DNA of 53,093 nucleotides from Chitinophagaceae bacterium (GTDB lineage Bacteria > Bacteroidota > Bacteroidia > Chitinophagales > Chitinophagaceae), in the NCBI GenBank assembly GCA_025934485.1, contig JAICXX010000025.1, positions 1 to 53,093 of the forward strand. The letters run 5' to 3'. Below, one piece after another: positions 1 through 53,093 of this stretch. The number at the start of each line of letters is the position of its first letter. Position 1 is the first letter of the stretch. The translations under genes and the position numbers were made by a program. The notes under the pieces are model-generated. The model had not been told where the DNA came from and made no database searches. It saw nothing but the letters and a program-made list of their open reading frames with translations.

Positions 1-2747
1 GTTCGCTTTTCGACGGCCTGTTGGGTGAAGCGGTAATGGCCCGAGCCTATTTCGACGACCGTATAGCCGTTCTCGTGACCCACGAGTTTGATCTCGGGGT
101 GCGTGCTTAAGGGTTGGCCGCTTTCGAGGACGTCGCTTTGAACGTTTGACGGGATGTAGACTGTTGCCGTGGTGTTGATGGGGATGGCGACGTCGAGGGT
201 GAGGCCGGCGGCGGTGTGTTGCCAGTGCGAGCTTATGCGGCCATAATACGTGTCGAGGTCGGCATTCATAAAGGTCAGACTATCCGATATGTGCGGCATG
301 ATGCGGATCTTTTTGTAACCGGGAGCCGAATCGTAGGTGTCGATGCCTGCGGCGACCCGATACAGCCAATCGCCGATGGCGCCATAGGCGTAATGGTTGA
401 AACTGTTCATGCCCGCGTCCTCGAAGGTACTATCTGTCTTTTCGCCGTCCCAGCGTTCCCATATCGTGGTTGCACCCATCTTCACCGGATAGAGCCAGGA
501 GGGATAGGTCTGTTGCAAGAGCAAGGTGTAAGCGACATCGGAGTAGCCAAACCGGCTGAGGACATGGCAGAGATAGGGTGTACCGAGGAAGCCTGTGGTC
601 AGGTGGTTGTTATAGTCCCTGATATTTTGGACGAGGCGCCCGGCGGCAGCTTGTCGAATATTTTCGGGCAACATGTCGAACTGCAATGCCAGTACATAGG
701 CCGTTTGGGTATTCGAAACGAGTCGGCCGTCGGGTGTCGCATATTCACGCAGGAAGGCGGCTTTTACCTTTTGCAGGATATCGCCGTAATGCGCTACGTC
801 TTCGGAATGGCCGAGTACGCGGGCGGCATTGATCACGAGTTGGGTGGAATACGCGAAGAAGGTTTGAGCAATGAGATAGGAATCGGTGATGGCGGCACGT
901 TCGCCGTGCCCTTCCGGCCAGTAAAAAAGCCAGTCGCCAAAATGGCCGCCGGTGTTCCAGAGATAATCATGGCTTTGTTCGACCATGTACCCGATCCACG
1001 CTTTCATGCTGGGATATTGTCTTTCGAGTATTCTTTTGTCGCCGTAGGCAAGGTACATGTTCCAGGGTACGATAGTGGATACATCGGACCAGCCGGTCGA
1101 GCCCCCGTCCGTCTTACCGAGGACATTGGGGATCACATGCGGAACGGCGCCGCTGGGCATCTGGTCGGCCGCTACGTCGCAGAGCCATTTCGCAAAGAAG
1201 TTGTTGACATTGCGTAAATAGGAGGCTGTACGGCTGAAGACCTGTGCGTCGCCGGTCCAGCCAAGACGTTCGTCCCGTTGCGGGCAGTCCGTGGGCACGT
1301 CGAGGAAATTGCCGCGCTGGCCCCATTCGATATTATGTTGCAGCTGATTTAGGAGCGAATCTGAGCAGGAAAAGGAGCCTGTTTTGGGCATATCGGAATA
1401 CAGGACGGTAGCGTAGAGGTCTTCCGGCTTTAGCTCGCCGGGGTAGCCTTCCACGCGGATATAGCGAAAGCCCTGCCAGGTAAAATGCGGTTCGAAGGAC
1501 TCTTCGCCGCTCCCGTTGAGAATATAGATATCTTCCTGTTTCGCGGCCCGGAGGTTGGTGGTGTAGAAGTTGCCTTTTTTGTCGAGCACTTCGGCGTGGA
1601 ATATCTTGATACTGTCGCCTGCTTGTCCTTTGGCGGTTACGTGGACCCAACCCACCATGTTCTGGCCAAAGTCGGCGACGAGTTCGCCGGCTGGGGTTTT
1701 AAAGATGCGCTGCGGATGAAGGACCTCATGTTTTTTTACGGGTTCGTTCCAGGTGGCCACGAGGTTGTCGAGGGTCATGCCGGGGAGCGTGACGCCGGAC
1801 CATCGGGTGTCGTCGTAAGCGGCGGTCGTCCAGCCGGGTTTTTGTTTTCGTGCGTCGATGATCTCGCCGTTGTAGATCTCCGAATAGACGATCTCGCCGG
1901 TAGAAGACTTCCAGCTGTTGTCGGATACGACCGTCTCGGTGCTGCCGTCGGTATAGGTCAACTGCAATTGGAATAAGAGGCCGAGGGTCTTGCCGTAGAT
2001 ATTGTGCTGGCCGCCCCAGGCAAGATAGCCGCGGTACCAGCCGTTGCCGAGCATGACGCCGACGGCGTTGTCGCCTTGCTTTAGCAGGTTCGTGATGTCA
2101 TAGGCCTGATATTGAAGCCGTTTGTTGTAGCTGGTCCAGCCAGGGGTAAGGACGGCGTCGCCGATGCGTTTGCCGTTTATGTTCGCGTCATAGAGGCCAT
2201 GCGCGGTGATGTAGGCGATGGCGGTGCGGAGCCTTTTTTTTATGGCGAAGGTTTTTCTGAAGAACGGACTGGGTCTTGCGATGCTGTCTTCGACGTAGCC
2301 GGGTTCTATCCATTGGGCTTTCCAGTCGGCTTTATCGAGTAGTGCCATGCGAAAGGAGGCGGTTTCGCTCCAGTGTCCTGGTTTTCCTTTGGCATCCCAG
2401 ACGCGGACCTGCCAATGATAGCGCTGGCCGGATTTTAATGGCCCACCGGTGTAGACGACGTGGACGCTTTGGTCGCCCATGACCTTTCCGGAGCTCCAGG
2501 CTTTTTCCGAGCTGGCTTTTTCGAGGCTGACGCCTTCGGGGGCGACGCGGATCTCGTAGGCCGACTGGGCCAGCCAGCGTCCGGGGTTCTTCCCTTCCGC
2601 TTCCAGGACCCAGGTAAAGCGGGGTTGGGTGGCGTCGATGGCGATGGGATCGTACAGGTTCTCGCAGAGGAGATGGGTAGGTGTCAATTGGGCGAAGGCA
2701 AGGATGCCCGGCAGCAATAGTAGCGACAAGAGGGTGTATTTCTTCAT
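1..2747 (-). CDS. GH78 alpha-L-rhamnosidase, 3' end cut by window edge
   Basis: This is an exported enzyme that removes terminal alpha-L-rhamnose from plant polysaccharides or glycosides. The reading frame is open from the ATG at 2747 to base 1, about 915 codons, and starts with a signal peptide (MKKYTLLSLLLLPGILAFAQ). N-terminal beta-sandwich modules are followed by an (alpha/alpha)6 catalytic domain. The GH78 hallmark DVPTDCPQRDERLGWTGDAQ lies at about 1300-1240, and its acidic residues are the expected catalytic ones. GH78 proteins of this type are about 900 residues, so only a short C-terminal piece can be missing. Its 5' end is divergent from the LiaF-like gene. No SusC/SusD partner is visible, so it may belong to a second locus to the left. 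Confidence 0.93.
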   Translation of the reverse strand, partial: MKKYTLLSLLLLPGILAFAQLTPTHLLCENLYDPIAIDATQPRFTWVLEAEGKNPGRWLAQSAYEIRVAPEGVSLEKASSEKAWSSGKVMGDQSVHVVYTGGPLKSGQRYHWQVRVWDAKGKPGHWSETASFRMALLDKADWKAQWIEPGYVEDSIARPSPFFRKTFAIKKRLRTAIAYITAHGLYDANINGKRIGDAVLTPGWTSYNKRLQYQAYDITNLLKQGDNAVGVMLGNGWYRGYLAWGGQHNIYGKTLGLLFQLQLTYTDGSTETVVSDNSWKSSTGEIVYSEIYNGEIIDARKQKPGWTTAAYDDTRWSGVTLPGMTLDNLVATWNEPVKKHEVLHPQRIFKTPAGELVADFGQNMVGWVHVTAKGQAGDSIKIFHAEVLDKKGNFYTTNLRAAKQEDIYILNGSGEESFEPHFTWQGFRYIRVEGYPGELKPEDLYATVLYSDMPKTGSFSCSDSLLNQLQHNIEWGQRGNFLDVPTDCPQRDERLGWTGDAQVFSRTASYLRNVNNFFAKWLCDVAADQMPSGAVPHVIPNVLGKTDGGSTGWSDVSTIVPWNMYLAYGDKRILERQYPSMKAWIGYMVEQSHDYLWNTGGHFGDWLFYWPEGHGERAAITDSYLIAQTFFAYSTQLVINAARVLGHSEDVAHYGDILQKVKAAFLREYATPDGRLVSNTQTAYVLALQFDMLPENIRQAAAGRLVQNIRDYNNHLTTGFLGTPYLCHVLSRFGYSDVAYTLLLQQTYPSWLYPVKMGATTIWERWDGEKTDSTFEDAGMNSFNHYAYGAIGDWLYRVAAGIDTYDSAPGYKKIRIMPHISDSLTFMNADLDTYYGRISSHWQHTAAGLTLDVAIPINTTATVYIPSNVQSDVLESGQPLSTHPEIKLVGHENGYTVVEIGSGHYRFTQQAVEKR

Positions 2748-2879
2748 GATAGCTTTGAATGGTGCCGTAAGATATCGCAAGGGTTAGTTCCGGCCATCAT
2801 GTACTGTCCTGCGTGTGCAGGCCTTACCGACGAAACCCGGCAGTTTACCGCTGCGCCGGGGGATGCGGCGGATTACCCA

Positions 2880-2910
2880 TTGTCAGGGGGGTATTTTGAG
2901 GGTAGTTTTG
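2880..2910 (+). promoter_or_regulatory. Bacteroidota-type promoter of the LiaF-like gene
   Basis: A TTG at 2880-2882, 20 nt of spacer and a perfect TAnnTTTG box (TAGTTTTG, 2903-2910) match the -33/-7 layout of the primary sigma factor in this phylum. Transcription would start near 2917, which leaves a leader of about 10 nt before the ATG at 2928. This rules against the longer reading frame beginning at 2799. Confidence 0.6.
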
Positions 2911-2927
2911 AAGAAAATATAGCGAAA

Positions 2928-3788
2928 ATGGACTATCGGAAAAGACATGAAACGGGGCGGATCTGGGCGGGCCTGTTCCTGCTGCTGGCGGGCGCCGCGT
3001 TGCTTCTTCATGAAGAGGGGCTGCTTTTTGTCCCTGATGTGTTGTTCAACTGGCACCTTTTGGTGGCGGCGGTGGGGATATTCATCGGCTTTGCCCGGGG
3101 ATTCCGTGGCTTTACCTGGCTGATCATCACGGCCATAGGAGCGGTAGGTTTGGCGGAAGACTATTATACCCCTTTTCATGTCGGGCCATTTATCTGGCCC
3201 ATCGTGATCATACTTATCGGGCTCATGTTGCTTTTCCGGCGCAGACGCCCCTGGGCGGAGGAATGGGAAACTAAATGGCAGGAACGCAAGGTAAGGTGGC
3301 AGGCCAACAAACAGAGATGGCATGAGAGCCGTCACGACTGGCACCGGGCTAAACGGGAGTGGAAGCGTCAGGCTCGCCGCGAATGGCGGCAAACCACAAG
3401 AGACTGGCACATCGACCATGCTGAAGAGACCGTTTATTCGGATGACAGGGTCGATATCACCGCCAGTTTCGGGGCGTACCGCAAGAAGCTGCTTTCGAAG
3501 AATTTCAAGGGGGGGCATGCCGTAACCTTCATGGGCAATATGGAGATCGATCTGATGGAAGCCAGCTTTCATGGGGTGATCCGGCTGGATATAACCCAGA
3601 TCATGGGGACGACGACCATTTTGGTTCCGGAGGATTGGGAAGTACAGGCTGATGTGAATGTGGTGTTTTCCGATTTTAGAGACAGACGGCCGCAGCCGGC
3701 GATGCGCAATCCGGATAAGGTGCTGATCCTTGGCGGAAAGTCAGTATTTGGGAGTATAGAGGTAAGGGCCGGGGCTCAACTCGGGTAA
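2928..3788 (+). CDS. LiaF-like membrane protein with Trp-heptad helix
   Basis: The 286-residue protein has four predicted membrane helices (about residues 12-29, 41-57, 62-76 and 86-103), a long charged helix (105-165) and a C-terminal beta-rich domain (about 175-286) of the LiaF/cell-wall-active-antibiotic-response type. In Firmicutes, LiaF restrains a cell-envelope stress two-component system; Bacteroidota homologues are mostly uncharacterised and no kinase or regulator sits next to this one. The helix between the membrane part and the domain is striking: nine tryptophans from residue 109 to 160, mostly 7 apart, in an Arg/Lys/Glu-rich background. The start at 2928 is chosen from the promoter and from homology beginning at the first membrane helix. 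The fold is well supported; the role is not. Confidence 0.8.
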   Translation: MDYRKRHETGRIWAGLFLLLAGAALLLHEEGLLFVPDVLFNWHLLVAAVGIFIGFARGFRGFTWLIITAIGAVGLAEDYYTPFHVGPFIWPIVIILIGLMLLFRRRRPWAEEWETKWQERKVRWQANKQRWHESRHDWHRAKREWKRQARREWRQTTRDWHIDHAEETVYSDDRVDITASFGAYRKKLLSKNFKGGHAVTFMGNMEIDLMEASFHGVIRLDITQIMGTTTILVPEDWEVQADVNVVFSDFRDRRPQPAMRNPDKVLILGGKSVFGSIEVRAGAQLG

Positions 3789-3829
3789 ACCGTTATCACG
3801 GGATGGCTTTGGGTTAGCCGCTTGCCGCG

Positions 3830-3848
3830 GGCCGCGGGCCGTGTTTTT
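3830..3848 (+). terminator. Possible weak terminator after the LiaF-like gene
   Basis: GGCC-GCG-GGCC can form a short GC stem (3830-3840) and is followed by GTG and five T (3844-3848). The stem is only 4 bp and the region is a tandem CCGCGGG repeat, so the call is tentative. Confidence 0.25.
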
Positions 3849-3900
3849 GGCTACAACAAAAGGAGATTTGGTTAGTTTGGGCTGCTGCGGCCTGCCGAGC

Positions 3901-3922
3901 TTTGCTGTATAAAAACAGCAAA
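3901..3922. promoter_or_regulatory. 8-bp inverted repeat abutting the NmrA-like start codon
   Basis: TTTGCTGT (3901-3908), a 6-nt AT loop and ACAGCAAA (3915-3922) are perfect complementary arms, and the second arm ends at the base before the ATG at 3923. It could be a regulator-binding palindrome or an mRNA hairpin that covers the ribosome-binding region. No clear Shine-Dalgarno sequence is present. Confidence 0.5.
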
Positions 3923-4828
3923 ATGAAAATAGTCGTCACGGGTTCATTAGGACATATCAGCAAGCCGTTAGCCCTCGCCTTGATCCAAAAAGGGCATGAT
4001 GTCACGGTGATCAGCAGTAACTCCGGGAGGAAGTCGGCCATCGAAGCACTGGGAGCCGTCGCGGCAATAGGTTCTTTACAAGACACGGGTTTTCTGGCGC
4101 GGGTATTTGAAGACGCCGACGCCGTTTATTTGATGATCCCTCCTACTTATACTGGGGTGACCAGTGTCCGGAATTATTATAGCGAGATTGGAGGTAAGTA
4201 TGTCGACGCCATCCGGGCGACCGGTGTGGGCCGGATAGTTTTTCTGAGCAGCATGGGGGCGGAACTTGATAAGGGAACCGGGGTTGTGCTGGGGGTGCAC
4301 GATGTGGAAGGCCTTTTAGATGAGCTCCAGGGGGTTCGTATCACTCATTTGCGGCCGGGTTATTTCTATTACAATCTGTACAATTATATCGGCCAGATCA
4401 AAGGGCTTGGGTTGATCACCGACAATTTTGGCGGCGAAGACAAGCTCGTGCTGGTGTCGCCGGTCGACATAGCCGCTGCTGCCACGGAGGAGATGGAGGC
4501 CAGTGGTACCGTGCAACCTATTCGGTATATCGCGAGTGATGAAGGCACAGCCAGTTCCGTCGCCCGGGCGCTTGGCGACGCTATAGGGAAGCCGGGGTTG
4601 AAATGGGAGGTCTGTTCTTATGCACAACGGCTGGAAGGGTTACAAAAATTCGGTGTGCCACCCGCCTTTGCCGAAAGCCTGGTGGAGATGAACGCGAGCG
4701 TACATACGGGCGCGTTATACCGGCAATACATTTCGTTGGGGCTGCCGCCCACGGGAAAGGTCAAGCTCAGCGATTTTTTACCCGAGTTTGCGGCAGCTTA
4801 CGCGGAGACCGGAATGGCCGGACTGTAG
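3923..4828 (+). CDS. NmrA-like NAD(P)-binding protein
   Basis: The 301-residue protein has an atypical SDR fold. A Rossmann nucleotide-binding stretch opens it (MKIVVTGSLGHISKPLALAL), followed by the beta-alpha units typical of NmrA/NAD(P)H-quinone reductase relatives (LMIPPTYTG, IVFLSSMGAE, ITHLRPGYFYYN). Members bind NAD(P)H and act as redox sensors or small quinone/azo reductases; the substrate cannot be read here. No catalytic YxxxK is evident, as usual in NmrA-like proteins. The start at 3923 is preferred to 3902 because the Rossmann strand begins there; the seven extra residues of the longer frame lie within the hairpin. It appears monocistronic. Confidence 0.85.
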   Translation: MKIVVTGSLGHISKPLALALIQKGHDVTVISSNSGRKSAIEALGAVAAIGSLQDTGFLARVFEDADAVYLMIPPTYTGVTSVRNYYSEIGGKYVDAIRATGVGRIVFLSSMGAELDKGTGVVLGVHDVEGLLDELQGVRITHLRPGYFYYNLYNYIGQIKGLGLITDNFGGEDKLVLVSPVDIAAAATEEMEASGTVQPIRYIASDEGTASSVARALGDAIGKPGLKWEVCSYAQRLEGLQKFGVPPAFAESLVEMNASVHTGALYRQYISLGLPPTGKVKLSDFLPEFAAAYAETGMAGL

Positions 4829-4981
4829 GCGGATTGTTCGGGTGGAAAGAATTTGGATGGAACTTGTGGTAAAATTGTAAATTTCGGTATGTGGACGTGG
4901 TGGAAAAATATAGGCTGAAGCGGGGGGAGAAGAAAAAAGCTCAGGAGGAGCCGGATGTATATTGGGTGCCGAGGAGATTCG

Positions 4982-5161
4982 TCATATGTAGAATTCACCA
5001 GGTGCTCCGGCTCCGAACCCGCTAACGAATAGCGATGCGTCATCCAGGCGCTTCTCGGCCTGGTTGAAGATCAGCTTCAGCTCTTCCATGGAAACCCGGT
5101 CGATGTTTAGCGGCTGATCGATGCTCCAGGGCATTTCGAGGAAATGGGTAAGACTAGTCAT
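4982..5161 (-). CDS. Small hypothetical protein or gene remnant
   Basis: This 59-codon frame begins MTSLTHFLEMPWSIDQPLNI and contains a helix with protein-like composition, VSMEELKLIFNQAEKRLDDA. I recognise no family with certainty. The end (FVSGFGAGAPGEFYI) looks less natural, so it may be the truncated N-terminal part of a larger gene. The rest of the 4829-5237 gap shows no other convincing gene, RNA or strong terminator. Confidence 0.35.
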   Translation of the reverse strand: MTSLTHFLEMPWSIDQPLNIDRVSMEELKLIFNQAEKRLDDASLFVSGFGAGAPGEFYI

Positions 5162-5225
5162 AACGCGCGCTTCGATACAAAGGCAGATGGACGGCGGAAA
5201 TGAATTTTCGTTATCTTCAAGGAGA

Positions 5226-5233
5226 TAAACTTG
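5226..5233 (+). promoter_or_regulatory. -7-like box before the DUF1080 gene
   Basis: TAAACTTG differs by one base from TAnnTTTG and ends 4 nt before the ATG at 5238, the same spacing as for the MarR-GNAT and TetR genes in this window. A second candidate, TATCTTCA, lies at 5212-5219. No -33 TTG is visible at the right distance. Confidence 0.35.
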
Positions 5234-5237
5234 CCGT

Positions 5238-5882
5238 ATGAAGTATCTGCTTCCTTTTCTGCTGGCGCTGCCCGGCTGGGGACGTCCGTCCCAGGTTAGA
5301 CAACAACTATTCAATGGCAAAGATCTCACCGGCTGGCAACATGTGGGTCCCGGAAACATGGTCGTCGAAGACGGGCTGATGCATGGGCAGGGCGGCATGG
5401 GGCTGCTCTATTGGACTGGGGGGAAGTTTAGCAACTGTACCTTTCATGTTGTCTATAAGATGAAGGATGAGAACGATAATTCCGGGGTATTCATCCGCAT
5501 CCCCATCGAACCGCGGGAGGAATGGATGCCGGTGCACTATGGGTATGAAGTGCAGATCGACAATCATCCCGAGACCTCGAACGAGGACGACTATCACATC
5601 ACCGGAACATTGTATTCGCTGACGAAGCCTTTGGCCAAGCCCGGAAAGCCGGGGCCGGAATGGAATACGATGGACATCACGCTGGACGGGACCAGGACGA
5701 TCGTGCTGGTGAATGGTGTGAAAGTCACGGACTATACCGAAGGCGATCCGGTGCCGCCGCGGAAATTCGATTTCGAGCCGCAACGCGGGCCGAGGCCGGT
5801 GGAAGGCTGGTTCGGGATACAAAATCACAGCGACAAAGACATTGTTTATTTCAAAGAAATTTCGGTTAGTTATGCCAGATGA
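5238..5882 (+). CDS. DUF1080 protein, probable 3-keto-glycoside hydrolase
   Basis: The 214-residue exported protein has a short signal peptide (MKYLLPFLLALPGWG) and one DUF1080 domain with a concanavalin-like jelly roll (LFNGKDLTGWQHVG near the start, GVFIRIP, then NTMDITLDGTRTIVLVNG and GWFGIQNHSDKDIVYFKEI at the end). Characterised DUF1080 members cleave 3-keto-glucosides, made by oxidising C3 of a sugar in a glycoside. The stop lies inside the start of the GMC oxidoreductase gene (11-nt overlap), so the two are translated together. That supports a two-step oxidise-then-cleave system, although the substrate is unknown. Confidence 0.82.
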   Translation: MKYLLPFLLALPGWGRPSQVRQQLFNGKDLTGWQHVGPGNMVVEDGLMHGQGGMGLLYWTGGKFSNCTFHVVYKMKDENDNSGVFIRIPIEPREEWMPVHYGYEVQIDNHPETSNEDDYHITGTLYSLTKPLAKPGKPGPEWNTMDITLDGTRTIVLVNGVKVTDYTEGDPVPPRKFDFEPQRGPRPVEGWFGIQNHSDKDIVYFKEISVSYAR

Positions 5883-7575
5883 GATCAAAGACCATCATTT
5901 CGATGCGATCGTAATCGGGTCGGGTATCAGCGGCGGCTGGGCAGCCAAAGAGCTGTGCGAACTGGGATTAAAGACGCTGGTGTTGGAGCGGGGGCGCAAT
6001 GTAGTGCACAACAAGGATTATCCTACGGCACAGATGGCGCCGTGGGAATTTCCGCATCGCAAGGAGATGCCGCGGAAGTTTGTAGAAGAGAACCCGTTGA
6101 TCACTACTGCGGCCGGTTTTGGCGAGGATACGGCGCACTTCTTTATCCGTGATAAAGATCATCCTTATGTTCAGGAGAAACCTTTCGACTGGATCCGTGG
6201 TTACCAGGTGGGCGGCAAATCGCTGATCTGGGGAAGGGCGTGTCCGCGCTGGAGTCCTTACGAGTTCATCAACCCGGCGCGTTTTGGCTATGGCATCGAA
6301 TGGCCGATAAGCTATGAGGATATGGCTCCCTGGTATTCGTATGTCGAGCGGTTTTCGGGCATCTGCGGGAATAAGGACGGGCTGGAGGCGATGCCGGACG
6401 GTGAATATCTTCCCCCGTTCGATCTGAACTGCGTGGAGCTGAATGTACAGAAAAAGATCCGGGAACATTATCCGGACCGCCATATGATCGCGGGCCGTTG
6501 GGCACACCTCACGAAGGCGGCGGATATTCATCTGCAGCAAGGCCGCGCGCAATGTCAGGCACGGGATGAGTGTATGCGGGGTTGCCCTTTTGGCGGGTAC
6601 TTCAGTTCGGTGTCCTCTACCCTACCCTGGGCTGCAAAGACAGGCAATCTAACGGTGCGACCGTTCTCCGTGGTCCATTCCATTATTTATGATCCAATCA
6701 AAGGCAAGGCCACCGGGGTGCGGGTGATCGATGCGAATACACTCCAGACTACTGAATTTTATGCCCGGGTGATCTTTGTAAATGCATCTGCATTGAATAG
6801 CAACCTCGTCTTGTTGAATTCGACATCTTCGCGTTTCCCGAATGGTCTGGGCAATGACAACGGCCTATTAGGAAAATATGTCGCCTTTCAAAATTATCGC
6901 GGCTCGCTGGGCGGGACGGTGGATGGTTTTCTCGATAAATATTATTACGGACGGCGGCCTTTGGATCAAATGGTAGCTAATTTCCGCAATCTCAAAAAAC
7001 AGGATACGGATTTTGTGGGCGGCTATATGGCGTTTTTGAGCGCTGTCCGCGGCGCGGCCGACGGGCATGAGTTGCCGGAGCAGATCGGCGCAGCGTATAA
7101 AGAGGCTGTGAGCGAGCCAGGTGGTTGGACAATGTATATGTATATGCAGGGCGAGACTATCCCCAAGGAGACGAATACGGTGAGCTTGAGTAAGACGGAG
7201 AAGGATCAGTGGGGCATTCCGCTTTTGGTAACCAGAGTCGATTATGACGATAATGATGAAAAGCTGTTGAAGGATTTTCTGACCCAGAGCGCAGAGATGT
7301 TGGATAAGGCCGGCGTGAAGAATATTCAAACATATGATAATCATTGGGCACCGGGGCGGGATATCCATGAGATGGGTGGATGCCGGATGGGAAAGGACCC
7401 TAAAACTTCTTTATTGAATGGTCATAATCAATTTCATAACTGTAAGAATGTGTTTGTTACCGATGGGGCGTGCATGACGAGTACCGGTAATCAAAGTCCT
7501 TCCATCCTTTATATGGCCTTTACGGCCCGGGCCGCCCATCATGCACTTGACGAGATGAAAAAGGGGAATTTATAA
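5872..7575 (+). CDS. GMC-family FAD oxidoreductase, possible glycoside 3-dehydrogenase
   Basis: The 567-residue flavoprotein has an N-terminal FAD site (AIVIGSGISGGWAAKEL, residues about 12-28), a central Cys-containing motif (CQARDECMRGCPFGG) and the C-terminal GMC end with the likely active-site His/Asn pair (DIHEMGGCRMG and STGNQSPS). The catalytic subunits of bacterial glucoside 3-dehydrogenase and gluconate 2-dehydrogenase are in this group. It has no signal peptide, and the small Tat-targeted subunit that normally carries such enzymes out is not next to it. ATG 5872 overlaps the DUF1080 gene. The longer frame from 5842 is rejected because homology begins at residue 10 of the shorter one. 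The palindrome and promoter of the next gene follow 10 bases downstream. Confidence 0.88.
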   Translation: MPDEIKDHHFDAIVIGSGISGGWAAKELCELGLKTLVLERGRNVVHNKDYPTAQMAPWEFPHRKEMPRKFVEENPLITTAAGFGEDTAHFFIRDKDHPYVQEKPFDWIRGYQVGGKSLIWGRACPRWSPYEFINPARFGYGIEWPISYEDMAPWYSYVERFSGICGNKDGLEAMPDGEYLPPFDLNCVELNVQKKIREHYPDRHMIAGRWAHLTKAADIHLQQGRAQCQARDECMRGCPFGGYFSSVSSTLPWAAKTGNLTVRPFSVVHSIIYDPIKGKATGVRVIDANTLQTTEFYARVIFVNASALNSNLVLLNSTSSRFPNGLGNDNGLLGKYVAFQNYRGSLGGTVDGFLDKYYYGRRPLDQMVANFRNLKKQDTDFVGGYMAFLSAVRGAADGHELPEQIGAAYKEAVSEPGGWTMYMYMQGETIPKETNTVSLSKTEKDQWGIPLLVTRVDYDDNDEKLLKDFLTQSAEMLDKAGVKNIQTYDNHWAPGRDIHEMGGCRMGKDPKTSLLNGHNQFHNCKNVFVTDGACMTSTGNQSPSILYMAFTARAAHHALDEMKKGNL

Positions 7576-7602
7576 TTTAGTTGACTTGGTCAACTAAATT
7601 AT
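7572..7602. promoter_or_regulatory. Palindromic operator of the MarR-GNAT gene
   Basis: Two perfect 14-bp complementary arms (7572-7585 and 7589-7602) flank a 3-bp centre; the core is TTTAGTTGAC-TTG-GTCAACTAAA. It overlaps the -33 element and spacer of the MarR-GNAT promoter, the usual place for a MarR autorepressor site. There is no T-tract, so it is unlikely to be a terminator for the GMC gene. Confidence 0.75.
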
Positions 7603-7612
7603 CCTATCTTTG
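7581..7612 (+). promoter_or_regulatory. Promoter of the MarR-GNAT gene, leaderless layout
   Basis: TTG at 7581-7583, a 21-nt spacer and a perfect -7 box TATCTTTG at 7605-7612. The box ends 4 nt before ATG 7617, so the transcript should begin at or next to the start codon. Confidence 0.65.
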
Positions 7613-7616
7613 GTTC

Positions 7617-8543
7617 ATGAAGAAGAAATCGATCCAGGACATGCGGGCTTTTAACCGCTGGTATACGGATGTCATTGGGTTATTGAACCGGCATCTGCTC
7701 GATAGCAATTACAATCTTTCAGAAGCGCGGCTGCTCTATGAATTGCATAAGGCGGGGACGCTCCAGGCCTCGCAGGTCATGGGCCTCATGCATATCGACA
7801 AAAGCTATCTGAGCCGGATGTTGAAGCGGTTGGAGAAGGAGCGGCTGGTATCGCGCAAGCAGAGCCGGGAAGATGGCAGGGCGGCGATGCTGTCGTTGAC
7901 GGAAAAAGGACAGCGGGAATTTGCCCATTTGAATGTTGCCAGTGATGAGCAGATCTGCTCGCTGGTGAAGCATCTTAATGAAGAGCAGCGGGAGACGTTG
8001 GTGGGGCATATGGGCGAGATAAGGCGAATGATGGGTGGGGTGATGGAGGAGCCGGTAGGGCGTGCCGCCGTTACGATCCGAACGAAGCTCGAGCCAGGTG
8101 ACCTGGGGTATATCGCTTATCTGCATGGGCGGATCTATGACAACGAAAATCAGTATGGCTTGAGTTTCGAGAGCTATGTGCTGGAAGGATTGGGGGAATT
8201 CGGTGCGCGATATGATCCTGCGAAGGACCGGGTATGGGTCTGTGAGCATGGGCGGGAGAAGGTAGGATTCCTGGTAGGAGTAAACCGTGGAGATTCCCTG
8301 CAGCTGCGTTATTTTATCCTGTTGCCGGAATATCGGGGAATGGGTTTGGGGAAGCGGTTGATGGATGCGTTCATGGAATTCGTGCGGGAGCGGGGGTATC
8401 GCAAGGCCTATCTCTGGACGACCAATGAGCAGCATGCTGCGATTTCGCTTTATAGCCGGTATGGGTTCCGGTTGACGGAGGAGAAAGAGTCGATGGCATT
8501 CGATAAACCGTTGGTTGAACGGAAATATGAGTGGAATGGCTAA
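7617..8543 (+). CDS. MarR regulator fused to GNAT acetyltransferase
   Basis: The 308-residue protein has two parts. Residues 1-140 form a MarR winged helix (LQASQVMGLMHIDKSYLSRM as the recognition region, then RKQSREDGRAAMLSLTEKG as the wing). Residues 150-305 form a GNAT acetyltransferase with the acetyl-CoA loop LPEYRGMGLGKRLMD. This fusion is a known bacterial family of unknown substrate. The ATG at 7617 is chosen because the track of homology starts there and because the frame from 7581 would begin inside the operator. The large palindrome in front points to self-repression. It is convergent with the aspartyl protease gene, whose stop lies 3 nt away. Confidence 0.9.
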   Translation: MKKKSIQDMRAFNRWYTDVIGLLNRHLLDSNYNLSEARLLYELHKAGTLQASQVMGLMHIDKSYLSRMLKRLEKERLVSRKQSREDGRAAMLSLTEKGQREFAHLNVASDEQICSLVKHLNEEQRETLVGHMGEIRRMMGGVMEEPVGRAAVTIRTKLEPGDLGYIAYLHGRIYDNENQYGLSFESYVLEGLGEFGARYDPAKDRVWVCEHGREKVGFLVGVNRGDSLQLRYFILLPEYRGMGLGKRLMDAFMEFVRERGYRKAYLWTTNEQHAAISLYSRYGFRLTEEKESMAFDKPLVERKYEWNG

Positions 8544-8546
8544 TGA

Positions 8547-9749
8547 TCACAAGATACTACTGATCTTTACCGCCACCAGTGCGTCTTCGCCATTGCTGCG
8601 GCGGACGCGGACTTTCACTTTCGGGCCCATGGCTTTTAGCATGTTCTGATAGGTTTGGACATCCTGGTTGGCCTTTCCGTCGATTGCCAGGATAATATCC
8701 CCTTCTCTCAGACCAGCCAGGTAGCCGGGGGAGCCAGGCATGACGTCGGTGACCAATATCTGGCCGTCGATGAGGCCGATATTGACGCCGGAATAGCTAT
8801 AGTCGAAGGGCTGCCTATAGTTGTCATTCGGAGTGATATAGATCTCGGAGCGAGCATAATTGACGATCAGGTTGAAACGGCGAAGGAGGTCATTGCCGAT
8901 GAGGCCGCCCAGCTGTGGATAGCTGGTGACATCATAGGAGTCGTCGAAGACGTAGGTGGGTATCTCCCGGAAATGGAAGGGGCCCAGCGAGAATTTTTTA
9001 AGGATGGTGAGCTGCATATCCGCTTTGCCGCCCAGGCCGGCCCCCTGCGTAGGCACCGGTTTTTTGCGGCGGGGACTGAAAACGGCGCTGTCCGAGGTGA
9101 ATTCGGAGGAAAACAGAAGGCAGAGACCGGCGCCGGTATCGAAATAGAACCTGCTGTTGATATTCCGGGCATCGGCGAGTTTTCCCTGCAGCATCGGCAG
9201 GCCGAAGACGCGGGGGTGGAGTAAAAAGCCTCCTTTGGGATATTTCACCGGCCCTTTAGTGTAGATCTCCATCATGGAACTGTCGTAATTTACCCATACG
9301 AGGTAGCGGGAGAAAAAGCTATAGCCGATGATGCCGTCGATCTTGACCCCATAGACCGAGCTAAGGATATCATAATCATTGACCTGCATCAGGAGGCTAT
9401 CGAGCGTGACGCCGCCGATGGCAAGGCTCATGTCCTGAAGGATACGCTGGTGGCAGGTGCCGGCGATGCCGCGGATCATGTTAGGGCTAAGTGCCGGGGT
9501 GAGCTTGAAGTGTTGACAGGTGGTGCTGTCAAGTGAAGCGCCGCCGCACCCGGTATCGAAGATGAAATTGAGTGAATCGGGAAAATTGTTGAGTTTGACC
9601 CTGCCCAGGATAATGCCACCGTTGAGCACCTGAAACCGGAGGGTGGAGAGATAACGTTTTGCCGGCAGGCCATTGTCGAGGTCCTGGGCGTTGGCGGGCA
9701 GGGACGCAACACCTATGAGCAGAGTGAGGATCAGATAGAGCGTACGCAT
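8547..9749 (-). CDS. Exported retropepsin-like aspartyl protease with PDZ domain
   Basis: The 400-residue protein begins with a signal peptide (cleavage near residue 22, ...PANAQ) and has two pepsin-like lobes, each with a catalytic DTG (FIFDTGCGG, Asp65; FYFDTGAG, Asp204). A C-terminal PDZ domain follows (about residues 315-400, with SPGYLAGLREGDIILAIDG). Such proteins are common in Bacteroidota and presumably act in the periplasm; no target is known. Its start is divergent from the membrane regulator gene, with a 184-bp region between them. It appears to be a single gene. Confidence 0.88.
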   Translation of the reverse strand: MRTLYLILTLLIGVASLPANAQDLDNGLPAKRYLSTLRFQVLNGGIILGRVKLNNFPDSLNFIFDTGCGGASLDSTTCQHFKLTPALSPNMIRGIAGTCHQRILQDMSLAIGGVTLDSLLMQVNDYDILSSVYGVKIDGIIGYSFFSRYLVWVNYDSSMMEIYTKGPVKYPKGGFLLHPRVFGLPMLQGKLADARNINSRFYFDTGAGLCLLFSSEFTSDSAVFSPRRKKPVPTQGAGLGGKADMQLTILKKFSLGPFHFREIPTYVFDDSYDVTSYPQLGGLIGNDLLRRFNLIVNYARSEIYITPNDNYRQPFDYSYSGVNIGLIDGQILVTDVMPGSPGYLAGLREGDIILAIDGKANQDVQTYQNMLKAMGPKVKVRVRRSNGEDALVAVKISSIL

Positions 9750-9775
9750 CGTTCGGTGTTTTGGACGGTTGAGGT

Positions 9776-9789
9776 ATTTTATATAAAAT
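9776..9789. promoter_or_regulatory. 14-bp perfect palindrome between divergent genes
   Basis: ATTTTATATAAAAT reads the same on both strands and lies 27 bp upstream of the aspartyl protease start. It may be a binding site or simply an AT-rich promoter region of that gene. Confidence 0.35.
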
Positions 9790-9831
9790 TGGCATACAAT
9801 CGAGGAAAAAGCGAATCAAGGCTGAAACAAG

Positions 9832-9851
9832 TTGGTACAATTTGGTACAAA
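9832..9851. repeat. Tandem direct repeat TTGGTACAAw in divergent promoter region
   Basis: TTGGTACAAT (9832-9841) is followed directly by TTGGTACAAA (9842-9851), a spacing of one helical turn. A related TTGGCATACAAT starts at 9789. The layout fits cooperative binding of a regulator on one DNA face. The next gene on the plus strand itself encodes a DNA-binding protein. Confidence 0.45.
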
Positions 9852-9933
9852 TCCGGGCGAGAGGGCGATCTACGCTAAATTTACACCTTTGCGTTACCGG
9901 TGAAAATCTGCCCGTAGCACATAAATTTTTACT

Positions 9934-11331
9934 ATGCTCACAGATGAAAACCTGATCCGCCAGGTAATAAAACTTTACGAAGAAAAAACGGGCTGGGGAG
10001 ACAGCACCCAATGGAGCAACCAGGACTTTTTGCAGCTTAGCGATCTGATCCGGGAGCAAACGGGAGTAACGATCTCGCATGTGACGTTGAAACGCATCTG
10101 GGGAAAGGTGAAATATGAGAGTCTGCCGAATACGCATACGCTGAATACCCTGGTTTTGTTCCTGGGGTATGAGAACTGGCGGGATTTTAGTGTGAAACGA
10201 TCGGAGTCTGCGGCCGCCATGGGGAGTCCTGGCGGTGCGGAGGGGCCCGGAGGCGCCCAGGGAGCAGATGCGGCCGGAGGGCTGGGTGGAACTCAGGGAG
10301 TGACTGCGGCCGGAGGGCTGGGTGGCGGTGGGCAGGGGTCAACTGCAGCCGGGCCGCCGGAAGACAAGGAGGTGACGGTGAGGCGGCGGGAACGGTGGAT
10401 GCGACGGGTGGTGTTGGCGGCGGTGCCGCTGGCGTTGGTATTCCTGATCCTGCTTTTTCTCCACGGTCAACAACCTTCGCCACAGGCGCAGGACTATGTC
10501 TTCAACAGCAAGAAAACGGTATCGGTGGGACTACCCAACAGCGTCATCTTCAACTACGACGCTTCGCGCTCGCCGGACGATTCCGTGGTGATACAACAGT
10601 CATGGGACACTACCCGGCGGGTGAAGGTGCCCAAAAACGCGCATCAATATACGTCGATCTATTACTATCCGGATTTCTATCACGCCACCCTACAGGTACA
10701 TGGCAAGGTGGTGAAGACCCACAGTCTACTGATCGAATCCGACGGGTGGCTGCCGGTGGTTGCGCAGGACCCGGTGCCGGTGTATTTCACCAAGGCGGAT
10801 GCCATGGTGGACGGAAAGATGCAGCTGACTGTCGACCAGATCAGGCAAAAGAATATCCCGATGCAGCCTAAGCCGCCCACCGTGTTCTTTTTCAACGTCA
10901 AGGATTTCGGGGAGATCTATTCGGACAATTTTACGTTCGAGACCTCGCTGAAGGACGATTATTCCGAAGGGTCGAATGCCTGCCAGGAAACACGGGTCTA
11001 TCTGCTATGCGAGGGGACGGCGATCTGGGTACCGCTTAGTGCCAAGGGGTGTATCTCCAATTCGGATCTTTTTTTCACTTACTACTATACCAGCGGAAAA
11101 AGGGAAGACCTGAGCAACTTTGGCGTCGACTTTTCGAAGTATGTCAAGCTGCGGATCGAATCCGACAGCGGCCGGGCGCGAATCCTGATCAACGACAAGC
11201 TGGCCTATACCGTTCCGCGGCATATCATCCGCTCGAAGATCATCGGTATCGATTTCCAGTTCCAGGGAACCGGCTCGGTGGATTATGTCAAATTGGGCAA
11301 CGGGAAAGTTTCCTATAAAGACGATTTTTAG
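9934..11331 (+). CDS. Predicted membrane-bound one-component regulator (HTH-TM-PKD-lectin)
   Basis: I recognise no named family for the whole 465-residue chain, but its parts can be seen. Residues 1-88 are helical with an HTH-like stretch (TGVTISHVTLKRIWGKVKYE). Residues 90-145 are a Gly/Ala-rich linker with internal repeats. Residues 159-177 are one membrane helix preceded by Arg residues, so the N-terminus is cytoplasmic. Residues about 190-272 resemble a PKD/Ig-like domain, and 300-465 resemble a concanavalin-like lectin fold (KYVKLRIESDSGRARILING-type strands, GIDFQFQGTGSVDYVKLGN). This suggests a ToxR-like sensor that binds a ligand in the periplasm and DNA inside. It has no kinase or receiver partner. 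The function is inference only. Confidence 0.6.
   Translation: MLTDENLIRQVIKLYEEKTGWGDSTQWSNQDFLQLSDLIREQTGVTISHVTLKRIWGKVKYESLPNTHTLNTLVLFLGYENWRDFSVKRSESAAAMGSPGGAEGPGGAQGADAAGGLGGTQGVTAAGGLGGGGQGSTAAGPPEDKEVTVRRRERWMRRVVLAAVPLALVFLILLFLHGQQPSPQAQDYVFNSKKTVSVGLPNSVIFNYDASRSPDDSVVIQQSWDTTRRVKVPKNAHQYTSIYYYPDFYHATLQVHGKVVKTHSLLIESDGWLPVVAQDPVPVYFTKADAMVDGKMQLTVDQIRQKNIPMQPKPPTVFFFNVKDFGEIYSDNFTFETSLKDDYSEGSNACQETRVYLLCEGTAIWVPLSAKGCISNSDLFFTYYYTSGKREDLSNFGVDFSKYVKLRIESDSGRARILINDKLAYTVPRHIIRSKIIGIDFQFQGTGSVDYVKLGNGKVSYKDDF
10269..10325 (+). repeat. In-frame 36-nt-period duplication in the Gly/Ala linker
   Basis: A 21-nt stretch at 10269-10289 recurs exactly at 10305-10325, a period of 36 nt (12 codons). 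It encodes two copies of the AAGGLGG segment of the linker. It looks like a recent in-frame expansion that lengthens the linker without breaking the gene. Confidence 0.7.
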
Positions 11332-11337
11332 CTTAAA

Positions 11338-11353
11338 TTAATCATTTGATTAA
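11338..11353. promoter_or_regulatory. TetR operator copy 1, before the tetR gene
   Basis: TTAATCATTTGATTAA has 7-bp arms and a 2-bp centre. It lies just upstream of the -33 element of the tetR promoter. The reverse complement of the same 16-mer stands in front of the export operon at 12213-12228, which makes it the likely operator of this TetR protein. Confidence 0.75.
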
Positions 11354-11358
11354 AAAAT

Positions 11359-11389
11359 TTGTTTAATCCGAAAACGCTTTCTATTTTTG
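11359..11389 (+). promoter_or_regulatory. Promoter of the tetR gene, leaderless layout
   Basis: TTG at 11359-11361, a 20-nt spacer and a perfect -7 box TATTTTTG at 11382-11389. The box ends 4 nt before ATG 11394, as in the MarR-GNAT gene. Confidence 0.65.
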
Positions 11390-11393
11390 GGGT

Positions 11394-12179
11394 ATGGCAG
11401 GGAAAAAAAAGGTGGTTCGCGGAGAAGCGGTCCAGGCGAAGAGTACGGGGAGACCGGCGGGGGCCGGCGCCGGAAAGAGGGTTAAGGCAGAAGGCAGCCG
11501 GGGACGGGCGGCGGGGAGACCGGCCAAGCAGACTAAAGGTGCGAACGGATCAGCGGAGTCGACGGAAGAACGCATTAAACAAGCCGCGCGGAAGCTTTTT
11601 ACGCAGCACGGTTTTGCGGCTGTCCGCACGCGGGATATCGCCAGCGAGGCGGGTATCAATCTGGCCCTGCTCAACTATTATTTCCGCAGCAAGCAGAAGC
11701 TGTTCGACCTGGTGATGATGGAGAACTTCAGGAAATTTCTTTCGGGGATGACGGTGAATTTCCAGGACCCTTCGCTAACCATAGAAGACCGGCTGAAGAG
11801 GATAGTAGCGGCCTATGTCGACTTTCTCACCGAGTTCCCGGATCTACCGCTTTTTATCCTCAACGAGATCAAGGGCAACCCTTCGAAGATCGCTGAGCAA
11901 ATACGGCAGGAGGTGGGACCGGCGAGAAGCGCCTTCTTCAAAGAATTGCAAGCCGCGAAAAAAGATGGGCGGATCGAGCTGGACCCCGCACATTTTGTCA
12001 TCAACCTGGTGGGATTGACGGTATTCCCGTTCGTGGCGCGGCCGCTGGTGCAACGCGTCACGGGGGTGAGCGATGAGCAATTCCTGGAACTGATGGAAGA
12101 TCGGAAGAAACTGGTACCGATGTGGATCATGATGATGATGACGACGAAAATGCCGGCGGAACCGGATTCGAAAAAATAG
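11394..12179 (+). CDS. TetR-family repressor with basic AT-hook-like N-terminal extension
   Basis: The 261-residue protein has a TetR DNA-binding domain at about residues 58-105 (IKQAARKLFTQHGFAAVRTR, then NLALLNYYFRSKQKLF) and a ligand-binding C-terminal half of the CecR/AcrR kind. The first 55 residues are a Lys/Arg/Gly/Ala-rich tail with two GRP cores (19-21 and 41-43) like AT-hook motifs, which is longer than usual for TetR proteins. It stands directly before a TolC/HlyD/ABC operon, the same order as E. coli cecR-ybhGFSR, and the shared palindromes suggest that it represses both itself and the operon. The start is fixed by the promoter 4 nt upstream. A run of eight A follows at 11403-11410. 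Confidence 0.9.
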   Translation: MAGKKKVVRGEAVQAKSTGRPAGAGAGKRVKAEGSRGRAAGRPAKQTKGANGSAESTEERIKQAARKLFTQHGFAAVRTRDIASEAGINLALLNYYFRSKQKLFDLVMMENFRKFLSGMTVNFQDPSLTIEDRLKRIVAAYVDFLTEFPDLPLFILNEIKGNPSKIAEQIRQEVGPARSAFFKELQAAKKDGRIELDPAHFVINLVGLTVFPFVARPLVQRVTGVSDEQFLELMEDRKKLVPMWIMMMMTTKMPAEPDSKK

Positions 12180-12183
12180 CGGA

Positions 12184-12207
12184 TGGCAAACGCGATTTTT
12201 TTTGCCA
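12184..12207. terminator. Hairpin between tetR and the export operon
   Basis: TGGCAAA (12184-12190) pairs with TTTGCCA (12201-12207), with a T-rich loop. It starts 4 nt after the tetR stop and could attenuate read-through into the operon, but no T-tract follows the stem, so the terminator call is weak. Confidence 0.3.
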
Positions 12208-12212
12208 CCGTG

Positions 12213-12228
12213 TTAATCAAATGATTAA
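12213..12228. promoter_or_regulatory. TetR operator copy 2, before the export operon
   Basis: TTAATCAAATGATTAA is the exact reverse complement of the 16-mer at 11338-11353 and lies 18 bp before the tolC start codon, where a bound repressor would block the operon promoter. Confidence 0.75.
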
Positions 12229-12246
12229 AACAAAATTATAAATCGT

Positions 12247-13527
12247 ATGATCAAAAGATTGGGGACTCTGACATTCGTCTTGCTGCTATGCGGTGCGGCA
12301 AGGGCGCAGGAGAAGAGGCAACTCACCCTGGAGCAATGTTACCAGCTCGCGGAAAGCAATTACCCGTTGACGAAACAGCGTGCTTTGATCGAAAAGACCC
12401 GCGACTATACGATCGCCAATATCGCGAAGGGCGTATATCCGCAGTTCAATGTCAACGGGCAGGCGACGTATCAGAGTGCGGTAACCAGCCTGGCGCTGCC
12501 GCCGGGTTCGGGCATCCCCTTCAATATAACGGTGCCCAAGGACCAGTATAACCTCCACGGCGAAGTGTCGCAGACACTCACGGGTTTCGGGATCAACAAA
12601 CAACAGCGGGAGATCAGCCGCACCGACGCCCAATTGCAGGAGGAGAACCTGAACACGGATCTCTATGCCTTAAAGGACAGGGTCAACCAGCTCTTCTTCG
12701 GAGCCTTACTGATCGACGGACAACTCGAGCAGAACGAGCTGGCAGAACGAGATATCGAAACGGGTATCAACAAGGTGCAGGCGGCGATCCAAAACGGCAC
12801 GGATTTTAAAAGCAGTCTCCAGAAACTCCAGGCGGAATTGCTGAAGACCGCGCAGCACAGCGTCGAGCTCGCCGCTTCCCGGGAAGCGTATACGGATATG
12901 CTGGGGCTTTTCATCAACCAGCAGATAGACAGCACTACTTTGCTCGCCAGACCAGCGGCGCCCGTCGCTGTAGCCGAAGACTCGATCAGCCGGCCGGAAC
13001 TGCGGACCTATGACTTGCAGATCAAGAGCTATACCGATCAACTGCGGCTGACCCGGCTAAACCTCTATCCACAACTAAGCGCTTTCTTCCAGGGTGGGTA
13101 TGGGAAACCCAATCCCGTGAATTTTTTGTCGACCGCATGGAGCGCCTATTATCTCACCGGGCTACGGCTGACGTGGACGATCGGGGGCGCCTATACTTAT
13201 AAAAAAGACCGGCTGATCAGCAAGAACAACCAGGAAATGGTGCTGGCGCAACGCAATACCTTTCTTTTCAACACAACGCAGACGATGCGGCAGGAGAATG
13301 CGGACATCCGCAAATATCGCAAGCTGATCAAAAGCGACGACGAGATCGTAGAGCTACGGGAGTCGGTAAGCCGGAGCTCGGCGGCGCAGCTGGAAAACGG
13401 GGCGCTCTCGGCCAATGATTATCTGCTGGATGTGAATGCGGCGAATCAGGCGCGGCAGGACAGGGTGGTTCACCAGATACAATTGCTTTCGGCTCAATAC
13501 AATTATAAAACAACCGCAGGAAATTAA
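12247..13527 (+). CDS. TolC-family outer-membrane efflux protein
   Basis: The 426-residue protein has a signal peptide (ending ...CGAARAQ, about residue 20) and the two repeated helical-hairpin regions of the outer-membrane efflux family (LTLEQCYQLAESNYPLTKQR near the N-terminus; a second unit from about residue 250). TolC proteins form the outer-membrane exit duct of tripartite pumps. This one is the first gene of the operon, followed 5 nt later by its periplasmic adaptor. E. coli ybhGFSR has no dedicated TolC gene, so the operon here is more self-contained. Confidence 0.92.
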   Translation: MIKRLGTLTFVLLLCGAARAQEKRQLTLEQCYQLAESNYPLTKQRALIEKTRDYTIANIAKGVYPQFNVNGQATYQSAVTSLALPPGSGIPFNITVPKDQYNLHGEVSQTLTGFGINKQQREISRTDAQLQEENLNTDLYALKDRVNQLFFGALLIDGQLEQNELAERDIETGINKVQAAIQNGTDFKSSLQKLQAELLKTAQHSVELAASREAYTDMLGLFINQQIDSTTLLARPAAPVAVAEDSISRPELRTYDLQIKSYTDQLRLTRLNLYPQLSAFFQGGYGKPNPVNFLSTAWSAYYLTGLRLTWTIGGAYTYKKDRLISKNNQEMVLAQRNTFLFNTTQTMRQENADIRKYRKLIKSDDEIVELRESVSRSSAAQLENGALSANDYLLDVNAANQARQDRVVHQIQLLSAQYNYKTTAGN

Positions 13528-13532
13528 TCTAT

Positions 13533-14468
13533 ATGAAATATACAAATCTCCTGGGCGTCGGGCTTATTGTATTGGCGGCGTCCTGTTCACACAACAAGAT
13601 CGCTACGGATGCTTCGGGGGTCTTCGAATCGGATGAGGTGATCGTATCGGCCGAGCAAAGCGGGAAGCTCCTCTCCTTCCCTATCCAGGAAGGCGACACC
13701 CTTACCAAGGGAGCCAATGTGGGCGATATCGACATGTCCAACATGGCCATTCAGAAACAGCAGGTGGAGGCGACGATCTCCGCACTGAGGGAGAAGACGA
13801 CCAATCCGAATCCGCAGACCGAACTGATCGAACGACAGCTGGCCGTACAGGAATCGCAGCTCGCGCAGCAAATGCGGGAAAGGACTCGCACCCAGAATCT
13901 TCTTAAAGCCGACGCCGCCACGCAAAAGCAACTCGATGACATCAATTCCGCGATCGACCAATTGCAGAAACAGATCGCGGTGAGCAAGCAACAGATCGCA
14001 CTGGACAAAAGCAATATCGCCACCCAAAACCGTACCGTCTATAGCGAACAGGTACCGCTGGAAAAATCGGCTGCGCAGATCCAGAACAATATCGACAAAG
14101 GAAAGATCATCAATCCCATCAAAGGGACGGTACTGACAAAATATGCGCTCGAAGGCGAGATGACGACGACGGGAAAAGCACTCTATAAGATCGCCAACCT
14201 CGATACGCTCACCTTACGGGCTTATGTCACCGGTTCGCAACTGACACAGGTGAAACTTGGACAGTCGGTGAAGGTCTATTCCGACGAAGGCGCCGACCAA
14301 TACCGGGAGTATTCAGGACGTGTGTATTGGATCTCGGACAAAAGCGAATTCACGCCCAAGACGATCCAGACCAGGGATGAACGCGCCAATTTAGTATACG
14401 CGGTGAAGATACATGTCAAAAACGACGGTTATTTGAAACTCGGAATGTACGGAGAGGTCAAATTTTAG
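13533..14468 (+). CDS. HlyD/YbhG-like periplasmic adaptor, probable lipoprotein
   Basis: The 311-residue protein begins with a lipoprotein-type signal (LIVLAASC, Cys18 as lipidation site). It has split biotinyl-lipoyl-like halves (SGKLLSFPIQEGDTL and GTVLTKYALEGEMTTTGKAL) around a Gln-rich coiled-coil hairpin (about residues 75-185), followed by a beta-barrel domain. It would link the inner-membrane ABC permeases to the TolC duct. It stands between tolC and the ATPase genes, with 3 nt to the next gene, matching the position of YbhG in the related operon. Confidence 0.9.
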   Translation: MKYTNLLGVGLIVLAASCSHNKIATDASGVFESDEVIVSAEQSGKLLSFPIQEGDTLTKGANVGDIDMSNMAIQKQQVEATISALREKTTNPNPQTELIERQLAVQESQLAQQMRERTRTQNLLKADAATQKQLDDINSAIDQLQKQIAVSKQQIALDKSNIATQNRTVYSEQVPLEKSAAQIQNNIDKGKIINPIKGTVLTKYALEGEMTTTGKALYKIANLDTLTLRAYVTGSQLTQVKLGQSVKVYSDEGADQYREYSGRVYWISDKSEFTPKTIQTRDERANLVYAVKIHVKNDGYLKLGMYGEVKF

Positions 14469-14471
14469 GTT

Positions 14472-15401
14472 ATGATCACCATCGACAAGCTCACGAAAAC
14501 ATATAACAAGGGACAGGTCCTTGCCATAAAAGACGTTTCGCTCGAAGTGAAACGGGGCGAGCTCTTTGGGCTTATCGGCCCCGATGGGGCGGGCAAGACG
14601 ACCATCTTCCGCATCCTGACGACGCTGCTCCTCGCAGATAAAGGCACGGCTACGGTGAACGGTTGTGATGTCGTCAAAGATTATGTGAAGATCCGCAATA
14701 ACGTGGGCTATATGCCCGGCAGGTTCAGCTTGTACCAGGACCTTACCATCGAAGAAAATCTGAATTTCTTCGCCACGGTGTTCGGCACCAGCATCCGGGA
14801 GAACTACGATCTCATCAAAGACATCTATATACAGATAGAACCATTCAAGGACCGCAGGGCAGGGAAACTATCGGGAGGCATGAAACAAAAACTGGCATTG
14901 TGTTGCGCGCTGATCCACAAGCCCGCGGTCCTTTTTCTCGATGAGCCCACCACCGGCGTAGACGTGGTATCCCGTAAAGAATTCTGGGAGATGTTGGCAA
15001 GGCTCAAGGCCGAGGGCATCACCATCATGGTATCCACCCCTTATATGGACGAGGCGAACCGGTGTGACCGGATTGCGCTGATACAGAAGGGGCAGATCCT
15101 CTCGGTGGACACGCCGGCGGGGATCGTCGGGCAATTCCCCGTGGACTTGTATGCGGTTCATTCGGCGAATACGCATAAACTTTTGAGGGAGGTGAGGAAT
15201 TATCCGGGAACGGACAGTTGCTTCGCATTCGGAGATGCATTGCATGTGACGTTCAAGGGCGGCGCCGCGGGAGCCCATGAAGCCGGAGCCGGCCCGGCCG
15301 GGCTAACGAATTATCTGCGGGAACGGGGGCTGGCGGATGTGGGCATGGAAAAAATACCCCCCGGTGTCGAGGACTGCTTTATTCAACTATTAAAAAGCTG
15401 A
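14472..15401 (+). CDS. ABC exporter ATPase, YbhF N-terminal-half-like
   Basis: The 309-residue ATP-binding protein has the Walker A GPDGAGKTT (about residues 37-45; Asp in place of the usual Asn), the signature KLSGGMKQKL, Walker B VLFLDEPTTGVD and a switch motif reading VSTPYMDE, where the usual His is replaced by Pro. It energises export through the two ABC-2 permeases downstream. E. coli YbhF carries two such ATPases in one chain; here they are two genes separated by 2 nt. A C-terminal tail (about residues 230-309) is specific to this half. Confidence 0.92.
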   Translation: MITIDKLTKTYNKGQVLAIKDVSLEVKRGELFGLIGPDGAGKTTIFRILTTLLLADKGTATVNGCDVVKDYVKIRNNVGYMPGRFSLYQDLTIEENLNFFATVFGTSIRENYDLIKDIYIQIEPFKDRRAGKLSGGMKQKLALCCALIHKPAVLFLDEPTTGVDVVSRKEFWEMLARLKAEGITIMVSTPYMDEANRCDRIALIQKGQILSVDTPAGIVGQFPVDLYAVHSANTHKLLREVRNYPGTDSCFAFGDALHVTFKGGAAGAHEAGAGPAGLTNYLRERGLADVGMEKIPPGVEDCFIQLLKS

Positions 15402-15403
15402 CG

Positions 15404-16141
15404 ATGGAAACGGTAATCACGACAGACAAGCTGACAAAACGCTTCGGATCGTTCGTTGCGGCGAGCGAGCTGAGCTTCGAAGTCCACAGAGGGGAGATCT
15501 TCGGGTTTCTCGGGGCAAACGGCGCGGGAAAAACGACGGCGATGCGGATGCTCTGCGGCTTGCTGACGCCCTCGTCGGGTAAAGCCCGGATCGCGGGTTT
15601 CGACATCTATCACGAGACCGAAAAGATCAAGCGGAATATCGGTTATATGAGCCAGAAGTTTTCGCTTTACGACGATCTCACGGTGAGCGAAAACATTCGG
15701 TTCTATGCCGGCATCTACGGGATGAGCATTCCCGCCATCAAGCAAAAAACGAAGGAACTGCTGGAAGAGCTGCAACTGGTGAATGAGGCAAAGACCCTGG
15801 TTCGGGAGCTTCCGCTGGGCTGGAAACAGAAGCTGGCCTTCTCCGTTTCCATCGTTCATGATCCGGAGATCGTGTTCCTCGACGAGCCCACCGGCGGAGT
15901 AGATCCCGTGACGCGGCGGCAGTTCTGGGATCTGATCTATGCGGCGGCAGATAAGGGGGTCACCATCTTTGTCACGACACACTATATGGATGAAGCCGAA
16001 TATTGCAACCGGGTCTCCATCATGGTGGACGGAGTCATTGCGGCGCTGGATAGTCCGGCGGGGCTAAAACACCAATACGGAAATCAGAGTATGGAGGATG
16101 TATTCTATGAACTAGCACGAAAAGCCAAAAGGGGGGAGTAA
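15404..16141 (+). CDS. ABC exporter ATPase, YbhF C-terminal-half-like
   Basis: The 245-residue ATP-binding protein has the Walker A GANGAGKTT, Walker B IVFLDEPTGGVD and the switch His (TTHYMDEAEYC). The signature motif is degenerate: LPLGWKQKLAF stands where LSGGQ-type sequence is expected, as in other tandem exporters of this group. It probably pairs with the upstream ATPase to form an asymmetric dimer in which one site is complete. The stop is followed by the permease ATG after 1 nt. Confidence 0.92.
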   Translation: METVITTDKLTKRFGSFVAASELSFEVHRGEIFGFLGANGAGKTTAMRMLCGLLTPSSGKARIAGFDIYHETEKIKRNIGYMSQKFSLYDDLTVSENIRFYAGIYGMSIPAIKQKTKELLEELQLVNEAKTLVRELPLGWKQKLAFSVSIVHDPEIVFLDEPTGGVDPVTRRQFWDLIYAAADKGVTIFVTTHYMDEAEYCNRVSIMVDGVIAALDSPAGLKHQYGNQSMEDVFYELARKAKRGE

Positions 16142-16142
16142 C

Positions 16143-17249
16143 ATGCGACAACTACTTATTTTTATCCGCAAGGAGTTTCTGCATGTCTTTCGGGACCGGA
16201 AGACCTTGCTGATGCTGTTCGGGCTGCCGATAGCGCAGATCGTGCTGTTCGGTTTTGCCCTGTCCAACGAGATCAAGGACTCGCGCATCGCGCTGGTGGA
16301 TTATTCCAAAGATGCGGTGACGGCGAAATTGATCGGCAAGATCGAGGCGAGCCATTATTTCGACATCCAACGCACCCTGGCCAGCGGAGAGCAGTTGAAC
16401 GCCGCCTTTAAACGCGGCGATATCAAGATGGCCGTGATCTTCCCGCAGAACTTCGGTGACGACCTGATCCACACGGGCAAGGCGACGCTGCAGGTGGTCG
16501 CCGATGCGTCGGACCCGAACCAGGCTACTACCATCACCAACTACCTGGAGTCGATCGTTACCGATTTCAACGGCGAGCTTGCGCAAGACGCGCAACAGCC
16601 GATGCAGATCTTGCCGCAGATGCAGATGCTCTACAACCCCGAGCTACGCGGTGCACCCAATTTTGTGCCGGGGGTAATGGCGCTGGTGCTGATGCTCGTA
16701 TGTACCATGATGACGTCCGTCGCGATCGTGCGGGAAAAAGAATTGGGCACCATGGAGATCCTGCTGGTCTCACCGTTCAAGCCGATCTACATTGTTATTG
16801 CGAAGTTAGCACCCAACCTGCTGATCTCGATCGTCAATCTCTTCATCATCCTCGTGCTGAGCGATATCTTTTTGGATCTGCCGGTGAAGGGAAGCATGCT
16901 GTTGCTCCTGTTTTGCAGCATTCTGTTCATCATGACCTCGCTTTCTATTGGGCTGTTGTTGTCGATCAATGCCAAGACGCAGCAGGCGGCGATGATGGGT
17001 TCGCTGATGGGAATGATGCTGCCGACGATGCTGCTCACGGGTTTTCTTTTTCCCATCGAGAACATGCCGCTGTTCCTTCGGGTCCTGTCGAACCTTGTTC
17101 CGTCGCGGTGGTATTTCATCATCGTGAAACGGGTGATGCTGAAGGGGCTGGGCTTCGGTGCAGTGTGGAAGGAGACGTCGATCCTCGCGGGGATGACGTT
17201 GTTCTTGTTTGCGATCAGTCTGAGGAACTTTAAAATACGGCTACAATGA
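16143..17249 (+). CDS. ABC-2 type permease (YbhS/YbhR-like), first copy
   Basis: The 368-residue inner-membrane protein has the ABC-2 layout: one N-terminal membrane helix (ALLMLFGLPIAQIVLFGFAL-like), a periplasmic domain of about 150 residues, then five helices (from about residue 180, with VALVLMLVCTMMTSVAIVRE). KELGTMEILLVSP is the coupling-helix motif of this family. With the second permease it forms the membrane channel of the exporter. Its stop codon lies within the 26-nt intercistronic repeat. Confidence 0.92.
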   Translation: MRQLLIFIRKEFLHVFRDRKTLLMLFGLPIAQIVLFGFALSNEIKDSRIALVDYSKDAVTAKLIGKIEASHYFDIQRTLASGEQLNAAFKRGDIKMAVIFPQNFGDDLIHTGKATLQVVADASDPNQATTITNYLESIVTDFNGELAQDAQQPMQILPQMQMLYNPELRGAPNFVPGVMALVLMLVCTMMTSVAIVREKELGTMEILLVSPFKPIYIVIAKLAPNLLISIVNLFIILVLSDIFLDLPVKGSMLLLLFCSILFIMTSLSIGLLLSINAKTQQAAMMGSLMGMMLPTMLLTGFLFPIENMPLFLRVLSNLVPSRWYFIIVKRVMLKGLGFGAVWKETSILAGMTLFLFAISLRNFKIRLQ

Positions 17250-17271
17250 CACGAGGCGAAGCCGACTGCAT
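17246..17271 (+). repeat. 26-nt intercistronic repeat, copy A, includes the upstream stop codon
   Basis: This 26-mer begins ATGACACGAGGCGAAG and ends CCGACTGCAT. Its bases 2-4 are the TGA stop of the first permease gene. The identical sequence, in the opposite orientation, lies at 28539-28564, where the same bases are the stop codon of the lactonase gene. Both copies sit between two genes of one operon. A short GGC-GAA-GCC stem is possible inside. Confidence 0.85.
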
Positions 17272-17299
17272 TGCACCTTTAAAAAAACATTGACTCGCG

Positions 17300-18412
17300 A
17301 TGAAGACCTTACGCTTTTTACTGGAGAAAGAGTTCCGGCAGCTGTTGCGTAACCGGCAGCTGATGCGGACCTTGTTGCTGGCGCCGTTGATCCAGCTGAT
17401 CCTGTTGCCGACGGCGGCAGACTATTCCGTGAAGGATATCGGCATTGCCGTAACGGATAATGACCATTCCACCACGTCGCGGCGGCTAATCGAGAAGATC
17501 GTGTCGTCGGGCTATTTTAGACTGATCGGCTATACGGATGGGTATCCGCAAGCGCTGAAAATGGTAGAGCAGGACAAGGCCGATCTCGCGTTACAGATCC
17601 CCATCCATCTCGAGCGGGACCTCGTAAGGGAAAATCAAAAGCAGGTGTTCGTGTCGATCAATGCCATCGAGGGAACCAAGGCGAATCTGGGCGGGGCCTA
17701 TCTGCGAAGTATCGTGAGTGATTTCGATGACGAGATCCGGCTGCAATGGAATGTAGCGCAGTCCGATGCACCGACGGTGAGTGTGGCCTCTTCGAACTGG
17801 TACAACCCCTACTTAAAATTTCCGCTATACATGGTGCCGGCCATCCTGGTGACGCTGGTGACGGCTATGGTGGCTATGCAAAGCGCTTTCAACATCGTGC
17901 AGGAAAAAGAAAGCGGGACCATCGAGCAGATCAATGTCACGCCGATCCGCAAACACATCTTTATTATTGGTAAGATGATTCCTTTCCTCGTTCTGGGAAT
18001 CGTGCTGTTCACCATGGGACTGCTGGTTGGCTGGGCACTGTATGGCGTTCGTCCGGTGGGGAGCCTGCTGACCCTGTACGGGTCGCTGGTGATCTATCTT
18101 CTCTCGATGCTGGGGCTCGGGCTTTTGCTGGCGACCTATTCGGGGACGCAGCAGCAGGCTATGTCGCTCTCCTTCTTTTTCATCAATATCTTCAATATGA
18201 TGAGCGGGGTGTTCACGGCGGTCGACAGCATGCCGGGATGGGCGCAGGCCATTGTGGCCTCGTTCCCGCCGAGCCATTTTATCCGGATCATGCGGATGGT
18301 GGTGCTCAAAGGCAGTGGGATCGGCGATATCAAATATGAGCTCGCCTGGATGGTGGGGATTGGCGCGATACTTAATATTTGGGCGGTGCTCAATTATCGA
18401 AAAACCGCTTGA
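17300..18412 (+). CDS. ABC-2 type permease (YbhS/YbhR-like), second copy
   Basis: The 370-residue inner-membrane protein is a paralogue of the preceding permease: N-terminal helix (LLLAPLIQLILLPTAADYSV), periplasmic domain, then a cluster of helices starting near residue 175 (FPLYMVPAILVTLVTAMVAM) and the motif KESGTIEQINVTPI. It is the last gene of the export operon, and the gap of 50 nt before it holds the 26-nt repeat. The two different permeases would form a heterodimer, as proposed for YbhR/YbhS. The transported compound is unknown. Confidence 0.92.
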   Translation: MKTLRFLLEKEFRQLLRNRQLMRTLLLAPLIQLILLPTAADYSVKDIGIAVTDNDHSTTSRRLIEKIVSSGYFRLIGYTDGYPQALKMVEQDKADLALQIPIHLERDLVRENQKQVFVSINAIEGTKANLGGAYLRSIVSDFDDEIRLQWNVAQSDAPTVSVASSNWYNPYLKFPLYMVPAILVTLVTAMVAMQSAFNIVQEKESGTIEQINVTPIRKHIFIIGKMIPFLVLGIVLFTMGLLVGWALYGVRPVGSLLTLYGSLVIYLLSMLGLGLLLATYSGTQQQAMSLSFFFINIFNMMSGVFTAVDSMPGWAQAIVASFPPSHFIRIMRMVVLKGSGIGDIKYELAWMVGIGAILNIWAVLNYRKTA

Positions 18413-18450
18413 TCGCTATGACATACGGCAACTGGTGATTATATTGGCGC

Positions 18451-19284
18451 ATGAAAATGCGGATTGTTCTTCTTCTTATTCTTGCTTTCCTCGTCCGTAA
18501 CCCCTTTGCGTTTGGACAAACAGCAGACTGCAGCAATTTCCATAGCGGACTATTTCATGTCTATTTTCCCACGAGCCGTCTCCATTATCTGGTGGAGCGG
18601 GATAACCAAATGCAAAAGGAGGTGCTCGAGGGGAATACGGACACCCTCTTCTCGCATCTCGACTGGCTGGACGACTGCGATTTTACGTTGCAATATTTCG
18701 CCAATGGCAATCCCTTATCCAAGGAACAGGAAAAATTTTTTAAACACCATAAACTCTTCTGCCACCTGGAACCGGCAGGCGCGGATTTCTGTGTTTATAC
18801 GGAGTCTGTGGACGACATCCGGGGACAATTGATGAAGCGGGATACCCTATGGCTGCATGAGGTATCGCAAACGGCCTATACGCCGGTGCTGATGCGGGTC
18901 CGGAGCGAGTCCATACTACGAGGCATGCATTTCAGCGACACCAGCCGTTATGCGGTCGTATATATCTACCGGTCCAAAACGGGGACGTTTCCCGGCGCCG
19001 CCTACAACATCTTTGTGGAGGGCAATCCCATTTGCGCCATGAGTAATAACTCGTCTTATATCTTTGCCGTTTATCGAAAAGGTCCTTTGGTGTTGACAAG
19101 CCGGTTTTCGCAAGATACCTCTGCGATCTCGCTGGACCTGGAAGCCGGGAAAAGCTACTATCTCAAGACAGAAATGGAAATTGGCATTTTCGACCGGCGG
19201 AACTACCATGTGCTGCTGAAATTGATGCCGCCGGAAAAGGGCAAAAAGCAATTCGACCGCACATTTGTGCATACCATTTGGTAA
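18451..19284 (+). CDS. Exported protein with DUF2846-like C-terminal domain
   Basis: The 277-residue protein has a signal peptide (RIVLLLILAFLVRNPFAFGQ). Its first 140 mature residues match nothing I recognise; they include several Cys (DCSNF, DDCDF, FCHLE, DFCVY). The C-terminal part, from about residue 165, has the DUF2846 pattern: YAVVYIYRSKTGTFPGAAYN, a short substrate-like strand, then SLDLEAGKSYYLKTEMEIG. DUF2846 proteins are exported and of unknown function. It follows the export operon after 38 nt but no link is evident. It may share the transcript or be a separate gene. Confidence 0.65.
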   Translation: MKMRIVLLLILAFLVRNPFAFGQTADCSNFHSGLFHVYFPTSRLHYLVERDNQMQKEVLEGNTDTLFSHLDWLDDCDFTLQYFANGNPLSKEQEKFFKHHKLFCHLEPAGADFCVYTESVDDIRGQLMKRDTLWLHEVSQTAYTPVLMRVRSESILRGMHFSDTSRYAVVYIYRSKTGTFPGAAYNIFVEGNPICAMSNNSSYIFAVYRKGPLVLTSRFSQDTSAISLDLEAGKSYYLKTEMEIGIFDRRNYHVLLKLMPPEKGKKQFDRTFVHTIW

Positions 19285-19293
19285 GATTTTCGT

Positions 19294-19301
19294 TATCTTC
19301 C
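19294..19301 (+). promoter_or_regulatory. -7-like box of the AraC gene
   Basis: TATCTTCC, with two mismatches to TAnnTTTG, ends 4 nt before ATG 19306, the spacing seen in the other leaderless-type genes of this window. No well-placed TTG was found. Confidence 0.35.
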
Positions 19302-19305
19302 TTTC

Positions 19306-20136
19306 ATGAATCGTTCGGAACGCGGCTTTTTCTATGGCGATACGACGGAATTGATCCGGCTGGACGGGATAACCCTGACGGACACGGTATATGACCAAGG
19401 CAGGGTCGACTGGCATTTCCATGAGGACGATTATTTCACCTTTCTGCTGACGGGCGGGGTGCTCGAGGGCAACCGAAAAGAGGTGTATGAATGCGTGGCC
19501 GGCGATCTTCTTTTTCACAACTGGCAGGACGCGCATTACAACGTCGCGTCGGGACGTTTCACCCGCGGTTTTCATGTAGAGCTTTCGGACCAATGGTATG
19601 ACCGTTTGGCTATAGGCGCCAATTTAACAGAAGGCTCCATCCGGCTCGCGGACCCGCAGATAAAGACACTGATGTGCGCTGTCTTTAAGGAGGCTAAGCT
19701 TTCCGGCGTTAAAGGCCAGCCAGGCGTGGATGCCGCCTTATCACAACTCTTTGGCATCCTCGGAAAGATCTGCGAGAACCGCGAACGCGCCACGCCCTCC
19801 TGGGTAGGAAAGATGCGGGAGATATTGCGCGATGGAACCGCAGATTGGTCACTCGTCCGGCTCGCGAACGAGATCAATGTGCATCCGGTACACCTGTCGA
19901 GGGAGTTCCCAAAACATTTTCATCGAAATCTCGGCGAGTATCTGCGTCTCGTCAAGTTGCAGCGGGCGATGGTGCTGCTAAGTGAGCCGGACCGGCTCCT
20001 GACCGGGATCGCATTCGAATGCGGATTTGCGGATCAAAGCCATTTCATCCGCTGTTTTAGGGAATCTTACGGTATGACGCCATTGGAGTACCGGCGGCTC
20101 ATGGGTGTTGGGCAAGCACGGGGGATGCGACGTTAA
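19306..20136 (+). CDS. AraC-family transcriptional regulator
   Basis: The 276-residue protein has an N-terminal cupin-like sensor half (WHFHEDDYFTFLLTGGVLEG, residues about 35-55) and a C-terminal AraC DNA-binding domain with two HTHs (LANEINVHPVHLSREFPKHF and GIAFECGFADQSHFIRCFRE, ending in the usual SYGMTPLEYRRL). The sensor half often binds a small molecule. It stands before the serine hydrolase gene on the same strand and could control it, though the hydrolase has its own -7 box. No binding site was identified. Confidence 0.9.
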   Translation: MNRSERGFFYGDTTELIRLDGITLTDTVYDQGRVDWHFHEDDYFTFLLTGGVLEGNRKEVYECVAGDLLFHNWQDAHYNVASGRFTRGFHVELSDQWYDRLAIGANLTEGSIRLADPQIKTLMCAVFKEAKLSGVKGQPGVDAALSQLFGILGKICENRERATPSWVGKMREILRDGTADWSLVRLANEINVHPVHLSREFPKHFHRNLGEYLRLVKLQRAMVLLSEPDRLLTGIAFECGFADQSHFIRCFRESYGMTPLEYRRLMGVGQARGMRR

Positions 20137-20167
20137 GAATATTCTATTTTGCGATGGCCGGAGAATA

Positions 20168-20175
20168 TAATTTTG
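20168..20175 (+). promoter_or_regulatory. -7 box of the serine hydrolase gene
   Basis: TAATTTTG is a perfect TAnnTTTG match 19 nt before ATG 20195. A TTG at 20149-20151 is closer than usual (16-nt spacer). Confidence 0.5.
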
Positions 20176-20194
20176 GGTACCAATCTATTATACC

Positions 20195-21802
20195 ATGCGT
20201 TTTCTCCGCCTTTTCCTCTTCGTACAGCTATGGATGGTCCGGCTTGCCGCACAACCGGTGGGCCACATCGTTTTCGCCGACCGCGATATTCCCCTCAAAC
20301 AGTTGACAGCAAAGGATATGCTGTCGCGATATACGCTCACCAATAACAGCGATCTTTTTATCACGGCCTATATGGATCATTCCCTTTTTAATGATCTCCA
20401 CCGGCTTGCACCGGACCTGCCAACCGACAGCCTGTTCACTAATCTAAAGGCCGGCTATCAGTTCGCTCTGTTCATCGACCACCGGCCGATCTATCGGAGC
20501 GATTGCTGGACGCCCGTTTCCGCCATCAGGGATACGGCCAGGGTGTTGAGGTTACCACTGTTGGACTACCCGCATGATGGCCAGAACTGGAGCCAGTGGT
20601 TCTGGGTCCGATTCGCACGCAATGGCGGGGACGAGGCCCTCACGGAGGGGGCGCACGAGCTACGGCTCGAGATCCGGTCATGGTTGCATATGGGTAAGGA
20701 CACGCTTCACGGCGCGCTGATCGCTGCGGGCGATCTCCAGGTGCAGGTGAAGCGGAGGGTTACTGTCGACGTCTCGAAAGTACATCTAAGCCGCATCCTA
20801 CCGTATGAGGGGTTCGGCATTTCGCATGAACCATACGACAGCGCAAAGATCAGGGAAATGAAGGGGCTGATCGAGGCGGGCGTATTCAAACACATCAGTA
20901 GCGTGGTCGTCATCAAAAATGGCAATATCCTCATCGAGGAATACTTCAACGGTGAGACCAGGGATACCAGGCACGACCCGCGATCGGTAGGCAAGTCGTT
21001 TGCTTCAACGATGATGGGATTGGCCATCCGCGATGGGTATCTGAAGGGTGTGGATCAACCCTTATCGGACTTTTACAACCTTAGGTCCTATGCCAATTAT
21101 GTTCCGGAAAAAGATTCGATAAAACTCCGTGATCTGCTTTCCATGTGCTCCGCTTTTGACGGCGACGATGACGATGACCATTCCCCCGGCAACGAAGAGA
21201 ATATGTATGACAAGGACAATTGGGTGAAATGGACGCTGGATCTTCCCCTGAGCACCACCAGGCCGCGCGATCGCTGGCATTATTTTACGGCCGGCGCCAT
21301 GCTGATGGGCGATATCCTGAACAGCAGCGTTCGCGGCGGGCTGGAGACCTATGCGGACGAGAAGTTTTTCTCCCCGCTGGGTATCCGGGACTACCAATGG
21401 CAGTATACCCCGCAACACGTCCCGAATACCGCGGGCGGCATCGAGCTGAAAGCCCTCGACTTTGCGAAGTATGGCCAGCTCTATAAGAATGGCGGTGTCT
21501 GGCGGGGCCGGCAGATCCTCCCGGCGGAATGGGTGAAGTCGACCTTTACGAAATACCATAAGATCCCCGGCCGGACGGACGAATACTATGGCTATTTCTT
21601 CTGGAATAAGACCTATTACGCCGGTGGCAAGGACTGTGAGACCTGGTATTGCGCCGGGAACGGCGGCAACAAGATCTACGTATTTACCAACCAGCCCCTG
21701 GTCATCGTATTGACCGCCACGGCCTACGGCATGCCCTATGCGCATCCGCAGGAAGACAAGATGATGACGGATTATATTCTGCCGGCCGTTTTGGAAAAAT
21801 GA
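20195..21802 (+). CDS. Exported serine hydrolase of the class C beta-lactamase family
   Basis: The 535-residue protein has a signal peptide (FLRLFLFVQLWMVRLAAQ), about 180 residues that I cannot assign (beta-rich, possibly a substrate-binding sandwich) and a C-terminal beta-lactamase/DD-peptidase-like domain from about residue 215. The nucleophile motif is SVGK (Ser264, Lys267). A Tyr in HYFTAGAMLMGDIL probably takes the place of the YxN Tyr, and YCAGNGGNK may be the third motif. Such proteins include esterases, peptidases and amidases; antibiotic resistance should not be assumed. The stop is 1 nt from the uxaA stop on the other strand. Confidence 0.85.
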   Translation: MRFLRLFLFVQLWMVRLAAQPVGHIVFADRDIPLKQLTAKDMLSRYTLTNNSDLFITAYMDHSLFNDLHRLAPDLPTDSLFTNLKAGYQFALFIDHRPIYRSDCWTPVSAIRDTARVLRLPLLDYPHDGQNWSQWFWVRFARNGGDEALTEGAHELRLEIRSWLHMGKDTLHGALIAAGDLQVQVKRRVTVDVSKVHLSRILPYEGFGISHEPYDSAKIREMKGLIEAGVFKHISSVVVIKNGNILIEEYFNGETRDTRHDPRSVGKSFASTMMGLAIRDGYLKGVDQPLSDFYNLRSYANYVPEKDSIKLRDLLSMCSAFDGDDDDDHSPGNEENMYDKDNWVKWTLDLPLSTTRPRDRWHYFTAGAMLMGDILNSSVRGGLETYADEKFFSPLGIRDYQWQYTPQHVPNTAGGIELKALDFAKYGQLYKNGGVWRGRQILPAEWVKSTFTKYHKIPGRTDEYYGYFFWNKTYYAGGKDCETWYCAGNGGNKIYVFTNQPLVIVLTATAYGMPYAHPQEDKMMTDYILPAVLEK

Positions 21803-21803
21803 T

Positions 21804-23462
21804 TTACAAAGACACCCCGCGTTTCCAGGGGATGAAGTCGTCCTGCACGTGGCGGACGGCTGCTACCTGGGTCTCGCCGCTGGCGACGCCGATCACATAG
21901 TCGAGGATGCGCGCGCCGGCCTGCTGGATGGTTTCTTTGCCTTCGATGATGGTCCCGGTGTTGATGTCGATGATATCGCGCATGCGTTCGAAGAGGGCGG
22001 TGTTACTCGCGATCTTGACCACGGGTGTAACGGGGTTGCCGGTGGGCGTCCCGAGGCCGGTGGTGAACAGCACGATATTCGCGCCGGAGGCTACTTCGGC
22101 GGTCGTCGATTCGACGTCGTTACCCGGGGTACACAGCAGGTTGAGACCGGGTTTGGAGACTTTTTCCGGATAGTCTAACACATCCGTCACGGGTGAGGTG
22201 CCGCCTTTTTTCGCAGCGCCGGCAGATTTGATGGCGTCAGTGATGAGACCGTCGCGGATATTGCCGGGGGAGGGATTCATGTCGAAACCCGAGCCTACGG
22301 CTTTGGCGCGGTCGTTATAGGTACGCATAAGATGCGAGAAACGTTCGGCTGTTTCTTTGGTCATGCACCGGTCGCTTAAATTTTGCTCTACGCCGCAGAG
22401 TTCGGGGAATTCGCTGAGGATAACAGAACCGCCCATGGCGATGAGGAGATCGGAGCTATAGCCGATCGCAGGGTTGGCCGAGATGCCGGAGAATCCATCC
22501 GACCCCCCACATTCCAGCCCGATACAGAGTTTGCTCAGCGGCGCCGGCTGGCGCGTTTGCTGGTTGGCGAGGATCAGACCGGTAAAAGTTTGTTTTATGG
22601 CTTCGGAAAGGAAAGCGGATTCGGTACCGATCTTTTGCTGTTCAAGGATGTATAGCGGCTTTGAAAATTGCGGGCTGCGTTTTTTGATCTCTTCTTCCAG
22701 CATCGACACCTGCGCATTCTGACAGCCGAGGCTGAGGACGGTAGCGCCCGCGACGTTGGGGTGAGTGATATATCCTGCGAGCAGACCACAGAGCGCCTGA
22801 GCGTCCTGCCGGGTGCCACCACAACCGCCATCGTGATTGAGGAATTTGATGCCGTCGACATTCGGGAACAGGCGGGTATTTGCGTTATTCGCGTAATCGG
22901 TTTGCAGATCGGTGTTTAAGATCTCTTCGACGGTCTTGCCGCTTTTATACAATTCTACCAGCTGGTGCGATTGTTTTTGATAGCTGCGGTTGCGGCCGTA
23001 GCCAAGATCCGTGACGAGTGCCTGCTGGAGGACGTCGAGGTTGCGATTTTCACAAAATACCATCGGAATGACGACCCAGTAGTTGGCGGTGCCTACGCTG
23101 CCGTCGGCACGGTGATAGCCGTTGAAGGTTCGGTTTTTGAAGGCGGAGGTATCGGGTTTGACCCATTCTGTCTTTCTTTCGCCTACGGTGAAGTCGCCTG
23201 CGGCATGTTTGACGTTGCCGGTGCTGATGAGTCCGCCTTTTTTGATGGGTTGCTGGGCTTTGCCGACCAGTACCCCATACATGTAGATGGAGTCGCCGGG
23301 GTTGAGGTCCTGGGTGGCGAATTTATGTTTTGCTTTTACGATCTCCTGGATCGTGTAGTCTTGTCCTTCGTAGGAGACTTTGGCACCCTGCTCGAGGGGA
23401 GTGAGGGCTACCAGTACGTTGTCGGCGGGATGAACCTTTAATATTTTATGTTCGGTGCTCAT
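21804..23462 (-). CDS. uxaA: Altronate dehydratase (UxaA family)
   Basis: The 552-residue protein has an N-terminal SAF domain (about residues 1-95, LNPGDSIYMYGVLVGKA) and the large dehydratase domain (HDGGCGGTRQDAQALCGLLA, LGCQNAQ, IGLECGGSDGFSGISANPA, PGNIRDGLITDAIKSAGAAK). UxaA dehydrates D-altronate to 2-keto-3-deoxy-D-gluconate using a metal ion. Start and stop overlap by 4 nt (ATGA) with uxaB. It is the last gene of the operon. Because an L-fuconate dehydratase is missing from the cluster, a broadened substrate range is worth testing; UxaA relatives act on several sugar acids. Confidence 0.93.
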   Translation of the reverse strand: MSTEHKILKVHPADNVLVALTPLEQGAKVSYEGQDYTIQEIVKAKHKFATQDLNPGDSIYMYGVLVGKAQQPIKKGGLISTGNVKHAAGDFTVGERKTEWVKPDTSAFKNRTFNGYHRADGSVGTANYWVVIPMVFCENRNLDVLQQALVTDLGYGRNRSYQKQSHQLVELYKSGKTVEEILNTDLQTDYANNANTRLFPNVDGIKFLNHDGGCGGTRQDAQALCGLLAGYITHPNVAGATVLSLGCQNAQVSMLEEEIKKRSPQFSKPLYILEQQKIGTESAFLSEAIKQTFTGLILANQQTRQPAPLSKLCIGLECGGSDGFSGISANPAIGYSSDLLIAMGGSVILSEFPELCGVEQNLSDRCMTKETAERFSHLMRTYNDRAKAVGSGFDMNPSPGNIRDGLITDAIKSAGAAKKGGTSPVTDVLDYPEKVSKPGLNLLCTPGNDVESTTAEVASGANIVLFTTGLGTPTGNPVTPVVKIASNTALFERMRDIIDINTGTIIEGKETIQQAGARILDYVIGVASGETQVAAVRHVQDDFIPWKRGVSL

Positions 23463-24931
23463 AACACTGGTTTTTGAACGGCCTGCGCTAACGTAGCGGT
23501 GACGCCGTTGTTGATCAAAGAATCGAGATTACGTTGAACCGCGGCTTCGAAGCCGGGGAGTTTGGTCAGATCGACGCCCCAGAGCGTCCGGTCTTTGAGG
23601 GCGGCATTTACCACCGTGTCGGGGCTTTTCCAGAGTTCCGCGAAATGCGCCGCCTTGTCATCGTTGATGGTATAAGCACCACCCTTCATGAACAGCAGAT
23701 AGGCGGCGAAGCCCAGGGCGATGTGTGACGGCGGCGTGCTATATTTTTCATAGTGCCGGAGCAACACGGGGATAACGCGGCTTTTCAATTTGGAGGAATA
23801 CTGCAGGGTGATGCTCAGCCATTGATGCTGTAGATGCGGGTTGCGGAAACGGTCGAGGACCTGGAGACCAAAATCTCGCGCCTTGCTCAGTTGTACTTCA
23901 TAAGGGATTGCAGGCGCGATCTCTTTGAGCATCAGGTCCGAGATGAAGGAGCTGAAGGCGGCGTCATCCATGGCTTTCTTGACCGTAGAGAAGCCCGCGA
24001 GATAGGCAAGTCCGCAACTTAAGGTATGGGTGCCATTAAGAAGACGTAGTTTCAGCTCGCGGTAGATCTCGATGTCAGGGGCGATAATCACGCCATCATC
24101 GGCGGCGGCAAAAGAAAGAACTTTTTTGACCTTTTCGTCGCCTTCGATGGCCCAAAGGCGGTAGACCTCGGAGATGGCGAGCAGGTCATCTGTGTAACAA
24201 AGATCTTCAGTTAATTGTTGCAAAGTGGCCGCATCCGGTTTACCGGGAACGATGCGATCCACCAGCGAGGAGCAAAAGTGGCAATGTTTTTCAACCCAGA
24301 TAAGGAAATCGGCTTCGAGGCCATTCATTTTTATGAGCTCTCCCACGATGCCGGCGAGTTTCTTGCCGTTGTCTACGATCAATTCGGTAGGTACGATGAC
24401 CATACCTGAATCCGCGCTGCCGTTGAAGGCTTTAAAGCGCTCGTAGAGGAAGGCCAGCAATTTGCCCGGGAAGGACGCGGGCGGCACGCGACGGATATCG
24501 TCGTCGACGAGCTGAATGCCCACTTCGGTGGTATTGGAGATGACGATCTGCATCTCGGGTTTGTGGGCCAGGGCGAGAATGTCCTGCCATTGGTCGCGGG
24601 CCGACAGTACCCGGCTGATGGCCGAGCAGATGATATTCTCTTCTACTTTATGGCCGTTTTCGATACCCCGGACGCATAGTGTATAGAGGCCATCCTGTCG
24701 GTCGAAGGCTCCCGCGTCGCCGGAGTCGGTGGATTTGACGACGACAACACGCCCGTTAAAGAGCCCCTGGCGGTTAGCTTTATCGATGAAATAGTCGGGC
24801 AGGCCGCGTAGCAGGACGCCGGTGCCGAATTGCAATACTTTCTCCGGAAGGGAGAAGATGGGATCGGCGGGTTTGATGACGCCATGTGTATGGATGGCGG
24901 AGAGATTCGTTTTGGAGAGTTGCATGGTCAT
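23459..24931 (-). CDS. uxaB: Tagaturonate reductase
   Basis: The 490-residue protein is of the mannitol dehydrogenase/UxaB type: N-terminal NAD-binding region (VLQFGTGVLLRGLPDYFIDK), middle region with DDLLAISEVYRLWAIEG, and the C-terminal domain with KLRLLNGTHTLSCGLAYLAG. It reduces D-tagaturonate to D-altronate with NADH. The ATG at 24931 overlaps the TGA of the aldolase gene; the longer frame up to 25243 is only the shadow of that gene. Its substrate would normally come from UxaC, which is absent here, but could come from the Zn-ADH of the same operon acting on L-galactonate. Confidence 0.93.
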   Translation of the reverse strand: MTMQLSKTNLSAIHTHGVIKPADPIFSLPEKVLQFGTGVLLRGLPDYFIDKANRQGLFNGRVVVVKSTDSGDAGAFDRQDGLYTLCVRGIENGHKVEENIICSAISRVLSARDQWQDILALAHKPEMQIVISNTTEVGIQLVDDDIRRVPPASFPGKLLAFLYERFKAFNGSADSGMVIVPTELIVDNGKKLAGIVGELIKMNGLEADFLIWVEKHCHFCSSLVDRIVPGKPDAATLQQLTEDLCYTDDLLAISEVYRLWAIEGDEKVKKVLSFAAADDGVIIAPDIEIYRELKLRLLNGTHTLSCGLAYLAGFSTVKKAMDDAAFSSFISDLMLKEIAPAIPYEVQLSKARDFGLQVLDRFRNPHLQHQWLSITLQYSSKLKSRVIPVLLRHYEKYSTPPSHIALGFAAYLLFMKGGAYTINDDKAAHFAELWKSPDTVVNAALKDRTLWGVDLTKLPGFEAAVQRNLDSLINNGVTATLAQAVQKPVL

Positions 24932-25605
24932 TGTTTTTGGGCGAGCCGGGCAAGCCTGAGGGCTTCCAGCGTATTCTCGTATAAAAGATCGTAGTTCTCG
25001 GTTTTCAGGATGTCTTTGCTGATCAATCGGCTGCCGAAGCCAACGGCTTTGACGCCGGCTTTGAACCAGGCCCGGACATTGTCTTCGTCGATCTCGACAC
25101 CGCCGGTAGGGATGAAGACCTGGTCCTGGAAAAGCTCGCGGATCGAGCTGATGAATTCGGGGCCGACGATATTCGCGGGGAAGATCTTGATAGCCGCGGC
25201 TTTGAGTTGCTGGGCGGTATAGATCTCGGTAGGTGTCATGCAACCCGGTATCCAGAGCATGTCGCTTTCGGCTGCTACGGCCGCCACCTCGGGATTGACA
25301 ATGGGTGCAATGATGAAGTCTGCGCCCGCTTTGATGAAGGCTTTTGCCTCCGCGGCGGATTTGATGGTGCCGATGCCGAGATAGAGATCGGGCGCTTCAA
25401 CCGCTAGCGTTTTCTTGAGCATGGTGAAATTATCGAGCGCAGCGGTTCCGCGGTTAGTGTATTCTATCGCCCGGACGCCGGCGCGGTAGAGGGTTCGCAT
25501 CACCTCGAGACATACGGAAGGACTCTCCCAATAGAATAAGGGAAGGATGCCCTGGCCGATGATCGTTTGTAAGATTACTTTTTTATCGGTTTTTTTATCG
25601 TTCAT
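24928..25605 (-). CDS. KDPG aldolase (KDPG/KHG aldolase family)
   Basis: The 225-residue TIM-barrel aldolase has VRAIEYTNRG, YLGIGTIKSAAEA, the Schiff-base lysine region (AAIKIFPANIVGPEF) and FIPTGGVEIDEDNVRAWFKA. It cleaves 2-keto-3-deoxy-6-phosphogluconate to pyruvate and glyceraldehyde 3-phosphate. The start at 25605 overlaps the kdgK end by 11 nt. The longer frame to 25737 is rejected because it lies inside kdgK and has no family-like sequence. Confidence 0.92.
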   Translation of the reverse strand: MNDKKTDKKVILQTIIGQGILPLFYWESPSVCLEVMRTLYRAGVRAIEYTNRGTAALDNFTMLKKTLAVEAPDLYLGIGTIKSAAEAKAFIKAGADFIIAPIVNPEVAAVAAESDMLWIPGCMTPTEIYTAQQLKAAAIKIFPANIVGPEFISSIRELFQDQVFIPTGGVEIDEDNVRAWFKAGVKAVGFGSRLISKDILKTENYDLLYENTLEALRLARLAQKQ

Positions 25606-26620
25606 ACGCGTGCATAAATTTGAGGATGTCCGCAGCGCGCTGGTCGGTGGCATCGCTGGGGATGAATAGTTTTTGATAGGCGGCGGCGGTGGCGAACTCC
25701 AGGGTATCCTGGGGACTGTCGCCTTTGCGGAAGCCATGGATGAGGCCGGCCATGAAGCAGTCGCCGCTACCGACCTTGTCGAGGATCTGGTCGCTGGTGT
25801 ACTCGACGGAATGGTAGAGGGTCTTGTTCGTGTAAAGTGAGGTGTAGTATTTTATGCCTTTTTCGCCATGATCGAAACGGAAGGTCTTGGCGACATGTTT
25901 CACCTTGGGAAAGGTCTTGATAATTTGCTCGCTGGTTATTCGCGAATGCTCCAGATAGTCTGCCTTATTGCCGGCGGTGAGTCTTGTATCTACCGGCATG
26001 CCCAACATTTTCTCCGCGGCCCAGAGATTGCCCATCACAAAGTCGCAATATTCAACCAGGCCGGGCATGATATCCGTGGGCGCGGCGCCGTATTGCCAGA
26101 GCTTTGCCCGATAGTTGAGATCGACGGAAATGGTGATGTTCTTTTTGCTTGCCGCTTCCAGCAGCTCTTTGCAGACGGTTGCCGCGTTGCGGTTGAGAGC
26201 CGGGGAGATGGCGCTGAAGTGGAGCCAGCCGATGTCTTGCAGCGCTTTGTCCCAATCGATGCTCCCGGGCTGAAGAGCGGCAAAGGAAGAGTAGGCGCGG
26301 TCGTAGATGACGCCGGCATTTTTGAGGTCTTTGCCTTTAGGGAGATAGTACACGCCGAGACGTTCGCCTTCGTAACGGACGCGGGTGGTATCGACGCCGA
26401 GATCGTTTAGATACGAAGCTAATTGTCTCGTCATCAGGTTATCGGGCATCGCGGTGCAATAGGCGGATGGGGTGCCCCAGATGGCGAGGGCCGTGGCGAC
26501 ATTGCATTCGGCGCCGCCGACATAAAAAGGCAGGACGTTGTCTTTCAGCCAGCCGCCATCCGCGTCCGGGCAGATGCGCAGCAGGATCTCACCATATGAT
26601 AATACTTTGTTGTTGCTCAT
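25595..26620 (-). CDS. kdgK: 2-keto-3-deoxygluconate kinase (PfkB family)
   Basis: The 341-residue PfkB-type sugar kinase has N-terminal substrate-site elements (YVGGAECNVATALAIWG) and the C-terminal catalytic signature KVGSGDCFMAGLIHGF with the general-base Asp. It phosphorylates KDG to KDPG. It follows a 88-nt gap that holds paired inverted repeats in pseudoknot order and one copy of an intercistronic repeat, unlike the tight spacing elsewhere in the operon. That gap could give this segment (kdgK-aldolase-uxaB-uxaA) separate control. Confidence 0.92.
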   Translation of the reverse strand: MSNNKVLSYGEILLRICPDADGGWLKDNVLPFYVGGAECNVATALAIWGTPSAYCTAMPDNLMTRQLASYLNDLGVDTTRVRYEGERLGVYYLPKGKDLKNAGVIYDRAYSSFAALQPGSIDWDKALQDIGWLHFSAISPALNRNAATVCKELLEAASKKNITISVDLNYRAKLWQYGAAPTDIMPGLVEYCDFVMGNLWAAEKMLGMPVDTRLTAGNKADYLEHSRITSEQIIKTFPKVKHVAKTFRFDHGEKGIKYYTSLYTNKTLYHSVEYTSDQILDKVGSGDCFMAGLIHGFRKGDSPQDTLEFATAAAYQKLFIPSDATDQRAADILKFMHAYER

Positions 26621-26627
26621 AATATGT

Positions 26628-26676
26628 GCCGAAGATTCGTTTGGTGAAAATTAACGCATCTTCGGCAAAGCGTTAA
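26628..26676 (-). promoter_or_regulatory. Interleaved inverted repeats before kdgK (pseudoknot or switch)
   Basis: Two perfect inverted repeats interlock: GCCGAAGAT (26628-26636) with ATCTTCGGC (26658-26666), and TTAACGC (26651-26657) with GCGTTAA (26670-26676). In RNA they would form a pseudoknot or two mutually exclusive hairpins, just upstream of the kdgK start at 26620. No known riboswitch family is recognised. Confidence 0.5.
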
Positions 26677-26710
26677 TGATTGTCCTTCGGACGAGCCGCC
26701 TTTGGCGGCT
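26676..26710 (-). repeat. Intercistronic repeat with hairpin, copy 1
   Basis: Bases 26676-26694 are identical to 31043-31061 (19 nt, containing the small stem GTCC-TTC-GGAC). Both copies are followed by a GC-rich hairpin of different sequence; here it is 26694-26710, with 7-bp arms GCCGCC/GGCGGC plus an A-T pair. The hairpin overlaps the stop codon of the Zn-ADH gene (TAG, 26709-26711). Confidence 0.75.
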
Positions 26711-27719
26711 AAAAGTCTACCATTGCTTTAATGACGCCGTTGGCCGGGTCGAGCCAGGAGGCGAATTGATCTTTTACCTGATCGAAACGAACCCTATGCG
26801 TGATATAGGTCGTAGGATCGATGAGGCCTTTTTCCATGGCGCGGATGACGTTGTCGAAGTCTTCGCGGGTCGCATTGCGGCTGCTCATCAGCGTGCCTTC
26901 GCGTTTGTGGAACTCGGGGTGGCTGAAGCAAATTTCGCCTTTTTGCAGACCCACCAGCACATAACGGGCGCCATGTGCCATATATTGAAAGGCGTCGGTG
27001 ATGGCCTTGCGGCTGCCGGTAGCGTCGATCACCACGGTGGGCATGTCGCCGCGGGTGATGTGCCTTAGCTGCTCCATGGGGTTGTCGGCGGCGTTCACAG
27101 TGTGTAATATCCGGAGACGCTCGCGGCAGAAACTGAGCCTTGCTTCGTTAATATCCATGGCTATGACTTCGGCTCCTGCGATACGCGCCGACTCCATCGT
27201 ACCCAGGCCTATGGGACCTGCGCCTACCACCAGCACGAATTCTCCGGGCTGGATACCTGCACGACGCACGGCGTGCGCGCCGATTGCCAGGGGTTCGATG
27301 AGGGCGAGCTGATCGTGAGTAAGGCCCCGGCCATGGACGAGGGACGTGCTGGGTACCGATAGGTATTCGACCATGCCGCCATCGATGTGTACGCCGCAGA
27401 CTTTGATACTGGTACAGCAGTTGGGTTTTCCGTTGCGGCAGGCGATACAATGTCCGCAGTTGAAGTAAGGGATGATGGTAACGGCCTCGCCCGGCTGGAA
27501 GCCCGGGGCCTGATCGAGGTCTACAAGATCGCCCGCCAGCTCGTGACCGAGGATACGGGGATATTCAAAATAAGGTTGTGTGCCTTCGAAGGCATGCAGA
27601 TCGGTGCCGCAGATGCCGATGCGGCGGATCTTGATGATGCTTTCGCCGGGTGTCGCGAGCGGCGCGTCGGCTTCTTTGTATTCGAATTCGCCGGGTTTTA
27701 TGCAAACTAATGTCTTCAT
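26709..27719 (-). CDS. Zn-dependent alcohol dehydrogenase, probable L-galactonate 5-dehydrogenase
   Basis: The 336-residue MDR-type dehydrogenase has the catalytic zinc site (GICGTDLHAFEG, GHELAGDL), a structural zinc lobe (CGHCIACRNGKPNCC) and the NAD-binding GAGPIGLGTMESARIAG. E. coli LgoD, of the same broad family, oxidises L-galactonate to D-tagaturonate. That role fits the place of the gene between the fucose/galactose dehydrogenase and lactonase on one side and the tagaturonate reductase branch on the other. It is separated from the SDR gene by 3 nt. A role in lactaldehyde or another polyol oxidation cannot be excluded. Confidence 0.85.
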   Translation of the reverse strand: MKTLVCIKPGEFEYKEADAPLATPGESIIKIRRIGICGTDLHAFEGTQPYFEYPRILGHELAGDLVDLDQAPGFQPGEAVTIIPYFNCGHCIACRNGKPNCCTSIKVCGVHIDGGMVEYLSVPSTSLVHGRGLTHDQLALIEPLAIGAHAVRRAGIQPGEFVLVVGAGPIGLGTMESARIAGAEVIAMDINEARLSFCRERLRILHTVNAADNPMEQLRHITRGDMPTVVIDATGSRKAITDAFQYMAHGARYVLVGLQKGEICFSHPEFHKREGTLMSSRNATREDFDNVIRAMEKGLIDPTTYITHRVRFDQVKDQFASWLDPANGVIKAMVDF

Positions 27720-27722
27720 GGC

Positions 27723-28511
27723 TTAGGCATTTGCCAGCGCCCGGTCGAGATGGACATAGCCACCGTCGACGTGGATGAGCTGACCTGTGGTGTGACTGGA
27801 TCTTTCGGACAGCAGGAAGGCGGTCGTGTTGGCGATCTCTTCCGAGGTAGTCATGCGATTTTCCAGAGGAATATTTTTTGTGATGGTTTCGAGCTTGGCT
27901 TGCGGATCCGGGAGGGTGTTGACCCATTTCTCATAGAGCGGTGTCCAGCATTCGGCCACGACGATGGCATTGACGCGGATACCGTATTTCAGCAGCTCCA
28001 CGGCCCATTCGCGGGTAAGGGCGTTGCGGCCGCCGTTGGAAGCGGCATAGGCGGAAGTATTACCCTGACCGGTTTCTGCAGTCTTGGAGCTGATATTGAC
28101 GATCGCGCCTTTGGATTTGATAAGAGCCGGGAGGGCATAGTGCGCCAGGAGATAATAATGGATGAGGTTTTTATGAAGGGAGGCGAGGAAGGCCTGGTAG
28201 CTACCGGACTCCAACCCTACCCCATCATTAACGCCGGCGTTGTTGACGAGACCGTCGATGCGACCGCAGCGTTGCAGTACGATCTTGATGGCCTGCTCAC
28301 AGGCGTCGGGTTGGGTGAGCTCGGCTACGGTTTGGAAGGCTTTGCCGCCGGCGGCTTTCACGGCCTCGAGGGTGATGAGGTTATCCTGCTCGTTCCGGCC
28401 GATGATAAAAGGGATGGCGCCTTCGGCGGCTAGGACTTTTACGATGCCTTCGCCGATACCTTTGGCTCCGCCGGAGACGATGATGACTTTGTCTTGTAAT
28501 TCGAGGTTCAT
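27723..28511 (-). CDS. SDR L-fucose dehydrogenase, probably also L-galactose
   Basis: The 262-residue short-chain dehydrogenase has TGxxxGIG-type nucleotide binding (VSGGAKGIGEGI), NNAG, the catalytic Ser in NISSKTAETGQGNTSAY and the Tyr in the same segment; the usual YxxxK reads YAASNGGR, so the Lys position is changed to Asn. The sequence follows bacterial L-fucose dehydrogenases closely (NNAGVNDGVGLESG, LHKNLIHYYLLAHYALP, ASHTTGQ-like end, DGGYVHLDRAL). Such enzymes usually also oxidise L-galactose. The product is the 1,5-lactone, the substrate of the upstream lactonase gene. The missing Lys should be confirmed by alignment. Confidence 0.88.
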   Translation of the reverse strand: MNLELQDKVIIVSGGAKGIGEGIVKVLAAEGAIPFIIGRNEQDNLITLEAVKAAGGKAFQTVAELTQPDACEQAIKIVLQRCGRIDGLVNNAGVNDGVGLESGSYQAFLASLHKNLIHYYLLAHYALPALIKSKGAIVNISSKTAETGQGNTSAYAASNGGRNALTREWAVELLKYGIRVNAIVVAECWTPLYEKWVNTLPDPQAKLETITKNIPLENRMTTSEEIANTTAFLLSERSSHTTGQLIHVDGGYVHLDRALANA

Positions 28512-28538
28512 AACGAGTTTATTATTTTCAGCGGTGTT

Positions 28539-28564
28539 ATGCAGTCGGCTTCGCCTCGTGTCAT
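28539..28564 (-). repeat. 26-nt intercistronic repeat, copy B, includes the upstream stop codon
   Basis: Identical over 26 nt to the element at 17246-17271 but on the other strand. Read in the direction of transcription it contains the TGA stop of the lactonase gene at the same position (bases 2-4) and is followed by 27 nt before the SDR start. Confidence 0.85.
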
Positions 28565-29394
28565 AACTTATAAAAATTTATGGCATTGCCGCCGAAGAAG
28601 GCGGCCTTTTCGGTTTCACTGAAAGGTGCGAAATAGTCCTCTACGATCTGTAATACCTGCCGGTAGCTTGCGGCGACCAGGCACACGGGCCAATCCGAAC
28701 CGTATAAAATTCGATTGACACCGAAGGCTTCCACGATGGTATCGAGATATACCCGAAAGTGTTCAGGCTTCCAATGATACCAGTCGGCTTCCGTGACCAT
28801 ACCGGAAATCTTGCAATACAGGTTAGGGTATGCCGCGACGGCACGGATGGCCGCTTTCCACTCGTCTGTAATATATCTGTCCTTGATATGCGGTTTGGCG
28901 ATATGATCCAGTACGAATGGCTGGTTGGGAAAGGCCGCTACGAATTCGCGGGTGTATCCCAACTGATCGGGATAGATCAGGATATCGTAGGTATAGCCTT
29001 GGGGTTCCAGCAGCGCGATGCCGCGTTTGAAGCTCGGCCTGAGCATCAGTGCGCGGTCATGTTCTCCCTGCAGCACGTGACGGAAGCCTTTGAGCTTGGG
29101 ATGACGCTTGTAGTAAACGAGCCGTTGTTCGACCTCAGGGTTCATCAGATCGACCCAGCCGACGACGCCTTTGATGAAGTCGTTCTCTGCAGCATGTTTT
29201 AAGAGATACTCGTTCTCCTCTTCCGACTGATCCGCCTGGACGGCGACGCAGCCATCGATGCCTGCCGCTTGTAACTCCGTTAGGAGGTCGGCGGGCAGGA
29301 AGTCTTTTTGGATGACATGCATTTCAGGGGTGATCCATGCATCGCGAACGGGGTCGTATTTCCAGAAATGCTGATGAGAATCAATTCTGGCCAT
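28561..29394 (-). CDS. Amidohydrolase-family L-fuconolactonase
   Basis: The 277-residue TIM-barrel hydrolase of the amidohydrolase_2 type begins MARIDSHQHFWKYDPVRDAW, with the HxH metal ligands, and continues with KGVVGWVDL, FVLDHIAKP and LYGSDWPVC (last metal-binding Asp). Enzymes with these features in fucose and L-galactose clusters open the L-fucono- or L-galactono-1,5-lactone to the acid. The start at 29394 is chosen because homology begins there; it overlaps the FAH gene by 14 nt. The longer frame to 29472 has no family support. Confidence 0.9.
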   Translation of the reverse strand: MARIDSHQHFWKYDPVRDAWITPEMHVIQKDFLPADLLTELQAAGIDGCVAVQADQSEEENEYLLKHAAENDFIKGVVGWVDLMNPEVEQRLVYYKRHPKLKGFRHVLQGEHDRALMLRPSFKRGIALLEPQGYTYDILIYPDQLGYTREFVAAFPNQPFVLDHIAKPHIKDRYITDEWKAAIRAVAAYPNLYCKISGMVTEADWYHWKPEHFRVYLDTIVEAFGVNRILYGSDWPVCLVAASYRQVLQIVEDYFAPFSETEKAAFFGGNAINFYKL

Positions 29395-30244
29395 AGGCTT
29401 TAACGTTTTGCCGGGCCTGGCCCAGGTTGTCGATGCCGAGCTCCACCAAATCGCCGGGCTGGAGATAGACATTGGGTTTCATGCCCAGGCCTACCCCTGC
29501 GGGGGTTCCGGTGGAGATCACGTCACCAGGCAGCAAGGTCATGAACCGGCTGGTATAGGCGATCAAAAAAGGTATGTTGAAGATCAGGTTGGAAGTAGTA
29601 CCATCTTGCATTTTTTTACCATTCACCGTAAGCCAAAGCCGCAGGTTGTGGACGTCCTTTATTTCATCCGGTGTAGCCAGCCAGGGCCCCATTGGGGCGA
29701 AGGTGTCGCAGCCTTTTCCCTTGTCCCAGGTTCCGCTGCGTTCGATTTGAAATTCGCGTTCGGAGACGTCGTTGTGCAGGCAATAGCCGGCGACGTGGTT
29801 CAGGGCATCCTTTTCGTCCACGTAGCTCGCCTTTTTGCCGATGACGAGGGCGAGTTCCACTTCCCAATCAGTCTTTTTACTATCCTTTGGAATGACGATG
29901 TTATCGTTGGGGCCTACGAGGGCGGTGGTGGATTTCATGAAGATCACGGGTTCGGGTGGCGGGGTGGCATTGGTCTCTTTTGCATGATCGACGTAGTTGA
30001 GGCCAATGCAGACGATCTTCGAGGGCCGGGCGATGGGCGAGCCCAGGCGGGTGCCTTTTGGCAGTTCTTTGAGCTGGGCCTTGTTTTTTGCCACGTACGC
30101 CTTTAGGCGGTCCAGGCCGCCTGTGGCGAAGAACTGCTCGTTGTAGTCTTCCCCGTCGCTAAAGTCTTTTGTGTCATAATATTTGCCGTCGAGTACGATT
30201 CCTGTAGTTTCTTTTTCGGGTGCGCCGTGTCTGATGAGTAACAT
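29381..30244 (-). CDS. FAH-family hydrolase, probable 2,4-diketo-3-deoxy-L-fuconate hydrolase
   Basis: The 287-residue protein is of the fumarylacetoacetate hydrolase fold: PSKIVCIGLNYVDHAKETNA, VIFMKSTTALVGPNDNIVIP, DWEVELALVIGKKA (metal-binding acids), LLPGDVISTGTPAGVGLG. In the non-phosphorylating fucose route it splits 2,4-diketo-3-deoxy-L-fuconate into pyruvate and L-lactate. The SDR that makes its substrate is the next gene upstream (4 nt gap), which supports the assignment. Related FAH enzymes act on rhamnonate-derived diketo acids, so rhamnose is an alternative. Confidence 0.88.
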   Translation of the reverse strand: MLLIRHGAPEKETTGIVLDGKYYDTKDFSDGEDYNEQFFATGGLDRLKAYVAKNKAQLKELPKGTRLGSPIARPSKIVCIGLNYVDHAKETNATPPPEPVIFMKSTTALVGPNDNIVIPKDSKKTDWEVELALVIGKKASYVDEKDALNHVAGYCLHNDVSEREFQIERSGTWDKGKGCDTFAPMGPWLATPDEIKDVHNLRLWLTVNGKKMQDGTTSNLIFNIPFLIAYTSRFMTLLPGDVISTGTPAGVGLGMKPNVYLQPGDLVELGIDNLGQARQNVKAYGQN

Positions 30245-30248
30245 ACGA

Positions 30249-31001
30249 TCAATTGTTTAATTTAATGAAACCGCCGTCGATGGGATAGTCGCAGCCGGTG
30301 ATGAAAGAAGCTTCGTCGCTGCAAAGATACAGGATGAGACCGGCAATCTCTTCCGGCTTGGCCATTCTGCCGATGGGTTGGGTCTTCGATAATTTATCGA
30401 ACATCTCCTCCTCTTTACCCGGGTAATTCTTTTTCAGGAATCCATCCACAAAGGGGGTATGGACACGGGCGGGAGAGACACAGTTACAGCGGATCTTATC
30501 TTTGAGATAATCTTTGGCTACGGAAAGGGTCATGGAATAGACGGCCCCTTTGGTCATCGAATAGGCAAACCGGTCAGGGATGCCCACGGTGGCGGCGATC
30601 GAACACATGTTGACGATCACACCGCCCTTTTCTTTGAGCCTCGGGATGGCTGCATTTAAGCAGTTGTAAACGCCTTTCACATTGACGTTGTACAGCCGGT
30701 CGAAATCGGCTTCTGCAGTGGATTCGGCGGTACCGATGTGTGAAACGCCGGCGCTATTGACGAGAATGTCGAGTTGCGGGAGGCTGGCGAAGAGGTCTTT
30801 TGTCACCTTTTGGTTGCTGACGTCGGCGGCTTTCGCCACGGCGTTGCTGCCTATTTCTTTGGCCGTTTCTTCGGCCTGTTGTGCGTTGATGTCTGCTACA
30901 TATACGGTGGCGCCTTGTTCGGCGAGCAGAATGGCTACGGCTTTGCCGATGCCGCTGCCGGCGCCTGTGACTACTGCGTGTTTACCTAATAAACTAAACA
31001 T
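30249..31001 (-). CDS. SDR, probable 2-keto-3-deoxy-L-fuconate dehydrogenase
   Basis: The 250-residue short-chain dehydrogenase has TGAGSGIGKAVAILLAEQGA, NSAGVSHIGT, catalytic Ser in VNMCSIAATVGIPDR and YSMTK (Tyr and Lys), and the end SFITGCDYPIDGGF. It resembles the KDF dehydrogenases that oxidise C4 of 2-keto-3-deoxy-L-fuconate before the FAH hydrolase acts, and the two genes are adjacent. A relic of the same gene start lies 77 nt upstream of the true start codon, at the position expected for the next gene after the mutarotase. Confidence 0.87.
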   Translation of the reverse strand: MFSLLGKHAVVTGAGSGIGKAVAILLAEQGATVYVADINAQQAEETAKEIGSNAVAKAADVSNQKVTKDLFASLPQLDILVNSAGVSHIGTAESTAEADFDRLYNVNVKGVYNCLNAAIPRLKEKGGVIVNMCSIAATVGIPDRFAYSMTKGAVYSMTLSVAKDYLKDKIRCNCVSPARVHTPFVDGFLKKNYPGKEEEMFDKLSKTQPIGRMAKPEEIAGLILYLCSDEASFITGCDYPIDGGFIKLNN

Positions 31002-31042
31002 TGTTCAAAGTTTTTTCCGTGAGCAAATCCGCAATAGCGCTT

Positions 31043-31075
31043 ATGATTGTCCTTCGGACGATCCCCTTCCAGGGG
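31043..31075 (-). repeat. Intercistronic repeat with hairpin, copy 2
   Basis: Bases 31043-31061 are identical to 26676-26694. The following hairpin is CCCCT-TCC-AGGGG (31063-31075), a different sequence from the first copy but the same kind of structure. The flank AGCGCTT at 31036-31042 also resembles AGCGTTA in copy 1. Confidence 0.75.
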
Positions 31076-31077
31076 CT

Positions 31078-31107
31078 CAGTGCGTGTTTACCCTTGAGAC
31101 TGAACAT
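31078..31107 (-). pseudogene. Relic of an SDR gene start (10 codons)
   Basis: From an ATG at 31107 this encodes MFSLKGKHAL, against MFSLLGKHAV at the true SDR start (31001); several codons are identical at DNA level (GGT AAA CAC GCA). After that the frame runs into the repeat element and stops at 30994 after 37 residues. The relic begins 8 nt after the mutarotase stop, the normal place for an operon gene to start. Confidence 0.6.
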
Positions 31108-31115
31108 TTCTTATT

Positions 31116-31469
31116 CTATTGTTCTGTGAGTTTAAAAATCTTATTCATCAGCCGCCATTTTTCGCCTTCGCGTCCGCCCGGTATCGCTTTTTGGTATTTC
31201 CACATCAGCTCTTCCCAGCGTTGGACGGCGGGGTTGGCGCTGTCCATGGCTGCTTTTTTTTCGAAGTCGAAGGAGTCATCTGTCTCCATGATCATGAACA
31301 GACGGTCTTCGAGCCGGTAGATCTCCATTTCGGTTATGCCGCTTTCGAGGATACTTTGTTTGATCTCGGGCCAGATGGCTTTGTGCCAGTGTTCGTATTC
31401 GGCGATGAGCTTTTCGTCATTGTTCAGGTCGAGGGCCAGACAGTATCGTGTTCTATTCATTCGGCTCAT
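31116..31469 (-). CDS. L-rhamnose mutarotase family protein (probable L-fucose mutarotase)
   Basis: The 117-residue protein belongs to the DUF718/RhaM family: YCLALDLNNDEKLIAEYEHW with HKAIWPEI, then GITEMEIYRLEDRLFMIMET and NPAVQRWEELMWKYQ. These dimeric enzymes interconvert the anomers of L-rhamnose or L-fucose. Because it sits with the fucose permease and L-fucose dehydrogenase, L-fucose is the more likely substrate; rhamnose cannot be excluded since the window is rich in rhamnosidases. The start at 31469 overlaps the permease stop (ATGA); a second in-frame ATG is at 31460. Confidence 0.9.
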   Translation of the reverse strand: MSRMNRTRYCLALDLNNDEKLIAEYEHWHKAIWPEIKQSILESGITEMEIYRLEDRLFMIMETDDSFDFEKKAAMDSANPAVQRWEELMWKYQKAIPGGREGEKWRLMNKIFKLTEQ

Positions 31470-32740
31470 GCGATTGCAGCTTGGGTTTTATTTATCGGTT
31501 TGATCTTGTATCCTTTGATCCCAAAGTAAACGATGAAGAGAAAGCCGATGAGAGGCATTATATAAGCATTTTGCATATTGCCGGTCTTGTCGGAGATGAT
31601 GCCCATGAGCACCGGTGTAAAGGCGCCGCCAATGATCGCCATGACGAGAAAGGAAGCCGCCAGCTTAGTCTCTTCGCCGAGGTCTTTGACGCCGAGTGCA
31701 AAGATCGTCGGGAACATGATGGACATGAAGAAGGGGGTCAGCATCAGCGTGTATACGGCAATCCGGCCGTGTGTCAGCAGCGCGACAGTGACCAGGCCGA
31801 CATTGATTACCGCATATATTGTCAGGAGGCGGGCAGGTTTTATGAAGCGCATCAGATAGGTGCCGAGAAAACGGCCGGCCATAAAGCCGATCATCGCGTA
31901 AGTCTGCAATAAACCGGCCTCTTTTTCGGGAATGGCGGCTGCCTGCTTCGCAAACCGGATGAAGAAGCCGAGGATGCCTGCCTGTGCGCCAACATAGAAG
32001 AATTCGCCGATGGCCGCCCAGCGGACATGCGAAAAACGCAAGATGCTGAGGGAGAACTTTGTCGTGCTGTGCGCACCTTCCGTAGTTTCCGTAACCTCGG
32101 GAAGCTTTATCCGCATGAACAAGATCGCGAGCAGCACGAGGACAATGGCGATCACGAGATAGGGAGGCTTGAGCGAACTGGCTTCGTGGGCAAGATAGGC
32201 ATTAAGCTGGCCGTTAGCTTTCATCGTATTCAGCTCTGCCTGGGTATGTTCTACACCCGACAATATGAAATTCGTACCAACTAACGGCGCGACGACGGCG
32301 CCGAGACCATTAAAAGATTGCGCCAGGTTCAACCGCTGTTCGGATGTTTCGGGTTTCCCGAGGATCGTTGCATATGGATTGGCCATGGTCTCGAGAAAAG
32401 CTGCGCCGCTGGCAGCGATGAAGATGGCCAGCAGGAAGAGGGGGAAAGTGCGGCTATCGGCCGCCGGCAAAAAGAGCAGCGCTCCAACGGCGAAGAGGAA
32501 GAGGCCGAAAATGATGCCTTTTTTATAGCCGAACTTATGGCTGAACAGACCGGCTGGGATGGCGGCGACGAAATAGGCCAGATAAAGGGCCAGGTCGGTA
32601 AGTGAGGATTGGGTGTCGGACAGGTGGCATACCTTCTTCAATTGGGGTATCAGAATACCATTGATATTATGCAGGAAAGCCCACATAAAGAAGAGTGTGC
32701 AGATCAGAGCGAATGGGAGTAAATACTTATTTTTTGACAT
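31466..32740 (-). CDS. fucP: L-fucose:H+ symporter (MFS, FucP family)
   Basis: The 424-residue inner-membrane transporter has about 12 predicted helices and FucP family features: FALICTLFFMWAFLHNINGI at the N-terminus, AGLFSHKFGYKKGIIFGLFL, ASGAAFLETMANPYATILG and LAQSFNGLGAVVAPLVG. Relatives import L-fucose and sometimes L-galactose, D-arabinose or glucose/galactose. It is the first gene of the 11-gene operon and has a promoter-like element 43 nt in front of its start, shared with the TraB-like gene. Confidence 0.92.
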   Translation of the reverse strand: MSKNKYLLPFALICTLFFMWAFLHNINGILIPQLKKVCHLSDTQSSLTDLALYLAYFVAAIPAGLFSHKFGYKKGIIFGLFLFAVGALLFLPAADSRTFPLFLLAIFIAASGAAFLETMANPYATILGKPETSEQRLNLAQSFNGLGAVVAPLVGTNFILSGVEHTQAELNTMKANGQLNAYLAHEASSLKPPYLVIAIVLVLLAILFMRIKLPEVTETTEGAHSTTKFSLSILRFSHVRWAAIGEFFYVGAQAGILGFFIRFAKQAAAIPEKEAGLLQTYAMIGFMAGRFLGTYLMRFIKPARLLTIYAVINVGLVTVALLTHGRIAVYTLMLTPFFMSIMFPTIFALGVKDLGEETKLAASFLVMAIIGGAFTPVLMGIISDKTGNMQNAYIMPLIGFLFIVYFGIKGYKIKPINKTQAAIA

Positions 32741-32774
32741 TTAGCAAGCTTTTGGCAATGGCGGTTTAGGAATG

Positions 32775-32806
32775 CCCGAAACTCAAAGAAAAGGCATTTT
32801 GGGCGG
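32775..32806 (-). promoter_or_regulatory. Promoter-like element before fucP, shared with TraB-like gene
   Basis: Read on the minus strand the element runs CCGCCCAAAA, then TTTCTTTGA and GTTTCGG. The same blocks, with one base more between them, occur at 34382-34413. TTTCTTTG is one mismatch from a -7 box and ends 43 nt before the fucP ATG. A 6-bp inverted repeat AATGCC/GGCATT (32771-32798) spans it. The remaining 32741-32852 region shows nothing else clear. Confidence 0.5.
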
Positions 32807-32852
32807 GTTTGGCCGTCGGATGTTATCCGAGTATTAAGTTATTTTAACATAA

Positions 32853-33218
32853 TTATACGCAAATATGGGGAATGTGAGGAATATCTTTTAAAGTTAAAAG
32901 TAAACTCCGCCGACCTTGGTTACCAATAAATATTCTTGAAGGGAGGAATTCGCAGATGATCAACTCATCATCTGATTCCAAAAAAACGACAGTGTATTTT
33001 CTTTTGTAGGGGATGCATTTGTATCCTATGATGGCGCGTTCCGTATCCCTGCAGGGTGCGTACTGTTTTCGTGAATCGGATAGCTTTAAAAAGAAATCAT
33101 ATACGTTGTCAGCGAATTTTTCGGCGGTAGCTACCATGCCTTTCGATTCGATAAACCAAGCTATTTCGGCGATACTATCGGCAACAGACTGCTTGACGAT
33201 TACTTCTCGCTGGCCCAC
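32853..33218 (-). CDS. RelE/ParE-type toxin
   Basis: The 121-residue protein has the RelE/ParE pattern: N-terminal helix hairpin (SVADSIAEIAWFIESKGMVA, TAEKFADNVYDFFLKLSD) and C-terminal beta strands (RAIIGYKCIPYKRKYTVVFL, ELIICEFLPSRIF). Such toxins inhibit gyrase or cleave mRNA at ribosomes, and which applies is not visible. The start codon is GTG at 33218; no ATG is available upstream in frame, and the gene overlaps the antitoxin by 19 nt. The last 20 residues go beyond the usual family end and look untidy, perhaps after a frame change. Confidence 0.8.
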   Translation of the reverse strand: MGQREVIVKQSVADSIAEIAWFIESKGMVATAEKFADNVYDFFLKLSDSRKQYAPCRDTERAIIGYKCIPYKRKYTVVFLESDDELIICEFLPSRIFIGNQGRRSLLLTLKDIPHIPHICV

Positions 33219-33370
33219 TTCATGATCAGCTTTTTAGTGTGCGCCCTTGCTTCCTTAATCGTCAAGGTCTTTTCGGGCCTGGTTTTGAGGGCAGCCTTTT
33301 TTTGGAGGGCTTTGTAGTCTTCGGTGGGCATAACCACATATGATTTATTCTCAATGACAAGAGTAGTCAT
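33200..33370 (-). CDS. Small antitoxin paired with the RelE/ParE toxin
   Basis: This 56-codon frame begins ATG at 33370 (MTTLVIENKSYVVMPTEDYK) and ends KKLIMKWASEK. Length, charge and position directly before and overlapping the toxin gene mark it as the antitoxin. I assign no antitoxin family; the N-terminus suggests a short beta-alpha DNA-binding region as in PhD/YefM-like proteins. It has a perfect -7 box upstream. Confidence 0.75.
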   Translation of the reverse strand: MTTLVIENKSYVVMPTEDYKALQKKAALKTRPEKTLTIKEARAHTKKLIMKWASEK

Positions 33371-33386
33371 GTTTCGTCGATTTTTT

Positions 33387-33394
33387 CAAATTTA
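33387..33394 (-). promoter_or_regulatory. -7 box of the toxin-antitoxin operon
   Basis: On the minus strand TAAATTTG is a perfect TAnnTTTG match ending 16 nt before the antitoxin ATG at 33370. The only nearby TTG is too close to act as a standard -33 element. Confidence 0.45.
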
Positions 33395-33457
33395 CAAAAT
33401 TTTCGGCAAGCGGGGGCGTGAATTACCAGCATACTTGATGCGGCAAGCCGTTTATCT

Positions 33458-34348
33458 TCATAGGGTTACGGGTGTAAGGGTATAGCCGTCGGTAGCCAGG
33501 GCTTTGAAGACCGAGGTAGGGTCGTAGGCGAGTTCGGAGACGTCGAGGACGATAAGGGTAGGTGTCCGGGTGATCTGCTTTTCGATCCGCGAGGTGAGGA
33601 GGGCGCAGCGGGAGGTTTCCTGCTCGGGGAATTTGTAGCGGATGCCGTAGTAATCGTCGTGGGCGACGGCCGATCTAAGGGCGGCGAGGTCGCCGGCTTT
33701 ATAGGCGGCGGCTTTTTTGTTGATGGCGTCCGTGACATTTTCGGGGTGCTCGAGAAGATAAGCGATGGTTTTATCCCAGAAAGCCTTGGGATAATGGTGA
33801 TACATCTCGAAGAACTCCTCCATCCCGAGCAATTCGGTGACCGGCAGGCCCAGCCTGCGGGCTGTGTCACGTATGACATCTTCCAGGCGGATGACACGGG
33901 AAAGATCGCACGTGATGCAGGAGGTCTCCAGCTTCACTTTCACGAAAAAGATATTGTGTTGGTTGAGAAACCCTTCGCTGAGTCCGATCTCCTGGGCCTT
34001 TTCTTTGAGACTCTGATAGACAAAGGGGGAGAGCATTTGTTTGGCTGTATAGTCGCTGCCGATAGCCAGCGAGGCCGCCAGAAAATCTTTTTCCCTGGAA
34101 CGGTTGGTGGCGGCGGCTTCAAAGGTGATGGATCTCACTTTCGAGAGAACATTGGCGAGCTTTCCGTCAAGAGAGATATGGGTTTCGCAGGTGTTGCTGG
34201 TGTTGATGAAGATATACGACTCCTGCGGCACGTCCTTTCCGTCGATCTTCCAGAGCAGGGAATGCGCGTCGGCAGGCAGGGTCTGTCCACAGAGGTGGGC
34301 AACGAAGAACAAGGGCAGTGTCCAGGCAAATAGTCGTTTCAGATTCAT
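33458..34348 (-). CDS. TraB/GumN-like exported protein, degenerate motif
   Basis: The 296-residue protein has a signal peptide (RLFAWTLPLFFVAHLCGQ) and the TraB/GumN opening SLLWKIDGKDVPQESYIFIN. Family members normally have GTxH after this strand (SYLFGTIH-type); here the residues are INTSN, so the conserved His is lost. Two Cys sit close together in SCITCDLS. The rest follows the family loosely (FFEMYHHYPKAFWDKTIAYL). The family includes proposed metal-dependent proteases, so this copy may be inactive or have a changed role. The longer frame to 34393 is rejected because the signal peptide starts at 34348. Confidence 0.75.
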   Translation of the reverse strand: MNLKRLFAWTLPLFFVAHLCGQTLPADAHSLLWKIDGKDVPQESYIFINTSNTCETHISLDGKLANVLSKVRSITFEAAATNRSREKDFLAASLAIGSDYTAKQMLSPFVYQSLKEKAQEIGLSEGFLNQHNIFFVKVKLETSCITCDLSRVIRLEDVIRDTARRLGLPVTELLGMEEFFEMYHHYPKAFWDKTIAYLLEHPENVTDAINKKAAAYKAGDLAALRSAVAHDDYYGIRYKFPEQETSRCALLTSRIEKQITRTPTLIVLDVSELAYDPTSVFKALATDGYTLTPVTL

Positions 34349-34381
34349 ACGTGAAGCAAACGGCGATGGGCTTCGCCCGCG

Positions 34382-34413
34382 CCGAAACGTCAAAGAAACG
34401 GTTTTTTGGGCGG
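34382..34413 (-). promoter_or_regulatory. Promoter-like element before the TraB-like gene, shared with fucP
   Basis: The minus strand reads CCGCCCAAAA, TTTCTTTGA, CGTTTCGG, matching the element before fucP (32775-32806). The -7-like TTTCTTTG ends 42 nt before ATG 34348, almost the same distance as at fucP. The rest of the 34349-34486 region holds a GGGC-GAA-GCCC stem and no gene. Confidence 0.5.
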
Positions 34414-34486
34414 AAAACCGAAGAAATTACGGCTGGCGGTTCGTTGGGGCCGGCTAGATGTCTGGATGGCTCAGGGCCGAACGACG

Positions 34487-37453
34487 CTATCGGCTTGAGC
34501 CGCAGATCTCGGTTTCGATGATACTCAGGCGAGCCGGGACCTTGCTTGCTTTTGAGCCGGATGGAGGGGCAGGGTCGCCGGGGCCGTCATCGAGCTTTTT
34601 GCCGTTGACCTCTTCGCCGGCGACGGCTTGCTGGTTCGGGGGCGCGGTGAGCTGGATACGCACGGTTTGACCTGTAACCGGCTTGAATTTTAAATGGACA
34701 TAGCCGAGGCTTTTCTCCGTTGTACCTCTCCAGGCTTCCCTGCCGTCAACCAATATCCGCAAGGGGTATGACCTGGTACGGAAGTTATTGAGCTTTAGAA
34801 CGACTTCGTCGATACTGGAGGAATATTGGAGCTTGTATTCGATCCAGGCAGTCGCGAGGTCATCTTCGCTATACCAGCTCGTTGTCTCATTGTCATCGAC
34901 CGTATTGAGGGTGAGGCCGGCGTTGATACCGGCGTTGATGGAAGCCCAGGGCAACATGGTGCGGGAGATGTGATAGGATGGGCCCGGCGGAGTGGGTCCG
35001 CGGTCGAGCGGGGCGGTGAGGCCATTGTCCGGCATCTGCAGGGCGAGACCGTTATCGACGTTGAACCGTTTCGCCTTGAAGGTAAGGGTGGCGGCGGAGA
35101 GCCCTTTGGCGGAAGCCCTGAGCACGATGGTGCCGGCCTTTGTCGTGCTGCGAATAAGCACGCGGTTCACGCCGCATTCCAACGGCAGGTCTTTCGACAG
35201 GATATAGTTATCGGGGCCCTGGGCCATGCCGCCGCGCCATTCTGCGGGACCTTCGAGCTGGAAATGGATCAGCGAGAGATCGGTGGGGCACCGTTCGCCT
35301 TTGGCATCGACGGCTTCGACCGTTACCATCGCAAGGTCCGCACCATCCGCACGGAAGCCATGCGGGGCGTTTTGCAGGGAAAGCCTGATGGCGACGGAGC
35401 GGCCGGCAGTCTTGTGGCTGTCTGAACAGCGTTCGTGACCGGCGCTGTCGTACCCGATGGCGGTGATGGTACCGGGTTGCCAGCTGACGTTCTTAAACGT
35501 ATAGAGGAAGCGGTATTGTTGCTGGCCCCAACCTATCGCGTGACCGTTGACGAAGAGTCGGACCTTTTTTGCGCTGGAGACGACATAGATGTCTTTTGTG
35601 ACGCCGCGTTTGTAGTTCCAGTGACCCAGGATATGGATACGCGGCTTTTCTACATCGACCCAACCATCCCACATGACCTGGTGGGCATAGAACCCGTCTT
35701 TGGGAATGCGGAGGGCGTCGACCTCGCCGCTGCGCCGGTAATTCTCGGCTCCGCGGTAATGGGTATTCGATTCCGAGAAGATGATGTTGACGCCGCCGGC
35801 ACTGACGCGGAGGCCGGTCCCCGGTCGTTCCCGCCAATAGTCATACCACCGGGCCACGTCTTCGATGGCATAGGAATCCTGGTTGTGGTTGTACATGGAA
35901 GCGTCTTCGCCTTTATAGGCAGGGCCATCACCGTCCTTGTGATAGGGCGGAGAGTAGTTGTCCCAATATTTCCGGAGCCCTTCGTCGCGGTTGTACTCCA
36001 TAGCCCACAGCGGTCTGCGTTCGCTTTTGTCGATGTATAACATCTCGCCGCCATATTCCGCGGTGTTGGATGCCAGCATCTCGCGGGCGCCGATGGCACG
36101 GCCGCCATAGGGATCGAACTGGTCGCGGACCCGTTTCATCTCCTTCATATGGTCTTCGCTGATGCCTTTGTTGCCGCATTCGTAGAAGATGATGCTGGGG
36201 CTATTGCGATTGTAGATAATGGCATCGCGCATGAGCTCGACGCGCTGTTGCCAGCGACGGCCTTCCACATCTTTCTCCGCATCACCCGCGGGCATGGCCT
36301 CCATGAGTCCCACGCGGTCGCAGGAAAGGACATCCTGATGCCAGGGGGTGACATGCATCCAGCGGATGAGATTGCCGTTGCTTTCTATAATGAGATGATT
36401 GCTATAATCACTCATCCACGGTGGTACGCTCTGGCCGATGGCGGGCCATTCGTTGGTGGTACGTTGTCCATAGCCATGGATCTGGATGGGGCGATCGTCG
36501 AGCGTAAGCATCCCGTCCGTGAAGGCCGTCTTGCGAAAACCGGTGGTGGTGGTCACCGAGTCGATGATCCTGCCATCCTCTTCCAGCATGGTGGCGACCT
36601 TATAGAGATAACCATAGCCCCAGCTCCAGAAACAAACTCCGGAGAGCTTTGTGCTATCTTTAACCGTGATGGTGTCGCCGGGACCCAGGGTCTGGGGTGG
36701 CGTTTGTATGCGCTTTAGTTCGCGGCCATCGCGGTCGCGGATGCTGACGATATAGCGGAATGTGCGCGCCTGGTCGCTTTCGTTCTCTATCTGCGCTTCG
36801 GCGGTGATAGTGGCTGTTTTTTTCGGGATGTCGATCTCGCGGGCGTAGATATAAATGCCTGTAGTACCAAGCGTGGAGTAAAGTGGCAGGGTTTGATGTA
36901 ACGGGTCCATCACATGGAGCCAGACATTCTTGTTGATGCCGCCGTAGTTGGCGTAGAAATTTTTATCGTTCCATTCGAAGGTGCTCCCCGTGGATTTCTC
37001 GTGATAGTCCCAATGGTTATCGATGCGGGCGGCGAGGACATTGTCGGAGTCGGGTTTCAACCAGGGCGTGATGTCGAAGCCAAAGGCCATGACGCCGTTC
37101 TCGTGGAGACCGAGGTGGTGACCGTTGAGCCAGAAATCGCCGGCCTGGCGGATGCCTTCGAATTCGAGGTAAATCTTTTTGTTGCGGTCGCCGGCAGGGA
37201 GCCTAAAATGTTTGCGGTACCAGGCGATGCCCGTAGTAAGATCCTGGATGGCTTTTTTAAAGGCATCGTCTTCGTTGAAGGCATGTGGCAGCGTGATTGC
37301 CCGCCAGGAGGCGTCGTCGAACGCCGGTGACTCTGCGCCGGTAGTGTCGCCGGTGTACAGCAGCCAGCCGGGATTGAAGTTGTAGGTAATCCTTACGGGT
37401 TGGGCTGTTGCTTTTAGGCTGATGGCGAGGATAAGGACTAAGATCGTTCTCAT
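34487..37453 (-). CDS. GH2 family glycoside hydrolase with DUF4982-type modules
   Basis: The 988-residue exported enzyme (signal peptide RTILVLILAISLKATAQ) has the GH2 order: sugar-binding jelly roll (YLEFEGIRQAGDFWLNGHHL), Ig-like domain, TIM barrel and C-terminal modules (DUF4982-like, then a discoidin-like end with DNETTSWYSEDDLATAWIEY). The barrel has NSPSIIFYECGNKGISEDH where active GH2 enzymes usually read GNE, so the usual acid/base Glu is a Lys. The nucleophile region PLWAMEYNRDEG keeps a Glu. It is probably a beta-galactosidase-like member of the pectin operon, and is its last gene, coupled by ATGA to the preceding gene. Confidence 0.87.
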   Translation of the reverse strand: MRTILVLILAISLKATAQPVRITYNFNPGWLLYTGDTTGAESPAFDDASWRAITLPHAFNEDDAFKKAIQDLTTGIAWYRKHFRLPAGDRNKKIYLEFEGIRQAGDFWLNGHHLGLHENGVMAFGFDITPWLKPDSDNVLAARIDNHWDYHEKSTGSTFEWNDKNFYANYGGINKNVWLHVMDPLHQTLPLYSTLGTTGIYIYAREIDIPKKTATITAEAQIENESDQARTFRYIVSIRDRDGRELKRIQTPPQTLGPGDTITVKDSTKLSGVCFWSWGYGYLYKVATMLEEDGRIIDSVTTTTGFRKTAFTDGMLTLDDRPIQIHGYGQRTTNEWPAIGQSVPPWMSDYSNHLIIESNGNLIRWMHVTPWHQDVLSCDRVGLMEAMPAGDAEKDVEGRRWQQRVELMRDAIIYNRNSPSIIFYECGNKGISEDHMKEMKRVRDQFDPYGGRAIGAREMLASNTAEYGGEMLYIDKSERRPLWAMEYNRDEGLRKYWDNYSPPYHKDGDGPAYKGEDASMYNHNQDSYAIEDVARWYDYWRERPGTGLRVSAGGVNIIFSESNTHYRGAENYRRSGEVDALRIPKDGFYAHQVMWDGWVDVEKPRIHILGHWNYKRGVTKDIYVVSSAKKVRLFVNGHAIGWGQQQYRFLYTFKNVSWQPGTITAIGYDSAGHERCSDSHKTAGRSVAIRLSLQNAPHGFRADGADLAMVTVEAVDAKGERCPTDLSLIHFQLEGPAEWRGGMAQGPDNYILSKDLPLECGVNRVLIRSTTKAGTIVLRASAKGLSAATLTFKAKRFNVDNGLALQMPDNGLTAPLDRGPTPPGPSYHISRTMLPWASINAGINAGLTLNTVDDNETTSWYSEDDLATAWIEYKLQYSSSIDEVVLKLNNFRTRSYPLRILVDGREAWRGTTEKSLGYVHLKFKPVTGQTVRIQLTAPPNQQAVAGEEVNGKKLDDGPGDPAPPSGSKASKVPARLSIIETEICGSSR

Positions 37454-39672
37454 TTTTTGATTTTGAGCCGTTGGTCGGCGAAGTTCATGTACTCCTGCCA
37501 ATCGTATAACGTGAGATCGTGTTTGCCTTTGCGGATATGATAACGGATGAAGTCGCCCACGGGATGTTCGAGCGGCGGCATGCTATCCGTTCCGACGCCT
37601 TTTTCGTGGTAGAGCTTATAAACAGGGGCAGCCAGTGTCGCGCTGAGGAATTCTCCTTTGGGATCGGACCATTGGTCGCCGACGGCACTGGCGACATAGA
37701 GCGGACGTGGCGCGACGAGGGAGAGGAGCATAAACTGGTCGGTGGGCATCGCGGCGGGGTCGGCACCAAATTGTTTGTAGTTCGGGCTGAACCACCAGGG
37801 AAATTTGTCGTTGATGATGGCGATAGTCTCGCCGTAGTCGCGTTTGCCGAGCGCGGCTCCGCCTTCACCCGATTCGTTGGAGACCACCAGCGCGAAGCGT
37901 TTGTCGCTGACGCCGGCCCATACGGCGGCTTTCCCCAGCCGGGAATGGCCGATGACGATGAGGCGTTTGGAGTCCACCTGCGGATCGGTGAGGAGATAGT
38001 CGACGATGCGTTCCAGTCCCCAGGCCCAGGCTCCCATGGCGCTCCATTCGTAAGGCTGGATCTGCAATGCGCCGGCGAGGCGGGTGCGGATGCCGGTTTG
38101 CCAGCCGTCCGCACGATCCGGTTCGATGTCCCAATACCAGGCGACGGCGACGCCATAGCCGCGGGCGAGAATGTCTTTTATCGGCCACTGGCTGGAGGTA
38201 TCGGTGACGGCATTGGGTGTGAAACTATAGCCTACGAAGACCGGCGCTTTTCGTTTTTGTCGCGGCAGGTAGAGCATGAGATGCAGCCGGGCGGCCGTGT
38301 CGGTGGGCGAGAAATGGATGGTGATGAGTTTTTTGATGGCGGTGCCGCCGAGTGCGGATTCATCCACGGCGTCCGTGGTGTAAGCGATCGGAATGGGGGT
38401 TTCGGGCATGCGGCCATAGACGTTCTTTTCAAAAAGTGCGTATATGGCAGGACGTTGGATGGTCTCCCAATTCTTTACCGTAGTCAGCGGTATCGGCATT
38501 TCCTGATAGGGCGGGACCTTTGATTCAGCGAGATTGGCTGTGGGCGGCGTGGCGATCTGGTAGATCTCGCTGCCGGCCAGGAGGAAGCAGCCTAGACCGT
38601 AGTCTTCGAAGTCGGGGATCTTGTCGTAGGTTACCGGCTGCCCATCTTTTGGTTCTTTGCCGGTGCCCTGGACATAGCCCAGCATCCCATCGGGGTGCAG
38701 TGACATCTTCACCATGGCTTCCCAGGATCTCGAAATGACGGGCATATAGGTCTTTTTGTCGAGATAGCCTTCGCGGATACCCCAGGCGATACTGTAGGTG
38801 AACAGCGCGGTGCCCGTGAGTTCCGGGCCGCCGAAGTGCGTAGAGTCATGCAGGCTTACATTCCAATAGCCGTCGGCGCGTTGCAGCGGAATGATGGCGT
38901 GGATCATATCCAGATAATCCTGTAGATATTCCGTACGGTGAGGATCGCTGAGCGGGAGAAGACTTAGCGTCCGGGCGAGAGCGGCGGCGACCCAGCCATT
39001 GCCGCGGCTCCAGAAGCAGTCCTGGCCGTTGGGTTCTTTGTAGGGCGGAACGAAATCTTTGTCGCGCCACCAGAGATGTTGTTCGGGGCTATAGAGGCCA
39101 TGGCCGCCATGGACGGTCTTGGTAAAATGATAGAGATCGTACATCTTCCGGAAATAGCTGGTGTCGTGATACAGGACGCCTAATTTTGTGAAGACAGGCA
39201 TCGCCATTTGGATGGCGTCGATCCAATGCCAGTCGTCGGCTTTGTCGCTATGCACCATGTTATCGATACAGGTCTTGATGTTAGCGATGCGTTCCGGCTG
39301 GGCGTCGATGCGAAAGAGGTCGATCCAGGTTTGGCCGGCGCATTGGTCGTCGGCATTGCGGTCGGAAACACCATTGCGGGGCATCCAGTGATGTTTTTCT
39401 CCCCAGGTGACGGCATAATCATAATATTCCTTTTGGGGATCGATGGAGTAGAGTTCCATAAGCCCTTCGTAATATACCGAACGGGTCCAGATGTTGCTCG
39501 GCCTTGCAATGTTGGTCACGATCTCTTTGCCCGGGTCGGGCCATTTGGTCATGAAATAATGGTTGGCCAGACGCATGGCTTTCAGGATATCCTGTTGCTC
39601 CGGAGCCTGGATCTTTTGGGCTTGCGTGCTTAGAGTGAGCGTGATTACGACTAACGATAAGATATATTTCAT
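37450..39672 (-). CDS. GH105 unsaturated rhamnogalacturonyl hydrolase fused to CE15-like esterase
   Basis: The 740-residue exported protein has two enzymes. Residues about 30-375 are an (alpha/alpha)6 GH105 domain (HYFMTKWPDPGKEIVTNIAR, NADDQCAGQTWIDLFRI, CFWSRGNGWVAAALARTLSL, ELTGTALFTYSIAWGIREGY), which removes unsaturated galacturonic acid from lyase products. Residues about 400-740 are an alpha/beta-hydrolase like glucuronoyl esterases (IGHSRLGKAAVWAG with Ser near 576; SNESGEGGAALGKRDYGETI). Together they would de-esterify and trim uronic-acid ends. The start at 39672 fits the signal peptide KYILSLVVITLTLSTQAQ; the longer frame to 39771 is a shadow of the upstream gene. Confidence 0.9.
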   Translation of the reverse strand: MKYILSLVVITLTLSTQAQKIQAPEQQDILKAMRLANHYFMTKWPDPGKEIVTNIARPSNIWTRSVYYEGLMELYSIDPQKEYYDYAVTWGEKHHWMPRNGVSDRNADDQCAGQTWIDLFRIDAQPERIANIKTCIDNMVHSDKADDWHWIDAIQMAMPVFTKLGVLYHDTSYFRKMYDLYHFTKTVHGGHGLYSPEQHLWWRDKDFVPPYKEPNGQDCFWSRGNGWVAAALARTLSLLPLSDPHRTEYLQDYLDMIHAIIPLQRADGYWNVSLHDSTHFGGPELTGTALFTYSIAWGIREGYLDKKTYMPVISRSWEAMVKMSLHPDGMLGYVQGTGKEPKDGQPVTYDKIPDFEDYGLGCFLLAGSEIYQIATPPTANLAESKVPPYQEMPIPLTTVKNWETIQRPAIYALFEKNVYGRMPETPIPIAYTTDAVDESALGGTAIKKLITIHFSPTDTAARLHLMLYLPRQKRKAPVFVGYSFTPNAVTDTSSQWPIKDILARGYGVAVAWYWDIEPDRADGWQTGIRTRLAGALQIQPYEWSAMGAWAWGLERIVDYLLTDPQVDSKRLIVIGHSRLGKAAVWAGVSDKRFALVVSNESGEGGAALGKRDYGETIAIINDKFPWWFSPNYKQFGADPAAMPTDQFMLLSLVAPRPLYVASAVGDQWSDPKGEFLSATLAAPVYKLYHEKGVGTDSMPPLEHPVGDFIRYHIRKGKHDLTLYDWQEYMNFADQRLKIKK

Positions 39673-39674
39673 GG

Positions 39675-42600
39675 CTATGGCATTTGATTTAATCCTTCCC
39701 AGCGTACTTTCCATTTTCCATCGTGCGGGAAGCCGGGGTCGGGCCCCGGGCCGCCGTCGTAGCCGGCGCACATCAATGCGATTGCGGAAAGCAGGCCGCC
39801 GTTACCGGGCAAATAGAGCCGCAGGCGGTCGTCCTGGAAGTTATGTCCGTTAGAAAGGTAAGTATTTTTCTTTTCCGGCATCAGCAAAGCGTCGACAGCG
39901 TCGCCGGGTAGGCCCAGTCTCGTGGCGCACATGGCCACGAGCGGATAGTCCCAGCCCCAGGTGGAAGGCCAGTCCCAATGGTTCTTTACCCAACGATACG
40001 TTGTCGCCATTCTTTCGGTATCGAGCCCTTTAGTGGCGGGCAGAAATCCATAGGTGGCCAGCACCACCGGGTGGTCGCCGCGGTAATGGGGATTGGTATA
40101 GGCGTCGGTGGCGCTTTCGGTGGGATAGTAAAGACTGTCGTATTGCGGGAGGGGTGCGAGATGGTTTGCTACTTGTTGCCATTGCTCGTTGGCTGGGTCT
40201 TTGAGGCGCGCTCTCCACTTTTGTGCTATTTCTAAGGCCCAGCGCCAGTAGGCCAGCTCAAAGATAGGGTTGATCGTACTATCCTGTTTAAATCTTTCCT
40301 GTGCAGGGATCAGGGCCGGGCCAAGGATATAGTGTTGGGTAGCGGTGTCGTACCAGGCATACGAGGCCATGAAGTCGGCGGTAGCGTAGACCAGCGGTGC
40401 ATATCGTTTTAGCAGGCTGTCCGCGTGTATCGGGTCGCGTTTTTTCTCGGCCCGATAGCAGAGCTCGGCCATGTAGATAAAATGCGGCTGTTGCCAGATG
40501 AGGAAGGAGCCGACATTAGAGGGCGACTCCTGGCCCTCGGGGTCCGTCATCTTCTGCCAGCGGACGCCTTCGTACCCTTGCCGCTTCGCGATGTTTCTCG
40601 CGCTATCCGCTACTTTGCCGTACCAGTCGAGGGAGCGTTCGAGGAGTTCGGGATGACCCCATAGTGCGAAGTGGGCTTCGTGCCACCAATGCATTTCCAG
40701 ATGAGGCTTGCCGTACCAGCTATTATAGGTCAATCCCGTCTCCTGTGGCGGATAGTCGCCGGCGTCCTGGATGCGGGTCAGGTATTGCGAGAGTACGATG
40801 CGTCGCTCGAGCTCGCCGGCGCGGGGATCGGTGCTGCCGGTAAAATCGACGACGGCGCCTTGCTGCCAAAAGTGGCGCCAGGACTGTTCAGATGCTGCTT
40901 TTGTTGTCGCGTAGTTCGCCGGGGCAGGTTTTGCTGCAGGGGATGCGGGGGTGGCCGGGGCTGTTTGTGAAAACTGGCAGGCGAAGCTGAAGGTGTCGGC
41001 TGTGTCTTCGGGTGGGGCTATGAGGAAGTAATGCGGTTTGAATTCGCGAATCTCACTGGTCGTGGTGATGTAGTAGCGCGTCGTGTCGAGGTCGTGACGG
41101 ATGGTTGTCGAATTGATAAGGATCGTGTGATGGTTGGATTCGTGCGTCCAATTGTCGCCGTCGTCGGTGAATTCACCGGTGGGGTAAGGGAACCGAAGCC
41201 TGATCCTGATGCGGTGGTCTGTGATCAGCGGGCTCTGGATATGACAGGCGATGGCATCTTCGTCGGGGTTAGCGAAGGTAGAGACGTCGACGGGAATTCC
41301 TTCGAGGGTAAAGTGGCTGCGGATCTCGCCGGTCCAGAGGATGAGTTCCTGGTGGATGTCTTTTATATCCTCGAGTGTCGCCAGCGTACCGTCTTTTTTC
41401 GTGAGTTCCAGGCCGATGTTACCGAGTTGGAGGCGATGGGGGTTGACGCGGAAGTATTCGACGGCAGAATTTTTTAGCTGGACGGAGTAGGAGACTTTTT
41501 TTCCGTGGACATCGTAGGATCTTAGGGTCTGGTCGAAACGATAGTTGTTCGAGTCGGGGAAGCTATGCCAACCCCATTCAGATTCCGTGCCGAGGGGGAT
41601 GCCTTTGTCGTATGCTTCGGGGAAGGATTGCAGACCTGTGATGTCGACGGTGAAGGCAAAGCGGCCATTGCCGACGCTTAGTGAGCCCAGGGGGTCGGCG
41701 GTTGTGTCGACGGGGTTGTGGCGGGTGGTCAGCGCGTGACGGTCGATGGGTGCGGCTGTTGCCGGGGGCTCGGGCGACGCCGCTGATGCCGGTGATGCCG
41801 CCGGGTCTTGGGATTTTGGTCTTAATTCGTCGGGGCTGCTTTTGGTATAGGGGGTGAAGGTGAAACGGCTGGGAGTGGTGAATAATGCGTTGATGGTATC
41901 GATATCGATCGTATAGGCGGGACGGAATTGCGGCGACTCCATGTAATATTGGAGACTGTAAAAAAGCTGGCGGTTAGCGGGTTTAGTGGTGTCGAGATTA
42001 GCGCTGGAGACGAGGATGCGCCCGTTGCCGGCTTTTGCTTCGAAGAGAAGGGCCAGCCGGCGGTTGAGGAACCAGGTATCGATGGGTTGGATCAGCGGGC
42101 GGAAGCTTTTTGGAAAATCTTCGAGATGCATGGGCTGCGCCTTCTCGAGGATGCTGTACCATTGATAGTCGCTGTGATAGCTGGTTGGGAAATCCCTGAA
42201 GGCGGGGTTCGCCGGGTCGAGCAGGATGCCGAGGGTGTGCGGGGGCCGCATCTTGAACCACGAGGTGTTCCAGAAGACCGGGGTAAAATTCATGATGACC
42301 TCTTTTCCTTTGACTATTTTTCCGAAGGCGTCGAGGAAGACTTTTCCGCCTTGTGCGAGGATGCGGCGGGCGGTGTCGTTGAGCGTGGTGCAGTAGTAGA
42401 TTGCGCCGTTCGCGGCGGCGCCGAGGTGTGCGGTTGCGGCGGCGCCGGAATGCCTGGCTGCCGTCGCGGAGATGTGCGAGGGATATACCCAGCAATCCCA
42501 GCCGTTGCTGTACGGCGTATTGCGGATCGAGACTTCGAGTTTGAGGTGAGCGGCGTGGTGGATGTTTGTGAGCGCCGTGGCGATCGTGCCGACCGGGATA

Positions 42601-44741
42601 GGGCTGCCGATGGGAATATCCACCGGGGCGAAGTGACCGTGGGCGAGGATATTGTGCTGATCGTCGCGGAGCATCCAGTCGATACTGGCCTGGTGTAATG
42701 GCGCTTTGCCGTAATGATAGAGCTCTATGTCCGCATGGAGGGTATCGGTGTTCGTGTAGACAAATTTTGGCAGGCGGGCGAGCGGAACGGTGGAGTTGCA
42801 GAAACGGGTAAACTCGTTTGCCGTCATATAGCCTTTTTCCTGCCAGAGTGCGTTGAGGATACCTACGAGGGCTGTCCCCTGGCCGAGATAGTCCGTGAGA
42901 CAAAGCAGCTGGAAGCCGGCACTGCCGGGGGTGCGGAGGGATTTTTCTATTTCGGCTTTATAGCAGAGGGCTTGCAACTTTCCTGAAGCCATGAGAAAGC
43001 GGCGGTCTTCGTCGGCCATGCCCTGGTCTTTTAGCAATTCGCGGAAGAGCTCGAAGCTTTTCTCTTTGTATACGCCCGTGTATTTCGGTATCTCTGAAAA
43101 ATCCGGATAAACGCACCACTGCCCCATCTCGTGGGTGACATACGGAACATGATATTTTTCGATCTCGGCACGATAATCGGTCATCGATTCCGGTTCGCCC
43201 GACCAGTGGAGACCACGTGGACCGGATTTTACCATATAGTCGTTATCGGGCACGAGGGGCCAGTTCATACCCACGTCGGCGCCGGTATAGACGCGGCGGT
43301 TGTCTTTGTTCTTCCAGAAATCGACGAAGCGGGTAAGATATTCCGCCTGGTGGCCGCCACGGGGTTCGTTGCCATAGGCCATCATGCAAAAGGAAGGGTA
43401 GTTGCCAAACGACTTTGCCATGCGGATGGTCTCGTCGTAGATGAATTGGTCGATGGGCTTGCCGTCACCCAGGGAGGAACCGTGGTTGGCCCAGGACGGC
43501 CCTTCGGGTTGGAGATAGAACCCGACGCGGTCTGCTGCTTTGAAGGCTGCTTCCGGCGGGCAGTAGGAATGGAACCGCATGTGGTTGAGGCCGAAGCGGC
43601 GGGCGATGCGGAAGACGCGTTCCCAACTTGCTTCGTCCATGGGGGCATAGCCGGTGAGAGGAAATTCGCAGTTCTCGACGGTACCGCGGAGGTGAATGGG
43701 ACGGCCGTTGATCGTGAAGTGGGTGCCCCGGGTGCGGAACTCGCGCATGCCGAATTCGACGGTGCGCGTATCGCTTGATGCCAAGTGCTCGCCGGAGATT
43801 TGGGGGGTGTTGTCCGAGCCGAGTGTTGCCGTGAGCCGATAGAGGGCGGGATCGAACTCGTCCCAGGTGAGGAAGTGGTCGCCCATGGGCAGGTCGACAC
43901 TCAATGAGTCGCGGCCATCGTTCAGGGTGTAGGGGATGGCAATGGAATGCGGGGCGTCATGCGCTGTGGTGTTGAAAGAGACGGCCTGCAGGGTGAGCCG
44001 GCCGGAGCCGGAGGTTTCGAGCGAGCGAATATCGATGCGGACATGTACGAGGTGGTGCGTGAGATCGGGAAAGACCTGGATATCATCGAGCCAGGTGGCG
44101 GCTCGGGCGGTGAGGAGCATCTTGCCTACGATGCCGTTCCAGTTGCCCTGGGTTTGATCGGTGAGGCTATGCGAGTCGGGACCGACGTTGATGGCTTTGA
44201 TTCGGTTGTCGATGCGCAGGGTCAACGTGTGTTGTCCAGGGGCCACGTCGAGATCGAATTCCTGCGCGGTACAAAAACCGTATTGCTGACCGATGCATTT
44301 ATCGTCGAGCCACACGGTGGTTTCGCTATGCGGGCGCTCGAGATAGAGGACGATATGGCATTTGGTCCAGGTGGCGGGTATCCGAATCGTCTTTTGGTAC
44401 CAGGCTGCCCCCACGTAATAGGTGGGTGGAGTGAGCCAAAAGGGGATCTTGAGATTATCCGGGCGGCGATATTTCGCCATTCGGGGGTCGAAGAACCACG
44501 AGCTGTCGTAGATGCTGGCGGTCCAGCGGGTTTGTGCGGTGACGGGATCGCCTTTGTGGTTCTCCATCATAGAGCCGGGAAGGCGAACGGTTTCGGGAAG
44601 GGTTTTTTCGAACCAGCGTTGCGTTTCACCTTCGTCGCGGGGATCCATGCGAAACCGCCAGGCGCCTGCGAGGTTGAGGGTGTCTGCGGCTTGCGCGATG
44701 GACGAGAGGAAGAGAACAAATATGAAAAGAGAGCGCTGCAT
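39675..44741 (-). CDS. Giant GH2 / six-hairpin glycosidase fusion
   Basis: The 1688-residue exported protein (signal peptide SLFIFVLFLSSIAQA) joins two catalytic halves. Residues about 20-800 are a GH2 enzyme with sugar-binding, Ig-like and TIM-barrel domains, with the acid/base MMAYGNEPRGG and a likely nucleophile in VTHEMGQWCVYP. A Pro/Ala/Ser-rich linker (about 970-995) leads to a second region resembling GH65/GH95-type enzymes: a beta-supersandwich (LSVGNGRFAFTVDITGLQSF) and an (alpha/alpha)6 barrel (HLEMHWWHEAHFALWGHPEL, SPSNVGSFLIWQQPHFIYMA). A second Pro/Ala-rich stretch lies between them. I cannot give the C-terminal half a CAZy family. It is coupled (TAATG) to CE12 and 2 nt from GH105. 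Confidence 0.85.
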   Translation of the reverse strand: MQRSLFIFVLFLSSIAQAADTLNLAGAWRFRMDPRDEGETQRWFEKTLPETVRLPGSMMENHKGDPVTAQTRWTASIYDSSWFFDPRMAKYRRPDNLKIPFWLTPPTYYVGAAWYQKTIRIPATWTKCHIVLYLERPHSETTVWLDDKCIGQQYGFCTAQEFDLDVAPGQHTLTLRIDNRIKAINVGPDSHSLTDQTQGNWNGIVGKMLLTARAATWLDDIQVFPDLTHHLVHVRIDIRSLETSGSGRLTLQAVSFNTTAHDAPHSIAIPYTLNDGRDSLSVDLPMGDHFLTWDEFDPALYRLTATLGSDNTPQISGEHLASSDTRTVEFGMREFRTRGTHFTINGRPIHLRGTVENCEFPLTGYAPMDEASWERVFRIARRFGLNHMRFHSYCPPEAAFKAADRVGFYLQPEGPSWANHGSSLGDGKPIDQFIYDETIRMAKSFGNYPSFCMMAYGNEPRGGHQAEYLTRFVDFWKNKDNRRVYTGADVGMNWPLVPDNDYMVKSGPRGLHWSGEPESMTDYRAEIEKYHVPYVTHEMGQWCVYPDFSEIPKYTGVYKEKSFELFRELLKDQGMADEDRRFLMASGKLQALCYKAEIEKSLRTPGSAGFQLLCLTDYLGQGTALVGILNALWQEKGYMTANEFTRFCNSTVPLARLPKFVYTNTDTLHADIELYHYGKAPLHQASIDWMLRDDQHNILAHGHFAPVDIPIGSPIPVGTIATALTNIHHAAHLKLEVSIRNTPYSNGWDCWVYPSHISATAARHSGAAATAHLGAAANGAIYYCTTLNDTARRILAQGGKVFLDAFGKIVKGKEVIMNFTPVFWNTSWFKMRPPHTLGILLDPANPAFRDFPTSYHSDYQWYSILEKAQPMHLEDFPKSFRPLIQPIDTWFLNRRLALLFEAKAGNGRILVSSANLDTTKPANRQLFYSLQYYMESPQFRPAYTIDIDTINALFTTPSRFTFTPYTKSSPDELRPKSQDPAASPASAASPEPPATAAPIDRHALTTRHNPVDTTADPLGSLSVGNGRFAFTVDITGLQSFPEAYDKGIPLGTESEWGWHSFPDSNNYRFDQTLRSYDVHGKKVSYSVQLKNSAVEYFRVNPHRLQLGNIGLELTKKDGTLATLEDIKDIHQELILWTGEIRSHFTLEGIPVDVSTFANPDEDAIACHIQSPLITDHRIRIRLRFPYPTGEFTDDGDNWTHESNHHTILINSTTIRHDLDTTRYYITTTSEIREFKPHYFLIAPPEDTADTFSFACQFSQTAPATPASPAAKPAPANYATTKAASEQSWRHFWQQGAVVDFTGSTDPRAGELERRIVLSQYLTRIQDAGDYPPQETGLTYNSWYGKPHLEMHWWHEAHFALWGHPELLERSLDWYGKVADSARNIAKRQGYEGVRWQKMTDPEGQESPSNVGSFLIWQQPHFIYMAELCYRAEKKRDPIHADSLLKRYAPLVYATADFMASYAWYDTATQHYILGPALIPAQERFKQDSTINPIFELAYWRWALEIAQKWRARLKDPANEQWQQVANHLAPLPQYDSLYYPTESATDAYTNPHYRGDHPVVLATYGFLPATKGLDTERMATTYRWVKNHWDWPSTWGWDYPLVAMCATRLGLPGDAVDALLMPEKKNTYLSNGHNFQDDRLRLYLPGNGGLLSAIALMCAGYDGGPGPDPGFPHDGKWKVRWEGLNQMP

Positions 44742-45487
44742 TAATGAAGGTATTGGGAGAGACTCGGAATCTGCCTGATACCGGTGGCCACGGCTGCGGC
44801 GTTGAGCCGGGCGCCGGCTTCATTGGTATGGGTGTGATCGCCGGGGAAGAAATTTTTGACGCTATCGGGGCCGAGGCGATCATACTGATCGGCTATCAGG
44901 GTATTCAGATCGATGAAGTAAGCGCCGGTGGTAGCGGCCGTTTCGCGGGACCAGCCGCCATAGTCGGCGCCATTGCGCAGCACCCTGCCGTCTTTGAACA
45001 TATTTCGGGGGATCGGCGAGCAAATGATGGCGATAGCGCCCTTTGCTTTGGTATCGGCGACATATTTGCGCATGTACCAGCCGTAGGTGTGCACGGTCTC
45101 GTTCTTCTTCATTATCGGGTTATAGATATCTTTTGTAGAATCGCTGAGTCCCCTGAGTGTGCCGCGTGCACGAGCCGTGTCGTCGAGCGGGCCGCCGTCG
45201 TTGTGGCCGAATTGCATGATTACAAAGTCACCCGGTTTAAGTTGAGCGAGCACCTGATCCCAGTGTCCTTCCGTGATAAACGTTCTGCTGCTGCGGCCGC
45301 CGAGGGCGAAGTTACGAACAGCGATGCGACTAGTGTCAAAGGATTCGCCGAGGTAGCTGCCCCAGCCCCAGAGGCTGCCATCGCCTTTGCCTTTGCCGTT
45401 CTGGACGGTCGAGTCGCCGATGATATACAAGGTGGGGCGGTGTTGGATGCCAGCGAAGATGAACAGGAGGAGAAGGTATTTGTACAT
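44741..45487 (-). CDS. Rhamnogalacturonan acetylesterase (CE12, SGNH fold)
   Basis: The 248-residue exported esterase has the SGNH blocks: GDSTVQNG (catalytic Ser), ALGGRSSRTFITEGHWDQVL (Gly), MQFGHNDGG (Asn) and PGDHTHTNEAGARLNA (Asp and His). CE12 enzymes remove acetyl groups from galacturonate residues of the rhamnogalacturonan backbone and so clear the way for lyases and hydrolases. It overlaps the giant fusion gene by 1 nt and is 2 nt downstream of GH28. Confidence 0.92.
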   Translation of the reverse strand: MYKYLLLLFIFAGIQHRPTLYIIGDSTVQNGKGKGDGSLWGWGSYLGESFDTSRIAVRNFALGGRSSRTFITEGHWDQVLAQLKPGDFVIMQFGHNDGGPLDDTARARGTLRGLSDSTKDIYNPIMKKNETVHTYGWYMRKYVADTKAKGAIAIICSPIPRNMFKDGRVLRNGADYGGWSRETAATTGAYFIDLNTLIADQYDRLGPDSVKNFFPGDHTHTNEAGARLNAAAVATGIRQIPSLSQYLH

Positions 45488-45489
45488 GA

Positions 45490-46887
45490 TCAGAATTTTA
45501 TGTCATTGGAATTTTTGACCTGGATGGTGGAACCGTCTTTTGTCGTCACGGTGAAATTGTTCAGCTGCCAGTGATCGGCGTAGCTGATATCGCCCGCGGT
45601 GGCGGCGTGGATCGTCGTGTTGTCGATATGCACGCCGGTGATGAGCGAGCGGTCGAGGCCGGCGGCGGCTATGGCTCTTTTGGCGCTGGCGACTTTGATG
45701 TTGGAGACATAGATGTCTTTGAAATGCGGGATGCCTTTCTCCGGTGGTTCGACTTTGTGGAGCATCGTCTTCCAGTGGGCGGGGATAGAGTCGGGGTTGT
45801 AGCCGGGGGGCAGCGTCGAATAGCTATAGGCGGGATTCCAGTTCATGGTGAAGAGGATGGCGTTGCCGACGCTATCCATGGTGATGTTGCGCACGTGGAT
45901 GTCTTCTACGGTGCCGCCGCGGGTAGTAGCGGATTTGATGTGGAAGCCGTTGCCGGTGCCGCGGGCGGTGAGGTCGGTGGCCAGCACGTGACGGATGCCG
46001 CCGGAGGTCTCGCTGCCGATGGTGAGGAGTCCCCCCCCCTTCCTGGCCGTGCAGTGCCGGATGACGACATACTCTGTGGGGCGGTTGACTCGAAGACCGT
46101 CCCAGTCGCGGCCTGCCTTAAGGCAGAAGTCATCGTCGTTGCAGTCGATATCACAATTCTGGACCAGTACCCAGGAAGAGGAGTCGATGTCGACCCCGTC
46201 CGTGCTCGGACCGTGGCCATCCTCGTTATTACGGACGATGATGCCGTCGACCGTGACATATTTTGAATAGAGTACCTGTACGGTCCAGAAGCCGGCGTCG
46301 ATGAATTTCAATCCTTTGACCGTGATGTCTTCGGCATTTTGGATGAGGAGTGTCCGAACCCGTTTAGCGTCATAATCCACGATCCAGCGGAGACCTTTGG
46401 GATCGTATTCCTTGCGCATGGCCCAGTACTTATCCCAGCAGAATTTTCCGCGGGCGTTGACCTTGCCGTCGCCGGTGATGGCGGCTTTTTTTACGCCGAT
46501 GATATTGAGTAATGCGGCGGGCCATTTCATTTCTATGCCGGCGATGCGGGTGTCTATCTCGGGGTAGTCTTCGAAGTGTTGGCTGCCTATAAGTTCTACG
46601 TTCTTGTCGATGCGGAGCTCGACGCCTTCTTTGAGGAAGATAGAGCCGGTGAGGTAGGTACCGGGTTCGAAGACTACGACGCCGCCGCCTCCGGCGGCGG
46701 CTTTATCGATTGCCGTCTGAATGGCTTTGGTGGCGAGGGTGCTGCCATCTTTTGCGGCGCCGGTGACAGTGACAGTAGTTGTGGCCGAAGGGAAACTGCG
46801 GGCGCCGACTTTTGTGGTCCATTCGGGATCGGGGCCGGCGAAGGCTTTGAGAGTAAGTACGATGAAGAAGATGGTCAAGTATCTCAT
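45490..46887 (-). CDS. GH28 polygalacturonase-family enzyme
   Basis: The 465-residue exported protein is a right-handed beta-helix of family GH28: STDGVDIDSSSWVLVQNCDI, then NDDDFCLKAGRDWDGLRVN (catalytic Asp pair), GGGLLTIGSETSGGIRHVL and GNGFHIKSATTRGG. The pattern is of the exo-acting or rhamnogalacturonan-type bacterial enzymes rather than fungal endo-polygalacturonases (GSE in place of GHG). The signal peptide is RYLTIFFIVLTLKAFA. Nine consecutive G on the coding strand (46031-46039) lie in the GGG segment of the active-site region. ATGA overlap with the upstream DUF4450 gene. Confidence 0.92.
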   Translation of the reverse strand: MRYLTIFFIVLTLKAFAGPDPEWTTKVGARSFPSATTTVTVTGAAKDGSTLATKAIQTAIDKAAAGGGGVVVFEPGTYLTGSIFLKEGVELRIDKNVELIGSQHFEDYPEIDTRIAGIEMKWPAALLNIIGVKKAAITGDGKVNARGKFCWDKYWAMRKEYDPKGLRWIVDYDAKRVRTLLIQNAEDITVKGLKFIDAGFWTVQVLYSKYVTVDGIIVRNNEDGHGPSTDGVDIDSSSWVLVQNCDIDCNDDDFCLKAGRDWDGLRVNRPTEYVVIRHCTARKGGGLLTIGSETSGGIRHVLATDLTARGTGNGFHIKSATTRGGTVEDIHVRNITMDSVGNAILFTMNWNPAYSYSTLPPGYNPDSIPAHWKTMLHKVEPPEKGIPHFKDIYVSNIKVASAKRAIAAAGLDRSLITGVHIDNTTIHAATAGDISYADHWQLNNFTVTTKDGSTIQVKNSNDIKF

Positions 46888-49800
46888 GGTCTGAAATTAT
46901 TTAAGGTGATACTCATTAAGCCGACAACCACATCCCGGGCGATGGTGCTGAGGACGAGGTGGTCGAGTGTTTTATGCGGATCGAGGGGCATATCGAGCAC
47001 GGTGGCGGCGCCGCCGTCGATGGCCGTATTGGTAAGACCTTTGATGGAGGTCCATTTTTGGGGTTCGTTACTAATGAGGCCGGTCTTTAAATAGACGCGA
47101 AAGGGATGCGGCGCACCCGTGGTGAAGGCCGGTGGTGCTTCATAGTAATCTTCTTCGATGGGCCACCATGTCGATGGATTGATGAGTTCCAGTGTATCGG
47201 TAGAGTGATCGGTGTAACTTATTACGATGCGACCATTCGTCATGCGGCTTTGCATCGGGTTAGTGCTGCCGGCCATGAGGAACCAGGCGTGCGAGGCATG
47301 GCCTTGTAGTGGGATGGACACCCTGGCGGGATAGTTATCCCAACGCGAGGTGAAGATGACATTGGGGCCTGTTGCAGGAGTTGTCAGAGGGATGCGATTG
47401 GGTAACATGATCTTGCCCCCGGAACGCCTAAGACCCGTGTCGTCGATGTTTGCCGTTACGAGCGGATAGCACCAGTTGCCGATGCCCTGGGTGGGCAGCT
47501 GGAGCGTCGGCGTTTTGGGGCGGGGACTCAGGTATTGGTTTTTGAAGATGTCGGTGACGGCAGCGTTGAAATATGGGGTGAGGTTGATCGTTTCGGTGTG
47601 GGCGGTGATGGTGGCGGTTGTAGGAGCCGGGGATGGCGGGGTTTTGTGGACGATGGGCATCCACCAGGTGGCGGAATCGTGCGTAAAATGGAGAAAGCCC
47701 GGTGTGTCACTGAAATTTTGAATGCCGGTGAGGTTCGAGTCGGGATAGCTCACGATGATATCATACTGTTTTGCCGGCGGGGCGGTGATCTCGATGACGG
47801 GGGCGCCGATGGCTAAGGGGTCGTAGGTGTATTGCCCGGGGTGACCGTTGACGGTGATGGCGGGGGGAGAACTGGAGCGGGCCTTGATGCGAAGACGGAG
47901 GGTGAGCGGATGTGCGAAGTTCGGGCTGATGTGATAATGATCGTGTTCGTAGTCGATCTCAAGATCCGGAATATGAAGTGACGCGTAGGGCCATTGCGCG
48001 GGCCAGCCGGGGGTGATCGTCAGCGTATCGTGGAGGACATCGGGTTCGATACCAAAGAGTCCTTCGACCAGGCTGCGGGCGGCGACGCCGATGGGGTCGG
48101 CGAAATCGCGGTAGAGTTCGCCTCGGGCGATATCATACGCCGAGATCTGTTCGAAGTTACCGGGGGAGGAGCCGAGGTACATACTTTCCAGGAGTGCACC
48201 TTTCCAGAGCGGGAAAGCCTCGTCGGATCGGCCGCCCTGCCAATAGGCCAGTGCGGTTTGCAGGGATTCCGCCAGCACGACATTATTGAGGGACCACGTA
48301 TAGGGTTGCCAGTTAGTTGTACTGAGGGTATAAAGTGTTGTGTCGTCGAGGCCTTTTGCGCGAATGGGAATGTGTGGGATATCCGTGTCGATGTAGTGCA
48401 GTGCCTGCCAGGCCATGAAGGGGGTGGTTGTCTTCGAGTCGATGGCCTGGTAGACGGTCCAGACAGCGGCGGAGGGATGGACGAGGGGTGCGGTAGTACT
48501 ACCATCGGGCCAGTCGATGTATTCCGCATAGGTGCCTTTGTCTTGTAGCCAGAGTTTGGTGCGCATGGCATGGAGGATATGGGCGGCCTCCTTGGCATAG
48601 GGCTTGGGGTCTTCACCGATGAGGGGTCCAAGGTCGGCAGCGAGGAGGTTGGCGCGATAGTTATATGCCGAGGAATGTGTCACCCCGCCCCCACCGTAGT
48701 CGAGGGCATCGCTGGCCCAGATGCAGGCGTAGGCATCGTACAAGCCGTCACCATCCGCGTCGAAGTTCCGTTTTTCCCAGGCGAGGTGGCGTTGCAGGAC
48801 GGGCCACATTTGTTTTATGTAGGCTGTATCGCCGGTCCAGTAAAAATGTGTCAGCAGCTGATCGATGAACACGAGGTTCATATCGTAGTGATGTGGACGG
48901 AAGTCGCCGTTAGGATTGCGACAGATATATCCGCTGCTGAAGAGCGAAGTGCCGAGTTTTTCCTGCTGCCGGGCCAGATGCAATGTGGTATCGGCTACTA
49001 CGGGACCTTGGGCTGGTGTGGTGAGCTGAGAAAGGGTATAGCTTGAAAAATGTTGGCGGGCGCGATCATGCCAGCCGAGGAGGTCGGCGACATAGGGTCC
49101 CCGCCAGCCGGGCAGGCGTTGGCGCCAGGCTATGGCGCCATGCAGATAGGTAGGGGCTTCCCAGATGGCGTCCGCGGCGATGGCCAGCGTGCCGCCGAGG
49201 GTATTCAGATAGGGATCGGGGGTTTGGAGCTTGACGCGGGCCGCGAGGGTCGAGCGTTTTGTCTCGGCCGCGGCGAAGATGGACGGGAGGTCGGTGAGAG
49301 GTTTGGAGGTTGAAGCGGGATTGAAGATCAGCAGGTATTGTGGTGCCGTCAGGGGGAACATGCTATGAAGAATGCCGTTGATGTCCGCGATGGTACCGGG
49401 AAAGTGGCCAGACAGCCTTTTGTTGCTGGCATAGGAAAGCTCGAAGGTGTTATCGGATGTCGAATAGTGATCACCTGCCAGGACAGCGGTGTCGATATCG
49501 AAGGAAGATTCGGGGTCGGCGCCGAGATCGCCATCGCGGGAAAATTTTTTGCCCGAGGCGCCGCCGTAGTTGGCGATCAGCATTGTTTGCGGGTCGATGC
49601 TGTCCGAGGTCAAGCGGATGATGAGGCCTTCGGCATCGGCGAGGGCTTCGACGGCGAGCCGGAGGGTGCCTTTGCCGAGGAGTGGGTCGCGGATCTCGTA
49701 TAGCATCGCGCCAGGGCGGTATGCTGCTTTTATGTATTGCGCCGTCTTGAGCGAATGGGTGGCGGCACCACGCACGAGTGAAAAGCTCAGGTTGCCGCCC

Positions 49801-50057
49801 ATGCCGGGCATGTAGAGGGCGAATTCGGGTAAGTCGCCGGCTTCGACGCGGAACGCGGTGTTAGTGCCATAGAGAGCGCGGTTGAAACGATGGGTGCCGT
49901 TCGTGATGACGAAGTCCGAGCCCTCGGGGTGATAGCGGAGGGTACGGGATGGGAGGGCGAGTTCCCGGGCGGAAAGCATTTTGTGAGCGGGCTCCTGGGC
50001 GGCGAGGAAGGCCGGCAAGAAAATGAGACAGCTTATATGCGACCACGTCCAGCTCAT
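46884..50057 (-). CDS. DUF4450 protein with six-hairpin glycosidase-like core
   Basis: The 1057-residue exported protein (signal peptide HISCLIFLPAFLAAQ) starts with a DUF4450-type region (HRFNRALYGTNTAFRVEAGD, MPGMGGNLSFSL). The middle (about 300-680) is an (alpha/alpha)6-like barrel (ADAIWEAPTYLHGAIAWRQR, YDMNLVFIDQLLTHFYWTGD, FDADGDGLYDAYACIWASDA), and beta-sandwich modules follow. Members occur in pectin-related loci, but I know of no confirmed activity for this subtype. The start at 50057 is inferred from the signal peptide and the ATGA overlap with GH106; the frame to 50117 is rejected. Confidence 0.82.
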   Translation of the reverse strand: MSWTWSHISCLIFLPAFLAAQEPAHKMLSARELALPSRTLRYHPEGSDFVITNGTHRFNRALYGTNTAFRVEAGDLPEFALYMPGMGGNLSFSLVRGAATHSLKTAQYIKAAYRPGAMLYEIRDPLLGKGTLRLAVEALADAEGLIIRLTSDSIDPQTMLIANYGGASGKKFSRDGDLGADPESSFDIDTAVLAGDHYSTSDNTFELSYASNKRLSGHFPGTIADINGILHSMFPLTAPQYLLIFNPASTSKPLTDLPSIFAAAETKRSTLAARVKLQTPDPYLNTLGGTLAIAADAIWEAPTYLHGAIAWRQRLPGWRGPYVADLLGWHDRARQHFSSYTLSQLTTPAQGPVVADTTLHLARQQEKLGTSLFSSGYICRNPNGDFRPHHYDMNLVFIDQLLTHFYWTGDTAYIKQMWPVLQRHLAWEKRNFDADGDGLYDAYACIWASDALDYGGGGVTHSSAYNYRANLLAADLGPLIGEDPKPYAKEAAHILHAMRTKLWLQDKGTYAEYIDWPDGSTTAPLVHPSAAVWTVYQAIDSKTTTPFMAWQALHYIDTDIPHIPIRAKGLDDTTLYTLSTTNWQPYTWSLNNVVLAESLQTALAYWQGGRSDEAFPLWKGALLESMYLGSSPGNFEQISAYDIARGELYRDFADPIGVAARSLVEGLFGIEPDVLHDTLTITPGWPAQWPYASLHIPDLEIDYEHDHYHISPNFAHPLTLRLRIKARSSSPPAITVNGHPGQYTYDPLAIGAPVIEITAPPAKQYDIIVSYPDSNLTGIQNFSDTPGFLHFTHDSATWWMPIVHKTPPSPAPTTATITAHTETINLTPYFNAAVTDIFKNQYLSPRPKTPTLQLPTQGIGNWCYPLVTANIDDTGLRRSGGKIMLPNRIPLTTPATGPNVIFTSRWDNYPARVSIPLQGHASHAWFLMAGSTNPMQSRMTNGRIVISYTDHSTDTLELINPSTWWPIEEDYYEAPPAFTTGAPHPFRVYLKTGLISNEPQKWTSIKGLTNTAIDGGAATVLDMPLDPHKTLDHLVLSTIARDVVVGLMSITLNNFRP

Positions 50058-52813
50058 ATCGGTTTCAGCGGGGTTAACGTGACGGGGCCAAGCAATCCTG
50101 AAGCCATGGGGGTCCATTGCGAAGCATTGAAAAGACCGTCAGGTCCCCGATCCGCCTTGTTGTGAGCCGGGAAATTGGTGTTATAGAATTTCTTCCAGGG
50201 GATGCCCTTGCGATCCATGTCTTCGATACGATTGACCATGCCGTTGGAGACGATCACTTCGAGTGTATTGCGTGCATGCAGCTCTGCCGCGGATATTGTC
50301 AGGCGGAAGTCGGGGCCAACGAGGGTGGCCAGTTTTTGGCCATTGAGGCGGATCTCGGCGGTGCGGGAGACTTTACCGAGATCGAGTAACCAGGCTTTTA
50401 GGGCTGATGCCGGGTGTTTGCTTACGGCAGCTGAGCCGGGGCGGGTGAAGGTGAGGGTATAGCGCGCGGTACCAGAGAAGGATTTATAGGTATCGCCGGG
50501 GAGGTCGGTCCAGGAGCCGGGCTGTTTTAGGGTCGCAGTCGGCGGGAGTGTGGGACCGCCGGAAAGGAATTCGAGCCGCCAGGGGCCTTGCAGGGCGATG
50601 GGGTCGCCGGCGGGTTTATAATAAGGAAACGGCGGGCTTGTCACTCCGGTGTTGGTCGCGACGATACAGGACTGGCCGGGTTGCAGCTGTAGATAGATGC
50701 TATGGTCGCGCGTAGTGGCGATGCCTTTTTCGCCGGTGAGCGGATCGAAGATCGCGGCGTCGTGGAAAGCCACGGCGAGGGGTGCATAGCCGGCGAAGGG
50801 GTTGCTGTTATGGTTGACGATAAAATAGATATGGCCATTGCCGTTGGCCCGGCGAACGTATTCGAGACTGTCGTCGACCATGGTTTCGCGGGTGAGACCG
50901 GAGAGCAGGGCGGGCAGGGCGGCTCTGACATTGAATTTTGCCTGCTGTATCAGCTGTTGAAAGGCCGTCGTACGTTGCGCGAGGTTGCTTAGACCGGGAG
51001 GGCTTGAAGGAAGAGATTTGTAGACCAGAACCGGAATGCCGAGGGTGGTGAGTTTTTGCAATGCCTCGACGGAGATGTATTTACAATCCGGCAGGACGAT
51101 GGCGCGGTAGTGGGTAGGTGAGGTTAAGGCCTGGACCTGTTTGTCGGAGATATAGTCAAACGAATAACCATGGTTTTGCAAGAACTCCGCGCATTCTTTG
51201 AATCCCGTACCGGTGAATTCGGGGTCCATGCGATCATAGTGTTTCAGTAGTGCTTCACCGGGTTCGGACCAGCTGTCGTAGATGGGATAATACAGCAGGA
51301 TGTCGTTATCGGGTTGACCTTCCTGCAGGAAGCTTTGGATGCGGGCGACATATTGATTCAGGGCAGAGAAGGCGGACCAATCGGGATCGTTAGGAGTAAA
51401 GTGCACGGAGGCGTAGAAAAGCCAGCCTGGCCAGGGGTCGCTTTTGGGCGTATAGGCGGTGCCGTGATATAGTACGTGGTTCACACCACCGAGCCAGTAT
51501 TTATCGAGCGCCGTTTTTACATCGGCATAGGAGCTGAGAAAATGTTCATCGAGCCAGGTAACGCTTTCCGAAGACGCGAGCGGCTTGCCGGTGACGTGTG
51601 CGACCGATGTAGCAAATTTATAGCGGAGGATATCGGCACCTTCGGTTTCGGGGATATCGCTGGCGGCATAGAGATCGAGGATATTGGCAGGAGAACCGTG
51701 GGCCTGGTCGCGGATCATGGCGCCCCTGCTATGGGCCCAATCGTGCCAGGGTTGGGTGAATTGTTCGAGCAGGAGGTCGGAGATAGTCTCGCGGTAATCG
51801 CAGAGGACGCGGGCATTGTTGTCGGGCCCGTCGCTGCCGAACAAGGCGGGAAGGTGTTCGCGGAGATCATAGCCGCGATGTCTGCGGAAAGCTTCGAAGA
51901 AATCGGCGGTCCAATTAGACTGACCGCGGGAGTCGTCGACCTCGTAGCTGTCGTTGAAGAAACAACGGAGATAAGACAGATCGCGGTTGCCGAAGGCGGT
52001 ATCGAAACGGCTGAGGTATTTGCGGAGGGCGGTGGAGGAGAAGTGGTCGATGACATTCCCTTCGGCGCCGGGAGCGGCTCTTTCCACCATCTTGCCATGC
52101 CAGCCGAGGAAGAGACCGTAAAGGGTCCAACTGGCTCCCGGCGGTGCGGTCCAGTCGAGGTGGCCATTGGGATCGACCTTCGCGGTGAGGTCGATGGCTT
52201 TGCCGTCGGTGGAATAGGCCATCAGTGTTTGGAGTGGAAGCAGGCGTGGAAAGCGTACCTGGAAGAGTGACAGGGCCTGGAGGTCTTTGTTAGCGAATAC
52301 GGGCGCCACCAGCTGATCGATGGTCACATGGCGGCCGTCCGTGTGGACATAGGGCTCCTGGTGGTAGGCGATGGTATCCGCGCAGGCGGAACCCCCTTTT
52401 ACGGTCCAGATCTTATGGAACATCTCGCGGCAGGCGTATGTAGAGTCGATAAGCGGGCCGCCGCCAAAAGGCCAGCCGGTGCCGGTGGTCATATCGATGC
52501 CCAGTCCGAGACGTTTGGCTTCGCCAAGCGTGAAGGAGAACAGGTCCATCCAGGCAGGTGAGAGATAACTGATAAAATGGTCCTCATAGCCGTGGACGCC
52601 ATAGATGGGAGTAAGCTCAAGGCCGCCGAGACCGGCGGCCTTGTATTGTTCAAGATTCCATCGAAGGTTTTGGCTATCGACCGCATTGCCCATCCACCAC
52701 CAGCGGGTCCAGGGTTTTGTTTGCGCGGTGATGCAGGGCCATTGCAGCTGGGCGTGGGAGGTGAGTCCCGCGAGTAAGATGGCGATGAGAAGGCGGGTAC
52801 GCGGGTGATTCAT
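50054..52813 (-). CDS. GH106 alpha-L-rhamnosidase
   Basis: The 919-residue exported enzyme (signal peptide LLIAILLAGLTSHAQ) begins with the GH106 mark TRWWWMGNAVD, then GLGIDMTTGTGWPFGGGPL, FFNDSYEVDDSRGQSNWTAD and ASSESVTWLDEH (candidate catalytic acids), with a C-terminal jelly-roll/GH2-type sugar-binding region (KAWLLDLGKVSRTAEIRLNG). GH106 enzymes cut alpha-L-rhamnose from rhamnogalacturonan side chains or backbone ends. The ATG at 52813 is chosen because the signal peptide starts there; it lies 4 nt after the stop of the PL22-like gene. Confidence 0.93.
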   Translation of the reverse strand: MNHPRTRLLIAILLAGLTSHAQLQWPCITAQTKPWTRWWWMGNAVDSQNLRWNLEQYKAAGLGGLELTPIYGVHGYEDHFISYLSPAWMDLFSFTLGEAKRLGLGIDMTTGTGWPFGGGPLIDSTYACREMFHKIWTVKGGSACADTIAYHQEPYVHTDGRHVTIDQLVAPVFANKDLQALSLFQVRFPRLLPLQTLMAYSTDGKAIDLTAKVDPNGHLDWTAPPGASWTLYGLFLGWHGKMVERAAPGAEGNVIDHFSSTALRKYLSRFDTAFGNRDLSYLRCFFNDSYEVDDSRGQSNWTADFFEAFRRHRGYDLREHLPALFGSDGPDNNARVLCDYRETISDLLLEQFTQPWHDWAHSRGAMIRDQAHGSPANILDLYAASDIPETEGADILRYKFATSVAHVTGKPLASSESVTWLDEHFLSSYADVKTALDKYWLGGVNHVLYHGTAYTPKSDPWPGWLFYASVHFTPNDPDWSAFSALNQYVARIQSFLQEGQPDNDILLYYPIYDSWSEPGEALLKHYDRMDPEFTGTGFKECAEFLQNHGYSFDYISDKQVQALTSPTHYRAIVLPDCKYISVEALQKLTTLGIPVLVYKSLPSSPPGLSNLAQRTTAFQQLIQQAKFNVRAALPALLSGLTRETMVDDSLEYVRRANGNGHIYFIVNHNSNPFAGYAPLAVAFHDAAIFDPLTGEKGIATTRDHSIYLQLQPGQSCIVATNTGVTSPPFPYYKPAGDPIALQGPWRLEFLSGGPTLPPTATLKQPGSWTDLPGDTYKSFSGTARYTLTFTRPGSAAVSKHPASALKAWLLDLGKVSRTAEIRLNGQKLATLVGPDFRLTISAAELHARNTLEVIVSNGMVNRIEDMDRKGIPWKKFYNTNFPAHNKADRGPDGLFNASQWTPMASGLLGPVTLTPLKPI

Positions 52814-52817
52814 CAGC

Positions 52818-53093
52818 TTACGATTTTTTGCATTCGACGGCATAAACTTCTTCCTTTCCTTCAAAGTTAGCGCGGAAGATGACCCATTTTCCATCCGGTG
52901 AAAAATGGACGTTGGGTTCGAGCTTATACTGTTGGTCCTTCATATTGACCAGTCTTTCCGAAACAAAATGATCTCCTTCCGGCCGGAAGAGATAGATCCA
53001 GCGGCCGTTTTTGGCGTGGGCCACCTGGGTGTCGTTGCCGCCGTCGCCGCAGAACAGCTTTTCGTCCGGGGATACGTTGAAGTGGATAGACCA
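52818..53093 (-). CDS. PL22 oligogalacturonate lyase-like protein, 5' part outside the window
   Basis: Only the last 91 residues are present, open to the right edge. They end a seven-bladed propeller: WSIHFNVSPDEKLFCGDGGN, then HAKNGRWIYLFRPEGDHFVS, ERLVNMKDQQYKLEPNVHFS and DGKWVIFRANFEGKEEVYAV. This is the C-terminal pattern of bacterial oligogalacturonate lyases and relatives (His of the HFN motif is a metal ligand in the family). PL22 breaks unsaturated or saturated oligogalacturonides. It is upstream of, and probably cotranscribed with, GH106 (4 nt apart). The first gene of this operon must lie outside the window. Confidence 0.85.
   Translation of the reverse strand, partial: WSIHFNVSPDEKLFCGDGGNDTQVAHAKNGRWIYLFRPEGDHFVSERLVNMKDQQYKLEPNVHFSPDGKWVIFRANFEGKEEVYAVECKKS

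Follow-up and report, generated by a model that had tools for sequence, protein, structure and literature searches.

The locus analysed here resembles several described bacterial systems in the genes or reactions named below. In 2017, lgoD, uxaA and uxaB were reported from fuconate/galactonate loci of Halomonas (PMC5507952); in Halomonas HL-48/HL-93 and Chromohalobacter a single locus combines genes for fuconate with lgoD, uxaA and uxaB (or uxaF). In Phocaeicola vulgatus (BVU_0219, BVU_0222) L-galactose is converted via L-galactonate to D-tagaturonate, and the lguABCDEF genes of Luteolibacter serve L-glucose and L-galactose with one set of enzymes including galactonate dehydrogenase, tagaturonate reductase, altronate dehydratase and KDPG aldolase (PMC12632266). 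The route 3 non-phosphorylating L-fucose pathway of X. campestris and H. huttiense employs a mutarotase, an L-fucose dehydrogenase (FucDH), a lactonase, an L-2-keto-3-deoxyfuconate (L-KDF) dehydrogenase (KDFDH) and an FAH hydrolase (PMC11199699). Dehydratases of the UxaA/GarD superfamily (C785_RS13685, A19U_RS0100650/655, ACAV_RS08155) are linked to L-fuconate, L-galactonate or D-arabinonate (PMC6336799).

This article describes an eleven-gene block of a Chitinophagaceae bacterium, located in a stretch of 53,093 nucleotides (contig JAICXX010000025.1, assembly GCA_025934485.1) which as a whole is referred to as the window. Judging from sequence comparison, the operon probably degrades both L-fucose and L-galactose by means of a shared front end, two lower branches and one UxaA acting in both. 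A single operon for the two sugars, with a common dehydrogenase and lactonase and split lower branches, had been suggested by a first-pass annotation of this DNA, and the comparison with other genomes speaks in its favor.

Organization and Recurrence of the Locus

The block occupies positions 21804-32740 with all eleven genes on the minus strand, as placed by the first-pass annotation, and FucP, FucDH and UxaB pass the cut-offs of their models. It is compact, the spacing between adjacent genes being -14 to +114 bp with five overlaps, given the start codons that we chose for UxaB (~24931), Eda (25605) and the lactonase (29394). The genes are listed below with their positions in the window.

31466..32740, minus strand: FucP-type MFS sugar permease (TIGR00885 fucP, 370 bits, cut-off 280, passed)
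31116..31469, minus strand: mutarotase, RhaM family, likely L-fucose mutarotase (PF05336, 112 bits)
30249..31001, minus strand: SDR, likely L-2-keto-3-deoxyfuconate 4-dehydrogenase (KDFDH) type 4 (R144, R179, F188 and T207 at ligand positions)
29381..30244, minus strand: FAH-family hydrolase, likely 2,4-diketo-3-deoxyfuconate hydrolase (matches the expected model NF053535 with 345 bits, under the cut-off of 500; solved relative 8gsr)
28561..29394, minus strand: amidohydrolase, likely L-fucono/L-galactono-1,5-lactonase (matches the expected model NF052480 with 294 bits, under the cut-off of 400; solved relative 4dlf, 209 bits)
27723..28511, minus strand: SDR, L-fucose-type 1-dehydrogenase, FucDH (L-fucose dehydrogenase model NF052481, 412 bits, above the cut-off of 300; solved relatives 4gkb/4gvx, 6drr)
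26709..27719, minus strand: Zn-ADH, likely L-galactonate 5-dehydrogenase, LgoD type (44.8% identity to E. coli LgoD)
25595..26620, minus strand: PfkB-family kinase, likely KDG kinase, KdgK (PF00294; best NCBIfam models KDG/KDGal kinase or aldolase-kinase fusion, below cut-off)
24928..25605, minus strand: KDPG/KHG aldolase, Eda (PF01081; TIGR01182, 135 bits, below the cut-off of 156)
23459..24931, minus strand: tagaturonate reductase UxaB, only copy found (NF002969, 569 bits, cut-off 359)
21804..23462, minus strand: UxaA-family dehydratase, only copy found, likely acting on D-altronate and L-fuconate (PF20629, 324 bits; comparative contexts)

We infer that the eleven genes are co-transcribed and, from their sequences, which substrate each operon enzyme uses in the source organism. 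Promoter- or terminator-like sites at the operon were no more numerous than in shuffles, and the Bacteroidetes-type promoter pattern tried matched nowhere on the window's minus strand.

The full eleven-gene set recurs in four other genomes, which argues that the arrangement is more than chance. Gene order is the same in the same-genus genome G511 (L152), the MAG SZAS-43 (L155) and Flavitalea sp. BT771 (L156), and different in Imperialibacter sp. EC-SDR9 (L231), where the FucP-like protein shares just 32% identity. The arrangement, earlier regarded as unusual, is thus not unique: it recurs in Bacteroidota, and the Halomonas loci were already in print (PMC5507952).

Proposed Pathway

The shared front end would consist of FucP, the mutarotase, the L-fucose-type dehydrogenase and the lactonase. 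Within the operon the only candidate for the C1 dehydrogenase is an SDR outside the BVU_0219/GALDH group, as judged by Pfam and NCBIfam and, for BVU_0219, by its description. The phosphorylating FucI/FucK/FucA pathway was searched for through its L-fucose isomerase, with 0 PF07881 matches in the genome. The FucDH of B. multivorans takes L-galactose, and FucX of C. jejuni, an organism that does not grow on L-galactose, barely uses this sugar (PMC6946681). Among 72 FucDH loci, 16 were assigned both branches, 22 the ADH only, 21 KDFDH-FAH only and 13 neither, counts which are off by one because L105, taken as ADH-only, has its KDFDH at the edge of the stretch. Context labels were mixed in the FucDH tree (L188 omitted as a likely copy of L065), and no starred group includes the FucDH of the window.

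In the L-fucose branch, UxaA would convert L-fuconate into L-2-keto-3-deoxyfuconate, the SDR at 30249-31001 would oxidise the latter, and the FAH enzyme would cleave the oxidised product into pyruvate and L-lactate. In an alignment this SDR has R-R-F-T at the four ligand positions of the solved L-KDFDH; KDFDH types are distinguished by ligand residues, and the assayed enzyme with R-R-F-T is of type 4 (PMC11199699), so that the SDR is likely an L-KDF 4-dehydrogenase of this type. The closest solved relative of the FAH protein is the L-2,4-diketo-3-deoxyrhamnonate hydrolase 8gsr (255 bits), an enzyme that uses the same compound as its fuconate counterpart (PMC11199699).

The L-galactose branch would start with the Zn-ADH, converting L-galactonate into D-tagaturonate by oxidation at C5. 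UxaB would reduce this to D-altronate, the same UxaA would dehydrate the latter to KDG, and KdgK and Eda would deliver pyruvate and glyceraldehyde 3-phosphate. Pectin-derived galacturonate would enter at tagaturonate through a UxaC encoded on another contig, and as no second copy of UxaA or UxaB was found, the operon would have to serve this sugar acid too. L-fucose, L-galactose and D-galacturonate most likely meet at one UxaA.

The Zn-ADH and the Probable L-Galactose Branch

The Zn-ADH aligns with E. coli LgoD over 337 columns and is 32% identical to RspB; its putative zinc-site residues are invariant across 13 aligned proteins. From this comparison it is likely an L-galactonate 5-dehydrogenase of the LgoD type. 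The first-pass annotation had invoked this reaction to account for the absence of UxaC: the reaction itself is likely, given the similarity to LgoD, but is not needed as an explanation, since uxaC, missing from the window as noted at the time, is present in the genome as one copy on another contig (G000:C37:42476-43867) in a pectin-type gene cluster.

Gene neighborhoods were compared for the best 80 of at least 591 confirmed ADH matches, a set picked by the ADH rather than an unbiased sample, in which genes past the ends of short contigs count as misses. Among these 80, the ADH adjoins an aldo/keto reductase in 13 and FucDH in 25, never both together, and KDFDH and FAH accompany FucDH in 9 of the 25 and the reductase in 0 of the 13, the pattern one would expect were FucDH to act on both sugars. 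A further 42 of the 80 adjoin neither, and some adjoin Mla transport genes. The name aldo/keto reductase derives from JGI labels on some of 120 rows; six of the 13 proteins, scanned with NCBIfam, gave no match at E 1e-10. UxaB was present in all ten genomes with the ADH beside FucDH vs 18 of 27 without it, a difference that is not significant (p 0.08).

It is unlikely, though worth weighing, that the operon serves L-fucose and galacturonate only, UxaB, UxaA, KdgK and Eda being a hexuronate block joined through the shared UxaA, with another role for the ADH and no use of L-galactose. With UxaC elsewhere and the sole UxaA and UxaB (the latter the single Mannitol_dh_C match in the genome) located here, the operon would indeed also have to serve galacturonate, and in genome G516 (L086) fucose genes are followed by GH28, GH88-like, UxaB, UxaA and UxaC genes with no ADH match. 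Pectin-type glycosidases lie upstream in the window and would fit such a role; that they may target rhamnogalacturonan II was considered, and the papers examined do not decide this. However, the ADH shares 45% identity with LgoD, its gene lies 3 bp from that of FucDH, it is kept in all four other full-set loci, and in L073 and L122 it occurs with UxaA, UxaB and FucDH without KDFDH and FAH. L-galactose occurs in the pectin rhamnogalacturonan II (PMC7939467), and the dual L-fucose/L-galactose reading proposes a route for it.

Passage of L-galactose (and D-arabinose) through the fucose branch, with UxaA acting on L-galactonate, KDFDH and FAH completing the route and the ADH and UxaB serving other acids, appears improbable. 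The L-KDFDH of H. huttiense takes L-KDGal (kcat/Km 1480 vs 7900 for L-KDF; PMC11199699), XCC4067 of X. campestris likewise accepts it, and a UxaA-family enzyme is weakly active on L-galactonate (PMC6336799), but such a route leaves unexplained the LgoD-type ADH beside FucDH in loci where KDFDH and FAH are missing (L060, L065, L073, L075 and L122).

UxaA as Putative Fuconate Dehydratase

UxaA, a single match in the genome, is likely the fuconate dehydratase, an assignment proposed earlier as one way to fill this step and now supported by its distribution. UxaA-family sugar acid dehydratases were reportedly treated by Watanabe in Mol Microbiol in 2019. L-fuconate, L-galactonate and D-altronate are alike in C2-C4 configuration, so that one UxaA may act on several acids. 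A described UxaA-family enzyme is active on D-arabinonate, D-altronate, L-fuconate and L-galactonate; its kcat/Km for D-altronate is ~6,700-fold under that for D-arabinonate and NMR of the products formed from poor substrates deviated in part from expectation (PMC6336799), which argues that dual use is not automatic.

In a class survey, UxaA was found in 36 of 37 FucDH genomes; G511, G529, G558, G516, G561 and G464 were picked among UxaA-bearing genomes and stand outside this count. Nine of the 37 lack a tagaturonate reductase homologous to UxaB (a non-homologous one such as UxaF, PMC5507952, falls outside the search), and in all nine UxaA stands beside KDFDH and FAH, neighborhoods being assigned with identity thresholds of our choice. 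One of these UxaB-less genomes, G363, has a UxaA 71% identical to that of the window and a 44% relative of fuconate dehydratase with two stops; another, G302, carries a 43% relative. In L066 a fuconate-dehydratase-type enolase adjoins KDFDH, the position of UxaA in other loci. UxaA is missing from the stretch in 8 of the 20 KDFDH-FAH loci surveyed.

Genomic context switches repeatedly in the UxaA tree (10 changes of the fucose label, 7 of them forced), and the UxaA of the window falls in a group of mostly hexuronate context. This tree leaves out L071, which is the gene also listed as L150, and L130, a split match; L105 was set by hand to hybrid, its KDFDH lying at the stretch edge with a piece visible in L153. 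Eight alignment columns split the nine UxaA of UxaB-less genomes from six hexuronate-context copies, compared with a mean of 0.38 and a maximum of 7 in 500 random splits; over all rows no residue cleanly divides fucose- from hexuronate-context proteins. Cys313, the most informative of the eight columns and found in the UxaA of the window, was considered as a specificity marker and rejected, being present over all rows in both contexts (15/21 fucose-context, 13/41 hexuronate-context proteins).

A search with an enolase-type fuconate dehydratase, the enzyme reported as absent by the first-pass annotation, found nothing in the source assembly (93.4% complete) at E 1e-20, and G511, which is of the same genus and 99% complete, yielded nothing better than partial matches of 32%. 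The source genome has five enolase-superfamily genes, all of which resemble other families in NCBIfam scans, and one putative L-arabinonate-dehydratase-like IlvD gene; two of the five enolases were also compared with solved structures, and no fuconate dehydratase was among those listed. Despite these genes and the incomplete assembly, it is thus very improbable that UxaA acts on D-altronate alone and that L-fuconate is dehydrated by another enzyme, be it an enolase- or IlvD-family member that escaped recognition or one encoded in the missing 7%, as the nine UxaB-less relatives also retain UxaA with KDFDH and FAH. A dedicated fuconate dehydratase gene and a uxaC, both elsewhere and co-regulated, had been named as findings that would count against the dual-sugar operon; a uxaC elsewhere was found, a fuconate dehydratase gene was not.

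Many FucDH-bearing Bacteroidota would then dehydrate L-fuconate by UxaA and not by an enolase-type enzyme, which is the likely answer for this step, and a lone uxaA is not safely readable as a hexuronate gene. The wider proposal is evenly balanced in our view: that three sugars all depend on one iron-dependent UxaA as their obligatory hub, with this enzyme taking L-fuconate as well as D-altronate from L-galactose and D-galacturonate, and that fucose, galactose and hexuronate operons of Bacteroidota merged around UxaA more than once. For the idea that a single promiscuous dehydratase links two or three pathways, the operon is a direct test case.

Comparison With Known Systems

The Halomonas and Chromohalobacter loci belong to Gammaproteobacteria, include TRAP transporters and were read as belonging to L-fuconate and L-galactonate users (PMC5507952), whereas in the operon described here FucP, FucDH and a lactonase form a front end suited to the free sugars, and a fuconate dehydratase is missing. 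The L-galactose dehydrogenase of P. vulgatus groups with plant GALDH (PMC12632266), in contrast to the unrelated SDR-type FucDH and the additional fucose branch of this operon. In Luteolibacter the partner sugar is L-glucose, and the account of lguABCDEF in PMC12632266 includes no KDF dehydrogenase/FAH branch. Compared with route 3 as presented in PMC11199699, the operon has a UxaA-family dehydratase instead of the enolase-type enzyme, plus a second lower branch. The UxaA-family dehydratases named in the opening paragraph are assigned to one pathway each in the account given by PMC6336799, whereas the single uxaA described here is predicted to work in two or three. The operon differs from the hexuronate isomerase operon (UxaC-UxaB-UxaA) in that UxaC is encoded outside it, on contig C37. 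Since similar gene mixes, as in Halomonas, and promiscuous UxaA-family enzymes have already been published, the operon is a variant of known pathways and not a new kind of system.

Gene content and conservation of the operon

The operon proposed in the first-pass annotation is real: eleven genes were found on one strand, with spacings of -14 to +114 bp between neighbors, downstream of a block of carbohydrate-active genes.

Operon and upstream block
21804-32740, minus strand: operon (FucP, RhaM-family mutarotase, SDR, FAH hydrolase, amidohydrolase lactonase, second SDR, Zn-ADH, PfkB kinase, KDPG aldolase, UxaB, UxaA)
34487-52894, minus strand: carbohydrate-active block (GH2, GH88 with a glucuronyl-esterase-like domain, 1688-aa GH2-like protein, GDSL esterase, GH28, DUF4450 protein, GH106)

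FucP, the fucose dehydrogenase (FucDH, 27723-28511) and UxaB exceed their NCBIfam cut-offs, and the lactonase and FAH proteins match the expected models at scores below cut-off. The upstream block is pectin-type and might feed the operon. Its GH88 and glucuronyl-esterase-like (PF22244) domains share a single ORF at 37450-39771, and a 121-aa ORF (32853-33218, minus strand) separates the operon from the next gene.

The same eleven genes occur in the same order in a genome of the same genus (G511, locus L152), MAG SZAS-43 (L155) and Flavitalea sp. BT771 (L156), and genome G529 (L154) carries 9 of the 11 in one stretch, KdgK and Eda being absent there. In Imperialibacter sp. EC-SDR9 (L231) the set is present, kdgK and eda lying at its far end; this order and the low identities of KdgK (37%), Eda (48%) and the FucP-like protein (32%) suggest that the gene set may have been put together more than once.

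Missing dehydratase and UxaC

Two enzymes, an enolase-type L-fuconate dehydratase and UxaC, had been called absent. The UxaC gap is only local, one copy being found on another contig (C37) of the assembly (6.75 Mb, 381 contigs, 93.4% complete), preceded by GDSL, GH28 and GH88-like matches. Within what has been assembled, the dehydratase gap stands. The assembly contains five enolase-superfamily and two IlvD-family matches. In NCBIfam comparisons the enolases look like dehydratases for mannonate, rhamnonate or talarate, or like epimerases/racemases, and one IlvD protein is near L-arabinonate dehydratase. L-fuconate dehydratase was absent from the solved-structure matches of the two enolases compared. 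The enolase of a related fucose operon (L066:12991-14310; 618 bits to 4ip4, 604 to human ENOSF1 4a35, 585 to L-fuconate dehydratase 1yey/2hne) matched nothing in the assembly at E 1e-20. L-fucose isomerase also gave no match in the assembly, and UxaA and Mannitol_dh_C gave one each, both in the operon (the latter being UxaB). An IlvD-family protein on contig C348 (L010:826-2544), which scores 850 bits against the model for L-arabinonate dehydratase (cut-off 882), hints at a non-phosphorylating pentose route.

UxaA as candidate fuconate dehydratase

A search with NF052481 of 395 genomes of the class gave 37 genomes with a fucose dehydrogenase over the cut-off, at 38 places. The 37 places besides the window were annotated as stretches of at most 20 kb using the window's proteins: UxaA is present in 15, the pair of L-2-keto-3-deoxyfuconate (L-KDF) 4-dehydrogenase (KDFDH) and FAH hydrolase in 20, and all three in 12. 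UxaA occurs somewhere in 36 of the 37 genomes; the exception, G383, is spread over about 840 contigs and 89% complete. Across the order, UxaA is found in 46 of 198 genomes, which gives a rough point of comparison. Nine of the 37 have no tagaturonate reductase match, so that a role of UxaA in the known altronate route is unlikely in them, and in all nine it accompanies KDFDH and FAH. In L066 the enolase adjoins KDFDH at the spot held by UxaA in other loci. Genome G516 has one UxaA copy, in a locus (L086) ordered mutarotase, KDFDH, FAH, lactonase, FucDH, then GH28, GH88-like, UxaB, UxaA and UxaC. Two KDFDH-FAH loci (L049, L062) carry a GFO/IDH/MocA oxidoreductase and lack UxaA within the stretch; the sole UxaA of each genome lies elsewhere, beside UxaB.

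On a tree of 84 UxaA proteins labeled by neighboring genes, the fucose-context label requires 10 changes, and starred branches force 7 of these. In the smallest starred set that includes the window's UxaA, 12 of the 18 rows are hexuronate, 4 are hybrid, 1 is fucose and 1 other, which places this protein in a mostly hexuronate lineage. The fucose operon of genome G561 carries a near relative (L085, 73%), and that genome has a second UxaA adjoining UxaB (L097).

L-fuconate is 6-deoxy-L-galactonate. For one UxaA-family enzyme, reported activities are 100% on D-arabinonate, 12% on D-altronate, 5.6% on L-fuconate and 2.4% on L-galactonate, with kcat/Km for D-altronate about 6,700-fold below that for D-arabinonate and partly unexpected product NMR for the poor substrates; the C2-C4 configuration of D-arabinonate is described as common to D-altronate and L-galactonate (PMC6336799). 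This enzyme is a precedent within the family, not proof of dual use here. D-arabinose shares the configuration and could also enter the fucose branch as a substrate.

Lower branches

The SDR at 30249-31001 aligns R144, R179, F188 and T207 with the four ligand positions of the solved L-KDFDH, residues that match the R-R-F-T (type 4) pattern; a type 4 member from Sphingobacterium mizutaii is reported to reach a kcat/Km of 2730 mM-1 min-1 on L-KDF (PMC11199699). The closest solved structure to the FAH protein is L-2,4-diketo-3-deoxyrhamnonate hydrolase, whose named compound is reported as identical to the fucose-derived one (PMC11199699).

The Zn-ADH (26709-27719), the LgoD-type candidate of the galactose branch, shares 44.8% identity with E. 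coli LgoD across its length, against 32% with RspB. Among the best 80 of at least 591 confirmed relatives in other genomes, 25 have a fucose dehydrogenase within 6 kb, 13 have an aldo/keto reductase nearby, 42 have neither and none has both (Fisher p 0.007, kinship ignored). KDFDH and FAH accompany 9 of the 25 and 0 of the 13, a split that fits FucDH serving both sugars. Relatives of the reductase carry the JGI name D-threo-aldose 1-dehydrogenase; this name covers oxidation of both L-fucose and L-galactose, so alone it is no proof of an L-galactose role. Against the galactose reading, the ADH adjoins Mla transport genes in five Chitinophaga-type loci (L160, L162-L164, L170), and the presence of UxaB in genomes with ADH beside FucDH (10/10) does not differ significantly from that in the others (18/27, p 0.08). 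FucDH-ADH pairs in L167, L188, L193-L195, L197, L198, L210 and L228 (apart in the last) lie near members of one gene family, represented in L167 by an L-arabinose isomerase.

Comparison with known systems

The titles and abstract openings searched, with most subscription journals outside coverage, held no description of a Bacteroidota version of this operon. Gene content and comparison support well its reading as a variant of known pathways, with predicted substrates. Activity on L-galactose is reported for FucDH of B. multivorans and, weakly, for C. jejuni FucX (PMC6946681). In Halomonas, fucose/fuconate genes joined with lgoD, uxaA and uxaB were reported in 2017 (PMC5507952), and a dual cluster for L-glucose and L-galactose is already known in Luteolibacter (PMC12632266).
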